From: a virus
Length of the DNA: 23,654 nucleotides
Virus record (IMG/VR): IMGVR_UViG_3300027704_000161
Span: 1-23,654 of that record
Strand: one strand, 5' to 3'
Of this stretch, positions 1 through 23,654 are shown piece by piece (positions within the stretch are counted from its first letter, which is position 1; each line of letters starts with the position of its first letter). The notes below the pieces were generated by a model. It had not been told where the DNA came from. It searched no databases and worked only from the letters and a program-made list of their open reading frames with translations. A program made the translations under genes and the position numbers.

Positions 1-2
1 GT

Positions 3-1928
3 CTTATAGGCCTTCAAGGTGACCAAGGTGACATTGGCCTTCAAGGTGCTATTGGTCTTCAAGGTGACATTGGCCTTCAAGGTGCTATTGGTCTTCAAGG
101 TCTTATAGGTCTTCAAGGTGACATTGGCCTTCAAGGTGCTATTGGTCTTCAAGGTGACATTGGCCTTCAAGGTACTATTGGTCTTCAAGGTCTTATAGGT
201 CTTCAAGGTGACCAAGGTGACATTGGCCTTCAAGGTCTTCAAGGTGCTATTGGTCTTCAAGGTCTTATAGGTCTTCAAGGTGACCAAGGTGACATTGGCC
301 TTCAAGGTGCTATTGGTCTTCAAGGTGACATTGGCCTTCAAGGCGCTATTGGTCTTCAAGGTCTTATAGGCCTTCAAGGTGACCAAGGTGACATTGGCCT
401 TCAAGGTCTTCAAGGTGCTATTGGTCTTCAAGGTCTTATAGGTCTTCAAGGTGACCAAGGTGACATTGGCCTTCAAGGTCTTCAAGGTGCTATTGGTCTT
501 CAAGGTGACATTGGTCTTCAAGGTGACATTGGTCTTCAGGGTGCTATTGGTCTCCAAGGTGACATTGGCCTTCAAGGTGCTATTGGTCTTCAGGGTGCTA
601 TTGGTCTTCAAGGTCTTATAGGTCTTCAAGGCGCTACTGGTCTTCAGGGTGCTATTGGTCTCCAAGGTGACATAGGTCTTCAAGGTGACATTGGTCTTCA
701 GGGTGCTATTGGTCTTCAGGGTGCTATTGGTCTCCAAGGTGACATTGGTCTTCAAGGCGCTACTGGTCTCCAGGGTGCTATTGGTCTCCAAGGTGACATA
801 GGTCTTCAAGGTGACATTGGTCTTCAGGGTGCTATTGGTCTCCAAGGTGACATTGGTCTTCAAGGCGCTACTGGTCTCCAGGGTGCTATTGGTCTTCAAG
901 GTCTTATAGGTCTTCAAGGCGATCAAGGTGACATAGGTCTTCAAGGTGCTATTGGTCTTCAAGGTGACATAGGTCTTCAAGGTGCTATTGGTCTTCAGGG
1001 TGCTATTGGTCTTCAAGGTCTTATAGGTCTTCAAGGCGATCAAGGTGACATAGGTCTTCAAGGTGCTATTGGTCTTCAAGGTGACATAGGTCTTCAAGGT
1101 GCTATTGGTCTTCAAGGTGCTATTGGTCTTCAAGGTCTTATAGGTCTTCAAGGCGACCAAGGTGACCAAGGTGACCAAGGTGACATTGGTCTTCAAGGTG
1201 CTATTGGTCTTCAAGGTGCTATTGGTCTTCAGGGTGCGATTGGTCTTCAAGGTCTTATAGGTCTCCAAGGTGACATTGGTCTTCAAGGTGACATTGGCCT
1301 TCAAGGTGCTATTGGTCTTCAAGGTGCTATTGGTCTTCAGGGTGCGATTGGTCTTCAAGGTCTTATAGGTCTCCAAGGTGACATTGGCCTTCAGGGTGAC
1401 ATAGGTCTTCAAGGTGCTATTGGTCTTCAGGGTGCTATTGGTCTTCAAGGTCTTATAGGTCTTCAAGGCGATCAAGGTGACATAGGTCTTCAAGGTGCTA
1501 TTGGTCTTCAAGGTGACATAGGTCTTCAAGGTGCTATTGGTCTTCAAGGTGCTATTGGTCTTCAAGGTCTTATAGGTCTTCAAGGCGACCAAGGTGACCA
1601 AGGTGACCAAGGTGACATTGGTCTTCAAGGTGCTATTGGTCTTCAAGGTGCTATTGGTCTTCAGGGTGCGATTGGTCTTCAAGGTCTTATAGGTCTCCAA
1701 GGTGACATTGGTCTTCAAGGTGACATTGGCCTTCAAGGTGCTATTGGTCTTCAAGGTGCTATTGGTCTTCAGGGTGCGATTGGTCTTCAAGGTCTTATAG
1801 GTCTCCAAGGTGACATTGGCCTTCAGGGTGACATTGGTCTTCAAGGTGCTATTGGTCTTCAAGGTGCTATTGGTCTTCAAGGCGCTATTGGTCTTCAAGG
1901 CTTAATTGGTCTTCAAGGGGCGGATGGT
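3..1928 (+). repeat. Collagen-type 9/18-bp coding repeat array
   Basis: The DNA consists of 9-bp triplet-of-codon units, most often paired as 18-bp units of the type CTTCAAGGTGCTATTGGT. Codon-level variants (CAA/CAG, CTT/CTC, ATT/ATA, GGT/GGC) are scattered through the array. All units are multiples of three, so the frame stays open. Longer blocks are reused, which points to amplification by unequal recombination. Confidence 0.95.
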
Positions 1929-2945
1929 TCCCCAGACACAGCGGCAGAGGTACTAACCAAGATTAAGACGGTTGACGGGGCAGGATCGGGTTTAGATGCC
2001 GACTTACTTGATGGCGTTGGGGGTTCTGGTTATGTAAACATAACTTCCACCCAAAGCATTGGAGGTCAAAAGAACTTTAATAACGTAGTGCGTTTAACAG
2101 GCTCTGAAATAGGCAGTACTCCTTTATTTAGAATGACAGCAGGCACAAGCAGTGACGCAACAATACAGTTTGGCGATTCTGGTGACTTCGATATAGGTAA
2201 AATTAATTATGCCAACTCTGACAACTCAATGTCATTTACTACTAACGCGGGGGAAAGAGCTAGAATTACTTCAACAGGTGACTTCCTTTTAGGGAAAACT
2301 ACTTATAGCACATCTAGTGTAGGGTGTATTCTTGATGCTAGCGGTTTAATATACGCTACAGCTAACCTTACTGGGTATCAAGGCATCAATGTAAGGAATA
2401 ACTTTTCAACAGATTCACTAGCAGGTCTAAAGACGTTTAACGGTGTAGCACAAATAACCGCTACTTCCGCTACTGGTGGTGGACATAGTATTGCTATGGA
2501 TGGTGGATTAAGTGGAGAGTATGCAAGATTCACTAGTGCCAAGCGACTTGGCATAGGCATTACCGCACCGGCTGAAGCACTGCATGTTGTTGGCAACATA
2601 GTGGCTACAGGTAACATTACTGCTTATTATTCTGATGAACGCCTTAAAGACTTTAAGGGAACTATCTTTAACGCACTAGATAAAGTTAACCAGCTTAACG
2701 GTTACTACTACACTCCTAACGAAACTGCCCAGTCTCTTGGCGTAGATTACAATGGCGTGGAGGTCGGTGTTTCTGCTCAGGAAGTTGAAGCAGTGTTACC
2801 AGAGATTGTTACCAAGTCTGCAATCGGTGATGACTACAAGACTGTATATTACGAAAAGCTAACCCCTCTTCTTATTGAAGCTGTAAAAGAACTGACTCAA
2901 AAAGTAGAGAAACTAGAATTAAAATTAATTGAGATGGAGAAATAA
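3..2945 (+). CDS. Collagen-like tail fibre with C-terminal S74 chaperone domain (5' truncated)
   Basis: The frame is open from the window's left edge to the stop at 2945, giving 980 residues with the N-terminus outside the window. Residues 1 to about 642 are uninterrupted Gly-X-Y triplets, mostly GLQ, GAI, GDI, GDQ and GLI, with no proline seen in the repeats. A hinge containing DADLLDG, common in phage fibres, follows, then a non-repetitive beta-rich stretch. Residues 877-980 resemble a peptidase S74 intramolecular chaperone: the YYSDERLKD motif carries the expected Ser877 and Lys882, and the end is a heptad-like coiled coil. In the family this domain trimerises the fibre and cleaves itself off before the serine. 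The product is probably a long receptor-binding fibre. The first GTG after the repeats, at 2088, is internal and not the start. The next gene begins 3 bases downstream. Confidence 0.92.
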   Translation, partial: LIGLQGDQGDIGLQGAIGLQGDIGLQGAIGLQGLIGLQGDIGLQGAIGLQGDIGLQGTIGLQGLIGLQGDQGDIGLQGLQGAIGLQGLIGLQGDQGDIGLQGAIGLQGDIGLQGAIGLQGLIGLQGDQGDIGLQGLQGAIGLQGLIGLQGDQGDIGLQGLQGAIGLQGDIGLQGDIGLQGAIGLQGDIGLQGAIGLQGAIGLQGLIGLQGATGLQGAIGLQGDIGLQGDIGLQGAIGLQGAIGLQGDIGLQGATGLQGAIGLQGDIGLQGDIGLQGAIGLQGDIGLQGATGLQGAIGLQGLIGLQGDQGDIGLQGAIGLQGDIGLQGAIGLQGAIGLQGLIGLQGDQGDIGLQGAIGLQGDIGLQGAIGLQGAIGLQGLIGLQGDQGDQGDQGDIGLQGAIGLQGAIGLQGAIGLQGLIGLQGDIGLQGDIGLQGAIGLQGAIGLQGAIGLQGLIGLQGDIGLQGDIGLQGAIGLQGAIGLQGLIGLQGDQGDIGLQGAIGLQGDIGLQGAIGLQGAIGLQGLIGLQGDQGDQGDQGDIGLQGAIGLQGAIGLQGAIGLQGLIGLQGDIGLQGDIGLQGAIGLQGAIGLQGAIGLQGLIGLQGDIGLQGDIGLQGAIGLQGAIGLQGAIGLQGLIGLQGADGSPDTAAEVLTKIKTVDGAGSGLDADLLDGVGGSGYVNITSTQSIGGQKNFNNVVRLTGSEIGSTPLFRMTAGTSSDATIQFGDSGDFDIGKINYANSDNSMSFTTNAGERARITSTGDFLLGKTTYSTSSVGCILDASGLIYATANLTGYQGINVRNNFSTDSLAGLKTFNGVAQITATSATGGGHSIAMDGGLSGEYARFTSAKRLGIGITAPAEALHVVGNIVATGNITAYYSDERLKDFKGTIFNALDKVNQLNGYYYTPNETAQSLGVDYNGVEVGVSAQEVEAVLPEIVTKSAIGDDYKTVYYEKLTPLLIEAVKELTQKVEKLELKLIEMEK
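1009..1872 (+). repeat. Tandem 432-bp duplication inside the fibre repeat
   Basis: Bases 1009-1440 and 1441-1872 are near-identical copies with a 432-bp (144-codon) period. Landmarks such as GGCGATCAAGG (GAT at 1038 and 1470) and the triple GACCAAGGT run (at 1155 and 1587) recur exactly 432 apart. Only a few synonymous differences were seen, for example near 1401 versus 1833. This is a recent in-frame segmental duplication. Confidence 0.88.
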
Positions 2946-2947
2946 TT

Positions 2948-3370
2948 ATGGCTGTACTCTGGAACATTTTGGCGTTAGATGCTAACGTAGAAACAGGTGC
3001 AATTAACACTGCTCATTGGGAAGCTTCTGACTACGAAGTTGTTGATGGCGTAACTCATAGAGGCCGTAGGTATGGATCTGTCGGCCTTAAAGCTAATGTA
3101 GACGCTCAAGGCTTTATTCCTTGGGCTAAGGTTACCAAAGAAAACGCTATGGCATGGACGAAGGCTGCTTTAAATGCTTATAAATCTGATTTTAGTGATG
3201 AGGATTCTGAAATTGATAAAGTCGATTCCATTGAAAGATTTATTGCTGATGACATTGCTAAGTCTAAAGTCCCAGTAACCACCAGTGTGAATCCTTGGGT
3301 TGTAGCAGAGCAAAAAGCCGCTAATGAAGCTGCCCTTGCCGCAATTGCAGAATCTGAAGGCGGTGATTAA
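2948..3370 (+). CDS. Fibre-associated hypothetical protein
   Basis: A 140-residue protein that I do not firmly recognise. The N-terminal half (residues 1-60) looks like a small beta domain rich in aromatic residues and Gly. The C-terminal half is helical and ends in an Ala/Glu-rich segment. It sits 3 bases after the S74 fibre gene and its stop overlaps the next start (TAATG), so it is translated in the same unit. Similar small proteins next to tail fibres are often fibre-assembly or accessory virion proteins; that role is inferred from context only. Confidence 0.75.
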   Translation: MAVLWNILALDANVETGAINTAHWEASDYEVVDGVTHRGRRYGSVGLKANVDAQGFIPWAKVTKENAMAWTKAALNAYKSDFSDEDSEIDKVDSIERFIADDIAKSKVPVTTSVNPWVVAEQKAANEAALAAIAESEGGD

Positions 3371-4464
3371 TGACTCTTGCCGCTTCAGGAACAATGTCTC
3401 TTGCTGGCACTGAAACTGATAGGTCAGTTCAAGTGGAGCTTGGTGGTGATGGTACTACGCAGATGTCTATGAATGACGCTGCGGTCAGAGAGTTAGGAGG
3501 TCAAGAAACGGCAGGTAGCGCAATTAATATGTCTACTGATTTTTATGGAGCTTCTACCGTCTCTGGGATTACTGCTAGATATTGGCGTTTTACTAAATTT
3601 ATACCAAACCAAAGCGGGTCTTTTCTTACTAGGATGGAGCTTTACACGGGGTTTGCGGGAGGTGGAAGCACTCTATGCACAACCAGCAACATTAACCGTA
3701 ACTACGATGGTTATAATTCAACTTACAATTATTTAAAGGTTTTAACTACCTCTACTTATCAGGGTTGGTGGTTACTTGGGCAATCTGCGGCTAACCAGTT
3801 TGGCTATTACATTGGTTTTGATTTAGGAAGTGCAACAGAAGTTAAAAGTTTTTTGATTAGTGTTTACAGTAATGGCAGTTACGGTTGTTCTTCTATGGTT
3901 TTGCAATCATCAACAGACAATACAAACTGGACTGACAGAAAAACTGTTACTTTTGGGGATAGTGTTATACCAGCGGCAGATAGAAATCAAACAATTGACT
4001 TAACTTTAACGGAAACAGACTTAACTGTTACTGAAGGCACTGACATTTTTTCTTCTGCTGCATACTATGGATTTAGAGAAGAGCGTAACCCTGACGTTGG
4101 TTCAGTATCCCCAACAAGCTTAACTTTTGATGGTAAGACTCATCCTCTCCGTGACGCATATCGCAGAGTAAATCGAAGCGGCGGCGTAAATAATGACAGT
4201 ACATCTGCATTCTGGTTTATCCTGTACAACGCCTCTGACGGCACTGCGCCTGCTGACGATTGGTTTTCCTCCCTTACCTTACAAACATCAGGAGATTCAG
4301 CTACTCTAACTCCAGCCGAGGCTACAATTGTTACGTCAGGTTCTGGATCAACTGGTCGTAAAGAGTGGAGATTCTTTTCTAGTGACTTTACAGCTACTGA
4401 GCTAACGAACTTTTCTACTCAGTGGGATGGCACCGGCACGTCAACAGTAACTTTTACAGAGTAA
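3370..4464 (+). CDS. Putative tail adhesin with discoidin-like domain
   Basis: A 364-residue protein. The first 65 residues follow a pattern common in phage receptor-binding proteins: SGTMSLAG, then a RELGG block, then INMSTDFYGAS, which probably attaches the protein to the virion. Residues about 70-220 resemble an F5/8 type C (galactose-binding) beta sandwich, with ARYWRF near the start and SSTDNTNW in the middle, as seen in discoidin-like domains. The remainder is a Ser/Thr-rich beta region without a recognisable fold. The start codon overlaps the preceding stop (TAATG). The likely role is binding carbohydrate on the host surface; the domain call is from pattern only. Confidence 0.72.
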   Translation: MTLAASGTMSLAGTETDRSVQVELGGDGTTQMSMNDAAVRELGGQETAGSAINMSTDFYGASTVSGITARYWRFTKFIPNQSGSFLTRMELYTGFAGGGSTLCTTSNINRNYDGYNSTYNYLKVLTTSTYQGWWLLGQSAANQFGYYIGFDLGSATEVKSFLISVYSNGSYGCSSMVLQSSTDNTNWTDRKTVTFGDSVIPAADRNQTIDLTLTETDLTVTEGTDIFSSAAYYGFREERNPDVGSVSPTSLTFDGKTHPLRDAYRRVNRSGGVNNDSTSAFWFILYNASDGTAPADDWFSSLTLQTSGDSATLTPAEATIVTSGSGSTGRKEWRFFSSDFTATELTNFSTQWDGTGTSTVTFTE

Positions 4465-4468
4465 TTAA

Positions 4469-4660
4469 ATGACTATTATATTGAACTACGACACTCCCGC
4501 CGAAGGTCAAGTTAGACTGGCAGGAACTTATGAGGCAGGTGAAACTTCTGGTTCTTTTTCTTGTCCTGTTTTGTACAACGCTGAGGGGCAGGACATGGTT
4601 ACAACAGAAGCTCGCACAAGACTTACCATACAGGAATCTTTAGATTCTGAAATTACTTAA
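4469..4660 (+). CDS. Small hypothetical protein after adhesin
   Basis: A 63-residue acidic protein lying 4 bases after the adhesin stop, so probably co-translated. It has alternating hydrophobic strands and no signal peptide or membrane segment. I do not recognise the family. Its position between the adhesin and the lysis genes suggests a small virion or fibre-assembly protein, but nothing in the sequence proves that. Confidence 0.6.
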   Translation: MTIILNYDTPAEGQVRLAGTYEAGETSGSFSCPVLYNAEGQDMVTTEARTRLTIQESLDSEIT

Positions 4661-4677
4661 CTTTAAAGGGGATAAAA

Positions 4678-4905
4678 ATGAAATACTTATTACTAGCAAT
4701 ACCATTGGCTTTGATGGGCTGCCAAACTTTCAATGCTGCCGTAGATGGTGGGCAAAACATTGTAAATAAAACCATTGCTGCTACCGGTTCAGCAGCGGCG
4801 GACATTACGCAAGCGGTAGGCGCAGATGTAACCAGCACGATTACTTATGGGACTGATGGGGTAGCTGACGGCATCCGCAAGGCTACCAACGCCGAGAAAA
4901 AGTAA
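4678..4905 (+). CDS. Small lipoprotein of the lysis cluster
   Basis: A 75-residue protein with a classic lipoprotein signal: MK, then a hydrophobic run, then the lipobox LMGC with Cys15 as the predicted lipidation site. The mature part (about 60 residues) is Ala/Thr/Asp-rich with no proline-rich linker. The gene has a good ribosome binding site (AAAGGGG, about 9 bases upstream) and lies just ahead of the lysozyme. An outer-membrane spanin subunit is possible from position, but the composition is closer to small entericidin-like lipoproteins, so I leave the function open. Confidence 0.7.
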   Translation: MKYLLLAIPLALMGCQTFNAAVDGGQNIVNKTIAATGSAAADITQAVGADVTSTITYGTDGVADGIRKATNAEKK

Positions 4906-4924
4906 ACACATAAGGATCAAAAAA

Positions 4925-5410
4925 ATGGATAAATTCAAAACCGCAGTTACCATAATTGCAGCAGAGGAAGGGTACAGGGCTAAAGTATACCACTGCACCC
5001 TAGGCTACCCTACAATAGGGGTAGGCTTAAAGGTAGGGCACCACGGGCAGCCTCTTGGGGATTTCAAGGGGTTTCCGAGTATGCCGAGGGATGTGGCAGA
5101 ACTCTGGTGCAGAATACACGCAGAAGATGTGGAGGCTAGTTTTAAAAAATATCCTCTTATTCTGGCGGCGGCTGAAAAATGCAATGATGTGCAAAAAGCC
5201 GTTTTAATCTCCATGGGGTATCAGTTGGGCGTTTATGGCTTAAGCAGGTTTAAAAGGATGTTGGGCCATTGTATTAGCCAAGCTTTTGAAAAAGCAGCGG
5301 AAGAAATGCTTGATTCACTGCTGGCAGACCAAGCCCCGAAAAGAACAGAAAGACAAGCAAGGATGCTTACGACTGGGAAGCTTTTGGAGTATTACGGGGG
5401 TAGCCTATGA
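4925..5410 (+). CDS. Endolysin, GH24 (T4-type) lysozyme
   Basis: A 161-residue muramidase that cleaves the MurNAc-GlcNAc bond of peptidoglycan. The N-terminal motif EEGYRAKVYHCTLGYPTIGVG matches the GH24 catalytic signature E-8aa-(D/C)-5aa-T: Glu15, Cys24 and Thr30 line up with T4 Glu11, Asp20 and Thr26. Cys replaces the more familiar Asp, a variant known in the family. No signal-anchor sequence is visible, so export should depend on the holin. The stop overlaps the holin start by 4 bases (ATGA), which couples their translation. Confidence 0.93.
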   Translation: MDKFKTAVTIIAAEEGYRAKVYHCTLGYPTIGVGLKVGHHGQPLGDFKGFPSMPRDVAELWCRIHAEDVEASFKKYPLILAAAEKCNDVQKAVLISMGYQLGVYGLSRFKRMLGHCISQAFEKAAEEMLDSLLADQAPKRTERQARMLTTGKLLEYYGGSL

Positions 5411-5877
5411 AGTTCTTTAAGAGCCTAATTGGCCCCGTAGCGGATCTACTAAGCGAGGTTGTGCCTGACTCAGACATGCGCATGAAACTGGCAGCAGAGA
5501 TTGACACGCTGGCATCTAGGCAGGCCACAGAGCTAGCAAAGGGACAGCTTGAAGTTAACAAGGAAGAAGCAAAAAGCGCTTCGATGTTTGTGGCGGGTTG
5601 GCGCCCGTTTATCGGGTGGACTTGCGGGATGGCGTTTTGTATGAACTTTATCTTGATACCCTTCGGGAATTTTGCCCTGTTGTTATCTGGCTCGGGTGTA
5701 GTTTTGCCGGGTATCGACCTGGCAACAATGATGCCCGTCCTAGGCGGCATGTTGGGTCTTGGTGGATTAAGGACATTCGAAAAGGTAAAAGGAGTTTCAA
5801 AGAACCAGCCAAGCGCAGTTGATAAAATAGTGAGTACCGGCATAAACTACGCAACTAGTAGAATACGAGGTAAGTAG
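5407..5877 (+). CDS. Holin, 3-TM gene-transfer-release type
   Basis: A 156-residue protein resembling the 3-TM holin family first described in gene transfer agents. The N-terminal 60 residues are amphipathic and charged. A hydrophobic region begins after MFVAGWRPFIGW (about residue 60) and holds two or three membrane segments up to about residue 125, ending GGLRTFEKVKG. The C-terminus is basic (SRIRGK). The W-R-P element before the first membrane segment is typical of this family. The protein should form the inner-membrane lesion that releases the upstream lysozyme. The start overlaps the lysozyme stop by 4 bases, and a terminator follows directly. Confidence 0.85.
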   Translation: MKFFKSLIGPVADLLSEVVPDSDMRMKLAAEIDTLASRQATELAKGQLEVNKEEAKSASMFVAGWRPFIGWTCGMAFCMNFILIPFGNFALLLSGSGVVLPGIDLATMMPVLGGMLGLGGLRTFEKVKGVSKNQPSAVDKIVSTGINYATSRIRGK

Positions 5878-5882
5878 TAAGC

Positions 5883-5924
5883 AACCCCCTAGGGCGTCCG
5901 TAATGGGCATCTTAGGGGGTTTGT
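5883..5924. terminator. Intrinsic terminator after lysis genes, probably bidirectional
   Basis: A 9-bp perfect stem, AACCCCCTA (5883-5891) with TAGGGGGTT (5913-5921), is followed by TTTGTTT on the plus strand. It lies between the converging holin gene and the minus-strand lipoprotein gene and could serve both. Confidence 0.75.
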
Positions 5925-5931
5925 TTCCAAA

Positions 5932-6198
5932 TTAGAGTGTTACACAGCTATAACGCGAACACGCCACCACAGGCAAGTAGGCGGCGTTTAAGGCGTTGGC
6001 GTAGGCTTGTATCTCCAAGGCAGACCACGGCGTACCGTCATCGTGAATAAATGTAGGAAGCTCCGCGGCCTTTTTCCAGTAGGCTTTGCTTTCGGCCTTA
6101 GTCTGCTGGGTGCCGTCTGGGTTAAAAGTAGGTATTGGGTCAAAGATAGAGCAGCCCGGAGATAACAGAAGTACCGATATTAACAATAAATTTTTCAT
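5932..6198 (-). CDS. Small predicted lipoprotein (minus strand)
   Basis: An 88-residue protein on the opposite strand to the rest of the phage. MKN, a Leu-rich core and SPGC (Cys16) form a lipoprotein-like signal, although Ser rather than Leu/Val at -3 makes the lipobox imperfect. The mature part has a PIPTFNPDG segment and ends with two Cys close together (ACSRYSCVTL), which could form a disulfide in the periplasm. Its start follows AGGTAAC. A surface or periplasmic role, such as superinfection exclusion or a spanin-like function, is conceivable but unproven. Confidence 0.62.
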   Translation of the reverse strand: MKNLLLISVLLLSPGCSIFDPIPTFNPDGTQQTKAESKAYWKKAAELPTFIHDDGTPWSALEIQAYANALNAAYLPVVACSRYSCVTL

Positions 6199-6213
6199 TT
6201 TGTTACCTGAGTT

Positions 6214-6227
6214 GCCCCCGAAGGGGC
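6214..6227 (-). terminator. TTCG-tetraloop hairpin between minus-strand genes
   Basis: On the minus strand GCCCC-TTCG-GGGGC forms a compact hairpin between the gene at 6235-6384 and the lipoprotein gene. There is no following U-run, so it may act as an attenuator or mRNA-stability element rather than a full terminator. Confidence 0.45.
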
Positions 6228-6234
6228 GGTTAGA

Positions 6235-6384
6235 TTATTCAGCGTCTGCGACTAACTTTTCAAAATGCTTTAAATCGTTTTCGAACATAGCGCCAAACCT
6301 TACGTGCTCTTCGGGAGTCATCATAGCCAAAGTGGCTTTTAAAGATTGAACTTTTTCTTCATAAGTAGGGATTAAGTTATACAT
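6235..6384 (-). CDS. Small hypothetical protein (minus strand)
   Basis: A 49-residue, mostly helical acidic protein beginning MYNLIPTYEEKV. The frame continues 15 codons further upstream, but that extension lies in the -10 element and leader (promoter 6418-6445), so Met at 6384 is the real start. The leader is identical to that of the gene at 6454-6615. The family is unknown. Confidence 0.6.
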   Translation of the reverse strand: MYNLIPTYEEKVQSLKATLAMMTPEEHVRFGAMFENDLKHFEKLVADAE

Positions 6385-6417
6385 TTTATTTATCTCTGTT
6401 TCGTTGAATGTGCGCCT

Positions 6418-6445
6418 ATTATAAGGCACCCGGTAAGCTTGTCAA
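6418..6445 (-). promoter_or_regulatory. Sigma70 promoter R1 with ACC-N-GGT spacer dyad
   Basis: Reading the minus strand: TTGACA, a 16-base spacer AGCTTACCGGGTGCCT, then TATAAT. It drives the gene at 6235-6384. The spacer carries the TTACCGGGTGCC core also found in the plus-strand cassette promoters. Confidence 0.85.
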
Positions 6446-6453
6446 CACTTTAT

Positions 6454-6615
6454 TTAGTTTCTTTTAAAAGTATTTAAAAGAATGTTCAGTTCGATAATTC
6501 CAAACTCGCAACCTTTGATTCGGTCGTTATCACCACACAATATGTTGGCTTCCAGTGCTTTTTTTAAGTCAGCAATTTGGGCGTTAATGGTTGCTTCGAT
6601 GTTTGTAATATTCAT
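6454..6615 (-). CDS. Small hypothetical protein (minus strand)
   Basis: A 53-residue, mainly helical protein beginning MNITNIEATINAQ and ending in a basic tail (FKRN), with two Cys (around residues 27 and 36). As in the neighbouring gene, the upstream part of the open frame is promoter and leader, so translation must begin at 6615. The function is not recognised. Confidence 0.6.
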   Translation of the reverse strand: MNITNIEATINAQIADLKKALEANILCGDNDRIKGCEFGIIELNILLNTFKRN

Positions 6616-6648
6616 TTTATTTATCTCTGTTTCGTTGAATGTGCGCCT

Positions 6649-6676
6649 ATTATAAGGCACCCGGTAAGCTTGTCAA
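6649..6676 (-). promoter_or_regulatory. Sigma70 promoter R2 with ACC-N-GGT spacer dyad
   Basis: Identical to promoter R1: TTGACA, the same 16-base spacer, TATAAT on the minus strand. It drives the gene at 6454-6615. Confidence 0.85.
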
Positions 6677-6725
6677 CACTTTTTCGCACCAAAATTTCGG
6701 GTTATGCTACACTTTTTCGCACCAA
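6676..6725. repeat. 17-bp direct repeat in the divergent intergenic region
   Basis: ACACTTTTTCGCACCAA occurs at 6676-6692 and 6709-6725, a 33-bp spacing (about three helical turns). The first copy abuts the -35 of promoter R2 and both lie upstream of the replication operon. It may be a protein-binding site; no binding protein can be named. Confidence 0.6.
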
Positions 6726-6775
6726 TGTCGAATTACTAGCGCCTACTATATATACAAAGCCCAAAAAATGCCCTA

Positions 6776-6798
6776 AAAAGTTAAAACTACCCATTATG
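6776..6798 (+). promoter_or_regulatory. Predicted phage RNA polymerase promoter (replication operon)
   Basis: GTTAAAACTACCCATTAT (6780-6797) also occurs at 21511 and 21651, in each case in non-coding DNA ahead of a transcribed region. The element resembles T7-class promoters in length, in the central AC-TAC-CCA versus ACGACTCA, and in the AT-rich element before a purine start. This copy reads TATG instead of TATAG at the start point. It lies 31 bp before the first gene of the replication operon. Assignment to the RNA polymerase encoded at 19320 is inferred. Confidence 0.65.
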
Positions 6799-6828
6799 AT
6801 CAACAACCAAAAACACAGAGGCCAGAAA

Positions 6829-6963
6829 ATGACACCCACAGAATTCCGAGCACTATTACTAGATTACGACTCCGACAGCAGAACCCAAAAAGCCCGCGTT
6901 GAAGGCATACTTCGCAGACAACCTACGTTGATGGCTGTTTATTTGGCTGTTATCCATGCGTGA
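6829..6963 (+). CDS. Small hypothetical leader gene of replication operon
   Basis: A 44-residue helical, charged protein (MTPTEFRALLLDYDSDS...). The frame runs further upstream, but the ATG at 6829 is preferred because AGAGG lies close upstream; an in-frame ATG at 6796 overlaps the predicted phage promoter. The stop overlaps the primase-helicase start by 8 bases, so it is probably translationally coupled. The function is unknown. Confidence 0.55.
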   Translation: MTPTEFRALLLDYDSDSRTQKARVEGILRRQPTLMAVYLAVIHA

Positions 6964-8608
6964 AGCTGGCCTCTTTGTGGGGCATACGTCATGCGAAGCG
7001 TGTGGGTCCTCAGATGCAAACGCTGTATATGATAACGAAGACATCCAGACCACCTATTGTTTCGCTTGCCAAGCTACCGGCACACAAGAAGAGGAGATAA
7101 CTATCCAAGGTTTCGAAAAAGTAAGTACCGAGGTCCCCGAAGTCCCCACCCTAGCCCGTGGTTTCCGTGATCGAAAGATTACCAGAGCCGCCGCCGAGTT
7201 CTTCAATGTAACCGTGGCAATGAGCGGCGACGATATCACCCACCACTACTACCCCTACACTAAATTAGGCGAGGTTACAGGGTACAAGGTTCGGCAGGTA
7301 GACGGTAAAATATTTAAAGCCATAGGCGACAAGAAGAACACCGAGCTATTTGGCCAGTCAAAGTTTAGCCGAGGTGGTCAGAAGCTGATAATAGTCGAAG
7401 GGGAGCTTGACGCCCTCGCTGTGGCACAGTCGATGCTTGACGAGTACAAGAAGGTCTTTCCCGTTGTATCGGTCCCTGACGGTGCCCAGAGTGCCGCCAA
7501 ATCTATCTTGGCCAACCGCGAGTGGGTCAGATCGTTTAATGAAGTTATTGTTATGTTCGACCAAGATACTCCCGGCCAAGATGGCGCCAATGAAGCAGCC
7601 AAGGTTATCGGAGCGGATAAAGCCAAGATTGCAAAGCTAACCACAAAAGACGCCTCTGATGAATACGTAGCCCTCGGGGCCAAGGGTATATCAAGCGCTG
7701 TTTGGAATGCGGCAAAATGGCAACCCGCGGGCATAATTAACGCAAAAGACACCTGGGAGATATATCAAAGTGAAAAAGACGCAGAGTACCAGTCGTTTCC
7801 GCCGTTTCTTGAGGCACTTAACGAAAAGATCCATGGAACACGCTCGGGCAGCATTACGATGCTTACTAGTGGCACTGGATGCGGTAAAACTACATTCGTT
7901 AAAGAGAATATCTACCACATCTTGCGCACTACTCAGGATCAGATTGGACTTGTTAGCTTGGAGGAGAGCACAAGCGAAACTGTTAGGGGGTTCCTCAGTC
8001 TCGATTTATCTAAGAGGGTCGGACTTCCGGGTGTGGATGTATCTATTGAAGAAGAAAAAGCTGCGTTTGATCGCACTTTGGGCACTGGTAGAGTTCTTAT
8101 GCTTGATCATCAAGGGAGTTGTGAAGATACTTCTTTGGTCGATAAACTGGAATTTCTTGCTTTATCTGGGTGTCGGCATCTTGTTCTTGATCATATTACC
8201 ATTGCTGTATCTGAGTCGCGTGATGGTAATACTAATCAAGCCATAGATAGTTTAATGTCGCAATTACTCAAGATCACCAAGAAACACGATGTACACATTA
8301 CCTGTATCAGTCACCTGCGAAAGGTGGGAGGTGGTAATACGTCATTCGAGGATGGCGGTGATATTAGTATGGACGATTTAAGGGGTTCAGGTTCGCTAAA
8401 ACAGATTTCTGCGCAAGTCATCGCACTATCGAGAAACCTATCAGCCGAATCAGAACGTGAAAGACACACAGTAAAAGTAAAGGTTCTAAAAGACCGCTGG
8501 ACAGGCGCAACTGGATGGGCGGGGTGTTATCAATTCGACCACGCCACCGGACGCCTCAAGCGGGCGGAAGGGGCTTTTGATTCTAACGGATTTACAACGG
8601 AGGAATAA
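6956..8608 (+). CDS. Primase-helicase, T7 gp4-like
   Basis: A 550-residue bifunctional replication protein. The N-terminal zinc-binding domain has Cys13, Cys16, Cys35 and Cys38 (CEAC...CFAC). The TOPRIM primase core contains VEGELDAL (Glu148, Asp152) and a later MFDQDTPGQ metal-binding motif. The C-terminal RecA-like helicase has the Walker A GTGCGKT (Lys311, Thr312), a Walker B-like LVLDH and the DLRGSGSLKQ motif, all matching T7 gp4 in order. It should unwind the fork as a hexameric ring and lay down lagging-strand primers. Length is close to T7 gp4 (566). It overlaps the small upstream gene and leads the replication operon. Confidence 0.97.
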   Translation: MREAGLFVGHTSCEACGSSDANAVYDNEDIQTTYCFACQATGTQEEEITIQGFEKVSTEVPEVPTLARGFRDRKITRAAAEFFNVTVAMSGDDITHHYYPYTKLGEVTGYKVRQVDGKIFKAIGDKKNTELFGQSKFSRGGQKLIIVEGELDALAVAQSMLDEYKKVFPVVSVPDGAQSAAKSILANREWVRSFNEVIVMFDQDTPGQDGANEAAKVIGADKAKIAKLTTKDASDEYVALGAKGISSAVWNAAKWQPAGIINAKDTWEIYQSEKDAEYQSFPPFLEALNEKIHGTRSGSITMLTSGTGCGKTTFVKENIYHILRTTQDQIGLVSLEESTSETVRGFLSLDLSKRVGLPGVDVSIEEEKAAFDRTLGTGRVLMLDHQGSCEDTSLVDKLEFLALSGCRHLVLDHITIAVSESRDGNTNQAIDSLMSQLLKITKKHDVHITCISHLRKVGGGNTSFEDGGDISMDDLRGSGSLKQISAQVIALSRNLSAESERERHTVKVKVLKDRWTGATGWAGCYQFDHATGRLKRAEGAFDSNGFTTEE

Positions 8609-8610
8609 AA

Positions 8611-8763
8611 ATGAAAGCACTATTGTACGTGTTGCTTTTTCCGACTATGGTTATAGTGGGGCTTTTGGCGACTTGTTGGTCTGCAATCTGTCTGCCGGTC
8701 CAAGCGTCAAAGGCTACAATAAAAATGATAGATAAACTTACAAGCGAGGTGGATACACTATGA
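8611..8763 (+). CDS. Small single-pass membrane protein
   Basis: A 50-residue peptide beginning MKALLYVLLFPTMVIVG, with one long hydrophobic segment (about residues 3-30) containing two Cys, followed by a charged tail. It has a strong ribosome binding site (GGAGGA) directly after the helicase stop, and its TGA overlaps the next ATG (ATGA). Its place in a tight operon supports it being real. The function is unknown. Confidence 0.7.
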   Translation: MKALLYVLLFPTMVIVGLLATCWSAICLPVQASKATIKMIDKLTSEVDTL

Positions 8764-9062
8764 CCGATATACAAGACTTTATTGGATCTATTGATGAGGA
8801 GGAAAGAACCGCAGCATTTGGGCGGATGTTAAACGCGGGCGCCATGGTTAACCTTGACGAGGCTATCATTGCCACGCTAGAAGCCCTTTCAGACGGTGGC
8901 GAGTATACAGGCACCGATTATATGATTGACCCCTATGCGGTCTTAGATGGCGTCAATACCCTATTCCGGGGGCTTGATATGAACCCGCTAGAAAGTGAAG
9001 CTTATAAGATATTGCAAGACTGTTGCGACTGTATGGAAATAGAGGACGAGGGCAAACCATGA
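8760..9062 (+). CDS. Acidic hypothetical protein in replication operon
   Basis: A 100-residue strongly acidic, helical protein that I do not recognise. It is linked to both neighbours by 4-base ATGA overlaps. The C-terminus carries CCDC followed by an acidic tail. Acidic proteins of this kind sometimes act as nucleic-acid mimics or as partners of replication proteins, but there is no motif to support a specific role. Confidence 0.7.
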   Translation: MTDIQDFIGSIDEEERTAAFGRMLNAGAMVNLDEAIIATLEALSDGGEYTGTDYMIDPYAVLDGVNTLFRGLDMNPLESEAYKILQDCCDCMEIEDEGKP

Positions 9063-9391
9063 GCGTATTAGATGAAGCTACGCCCGCAGAGTGGGACGCG
9101 GCAACCAAAAAGACCCTAGAAAATATTTACGGGGTAAACGAAGAGAAAGTTAAATACTGCCGAGACTTTGGGGAAACCCGAAAGACTCAGGTAGGCGGTA
9201 CGCATTACATTAAAGAAGGCGGTATTCAGCCAATAGAATTTATCACATCAAACGAAATCCCTTTTAGAGAGGCCAACGTCATTAAATACGTGTTCCGACA
9301 CACCAACAAAAACGGCGTAGAAGACTTGCTAAAAGCTAGAGATTATATTGATATGATAATAAACGATTATAAAACTAAACAGGAGAAATAA
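9059..9391 (+). CDS. DUF3310 protein (T7 gp1.7-like region)
   Basis: A 110-residue protein. Residues about 42-105 match the DUF3310 pattern: GGTHYIKEGGIQPIEFI, then NVIKYVFRH, then DLLKARDYIDMII. T7 gp1.7, a nucleotide kinase, carries a related domain, so a role in nucleotide metabolism is plausible. The start at 9059 (ATGA overlap with the preceding stop) is preferred over the upstream in-frame codon at 9023, which lies deep in the previous gene. It is followed by AGGAGA and the SSB gene. Confidence 0.85.
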   Translation: MSVLDEATPAEWDAATKKTLENIYGVNEEKVKYCRDFGETRKTQVGGTHYIKEGGIQPIEFITSNEIPFREANVIKYVFRHTNKNGVEDLLKARDYIDMIINDYKTKQEK

Positions 9392-9394
9392 AGA

Positions 9395-9883
9395 ATGATC
9401 TTAAAAAATGTTGAAATTATGTGGGCACACCTTGAACCAGAAAACCCAGATGGAGGTTTTGATAAAGCAACCCCACAATGGAACCTGCAAGCTATTACTA
9501 GAGACAAGTCACAAGCCGAAGAGTGGAAGGCAGCAGGACTCACCCCAAAGCCTGACAGTGACGACACCGGTTTAATGTTCAAGATTAACGTCAAAAAGCT
9601 ATGCGAGCAGAAAAACGGCCAGCCTAATAAGCCCGTCCCCGTTGTAGGTAGGGATATAATGCCAATTGAAGACGTTTCAATTATTGGTAATGGCTCTGTG
9701 GGTAACGTGAAAGTCCGAACTTTTGACTACGATTTTAACGGTCGCCAAGGCGTAGGCGTTCGATTGGAGTCGGTGCAAATTACAAAGCTGGTCGAATACA
9801 AAGCAGCAGGCAGCGCAATTCTTGAAGGCTTTGATGCGTTTGATGCTGACGACACTAGCACAGACGACTGCGATGCTTATTGA
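9395..9883 (+). CDS. Single-stranded DNA-binding protein, T7 gp2.5-like
   Basis: A 162-residue protein with an OB-fold-like beta pattern (NVEIMWAHLEPEN..., VGRDIMPIEDVSIIGNGS) and an acidic C-terminal tail (FDAFDADDTSTDDCDAY). In gp2.5 an acidic tail ending in an aromatic residue contacts the polymerase and helicase; here the last residue is Tyr rather than Phe. The position between DUF3310 and DNA polymerase, and the length, fit phage SSBs. It should coat lagging-strand DNA and coordinate the replisome. Confidence 0.85.
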   Translation: MILKNVEIMWAHLEPENPDGGFDKATPQWNLQAITRDKSQAEEWKAAGLTPKPDSDDTGLMFKINVKKLCEQKNGQPNKPVPVVGRDIMPIEDVSIIGNGSVGNVKVRTFDYDFNGRQGVGVRLESVQITKLVEYKAAGSAILEGFDAFDADDTSTDDCDAY

Positions 9884-9950
9884 TATTGTGTTTATGATCG
9901 TGGGGGCCGTGCTGGTCTCCGTGTTTATCGACAGCCAAAACTACAAATAA
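9873..9950 (+). CDS. Possible 25-residue membrane peptide
   Basis: A short frame overlapping the end of the SSB gene by 11 bases and encoding MLIDIVFMIVGAVLVSVFID plus five polar residues. It is almost wholly one transmembrane segment. It fills the gap before the DNA polymerase gene. Evidence is limited to hydrophobicity and the overlap arrangement. Confidence 0.4.
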   Translation: MLIDIVFMIVGAVLVSVFIDSQNYK

Positions 9951-9968
9951 AACTAAAAGAGGTCTTTT

Positions 9969-11819
9969 ATGAAACCATTAAAGGTAATATTCGACGCAGA
10001 AACCAACGGTTTAAACCCAGACGTTATCTGGATGATTGCTACAGAAGACCTTGACGGAGATAAAGGCTTCTTTACTGATTACGAGGACGGCTACCCCTCT
10101 ATCTCTGAGGGGCTGGCTTACCTCAGCTTGGCTGATGTACTTATAGGCCACAATATAATTTCTTATGATTTACCCGTATTAAAAAAGCTTTGCAACTGGC
10201 AGCCTGCCAAATCTCAAAAGCTGGTAGATACAATGCTACTCTCACAGATGAACGATTTCGAGCGCCCACAGTTCGACCATCTAGTGAAGAATAAGTTTGC
10301 TGGCAAGCATAACATGAAGGTATGGAGTCAATTTTTAGGAGGTGAAGAGAAGCACGAAGATCCTAGCTGGCTGGAGTATTCCATTGAAATGCGGGAGCGC
10401 TGTATCTCTGACGTATCAATTAACGTAAAAATGTACCGCTATATGATGCAAGAAATCAAAGCGATTGTTGCAGCCTCCCCCAACTACGGCCAAGCTATAA
10501 AGCTAGAACATGATCTGGCGCTGGCAATGGCAGATCAGGAGGCTAACGGCTGGCTAATTGACACGGTAGCAGCTAAGAAACTTTTGGCTTATATTGAAGT
10601 CGAGATGTCCAAAATAGAGCTTGAAGTTGAGCCACTGCTAAAGCCTCAAAAGGTGTATCTTGACAAAGAACCCCGAGAAGCCAAGCGCCTTTTAAGTGGT
10701 GCTTGGGATAGAGTCACCCGCGACTGGTTCGGAGACCGTGAAGTTGTCAGCCCTTATCAGCGTTTTCGAATTGTAGATATGAAGCTCGGCAATAACGAAG
10801 CGGTCATTAATCTACTGTTGGAAAACGGGTGGGTGCCGACCGAGTGGAATTGGGGACGCACTGAGGAAGGTAAGTTTTTCAAGAAGTCCCCCAAGCTTAC
10901 CGAAGACAGCTACGACAGTATCAAAGGTGACCTAGGAAAATCCGTGGCACACTGGCGGGTCTTACGATCCCGTAGGGGCTTTATCACTGGTATCTTTAAG
11001 AACATACGTGAAGACGGCCACCTGTCGTGTAGGGCGTTTACAGTGGGTACAAATACCTACCGTTGTCGCCATGCTGGCATTGTTAACGTTCCCGGCGCCT
11101 ATGCTGTCTTAGGTAAAGAGATTCGAAGCTTATTCCACTCGGCGGCGGGTCGCTCAATTGTAGCGGCTGACTCTGACGGCAACCAGCTCCGCGGGATGGC
11201 TCATTATGTGAATAACCCCGAGGTGAGCAAGGCTATTGTCAGTGGCTCAAACGATGACGGTACAGACATCCATACACGCACAGCGAACATTGTAGGCGTT
11301 TCGCGGCCTGTAGTTAAAAACCTGACTTATGCCCTAATCTTTGGCGCTGGTGATAATAAACTAGGCGAAACCGCAGGCATGAAAGGGGACGGCCCAGCGT
11401 TACGGGCGAAGATGGAAAGCGCTTACGAGGGACTAAAGCCCGCCATTGATAATCTAAAATATCAGTGGATGGTCAACCGCCACACTTTTAGCCGTGGGTT
11501 TATCTATGGCCTAGATGGTCGCCGGATATACTGTGAAGACCATAAAGCCTTTAACGCACTACTTCAGGGCTTCGAGGCGGTAACTTGCAAGGCTGCTTGT
11601 GTTGAAGCTGTAAGGATGATTAAGGCAGAAGGATTAGACGCCAAGGTCATAGCGTTTTACCACGATGAAATCAACTGTGACGTCGCAGACAAGGATACTC
11701 AGCGGGTTGGAGAGATCCTGGAGTACTGTTTAGGCCCGTATGTAACCGAAAAATATAACTTGAATATCGCCATGGGTGGCACGGCTCAGGTCGGAAATTC
11801 TTGGTACGATGTTCACTAA
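9969..11819 (+). CDS. DNA polymerase, family A (T7 gp5-like)
   Basis: A 616-residue replicative polymerase. The N-terminal 3'-5' exonuclease has FDAET (Asp9, Glu11), the second motif IGHNIISYDLP, and the third in CISDV. The polymerase domain has motif A VAADSDGNQLRGMAH (Asp401), motif B RPVVKNLTYALIFGAGD (Arg446, Lys450, Tyr454) and motif C YHDEINCDV (His565, Asp566, Glu567). Tyr454 matches T7 Tyr526. At the position of the steric-gate Glu (T7 Glu480, E. coli Glu710) this protein has Gln406. Length is somewhat below T7 gp5 (704). It is preceded by a ribosome site in AGAGGTC and sits between the SSB and MazG-like genes. Confidence 0.96.
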   Translation: MKPLKVIFDAETNGLNPDVIWMIATEDLDGDKGFFTDYEDGYPSISEGLAYLSLADVLIGHNIISYDLPVLKKLCNWQPAKSQKLVDTMLLSQMNDFERPQFDHLVKNKFAGKHNMKVWSQFLGGEEKHEDPSWLEYSIEMRERCISDVSINVKMYRYMMQEIKAIVAASPNYGQAIKLEHDLALAMADQEANGWLIDTVAAKKLLAYIEVEMSKIELEVEPLLKPQKVYLDKEPREAKRLLSGAWDRVTRDWFGDREVVSPYQRFRIVDMKLGNNEAVINLLLENGWVPTEWNWGRTEEGKFFKKSPKLTEDSYDSIKGDLGKSVAHWRVLRSRRGFITGIFKNIREDGHLSCRAFTVGTNTYRCRHAGIVNVPGAYAVLGKEIRSLFHSAAGRSIVAADSDGNQLRGMAHYVNNPEVSKAIVSGSNDDGTDIHTRTANIVGVSRPVVKNLTYALIFGAGDNKLGETAGMKGDGPALRAKMESAYEGLKPAIDNLKYQWMVNRHTFSRGFIYGLDGRRIYCEDHKAFNALLQGFEAVTCKAACVEAVRMIKAEGLDAKVIAFYHDEINCDVADKDTQRVGEILEYCLGPYVTEKYNLNIAMGGTAQVGNSWYDVH

Positions 11820-11836
11820 CCAAATAGGGGAATAAT

Positions 11837-12151
11837 ATGAATTTTGAAGCAGTAGAGGAAAAAGTAATTGCGTGGCACTACGCTCGAAACCTTATTGACG
11901 GCAGCAGCGACATCCAGCAATTCGAAGGGAAGCTGTTAGAAGAGGTTGAAGAGTTGCGTATGGAAATTCAGTTTGCACAAAGCCCAGTAGATTCCATAGG
12001 GGACATAATGGTTGTGCTATGTAACATTGCCACCCGCAACGGCCTAACGCTTACAGAGTGCCTTAGCCACGCCTATGGAGACATCCAGCACCGCAAAGGC
12101 CGCATGGAAAATGGCGTATTCGTTAAAGAACTTGTTGATCAATCTAAATAG
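11837..12151 (+). CDS. MazG-like nucleotide pyrophosphohydrolase
   Basis: A 104-residue all-helical protein with the MazG signature: KLLEEVEELRMEI (Glu35, Glu36, Glu39) and, one helix later, VDSIGDIMVVL (Asp52, Asp56). In the canonical motif a Glu precedes the final Asp by three residues; here the matching site is Ser53, as in a known phage MazG-like subgroup. The family hydrolyses NTPs or ppGpp-type alarmones, which in phages may adjust host nucleotide pools. AGGGG lies 6-10 bases ahead of the start. Confidence 0.85.
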   Translation: MNFEAVEEKVIAWHYARNLIDGSSDIQQFEGKLLEEVEELRMEIQFAQSPVDSIGDIMVVLCNIATRNGLTLTECLSHAYGDIQHRKGRMENGVFVKELVDQSK

Positions 12152-12162
12152 GAGAAACCCAA

Positions 12163-12384
12163 ATGCAAAAACCATATATAGTTTTAAGCCAATACCCTTA
12201 TGAGTGTGAAATTGGCAGTTCACCCGATATTAGCGTCACCCACGTTTTGCATGAGAGAGATGCATCACTCCCCGAGATGCTAGAATTTTGTGAGACGTTC
12301 ATTAGAGCTTGTGGGTGGACTCTTGACGGATCTCTTATCGTTCAAACAGAAGAAGAGGCGCCCCCACATGCACGTACTCATTGA
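12163..12384 (+). CDS. Small hypothetical protein before exonuclease
   Basis: A 73-residue acidic protein with a strong ribosome binding site (AGGAGA). The final 17 bases overlap the exonuclease start. It has an alternating beta/alpha pattern and several Cys. It is not recognised, but its fixed place between MazG-like and exonuclease genes and the tight overlap support a real gene. Confidence 0.7.
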   Translation: MQKPYIVLSQYPYECEIGSSPDISVTHVLHERDASLPEMLEFCETFIRACGWTLDGSLIVQTEEEAPPHARTH

Positions 12385-13132
12385 TGGCGACGTTGTTCTT
12401 TATCTGGCTCTCTGGCGAAATGAAACGGCAACGCTAGAGTCTGCTATTAACCACTACAACGATATTATCGAAGATACAAAGGACGCCTGTTTTGCGGATA
12501 CTGTAGAAATCTTTTTATCGTCTGACGGGGAGAACTTCAGGAAAAACCTGTACCCCGTTTATAAATCCAACCGAAAGGGCAAAGAATCCCCGCCGTTTAT
12601 GTCGGAGCTAAAAGCCGCGGTGTTAACGTGGGACAATTCCCGAGGATCTCCCGGAGGGGAAGCCGATGATTATTTGCTAATTCGGGCGGCAGAGCTAGAC
12701 GAGCAAGGGAAGCCGTGGATTATTGCCACGGTGGATAAAGATTTAAAAACCTATCCGGGCTTATTCTACAACCTCAGAAGCCACCAAATCGACAAGGTTG
12801 GCGAAAGACGAGCGTATACTTTCATGATGCAACAGTTTGTTATGGGCGACAGTGTAGACGGCATCAAAGGCCTCAACGGCTGGGGGCCGGTCAAAACTGC
12901 TGGCATTATTAACCCGTACCATGGATTAGAGGAGAATTTTAAAAAGACCAAGGAGGTTTGGATTGAAAACAACAAAACCGATAACACGCAAGCGGCGTAC
13001 AACGAAACCGCCAATCTTGCTTTCATTAGACGTAATAAAAACGACCTGTACCCATTGGACTTTTGGGCAATGTCTGGAGACGACTTTAGAAAAACCCTAC
13101 GGGTTTCTGTATCGGATTACGCGAGTAGCTGA
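12368..13132 (+). CDS. 5'-3' exonuclease, FEN-like (T7 gp6-like)
   Basis: A 254-residue nuclease. Metal-binding residues are seen in LIDGDV (Asp6, Asp8), GGEADDY (Glu98, Asp100, Asp101), VDKDLK (Asp123, Asp125) and GDSVDGIKG (Asp161, Asp164), followed by a helix-hairpin-helix-like GWGPVKTAG. In T7 such an enzyme degrades host DNA and removes RNA primers. The start at 12368 is chosen because MHVLIDGD is the expected beginning; the upstream extension lies inside the preceding gene. At 254 residues it is shorter than T7 gp6 (300), and its last 170 bases are overlapped by the next gene in another frame. Confidence 0.92.
   Translation: MHVLIDGDVVLYLALWRNETATLESAINHYNDIIEDTKDACFADTVEIFLSSDGENFRKNLYPVYKSNRKGKESPPFMSELKAAVLTWDNSRGSPGGEADDYLLIRAAELDEQGKPWIIATVDKDLKTYPGLFYNLRSHQIDKVGERRAYTFMMQQFVMGDSVDGIKGLNGWGPVKTAGIINPYHGLEENFKKTKEVWIENNKTDNTQAAYNETANLAFIRRNKNDLYPLDFWAMSGDDFRKTLRVSVSDYASS
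12950..12956 (+). promoter_or_regulatory. Shine-Dalgarno site inside exonuclease gene
   Basis: AAGGAGG ends 6 bases before the TTG at 12963. It decides the start of the overlapping GIY-YIG gene and is stronger than most ribosome sites in the window. Confidence 0.8.
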
Positions 13133-13484
13133 CGGCAAGGACTACATCGGCCAGAAAAGCTTTCACACAAAAAGCAACCCATGGCCCTACTATATGAGTA
13201 GCTCGAAAGGTCTCAAGGCCGAGATAGAAGCGGCAGGGCCAAATTATGCTAACCTGTTTAGCTTTGATGTGCTGATGCTTTGCGGCGACCGTAATAGCCT
13301 ATCTTTAGCTGAGACAACTTTGCAGATATTCGAAGACGTTATTCACAACCCCAACAACTTCAACAAATCCATAGCTGGCCAAAAGTTTCTTGGCCCCACA
13401 AAGCACACTCCAGAGACCCGCCAAAAGATTTCAGCGGCACTTTCTGGGGCGCATGATGGCCAGCATTATCCCCATTTTAAATAG
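12963..13484 (+). CDS. GIY-YIG homing-type endonuclease overlapping exonuclease (TTG start)
   Basis: A 173-residue protein. Residues 46-67 hold a GIY-YIG-type signature: YGFLYRIT, then DYIG at 60-63, then QKSF. The C-terminus has a NUMOD3-like DNA-binding motif (HTPETRQKISAALSG). The first 56 codons overlap the exonuclease gene in a different frame. The start is TTG at 12963, placed 6 bases after a perfect AAGGAGG; the only other in-frame start-type codons lack a ribosome site. Such genes are typically free-standing mobile nucleases. The GIY half of the motif lies inside the overlap, so the overlap is needed for activity. Confidence 0.82.
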   Translation: MKTTKPITRKRRTTKPPILLSLDVIKTTCTHWTFGQCLETTLEKPYGFLYRITRVADGKDYIGQKSFHTKSNPWPYYMSSSKGLKAEIEAAGPNYANLFSFDVLMLCGDRNSLSLAETTLQIFEDVIHNPNNFNKSIAGQKFLGPTKHTPETRQKISAALSGAHDGQHYPHFK

Positions 13485-13495
13485 AGGTATAAAAT

Positions 13496-13786
13496 ATGAG
13501 ACCAAATAACAACAAATATATTGGCCAGAAATTTGGTGACCTACTTATCTTGAACTGGTTTCGCACCGGTGACAGCCAGCACCTGCACTTTTTGGCACAG
13601 TGTGGTTGTGGCGTAGAAACCACTGTAAGAAAATCAGATGTACTACGAGCACACACCACCCGCTGTGGTTATTGCTCAAAAACTGCTAAAAAGAATATCC
13701 GTTCAAGGATCTCGGAATACGTAGAAGTATTTTTTGAAAAACCTGGCGTAGAATTCTTTGCACAATCTAACGCAAAATCTAATTAA
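13496..13786 (+). CDS. Zinc-ribbon DNA-binding-like protein
   Basis: A 96-residue protein resembling the N-terminal module of many phage HNH/AP2 homing nucleases: a KYIGQKFGDLLILN strand pair, then a zinc knuckle CGCG (Cys36, Cys38) and CGYC (Cys57, Cys60) separated by KSDVLRAHTTR. No HNH or AP2 catalytic part follows, so it may be a remnant or a free DNA-binding protein. It sits 11 bases after the GIY-YIG gene with AGAGG upstream. The two together look like a mobile insertion between exonuclease and reductase. Confidence 0.72.
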   Translation: MRPNNNKYIGQKFGDLLILNWFRTGDSQHLHFLAQCGCGVETTVRKSDVLRAHTTRCGYCSKTAKKNIRSRISEYVEVFFEKPGVEFFAQSNAKSN

Positions 13787-13801
13787 TTTTAAGGGGACAT
13801 A

Positions 13802-15679
13802 ATGACCACCACCACCACCAATTACCGCAAATTTTCATCCTATGAGAATTTTATTTACCTCAGCCGATATGCTCGCTGGATTGAGGACGAGGGCCGTAGA
13901 GAGCAATGGCCCGAGACTATCGACCGCGTAATTAAAGCGTTCCAAGTTCAAACCCAAAACAACCACCACATCCCGTGGGAAGAGCTACGCACAGCCATGC
14001 TAAATCGTGATGTGATGCCGTCGATGCGTGTAATGATGACAGCAGGGAAGGCACTCGACCTAAACCATATTGCGTTGTATAACTGCGCCTTTACTGATAT
14101 TGACAGCCTCGAATCTTTTTCTGAGATTCTCTATATTCTGATGCACGGAACGGGCGTGGGTTTTTCTGTTAAACAGGAATCAATGAACCGCTTACCCGTT
14201 ATCGAGAGAAAGGGTAACGATCTTATCACGGTAGAAATCGAGGACAGCAAAGAAGGCTGGAGAGATTCGGTATTTGAGGGGATTGCGCTCCTGGCTGGTG
14301 GGTATCATGTGGTTTACGACTACAGCAAAATCAGGGCAGCGGGCGAACGTCTCAAGACCTTTGGTGGCAGAGCTTCAGGTCCAGCGCCCCTGGTATCTTT
14401 GCACGAGTACATAGACCGCATTTTTACAGCCGCTGGAGGCCGTAGGCTGAAGACCGCAGAATGTCATGGTATCGTTTGCAAAATCGCGGAGGTGGTAGTT
14501 GTGGGCGGTGTACGGCGCTCGGCGTTGATCTCTCTCTCTGACCTTGACGATAAATCTATGGCAGAAGCTAAAACAGGTGAGTGGTGGGTAAACCACGGGG
14601 AATATGCGCTGGCAAATAACTCCGCAGTGTACGAAACTAAACCAACGGCAGAGGAGTGGGACAAGGAATGGGGAACAATCGTGGCATCTGGTTCTGGGGA
14701 ACGCGGGATCGTAAACATGCTATCCGCCAAGAAAAAGTGCAAAGAGATCGGCAGGGACGAAACCAAGATAATGGGAACAAATCCTTGCGGGGAGATTCTG
14801 CTCAGAAACGGGCAATTTTGCAACCTCTCGGAAGTGGTGATCAGGCCTGAAGATACCCAAGAAACCCTCGGGAACAAGGTAGCCTTAGCGTCGATTATTG
14901 GCACGATTCAAAGCACGTTTGACGGGATCAAAGGATTATCCCAAAAATGGATCACCAACACCAAGGAAGAACGACTACTCGGCGTATCTCTCACGGGCAT
15001 TATGGGGAACAAGTTAACCAACGGCAAGGAAAGCGATTTAGAGGCCCGTTTAACGTCCCTAAGAGCCGTTGCAAACAATACTAACGTAGCGTATGCCAGG
15101 ATTCTAGGCGTCCCTAAATCGGCCTCTGTGACCACTGTGAAGCCCTCGGGCACCGTGTCGCAATTGTGCGGAGTCTCAAGTGGTATACACCCCGCACATG
15201 CTTCCTCATATATCCGCAGAGTCCGCAACGACAAGAAAGACCCGCTGACTCAGCTAATGATAGATGCAGGCGTACCGGGGCAGACTGATTTTTACAACAA
15301 AGATGCCCACGTTTTCGAGTTTGGCATTGATCGGGCTGGCGAGTGTACGCGGGACGACTTCACGGCTGTAGAGTTTCTCGAAATTTGGTTAACGTATAAG
15401 AAACACTGGACAGACCACAACCCGTCGGTGACCATCTCAGTGCACGACCACGAGTGGCCAGAGGTCGGGGAGTGGGTTTATAAGAACTTCGACAATGTAG
15501 GCGGCCTTAGCTTTCTACCGTTCGACACAGGAACATACCAGCAGACGCCCTACGAGACATCTACGCAATTACCCGCAGAGGTAACAGTAGATTATTCAAG
15601 GTTACCTGAGTATGAGAAAAGCGACAACACAACCAGCGACAAGCAACTAGCTTGCAGTGCGGGCCATTGCGAAATATAG
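13802..15679 (+). CDS. nrdJ: Class II (adenosylcobalamin-dependent) ribonucleotide reductase
   Basis: A 625-residue monomeric-type reductase converting ribonucleotides to deoxyribonucleotides. Active-site residues align with the Lactobacillus leichmannii enzyme: Cys95 in YNCAFTD, the NPCGE motif (Asn327, thiyl Cys329, Glu331), and Cys340 eleven residues later. The C-terminal ACSAGHCEI gives the CxxxxC redox pair (Cys618, Cys623), and PSGTVSQLCG is the usual phosphate-binding loop. There is no partner small subunit, as expected of class II. It supplies dNTPs for phage replication and depends on host B12. It is the last large gene of the replication operon. No intein is visible. Confidence 0.93.
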   Translation: MTTTTTNYRKFSSYENFIYLSRYARWIEDEGRREQWPETIDRVIKAFQVQTQNNHHIPWEELRTAMLNRDVMPSMRVMMTAGKALDLNHIALYNCAFTDIDSLESFSEILYILMHGTGVGFSVKQESMNRLPVIERKGNDLITVEIEDSKEGWRDSVFEGIALLAGGYHVVYDYSKIRAAGERLKTFGGRASGPAPLVSLHEYIDRIFTAAGGRRLKTAECHGIVCKIAEVVVVGGVRRSALISLSDLDDKSMAEAKTGEWWVNHGEYALANNSAVYETKPTAEEWDKEWGTIVASGSGERGIVNMLSAKKKCKEIGRDETKIMGTNPCGEILLRNGQFCNLSEVVIRPEDTQETLGNKVALASIIGTIQSTFDGIKGLSQKWITNTKEERLLGVSLTGIMGNKLTNGKESDLEARLTSLRAVANNTNVAYARILGVPKSASVTTVKPSGTVSQLCGVSSGIHPAHASSYIRRVRNDKKDPLTQLMIDAGVPGQTDFYNKDAHVFEFGIDRAGECTRDDFTAVEFLEIWLTYKKHWTDHNPSVTISVHDHEWPEVGEWVYKNFDNVGGLSFLPFDTGTYQQTPYETSTQLPAEVTVDYSRLPEYEKSDNTTSDKQLACSAGHCEI

Positions 15680-15693
15680 GAGAAGTAAAAGGT

Positions 15694-15786
15694 TTGAGAA
15701 GAAGTAAAAGTGAGATATGCTATTCATGTTTGATAGGGTGGGCGGCTATTGTAGTCCTCTCTGATAGTTTGGTTAGATTGATGTAG
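15694..15786 (+). CDS. Possible 30-residue membrane peptide
   Basis: A short frame starting with TTG after AAAAGG, encoding a basic N-terminus (RRSKSEI) and a hydrophobic stretch (CYSCLIGWAAIVVLSD). It occupies the space between the reductase and its terminator. Only hydrophobicity and position support it. Confidence 0.35.
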   Translation: MRRSKSEICYSCLIGWAAIVVLSDSLVRLM

Positions 15787-15791
15787 AAAAC

Positions 15792-15825
15792 ACGGGAGGC
15801 CTTCGGGTCTTCCGTATTTTTTTTT
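15792..15825 (+). terminator. Strong intrinsic terminator of the replication operon
   Basis: ACGGGAGGCC - TTCG - GGTCTTCCGT forms a 10-bp stem (two G-U pairs) with a UUCG tetraloop, followed by ATTTTTTTTT. It separates the replication operon from the cassette region. Confidence 0.95.
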
Positions 15826-15836
15826 CGATTTAGGGG

Positions 15837-15865
15837 TTGACAAGGTTACCGGGTGCCCTTAAAAT
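15837..15865 (+). promoter_or_regulatory. Sigma70 promoter, cassette 1
   Basis: TTGACA (15837-15842), 17-base spacer AGGTTACCGGGTGCCCT, TAAAAT (15860-15865). The leader resembles that of the next cassette (CATATTAACCAAACAGAGAA). Confidence 0.9.
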
Positions 15866-15897
15866 AGGCGCATATTAACCAAACAGAGAAAAAGATT

Positions 15898-16146
15898 ATG
15901 AATTACTCAACTGAACTAAACATTGGCGATCTCGTTACAGTAGAAGGCCTATCAGGGACTGAAATGGAATACGTTAAAACTTTTACTGTAAAATCTGTAG
16001 GAGTTGACCGAATTAATTTTACTACCGGACATCGCCTTGATTGTTCAGGAGAGCTAGGTAATAACGGCGCTAACCTGTACACCAAGACCAATAAAAGAGT
16101 TGCACGATATGCAAGCTGGACTTGTGGCGAGCTGGAAGGTGAATAA
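15898..16146 (+). CDS. Cassette 1 hypothetical protein (beta-barrel-like)
   Basis: An 82-residue protein beginning MNYSTELNIGDLVTVEGL, with regular short strands and a GDLV turn typical of small SH3- or KOW-like barrels. It has two or three Cys and no membrane segment. It is the first gene behind a consensus promoter, which implies early expression by host polymerase. No family is recognised. Confidence 0.65.
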   Translation: MNYSTELNIGDLVTVEGLSGTEMEYVKTFTVKSVGVDRINFTTGHRLDCSGELGNNGANLYTKTNKRVARYASWTCGELEGE

Positions 16147-16324
16147 ACTATTACGTAACCTAGCGATCAGGTGGGACGCTAGAAGGCGGCAGGCGTCTAT
16201 CAAGACCCTTCAGCGTATGATAGACTCCATTGAAGCCGACAACCGGGACAACCTCAGAACCATAGAGGCCATTAAAAACCAAATGTATTACGTTGACGGT
16301 AACCAGCCCGACCTACTCGACTAA
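16109..16324 (+). CDS. Cassette 1 basic helical hypothetical protein
   Basis: A 71-residue protein with a basic N-terminal half (RNLAIRWDARRRQASIK) and a helical, coiled-coil-like middle. It overlaps the previous gene. Start choice is uncertain: ATG at 16109 follows AAGAG, a GTG at 16139 gives a shorter protein with an 8-base overlap, and a TTG at 16100 is also possible. A nucleic-acid-binding role is conceivable from charge only. Confidence 0.55.
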   Translation: MQAGLVASWKVNKLLRNLAIRWDARRRQASIKTLQRMIDSIEADNRDNLRTIEAIKNQMYYVDGNQPDLLD

Positions 16325-16339
16325 ACCACGGAGAACCCC

Positions 16340-16714
16340 ATGATTTTTATTCACGCCCCAGCAGAATTAAAAGAATACGCCTACAGAGTCGCCGACCACC
16401 TCGGCCTTGACAGCTACGGGGAGACAGATGTATTCATTGAATACGAGGTACTCGGGGACATTGACGGGGCTATCTATGGAGACCATGAGAGCGCCTGTAT
16501 TGAGCTAAACGAGGGCAGCAGCTTAACCGACAAGCTCAAAGCCCTCGCCCATGAAATGATTCACGCCCAGCAGCTTTTTAGGGGCGACCTAAGTTATATC
16601 AAGGCTGATATGTATTGGAAAGGCGAGAAGATGACAGAAGTGCCGTACTTTGAGCAGGGCCACGAAGTCGAAGCGTTTAAGCTAGAAAAAGAAATATACG
16701 AAATGTGCAAATAA
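16340..16714 (+). CDS. HExxH zinc metallopeptidase-like protein
   Basis: A 124-residue protein with HEMIH at residues 71-75 (KALAHEMIHAQQLF) and, about 35 residues on, HEVEAF, which can supply the third metal ligand as in gluzincin-type peptidases. The N-terminal half is a beta/alpha region typical of SprT/M78-like small peptidases. It is the last gene of cassette 1, preceded by GGAG and followed by the next promoter. As an early phage protein it may cleave a host regulatory or defence protein; the target is unknown. Confidence 0.75.
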   Translation: MIFIHAPAELKEYAYRVADHLGLDSYGETDVFIEYEVLGDIDGAIYGDHESACIELNEGSSLTDKLKALAHEMIHAQQLFRGDLSYIKADMYWKGEKMTEVPYFEQGHEVEAFKLEKEIYEMCK

Positions 16715-16717
16715 GTG

Positions 16718-16746
16718 TTGACAGGGTTACCGGGTTCTATTAAAAT
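16718..16746 (+). promoter_or_regulatory. Sigma70 promoter, cassette 2
   Basis: TTGACA, 17-base spacer GGGTTACCGGGTTCTAT, TAAAAT. It belongs to the weaker -10 class of the set. Confidence 0.9.
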
Positions 16747-16778
16747 AGGCCCATATTAACCAAACAGAGAAAAAGAAA

Positions 16779-16976
16779 ATGACTAACTCAGAAATTAACA
16801 ACCTTCAAAACATCGTAATGGGCTATTCTTATAATGAGCAACTAATCAACAACGCCATTGTTTTAGCGGATACTTTCGAAGTTAAGCACCTTCTAATTGC
16901 GTTAAAATCTGGCCGCAACTCTTTTGAATCCCGTATGGTCTTACAATCTTTTATTTGCAGGTTACAACAAAAATAA
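16779..16976 (+). CDS. Cassette 2 small helical protein
   Basis: A 65-residue all-helical protein beginning MTNSEINNLQNIVMGY. The leader GAGAAAAAGAAA serves as ribosome site. It is the only gene of its cassette; the next promoter begins 12 bases after the stop with no terminator hairpin between. Unknown family. Confidence 0.65.
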   Translation: MTNSEINNLQNIVMGYSYNEQLINNAIVLADTFEVKHLLIALKSGRNSFESRMVLQSFICRLQQK

Positions 16977-16988
16977 TTGAAATAAGTG

Positions 16989-17017
16989 TTGACAGGGTTA
17001 CCGGGTGCCCCTATAAT
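16989..17017 (+). promoter_or_regulatory. Sigma70 promoter, cassette 3 (perfect consensus)
   Basis: TTGACA, 17-base spacer GGGTTACCGGGTGCCCC, TATAAT: both hexamers and the spacing are ideal. Confidence 0.95.
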
Positions 17018-17066
17018 AGCACCATCAAGACGAGAAAGACCCTAACCAACTAAAGAGAGAAAGATA

Positions 17067-17390
17067 ATGTACAATTTTACTCAAAACGAAAAACTCGCCG
17101 CTCTGCACCTTGTTGATCAGTGCCTCGACGGCATGTGTGGTGATCGTCCAATGGATTTAGAGAGTGACCCGTATACTTGGTGCCATGTTGATGTACTTAT
17201 TTCGCAAGGTTGGAGCAAGCATGCGGCCGCAGGAACTTACGGTGCTTTAGCTGAGAAAGAGGCACTTTATATAGAAAAGGATGTCAATTATCACGACGGT
17301 GCATGGACAGACATCATATCTCACGACCTTTATGAATGGGCCGAGAGTCACTGGGATGAGTTTGTAGCCAACGGAAAACCTAAGAAGTAA
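17067..17390 (+). CDS. Cassette 3 hypothetical protein
   Basis: A 107-residue acidic protein rich in Trp and His (YTWCHVDVLISQGWSKHAA..., YEWAESHWDEF). It has a winged-helix-like pattern around HAAAGTYGALAEKEALY, which might be a small helix-turn-helix. It is single in its cassette, with GAGAGAAAGATA upstream and a UNCG hairpin terminator after. No family is recognised with confidence. Confidence 0.7.
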   Translation: MYNFTQNEKLAALHLVDQCLDGMCGDRPMDLESDPYTWCHVDVLISQGWSKHAAAGTYGALAEKEALYIEKDVNYHDGAWTDIISHDLYEWAESHWDEFVANGKPKK

Positions 17391-17399
17391 AACACCAAC

Positions 17400-17424
17400 G
17401 GCCCTCCGGGGCCAAAGTTATTTT
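17400..17424 (+). terminator. Cassette 3 UNCG-hairpin terminator
   Basis: GGCCC-TCCG-GGGCC followed by AAAGTTATTTT. The C(UNCG)G loop makes a very stable short hairpin; the U-tract is weak. The same unit recurs after cassettes 4, 5 and 6. Confidence 0.7.
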
Positions 17425-17444
17425 AAAAATAAATGAAATAAGTG

Positions 17445-17473
17445 TTGACAGGGTTACCGGGTTCTATTAAAAT
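17445..17473 (+). promoter_or_regulatory. Sigma70 promoter, cassette 4
   Basis: TTGACA, 17-base spacer GGGTTACCGGGTTCTAT, TAAAAT. Confidence 0.9.
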
Positions 17474-17520
17474 AGCACCATCAAGACGAGAAACACTAAC
17501 TAAATACAGGAATGCAGACG

Positions 17521-17721
17521 ATGATGGGATTAACTACTAAAAAATGGCATGACCACTATTCTGTTAGGATTACTGACTATCCTACTCTCGGATATGAGGT
17601 ATTTAAGCGTAAAGACGGCTGGCATGTAGTGTCCGAGTGTACTGGAGAACCTGCTTTCTATGTCTCTGTTTTTCCAACTAAGCGACAAGCCTATAACGCA
17701 ATTATCGACCACAACAATTAG
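17521..17721 (+). CDS. Cassette 4 small hypothetical protein
   Basis: A 66-residue protein with a beta-rich core (YSVRITDYPTLGYEVFKRKDGWHVV). ATG at 17521 lies 9 bases after AGGA (17508-17511); the frame's first ATG at 17512 abuts that site and is less likely. The leader differs from the others after AAACACTAACTAAATACAGG. An AGGAGAG motif after the stop is followed by no usable start, perhaps a relic of a lost second gene. Confidence 0.65.
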   Translation: MMGLTTKKWHDHYSVRITDYPTLGYEVFKRKDGWHVVSECTGEPAFYVSVFPTKRQAYNAIIDHNN

Positions 17722-17764
17722 GAGAGTAGATATTGCACTAGCTGAAGATATAAAGAACACCCAC

Positions 17765-17789
17765 GGCCCTCCGGGGCCAAAGTTATTTT
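17765..17789 (+). terminator. Cassette 4 UNCG-hairpin terminator
   Basis: GGCCC-TCCG-GGGCC followed by AAAGTTATTTTG, identical to the cassette 3 unit. Confidence 0.7.
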
Positions 17790-17809
17790 GAAAATAAATG
17801 AAATAAGTG

Positions 17810-17838
17810 TTGACAGGGTTACCGGGTGCCCCTATAAT
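17810..17838 (+). promoter_or_regulatory. Sigma70 promoter, cassette 5 (perfect consensus)
   Basis: TTGACA, 17-base spacer GGGTTACCGGGTGCCCC, TATAAT. Promoter and leader are essentially the same as those of cassette 3. Confidence 0.95.
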
Positions 17839-17887
17839 AGCACCATCAAGACGAGAAAGACCCTAACCAACTAAAGAGAGAAAGATC

Positions 17888-18121
17888 ATGGAATTATTTA
17901 ACAACAAACGTGTGATGGCCAACATGAACAAAGCAATTAAAGTTATGGGTGTCGCTTCAGAGATGGCGGGTGTTGAGTGGAAGCAAGGCGACCGTTTTGG
18001 AATTAAAGACCTTCTGGCCATGTGGGTTAAATACCCGGAAGTTTTCCCCGAGCAGCTACAGGCCCAAATGCAAGAATTTTATGATTTGTTTTATGCCGAA
18101 GTTTTAAAACGAAATTCGTAA
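17888..18121 (+). CDS. Cassette 5 small helical protein
   Basis: A 77-residue helical protein (MELFNNKRVMANMNKAIKVM...), rich in Met and ending in a basic tail (LKRNS). It is the only gene in its cassette and is not recognised. Confidence 0.7.
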   Translation: MELFNNKRVMANMNKAIKVMGVASEMAGVEWKQGDRFGIKDLLAMWVKYPEVFPEQLQAQMQEFYDLFYAEVLKRNS

Positions 18122-18131
18122 AAACACCAAC

Positions 18132-18156
18132 GGCCCTACGGGGCCAAAGTTATTTT
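18132..18156 (+). terminator. Cassette 5 UNCG-hairpin terminator
   Basis: GGCCC-TACG-GGGCC followed by AAAGTTATTTTG. The loop differs from the other copies (TACG rather than TCCG) but remains a UNCG tetraloop, which suggests selection on the RNA hairpin. Confidence 0.72.
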
Positions 18157-18176
18157 GAAAATAATTGAAATAAGTG

Positions 18177-18205
18177 TTGACAGGGTTACCGGGTTCTATT
18201 AAAAT
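18177..18205 (+). promoter_or_regulatory. Sigma70 promoter, cassette 6
   Basis: TTGACA, 17-base spacer GGGTTACCGGGTTCTAT, TAAAAT. Confidence 0.9.
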
Positions 18206-18254
18206 AGCACCATCAAGACGAGAAAGACCCTAACCAACTAAAGAGATAAAGATT

Positions 18255-18518
18255 ATGACTAACTTAAACGCCGCAACCCTCGCCAACATCACTGAAGCCA
18301 CTGACGTAAACGACCACAACAGCGCTTTAGCAATCCTAGCCTACGCCCTTAATAACGAGTGGATGATCACTGAAATTACCAACCTGGACAACGCACACCT
18401 AGATTTAGGTTACATGACGGAAGAAATGATGAATGACCGCCGCCTTATTGCTCGCAGCTTGATGGATTGCGCCCGCCTCGCTTATTCTAACTTTGACGAA
18501 ATCGAAGCAGCATTTTAA
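18255..18518 (+). CDS. Cassette 6 acidic helical protein
   Basis: An 87-residue acidic, Asn- and Asp-rich helical protein (MTNLNAATLANITEATDVND...). It is single in its cassette behind the shared leader (GAGATAAAGATT before the ATG). No family is recognised. Confidence 0.7.
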   Translation: MTNLNAATLANITEATDVNDHNSALAILAYALNNEWMITEITNLDNAHLDLGYMTEEMMNDRRLIARSLMDCARLAYSNFDEIEAAF

Positions 18519-18529
18519 GAAACACCAAC

Positions 18530-18554
18530 GGCCCTCCGGGGCCAAAGTTATTTT
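18530..18554 (+). terminator. Cassette 6 UNCG-hairpin terminator
   Basis: GGCCC-TCCG-GGGCC followed by AAAGTTATTTTG. Confidence 0.7.
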
Positions 18555-18574
18555 GAAAATAATTGAAATAAGTG

Positions 18575-18603
18575 TTGACAGGGTTACCGGGTTCTATTAA
18601 AAT
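18575..18603 (+). promoter_or_regulatory. Sigma70 promoter, cassette 7
   Basis: TTGACA, 17-base spacer GGGTTACCGGGTTCTAT, TAAAAT. Confidence 0.9.
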
Positions 18604-18652
18604 AGCACCATCAAGACGAGAAAGACCCTAATCAACTAAAGAGATAAAGATT

Positions 18653-18859
18653 ATGAACACTAAGCAAATCGAAACACTAAAAGCAGCATGGGCCGGATTT
18701 CAAAGCACTGAAATGTCACAAATCACAAAAGCTTACAACTTCATTAAAAGCCTTCCACAAGCTTGGATCATAGTAGTAAGCGAAGCCGAAATTGATTTCC
18801 TAAGTGACGTCGCAATTGAAGCAATCAACGAAATGAAAGAAGATGGGGAGTGGTTGTAA
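18653..18859 (+). CDS. Cassette 7 first small protein
   Basis: A 68-residue helical protein (MNTKQIETLKAAWAGFQS...). The last codons contain GGGGAG, which serves as ribosome site for the next gene starting 1 base after this stop. Unknown family. Confidence 0.7.
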   Translation: MNTKQIETLKAAWAGFQSTEMSQITKAYNFIKSLPQAWIIVVSEAEIDFLSDVAIEAINEMKEDGEWL

Positions 18860-18860
18860 A

Positions 18861-19064
18861 ATGCACGGAATACGCGAAGCAATCATCCGAGACCTATCAG
18901 ACAGCGATCTAAACGAATTGCTGACTGATCTGGATGTATCCCCCTACGATTACCATGAAGCCCGCAAAGAGGCCGACAGGCGCTCTCAGGCTCCCCCAGG
19001 AGTTAAGACGGCAAAACCCCGCTTTTCTTATGCAACTAACACTTTAACCGGAAAAGATTTTTAA
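18861..19064 (+). CDS. Cassette 7 second small protein
   Basis: A 67-residue protein with a helical N-terminus (MHGIREAIIRDLSDSDLNEL) and a basic, proline-containing C-terminal part. The upstream in-frame ATG at 18843 lies inside the previous gene; ATG at 18861 is preferred because it directly follows that stop and lies 10 bases after GGGGAG. Function unknown. Confidence 0.65.
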   Translation: MHGIREAIIRDLSDSDLNELLTDLDVSPYDYHEARKEADRRSQAPPGVKTAKPRFSYATNTLTGKDF

Positions 19065-19072
19065 TTTAGGGG

Positions 19073-19101
19073 TTGACAATGTTACCCGGTGCCCCCATAA
19101 T
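19073..19101 (+). promoter_or_regulatory. Sigma70 promoter of the RNA polymerase gene
   Basis: TTGACA, 17-base spacer ATGTTACCCGGTGCCCC, CATAAT. It is the divergent member of the set: the spacer reads ACCCGGT instead of ACCGGGT, which keeps the ACC-N-GGT dyad but swaps the central base, and the -10 is weaker. Confidence 0.85.
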
Positions 19102-19156
19102 AGTAGCAGCGAGAAAAATTTCCAAAAAAAAACTACAGAGAGAAAAACCATGAATA

Positions 19157-19291
19157 ATGTTAAAAATCCAACAAATCAGTGATCTAGATCTTTCGTCGAT
19201 ACGTACCCCCACCCGATACAAGAAATGCAAAGATATAAGAAAGACCCTGAGAGCGCAGAAAGCAGCCTCTCGCAAGCTCTACACCCGATAG
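19157..19291 (+). CDS. Possible 44-residue highly basic protein
   Basis: A frame between the promoter at 19073 and the RNA polymerase gene encodes MLKIQQISDLDLSSIRTPTR and then a Lys/Arg-rich segment ending KLYTR. An overlapping ATG at 19150 closest to the GAGAG site gives only a 10-residue peptide and could couple or interfere with it. The charge suggests nucleic-acid binding. Evidence is modest. Confidence 0.42.
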   Translation: MLKIQQISDLDLSSIRTPTRYKKCKDIRKTLRAQKAASRKLYTR

Positions 19292-19319
19292 GTCTAAACC
19301 AAATCAAAAAGGCTATACT

Positions 19320-21449
19320 ATGAAAAATGTAATGGATGAGTTGCTGGAAGTGATCGAGGCTACCGACTATAAAAGCCGGGGTTACCGATGCTTCACTAGA
19401 AAGCTAGTATTTTCCGCTATTAAAGAAGACCTGCTTGAAGACATCCTAGAAAAGCTCTTTTCCTCTCTGGTTAGCTCTGACGTCGCCGAGGTGCCCGCTA
19501 CTGCGATGGCCCGCAGGCTCACTACACGTATGGCGAATGGATTAGGCGTGGATCTGGTAGGCACCAAGGGCATCATTAAGACGGGTATAGAAATTCTGGA
19601 TTGGTTCGCGAAGGTCGGAGTGGTGAAGGCTATTAAACGTGAACAAATCGAGGAAAAGGGCAGCAAATTAGTTAAGAAAGAAAGCTGGTTTATCGAGATA
19701 CTTGTCGAAACCGAGGGAACCGAAAAGGATATATACTGCGACCCCCGCAAACCCTTTAGGCCTTGGACAACGCCAACCCGCTTTGAGAATGGGGTTTTGG
19801 TGCCATTGGTTAAACGTGCGGATCAAGTGAATATGCTACACCACTACACCTTTGAGCAGATCCCGCTGATGTATAGGGCAATCAACCGCCTTGGCGCTAC
19901 AGCGTGGGAAATCAACAGTGACTTGCTGGCATACGCTAACATTATCGACGAAACTAACTCACCATTAGGCGCACTGGCGACCCCTGAGAGCCTTAGCGCC
20001 GCTTATCGTGCCCTCGGTAACGAAAAGGCATCAAAGTCCCGTAGGAAGGCAGCAGCGAAGACTATCGGACTACATGAGAAGCGCAGCGTCTTTAACACTA
20101 TCCACGATTTAGCCATTGAGTACCTCGGCCACGAATTGCATTTCACACACAACTTTTGTGGAAGGGGTCGCCAATACGCCCTAGCGCCCCACCTAAGCCC
20201 GCAGGGTGCCGATATTGCCAAGGCGTTGCTAGTGCTCAAAGATAAGGTGCCACTAGTCGAAACTGATTTTTGGATACACTTGGCAAACTGCGCTGGCGAA
20301 GACAAGCTAACTTTTGATGATCGGGTTAAATGGGTCGATGATAACATTGAGACCTTGAGAGCCATTGGGGTTGATCCTGTAGGCAACTATGATCTTATTG
20401 AGTGCCTCGGGGTTCACCGGGAAAAGAAGACGTATTATCAGTTTATTGCTTGCTGCCAGGATCTGGCAAAGTATCTAGCATATGACGGCGTTTTTCTGAC
20501 GGGGATCATGTTGGGCCTCGATAGCACTTCCTCGGGTAACCAAATCCTGGCAATGATCGCCAAGGATGACGAGGTTGCAGAGTACGTCAATATATCAGCT
20601 ACTCCAGACGGTAAACCCGGCGACCTCTATAGGTACGTTGGTAAGTTTGTGCAGCAAGGTTTAAAAGGTCTTACACTCGACAGCATCCCTTTGAAGCTTC
20701 AGCAATACGCCAACCTTGACGCTATCGCCGATTTGGCTAATCTCCCCGAAGGCCACAAAGGGTTTCGCAAGATCACAAAGCGCATTTGCATGGTGTTACC
20801 GTACAGCGGTACACGATACGGGTCAGGCGAGATTACTAAAACCGACCAAATGGATCACGGCATACCCGAGATGGAGGCGTTAAACTTTGCGGATTGTTCT
20901 GTGGTGGGTGGCTTGATCTATGATAAATGCGTAGAGTCTGCAAAGAAGTCTATGGGGATACTGGCGTATCTTAGGGACGGTGTGGACTTTGCGGAAGAGG
21001 GGCCAATGCTTTCTTGGGTGATCCCCCAGACTAACTTCAGAGCCTTTCAGGTCAAAGAAAAGACATACGAGGAGACAATTACAGGCGTTATAGGCGGGGA
21101 GTCACTAGGGCTAAAGGTACACATTCCAACAGGCGAGCCAAACAAAGCAGGCCACAAAAACAGTATTGCACCGGGCATTGTGCATAGTTTAGATGCGGCC
21201 ATGCTTACTATGATAGTCAATGGGATACCCGAGGAGCTACCAGTTGCAGCCATACACGATCAATTCTGTGTGCCTATGGGTCACATGGCAGAACTAGTCA
21301 ACTCAGCGAGGGACGCGTATGCCGCAATTGCTTGCAGAGATAACTTCGAAACCCTTTGTGAATCGGCGTTTAACGTGAAGCGCCCATTACCACCCTCAGG
21401 CCGTTGGGATGTGTCGGAGCTGGCAAGCACTGATTACTTTATCTGCTAA
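19320..21449 (+). CDS. Single-subunit DNA-dependent RNA polymerase, T7-like
   Basis: A 709-residue polymerase. Recognised T7 elements in order: CGRGRQYALAPHLSPQGADIA (T7 RGRVY region), motif A GLDSTSSGNQ (catalytic Asp401, T7 Asp537), the O helix TKRICMVLPYSGTRYG (Lys487, Arg488, Tyr495; T7 Lys631, Arg632, Tyr639), the HKNSIAPGIVHSLDAAML element, and motif C IHDQF (His646, Asp647; T7 Asp812). The C-terminus (LPPSGRWDVSELASTDYF) resembles the T7 end, so the gene is complete. It is 174 residues shorter than T7 RNAP (883), mostly in the N-terminal domain. It is expressed from the sigma70 promoter at 19073 and should read the promoters at 6776, 21507 and 21647. Confidence 0.96.
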   Translation: MKNVMDELLEVIEATDYKSRGYRCFTRKLVFSAIKEDLLEDILEKLFSSLVSSDVAEVPATAMARRLTTRMANGLGVDLVGTKGIIKTGIEILDWFAKVGVVKAIKREQIEEKGSKLVKKESWFIEILVETEGTEKDIYCDPRKPFRPWTTPTRFENGVLVPLVKRADQVNMLHHYTFEQIPLMYRAINRLGATAWEINSDLLAYANIIDETNSPLGALATPESLSAAYRALGNEKASKSRRKAAAKTIGLHEKRSVFNTIHDLAIEYLGHELHFTHNFCGRGRQYALAPHLSPQGADIAKALLVLKDKVPLVETDFWIHLANCAGEDKLTFDDRVKWVDDNIETLRAIGVDPVGNYDLIECLGVHREKKTYYQFIACCQDLAKYLAYDGVFLTGIMLGLDSTSSGNQILAMIAKDDEVAEYVNISATPDGKPGDLYRYVGKFVQQGLKGLTLDSIPLKLQQYANLDAIADLANLPEGHKGFRKITKRICMVLPYSGTRYGSGEITKTDQMDHGIPEMEALNFADCSVVGGLIYDKCVESAKKSMGILAYLRDGVDFAEEGPMLSWVIPQTNFRAFQVKEKTYEETITGVIGGESLGLKVHIPTGEPNKAGHKNSIAPGIVHSLDAAMLTMIVNGIPEELPVAAIHDQFCVPMGHMAELVNSARDAYAAIACRDNFETLCESAFNVKRPLPPSGRWDVSELASTDYFIC

Positions 21450-21470
21450 CCCTACAACTACCAATATTAT

Positions 21471-21490
21471 GGCCCTTCGGGGTCTTTTTT
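21471..21490 (+). terminator. Intrinsic terminator after RNA polymerase gene
   Basis: GGCCC-TTCG-GGGTC followed by six T residues, 21 bases after the stop codon. Confidence 0.92.
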
Positions 21491-21506
21491 CGTTATATTT
21501 AGCTCA

Positions 21507-21530
21507 AAAAGTTAAAACTACCCATTATAG
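21507..21530 (+). promoter_or_regulatory. Predicted phage RNA polymerase promoter A
   Basis: GTTAAAACTACCCATTATAG with AGAAGAGA downstream, close in layout to the T7 consensus end CGACTCACTATAGGGAGA. The predicted start is G21530. It is followed 140 bp later by a second copy. There is no sigma70-like -35/-10 pair here. Confidence 0.78.
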
Positions 21531-21646
21531 AAGAGACATAATCACTGGTCGCCGTAGAATACGGTTTCTAAAGTAAATCCAAATTATGACCTTTCTACCA
21601 CCCCAGAGTTACGGCTCTGTGGGTGTTCTTCGGGATTTTAAGGCTT
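21530..21646 (+). ncRNA. Structured RNA segment between tandem phage promoters
   Basis: No plausible gene. Two hairpins are visible: CCGTA-GAA-TACGG (21552-21564), and a 10-bp stem with one bulge, CACCC+CAGAG (21599-21608) with CTCTG+GGGTG (21615-21625), loop TTACGG. GGTC (21547) could pair with GACC (21588) to enclose the first. There is no U-run after the second hairpin, so read-through into the next segment is likely. Confidence 0.42.
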
Positions 21647-21670
21647 AAAAGTTAAAACTACCCATTATAG
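21647..21670 (+). promoter_or_regulatory. Predicted phage RNA polymerase promoter B
   Basis: Identical to promoter A over the core GTTAAAACTACCCATTATAG, with AGAAGAAT downstream. The predicted start is G21670, placing the hammerhead motif about 40 bases into the transcript. Confidence 0.78.
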
Positions 21671-21711
21671 AGAAGAATAGTCCCGACAAGGGTAAGCCCT
21701 ACTTTGTAGGC

Positions 21712-21804
21712 AGCGCAAATCACTGATGAGAATCGGCGCTATATAAGTAAGATTCGAAACCCCCTACCTCTCACTTTAAGTGGTAGTAGCTGGGGGTATG
21801 GTTT
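21712..21804 (+). ncRNA. Candidate type I hammerhead ribozyme
   Basis: All conserved core elements are present in order. Stem I: AAATCA (21717-21722) with TGGTTT (21799-21804), one U-G pair. Core CTGATGA (21723-21729). Stem II: GAATC (21730-21734) with GATTC (21751-21755), opening with the preferred G-C pair. Core GAA (21756-21758). Stem III: ACCCCC (21759-21764) with GGGGGT (21792-21797), then A21798 as the cleavage-site nucleotide (GUA triplet). Stem III is capped by a CACT-TTA-AGTG hairpin. AGCGC (21712-21716) beside stem I can pair with GCGCT in loop II (21736-21740), which could be the stem I-loop II tertiary contact that natural hammerheads use. Predicted cleavage is after 21798. The read is by eye, not by covariance model. 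Confidence 0.85.
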
Positions 21805-21817
21805 TTAGTGGTTTGCA

Positions 21818-21960
21818 CTAAGAGACAGACGAATAACCGGAGTAATCATATAATACCGGTTAGCCATAAGATGTGGCCTTATATGTATCCTAGGTACACG
21901 GGAGAAACAACAGTATACACGGGTGCCCTATGGGGTATCTAGGGAAGGTCTGTCTCTTAG
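21818..21960 (+). ncRNA. Long-stem multi-branch RNA downstream of hammerhead
   Basis: A perfect 13-bp stem, CTAAGAGACAGAC (21818-21830) with GTCTGTCTCTTAG (21948-21960), encloses 117 nt. Inside are a perfect 7-bp hairpin TAACCGG/CCGGTTA (21834-21840, 21856-21862), an ATAAG/CTTAT hairpin (21866-21870, 21878-21882), and CCTAG/CTAGG pairing near 21889 and 21938. There is no plausible protein gene. The layout suggests a folded RNA domain whose 5' end would be set by hammerhead cleavage at 21798. Confidence 0.6.
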
Positions 21961-21980
21961 GGAAACCACCTAAGATTACA

Positions 21981-22059
21981 TAAGTATACTAAGGTACAAC
22001 CTACAACGACTAACAAAGAAATAGAAGTAGTAGTTGATAGAGTATCTTAGGTATACTTA
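21981..22059 (+). ncRNA. Long imperfect RNA hairpin
   Basis: TAAGTATAC (21981-21989) pairs with GTATACTTA (22051-22059). The stem continues TAAGGTAC (21990-21997) with GTATCTTA (22042-22049, one G-U, one bulge), then CAACGACTA (22004-22012) with TAGTAGTTG (22028-22036, one mismatch). About 26 pairs in all, with a purine-rich loop. Confidence 0.6.
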
Positions 22060-22067
22060 GGTACAAG

Positions 22068-22113
22068 TTAAGGGCAGTGTCCCTAATAGATTTTGAAGAT
22101 TATCTACCCTTAA
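22068..22113 (+). ncRNA. Switch-like stem before last cassette promoter
   Basis: TTAAGGG (22068-22074) pairs perfectly with CCCTTAA (22107-22113). The same GGG can instead pair with CCC at 22081-22083 in a short hairpin, so two exclusive folds are possible. It could end or attenuate transcripts from promoters A and B before the sigma70 promoter at 22137; there is no long U-run. Confidence 0.38.
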
Positions 22114-22136
22114 ATAAAAGATAATTGAAATAAGTG

Positions 22137-22164
22137 TTGACAGGGTTACCGGGTGTGATAAGAT
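22137..22164 (+). promoter_or_regulatory. Sigma70 promoter, last cassette (weak -10)
   Basis: TTGACA, then GGGTTACCGGGTGTGA, then TAAGAT (16-base spacer), the best -10 found. The AATTGAAATAAGTG block before the -35 and the ACC-G-GGT dyad match the cassette array. The leader ACATTCAACGAAACAAGAGA resembles the minus-strand leaders at 6382 and 6613. Confidence 0.75.
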
Positions 22165-22198
22165 AACCCCACATTCAACGAAACAAGAGATAAAGATT

Positions 22199-22396
22199 AT
22201 GAACAACTTACTTTTAAATATCGTTACTGAGCAAGCCGAGCGCATGATGAGCCGCAAAGGTGTTGTTGATTATAAAGCCATTGAAGCCTTAGTAGCTTTC
22301 CACGGAACTATGCGAAGTGCTAACGCAGAAGAGAAAGCCGCGGTGTTATGGGAGATTGGCAGCAGCTACCCTTGTAAAGTAGGTGAGCCTGTATAG
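22199..22396 (+). CDS. Last-cassette small helical protein
   Basis: A 65-residue helical protein (MNNLLLNIVTEQAERMMSRK...), with GAGATAAAGATT before the ATG as in cassettes 6 and 7. It is single in its unit, with a hairpin terminator after. Unknown family. Confidence 0.7.
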   Translation: MNNLLLNIVTEQAERMMSRKGVVDYKAIEALVAFHGTMRSANAEEKAAVLWEIGSSYPCKVGEPV

Positions 22397-22406
22397 CAGT
22401 GACCCC

Positions 22407-22438
22407 AGGAGGCCTCTAGGGGCTTCCTAAGCTGTTTT
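22407..22438 (+). terminator. Hairpin terminator of last cassette
   Basis: AGGAGGCC (22407-22414) pairs with GGCTTCCT (22421-22428, one G-U), followed at a short distance by GCTGTTTTGT. A moderate intrinsic terminator. Confidence 0.6.
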
Positions 22439-22458
22439 GTATAGAAGGCCTAATCATG

Positions 22459-22513
22459 TATCACTTATGATATAGAGTAGCTGATATAGGCGTGTATGCG
22501 CTTATAAGTGATA
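22459..22513. promoter_or_regulatory. 10-bp inverted repeat upstream of 22534 gene
   Basis: TATCACTTAT (22459-22468) and ATAAGTGATA (22504-22513) are perfect inverted repeats with a 35-base loop, ending 8 bases before the AGGAG site of the next gene. It may be an operator or an mRNA stem affecting translation. No clear sigma70 or phage promoter was found in this gap. Confidence 0.5.
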
Positions 22514-22533
22514 TTTGAAAAGGAGATTAAGTG

Positions 22534-22914
22534 ATGAGTGAAATACTGCGAAACATGATGCGCACACCTGATGGCACAATGCTGCATTCAGTCCATCGAC
22601 ACGACTTCAGAGAACATCAAGACGCTAACGGTAAAGTTTACATGTTGGATGGTGGTCTTGATTATGTTAGACATTCTGCCCACGGTGACGAAGATATGTT
22701 TACTCTTATGTCAGACGATAGCCATGAAGTTATTAGGGAAGTAGTAACGTGGGGAACATACGGCAGAGAAGGGGACCAGCTTATTACGCACGTTAAAATT
22801 GTTGATATGGACACAGAGCATTTACAAGCCTGTATAGATGGGATGAGGCGCTACCCACGACCAGCCATGTACAAAGTAATGCAAGATGAACTGGATTATC
22901 GAAGAGAGGGCTAA
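22534..22914 (+). CDS. Conserved-type phage hypothetical protein
   Basis: A 126-residue protein (MSEILRNMMRTPDGTMLHSV...), with HDFREHQDANGKVYMLDGG, a pattern I associate with phage proteins of unknown function. It is His- and Asp-rich with alternating strands. AGGAG (22521-22525) is 8 bases before ATG 22534; a GTG at 22531 in the same frame is possible. No catalytic motif is seen. Confidence 0.72.
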   Translation: MSEILRNMMRTPDGTMLHSVHRHDFREHQDANGKVYMLDGGLDYVRHSAHGDEDMFTLMSDDSHEVIREVVTWGTYGREGDQLITHVKIVDMDTEHLQACIDGMRRYPRPAMYKVMQDELDYRREG

Positions 22915-22933
22915 ATTAATAGGGGTGTTTCGT

Positions 22934-23341
22934 ATGATTTACAAATGCTCCAGATGTACAGAACCAGCAACAGTAGGCACCTTATGTGCCAAGCATACAG
23001 CCACCATGGCACTAGATGGGAAGCCACGCTACAGGGGCGCCCATAACCGCAACTTCTACGGTTCTGCTAGGTGGCGAGGTCTTAGGGAGCTGGTGCTATC
23101 ACAACAGCCCTTATGTGCCTGTTGTAACCATTACGGCACCACTAGGCCAGCAGCAGAGGTTGACCACATCTACCCTATCAGCCACAGCCCACAGCTATTA
23201 GCTACCCTTTCTAACATGCAAGGCTTATGCAAGGGGTGCCACAGTAGAAAGACCCAGCACGAGAAGCGGGGCGTGGTGTATGACTACCTGAAGCTAATCA
23301 TCATTGACCTCAATACTGGGGCTGTAACAACACTTAAATAA
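22934..23341 (+). CDS. HNH endonuclease
   Basis: A 135-residue nuclease. An N-terminal zinc-knuckle-like pair (YKCSRCTEPA, GTLCAKH) is followed by a basic linker and the HNH core: CACCNH, then AEVDHIYPIS (metal-binding His), then NMQGLCKGCHSRKT. The architecture matches the small phage HNH proteins often found beside terminase genes, where they assist DNA packaging; free-standing homing nucleases also look like this. The start at 22934 follows AGGGG; the frame extends to 22886 inside the previous gene, but that part lacks the domain. It is followed by a strong ribosome site for the next gene. Confidence 0.88.
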   Translation: MIYKCSRCTEPATVGTLCAKHTATMALDGKPRYRGAHNRNFYGSARWRGLRELVLSQQPLCACCNHYGTTRPAAEVDHIYPISHSPQLLATLSNMQGLCKGCHSRKTQHEKRGVVYDYLKLIIIDLNTGAVTTLK

Positions 23342-23355
23342 TCAGGAGGTGACCC

Positions 23356-23595
23356 ATTAAGTACATCCACGTTAATCAGCACATCATTCGGTCTAATAAG
23401 AAGCACAACGAGAATAAACCGGTGCTGACTGTGAAGGATGGTAAGACTAACACCTACGGCCATGCGGTAGAGATACACGGGCCGAGCACTGTTATATACG
23501 GTGGCAATGATAAGCCGCTGCTATCGTGTGGGGCTAGGGTGGTGATCAAGACTGATGCAGAGGTTGTTATCATTAATGAAGACGCACCAATATAG
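23356..23595 (+). CDS. Small conserved phage protein with apparent AUU start
   Basis: A 79-residue frame starting at ATT and encoding (M)KYIHVNQHIIRSNKKHN, then TYGHAVEIHGPSTVIYGG and LLSCGARVVIKTDAEVVI. This pattern resembles a small phage/prophage protein I recall beginning with M(K)YIHVNQH. AGGAGGT (23344-23350) ends 5 bases before the ATT, and an in-frame TGA at 23350 excludes an upstream start. No ATG exists in the frame; the first GTG is about 23 codons in, past the conserved beginning. The function is unknown. It lies 14 bases after the HNH stop. Confidence 0.75.
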   Translation: MKYIHVNQHIIRSNKKHNENKPVLTVKDGKTNTYGHAVEIHGPSTVIYGGNDKPLLSCGARVVIKTDAEVVIINEDAPI

Positions 23596-23623
23596 TGCGC
23601 TCCCTTGAGTAATAGGAAAAATT

Positions 23624-23654
23624 ATTTTATTTTGACGAAAAATCCCATAAAATC
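23624..23654 (+). promoter_or_regulatory. Possible promoter cut by window end
   Basis: AT-rich sequence with TTGACG about 17 bases from the window edge, where a -10 element would be expected just outside. It lacks the TTACCGGGT spacer of the other promoters. Weak. Confidence 0.25.

Follow-up and report, generated by a model that had tools for sequence, protein, structure and literature searches.

Probable PeSL-type mobile regulatory cassettes in a phage that combines a T7-type RNA polymerase with HK97-type head genes

Introduction

We asked why a phage should carry, ahead of its RNA polymerase gene, a run of small genes with nearly the same promoter before one gene after another, and whether these control sequences might serve for the exchange of the genes that follow them. 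A first-pass annotation of the window, i.e. the whole 23,654-nt stretch of DNA analyzed here, had proposed a plug-in system in which small genes are acquired by recombination between control blocks. This proposal was well supported by the positions of junctions, by chimeric blocks and by the recurrence of several of the genes in unrelated phages, as described below, and we hold with a probability of roughly 0.8 that the array consists of PeSL-type mobile regulatory cassettes. Promoter-early stem-loops (PeSLs), known from T4-type phages (Arbiol et al. 2010, doi 10.1093/gbe/evq006; Comeau et al. 2014, doi 10.1093/gbe/evu129; both as cited in PMC4503421 and PMC3950731), are there described as small repeats between small genes, each combining a sigma-70-like early promoter with a stem-loop, at which genes are shuffled. 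A similar arrangement is found here.

Results

Control blocks share a promoter core and differ in their leaders

Of the control blocks in the window (Table 1), eight lie on the forward strand at 15837–19101 and another at 22137, and the minus strand carries two more at 6.4–6.7 kb. All have in common a core of sigma-70 type, TTGACA-NNN-TTACCSGGT-(-10), combined with a leader from a small set of types. That promoter blocks are shared was borne out by nine exact matches to TTGACA-N16-18-TAWAAT in the window, as compared to 0.05 expected from shuffles. Seven of these were forward (15837, 16718, 16989, 17445, 17810, 18177 and 18575), in agreement with the seven units first counted, but an eighth forward block was found at 19073, 5' of the RNA polymerase gene; the other two were on the minus strand (6418–6445 and 6649–6676). 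The copies at 19073 and 22137 have a variant -10 box, CATAAT and TAAGAT, respectively. With TTGACA, a spacer of 16–17 bp and TATAAT or TAAAAT, thereby agreeing with 10–12 of the 12 consensus bases, the block promoters are predicted to be strong, sigma-70-like early promoters.

Blocks 3–7 form a mutual repeat of up to 137 bp with 74–99% identity, and the type II leader ACCATCAAGACGAGAAAGAC is confined to them, being shorter in block 4. Blocks 1–2 use the type I leader ATATTAACCAAACA, block 9 and both minus-strand blocks use type III, ACATTCAACGAAACA, and block 8 has a leader of its own. A common leader, as had been claimed, is thus seen for blocks 3–7 but not for the others.

The blocks are, furthermore, chimeric. 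In four-combination tests, all four combinations were found both for the base following the -35 box against the -10 module and for the -10 module against leader I or II. Among the blocks of a close relative (see below), the r4 and r5 promoters are alike and the -10 segment of r9 is that of rA. Judged from these patterns, the blocks are mosaics, between copies of which promoter segments have been exchanged.

Two further ideas about the blocks were discarded. The stem-loop that can be drawn around the -10 box did not exceed shuffles in stability (z about -0.5 to -1.0). The conserved spacer might have been a repressor operator, but in the relative TTACCGGGT is missing from block rB, which still has its -35 box, -10 box and leader, so that the spacer is not essential in rB; no regulator for such an operator was identified.

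Table 1. Positions of control blocks, cassette genes and other features in the window
Feature	Position	Strand	Remark
UUCG hairpin closing minus array	6190..6236	-	relative: extra gene C lies before hairpin
Cassette gene A	6235..6384	-	first in relative's minus array
Control block of gene A, promoter 6445-6418	6385..6459	-	
Cassette gene B	6454..6615	-	second in relative's minus array; last codons differ there
Control block of gene B, promoter 6676-6649	6613..6690	-	
Gp2.5-like ssDNA-binding and annealing protein, candidate recombination function	9395..9883	+	phrog_112 6.7e-16
Phage exonuclease family protein, candidate recombination function	12365..13132	+	phrog_107 8.6e-38
Canonical intrinsic terminator, closes reductase operon ahead of array	15792..15826	+	10-bp stem, loop of 4, T-run
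Control block 1, promoter 15837-15865, leader type I	15835..15897	+	
Unit 1, three ORFs: 15898-16146; about 16112-16324; 16340-16714	15898..16714	+	
Control block 2, leader type I, -10 module TTCTATTAAAAT	16716..16778	+	
Cassette gene c2, 65 aa	16779..16976	+	
Control block 3, promoter 16989-17017, leader type II	16977..17066	+	leader holds left c3-replacement junction
Cassette gene c3, 107 aa	17067..17390	+	relative: unrelated 58-aa gene in its place
Control block 4, UCCG hairpin 17400-17413, promoter 17445-17473	17391..17511	+	hairpin holds right c3-replacement junction
Cassette gene c4, 69 aa	17512..17721	+	
Control block 5, hairpin 17765-17778, promoter 17810-17838	17757..17887	+	relative: promoter of block-4 type
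Cassette gene c5, 77 aa	17888..18121	+	
Control block 6, UACG hairpin 18132-18145, promoter 18177-18205	18122..18254	+	
Cassette gene c6, 87 aa	18255..18518	+	
Control block 7, hairpin 18530-18543, promoter 18575-18603	18519..18652	+	relative: extra gene and second block copy here
Unit 7, two ORFs: 18653-18859, 18861-19064	18653..19064	+	
Control block 8, TTGACA...CATAAT at 19073-19101, 5' of RNA polymerase gene	19071..19149	+	
T7-type single-subunit RNA polymerase	19320..21449	+	phrog_414 6e-90; PF00940 9e-32
Putative phage RNA polymerase promoter TTAAAACTACCCATTATAG	21512..21530	+	second copy 21652-21670; degenerate copy at 6781
Control block 9, promoter 22137-22164, leader type III	22118..22198	+	
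Cassette gene c9, 65 aa	22199..22396	+	homologue in variable slot of group II contig G013

Hairpins precede several blocks

Hairpins with UNCG loops were found before blocks 4, 5, 6 and 7 (z -2.4 to -3.0), several blocks having none. The frequent presence of such hairpins, as first described, thus stands for blocks 4–7, but because their U-tracts are weak and offset, their predicted role as intrinsic terminators is doubtful. The terminator ahead of the array reached -19.1 kcal/mol (z -3.9). Rfam and tRNA scans gave no matches.

The cassette genes are unrelated to each other

The description of the units as single-gene cassettes holds for units 2–6 but not for units 1 and 7. That the genes are unrelated was confirmed, with phmmer giving self matches only and hhalign probabilities of at most 3.5%. 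Searches of the cassette products against Pfam and PHROGs gave no confident function, except for the third ORF of unit 1, which is HExxH metalloprotease-like (phrog_16532, 4.6e-12), and a match to phrog_6004, a family of unknown function. The first-pass suggestion that the genes are probably anti-host was neither supported nor contradicted, most products having no match to a characterized family. AlphaFold models were of low confidence (pLDDT 57 for c3 and 49 for an 83-aa gene of the relative).

Tandem duplication of one unit, with genes diverging past recognition, would give a tandem layout with near-identical blocks such as that seen here, but with products lacking mutual similarity, with blocks up to 99% identical while the genes cannot be aligned, and with several cassette genes having relatives in unrelated phages at 67–88% on the amino-acid level, we consider this explanation practically negligible.

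Most structural differences from a close relative fall at the blocks

For comparison we used IMG/VR 3300031706_000027, which is ~98% identical to the window phage. The searched collections contained only two genotypes of this phage, contigs of 100% identity adding no variation, and the event counts are therefore small. At the place of c3 the relative has an unrelated 58-aa gene (r3); the replacement begins in the leader, after ...AAGACGAGAA, and ends in the hairpin stem. At block 7 the relative has an insertion of the 83-aa gene (rX; phrog_6004) together with a block, resulting in a block of ~135 bp on both sides. The minus-strand array, finally, is ordered B,A in the window and A,B,C in the relative, with a shared tail, AAAGAAACTAAATAAAGTGTTGACA, along with which the C-termini of A and B were exchanged; that of A varies with its position in the array (...LVADAE versus ...LLKETK).

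Six of eight junctions, namely all those of these three changes, lay inside blocks, which make up 6.0% of the compared sequence, giving a nominal binomial P of 1e-6 with junctions of one event not being independent of each other; counted by event, three of four structural differences were at blocks (P 8e-4). The exception was an in-frame deletion of 297 bp near 22566–22858, outside any block, and the ~18.4 kb of collinear sequence had no gap of at least 9 bp save one of 12 bp. The expectation that genes be gained, lost and shuffled at promoter blocks thus agreed with the comparison, and the opposite pattern, with the same genes in the same order and breakpoints away from the repeats, was not seen in this relative.

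As these are metagenomic contigs with exact repeats of 60–95 bp, differences in order and content might be repeat-caused assembly artefacts. Since no exact repeat exceeds 95 bp, misassembly is unlikely, if somewhat less so for the B/A order difference, and we give it very little weight: the window is matched at 100% by two more contigs, for 14824 and 3817 bases, and the extra unique genes of the relative cannot come from misassembling the present genome. Movement by a site-specific system or a homing nuclease recognizing the block could be suspected from the homing-type (GIY-YIG) and HNH genes at 12963–13786 and the HNH gene at 22886–23341. It is nonetheless highly improbable, considering that none of these nuclease genes lies inside the array and that the junctions vary by event (leader, hairpin or coding tail) instead of using a single fixed site.

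Cassette genes recur in unrelated phages

Homologues of c3, c9, r3 and C were met again in another phage group (group II) that is unrelated to the present one. Three of the four occupy one variable slot there, which is empty in contig G008 and is filled by a c9 homologue in G013, by c3 in L064/L065 and by C in L072–L074. Gene C has 91.7% nucleotide identity to L072–L074 over 289 bp, reaching from the leader CATTCAACGAAAC to the hairpin, and the c3 homologue of L064/L065 is 79% identical on the amino-acid and 77% on the nucleotide level, the DNA homology spanning from 3 bp 5' of the ATG to the hairpin. Block 3, in addition, matched an early promoter of Krischvirus MIZ6 with 80% identity over 69 bp (E 4e-4), and GTTGACA...ATCAAG sites were found four times in MIZ6 and not in the control. 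Megablast of the window against phages gave no match. In viral and genome contigs the core promoter pattern was found in this phage group only, besides isolated single matches taken as chance, and distant reductase relatives (L021–L049) had no comparable block array in the parts compared.

These recurrences bear on the possibility that the blocks are conserved for regulation alone, with illegitimate recombination occurring anywhere and only exchanges between genes surviving selection, so that junctions merely look block-linked. Selection alone indeed predicts intergenic junctions, the 297-bp deletion lies away from any block, and the core promoter positions are kept even where leaders differ. 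We nevertheless find this explanation improbable, although worth keeping in mind, as the junctions lie within sequence common to both partners, the rX insertion has a full block on each side, the homology of C and c3 to other phages stops in the leader or start and in the hairpin, the blocks are chimeric, the A and B C-termini moved along with their shared tail, and other intergenic gaps in ~18 kb showed no gains or losses.

It is also conceivable, and we propose it tentatively, that unrelated marine phages living in the same waters, and perhaps in one host, draw on a common pool of small early genes and follow a common control layout, with the PeSLs of T4-type phages being one branch thereof. 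The common layout would then be a promoter, a leader with CATTCAA or CATCAAGACGAGA, and a UNCG hairpin, allowing any phage to plug in any cassette.

Discussion

Taking the array to be of PeSL type, we envisage interchangeable units, each composed of a hairpin (where present), a sigma-70 promoter, a leader and a small gene, that host RNA polymerase would probably transcribe early in infection; such early expression is suggested by the predicted sigma-70 promoters lying directly ahead of the gene for the phage RNA polymerase. Block 8 would start the polymerase gene itself, with the putative T7-like promoters of the polymerase sitting just 3' of that gene, before the primase. As the blocks are nearly identical, homologous pairing between them could allow units to be inserted, lost, replaced or moved with their regulation intact, and the same pairing could swap promoter segments between blocks. 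Strand annealing by the gp2.5-like protein together with the exonuclease would probably account for the pairing. The incoming genes would be those held in common with other phages of the same leader–hairpin layout, from which they may have been obtained, and they could possibly provide a benefit against the host.

Likeness to PeSLs is seen in the gain, loss and replacement of genes at repeats between close relatives and in the recombination of repeats with one another, by chimeras and conversion. The carrier differs in not being T4-type, as its RNA polymerase is T7-type and its terminase, portal and capsid are HK97-type, with most blocks serving a single gene in a tandem array ahead of the polymerase gene, hairpins without a strong U-tract, and cassette genes common to an unrelated group of small phages. 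Excised unit circles are a feature of PeSLs. RB49 and phi1 are reportedly the original PeSL phages, and RB49 is a Krischvirus, the genus of MIZ6.

The T7 early region likewise has small genes close to the gene for a single-subunit RNA polymerase; they are transcribed from host promoters, few and clustered, that give one long transcript. The array resembles it in its small genes, predicted host-type promoters and nearby polymerase gene, but differs in having a near-identical promoter per gene. The haloarchaeal virus HGTV-1 has a repeated promoter-like motif plus an inverted repeat before many ORFs, for which its authors propose PeSL-like action (PMC3950731). The promoter there is, however, of archaeal TATA type and the shuffling was suggested by analogy, whereas gains, replacements and reorderings were here mapped between genomes.

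The array gives a base-resolution view of how natural marine phages may trade small early genes in ready-to-express form, and does so beyond the T4-type phages on which this idea was built. Should the pool be common to unrelated phages, the blocks would provide a simple sequence handle for accessory, possibly anti-defence, genes, and the spread of phage 'ORFan' early genes would become directly testable.

Gene replacement, insertion and reordering at the control blocks

When the window was compared with a relative of about 98% identity (IMG/VR 3300031706_000027), a comparison of two genotypes only, we found genes replaced, inserted and reordered at the control blocks (the repeated promoter and leader units), as the first-pass annotation had anticipated in proposing plug-in exchange there. 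The two sequences were collinear except in four places, with about 18.4 kb lacking any gap of at least 9 bp, bar one of 12 bp. At the first place the relative had an unrelated gene of 58 aa instead of the gene behind block 3 (c3, 107 aa), with the left junction within the leader and the right within the hairpin stem. At the second, block 7, the relative had an inserted 83-aa gene with its own block, so that a block of about 135 bp lay on both sides of it. At the third, the minus-strand cassette genes ran in the order B, A in the window versus A, B, C in the relative, and the final codons of A and B depended on position because the repeat reaches into the coding tail. At the fourth, an ORF of 127 aa had lost 297 bp internally and in frame in the relative (counted from both sequences), the sole large difference away from a control block. 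Blocks occupy 6.0% of the sequence and contained six of the eight junctions (nominal P 1e-6); since junctions of one event are not independent, the count by event, three of four at blocks (P 8e-4), is fairer. An assembly error is unlikely, as no exact repeat exceeds 95 bp and the window is matched at every base by two other contigs, over 14.8 and 3.8 kb.

Structure and mosaicism of the blocks

The promoter block had nine exact matches in the window against 0.05 expected, and 11 copies in total when variants were counted; it is real and far above chance. In the aligned blocks the -35 element was nearly invariant and a core TTACCSGGT recurred; the -10 modules were of two main kinds (GCCCYTAWAAT and TTCTATTAAAAT), with a third (GCCTTATAAT) on the minus-strand blocks, and the leaders of several types. 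By sequence every block is a near-consensus sigma-70 promoter. UNCG hairpins upstream of blocks 4–7 are weak as intrinsic terminators. The description of the array as single-gene cassettes held for units 2–6, with one gene each, but not for unit 1 (three ORFs) or unit 7 (two ORFs), and the cassette genes were indeed unrelated, their products having no detectable relationship to one another.

The blocks are themselves mosaics. All four combinations of the base after the -35 element with the -10 module were present, as were all four of the -10 module with leader I or II; the promoters of blocks 4 and 5 in the relative were alike and unlike either window counterpart, and its block 9 had a -10 segment in common with minus-strand block A. 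The gp2.5-like annealing protein and exonuclease encoded by the phage could pair blocks via strand annealing.

Gene content and expression of the phage

The 23,654 bp of this IMG/VR virus record encode T7-like replication proteins (primase-helicase, DNA polymerase, gp2.5-like protein and exonuclease), a ribonucleotide reductase and a single-subunit RNA polymerase. A contig (L007) that matches the window exactly where the two overlap, over 3,817 bp, extends rightward into terminase and HK97-type portal and capsid genes; the phage is a mosaic of T7-like replication and transcription genes with an HK97-type terminase, portal and capsid set. Searching a phage collection with the window gave no near relative. 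At the open left end of the record, a long tract of 9-bp repeats probably encodes a collagen-like (Gly-X-Y type) tail fibre segment, and a neighbouring ORF has a DERLK-type segment resembling an S74 intramolecular chaperone, which we take to be the likely C-terminal part of a tail fibre.

The host polymerase most likely transcribes the array as an early region and the phage polymerase the rest, as suggested by the near-consensus sigma-70 blocks, by block 8 lying upstream of the RNA polymerase gene and by the T7-like sequence TTAAAACTACCCATTATAG, present in both genotypes as two copies just 3' of that gene and a degenerate copy upstream of the primase.

Coordinates of features in the window, or in L007 where indicated
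Feature	Position	Remark
9-bp repeat tract	1-2100	
ORF with DERLK-type segment	2088-2945	
T7-like replication/transcription genes	6956-13132, 19320-21449	
GIY-YIG/homing-type and HNH endonuclease genes	12963-13786	between exonuclease and reductase
ORF with internal deletion in relative	22531-22914	
T7-like promoter candidates TTAAAACTACCCATTATAG	21512-21530, 21652-21670, 6781-6799	conserved in relative
HK97-type terminase, portal, capsid	5171-10164	L007

Cassette genes in other phages and relation to PeSLs

Cassette genes recurred in contigs belonging to another phage group, which repeats a block of its own (TTGACA...GTAAMC...AGGCA...ATA...ACATTCAA) and whose terminase differs, being most similar to that of HTVC111P-type pelagiphages; besides these cassette genes the two groups have just two proteins in common, at about 48–55% identity over partial length. 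Three contigs (L072-L074) matched gene C of the relative over 289 bp at 91.7% identity, the homology spanning leader to hairpin, and L064 and L065 matched c3 at 77% in DNA and 79% in protein, here from 3 bp 5' of the start codon to the hairpin. The slot behind the HNH gene of this group was empty (G008) or held a homologue of c9, the gene behind block 9 (G013), c3 (L064/L065) or C (L072-L074). On two further contigs of this group, relatives of the 58-aa gene (67% identical) lay behind TTGACA promoters whose leader was ACATTCAA. Relatives of the 83-aa gene occurred in mycobacteriophages and in phages of Methylophilales, Vibrio, Leptospira and Escherichia. L080/L081 (3300000116_000137) and L082 (3300020166_000329) likewise show the repeated block of this marine group, as TTGACA...GTAAAC...AGGCA...ACATTCAA, and its cassette slot of variable content following an HNH gene.

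When the phage collection was searched for distant DNA matches, block 3 matched Escherichia phage MIZ6 (OR192075.1), a Krischvirus, at 80% over 69 bp upstream of a small hypothetical gene; the leader matched in a Vibrio lentus phage. Several early promoter blocks of the form (A)GTTGACA...CATCRARACGAGA lie on the minus strand of MIZ6 ahead of small genes and resemble window blocks 3–7; RB49 belongs to Krischvirus. Promoter-early-stem-loop elements (PeSLs) have been described as mediators of shuffling in T4-like phages (PMC4503421) and have been proposed for the haloarchaeal virus HGTV-1 (PMC3950731). Because the carrier is T4-type there and not here, and the terminator half is only putative here, we class the present system as a PeSL variant, one that works in the same way.
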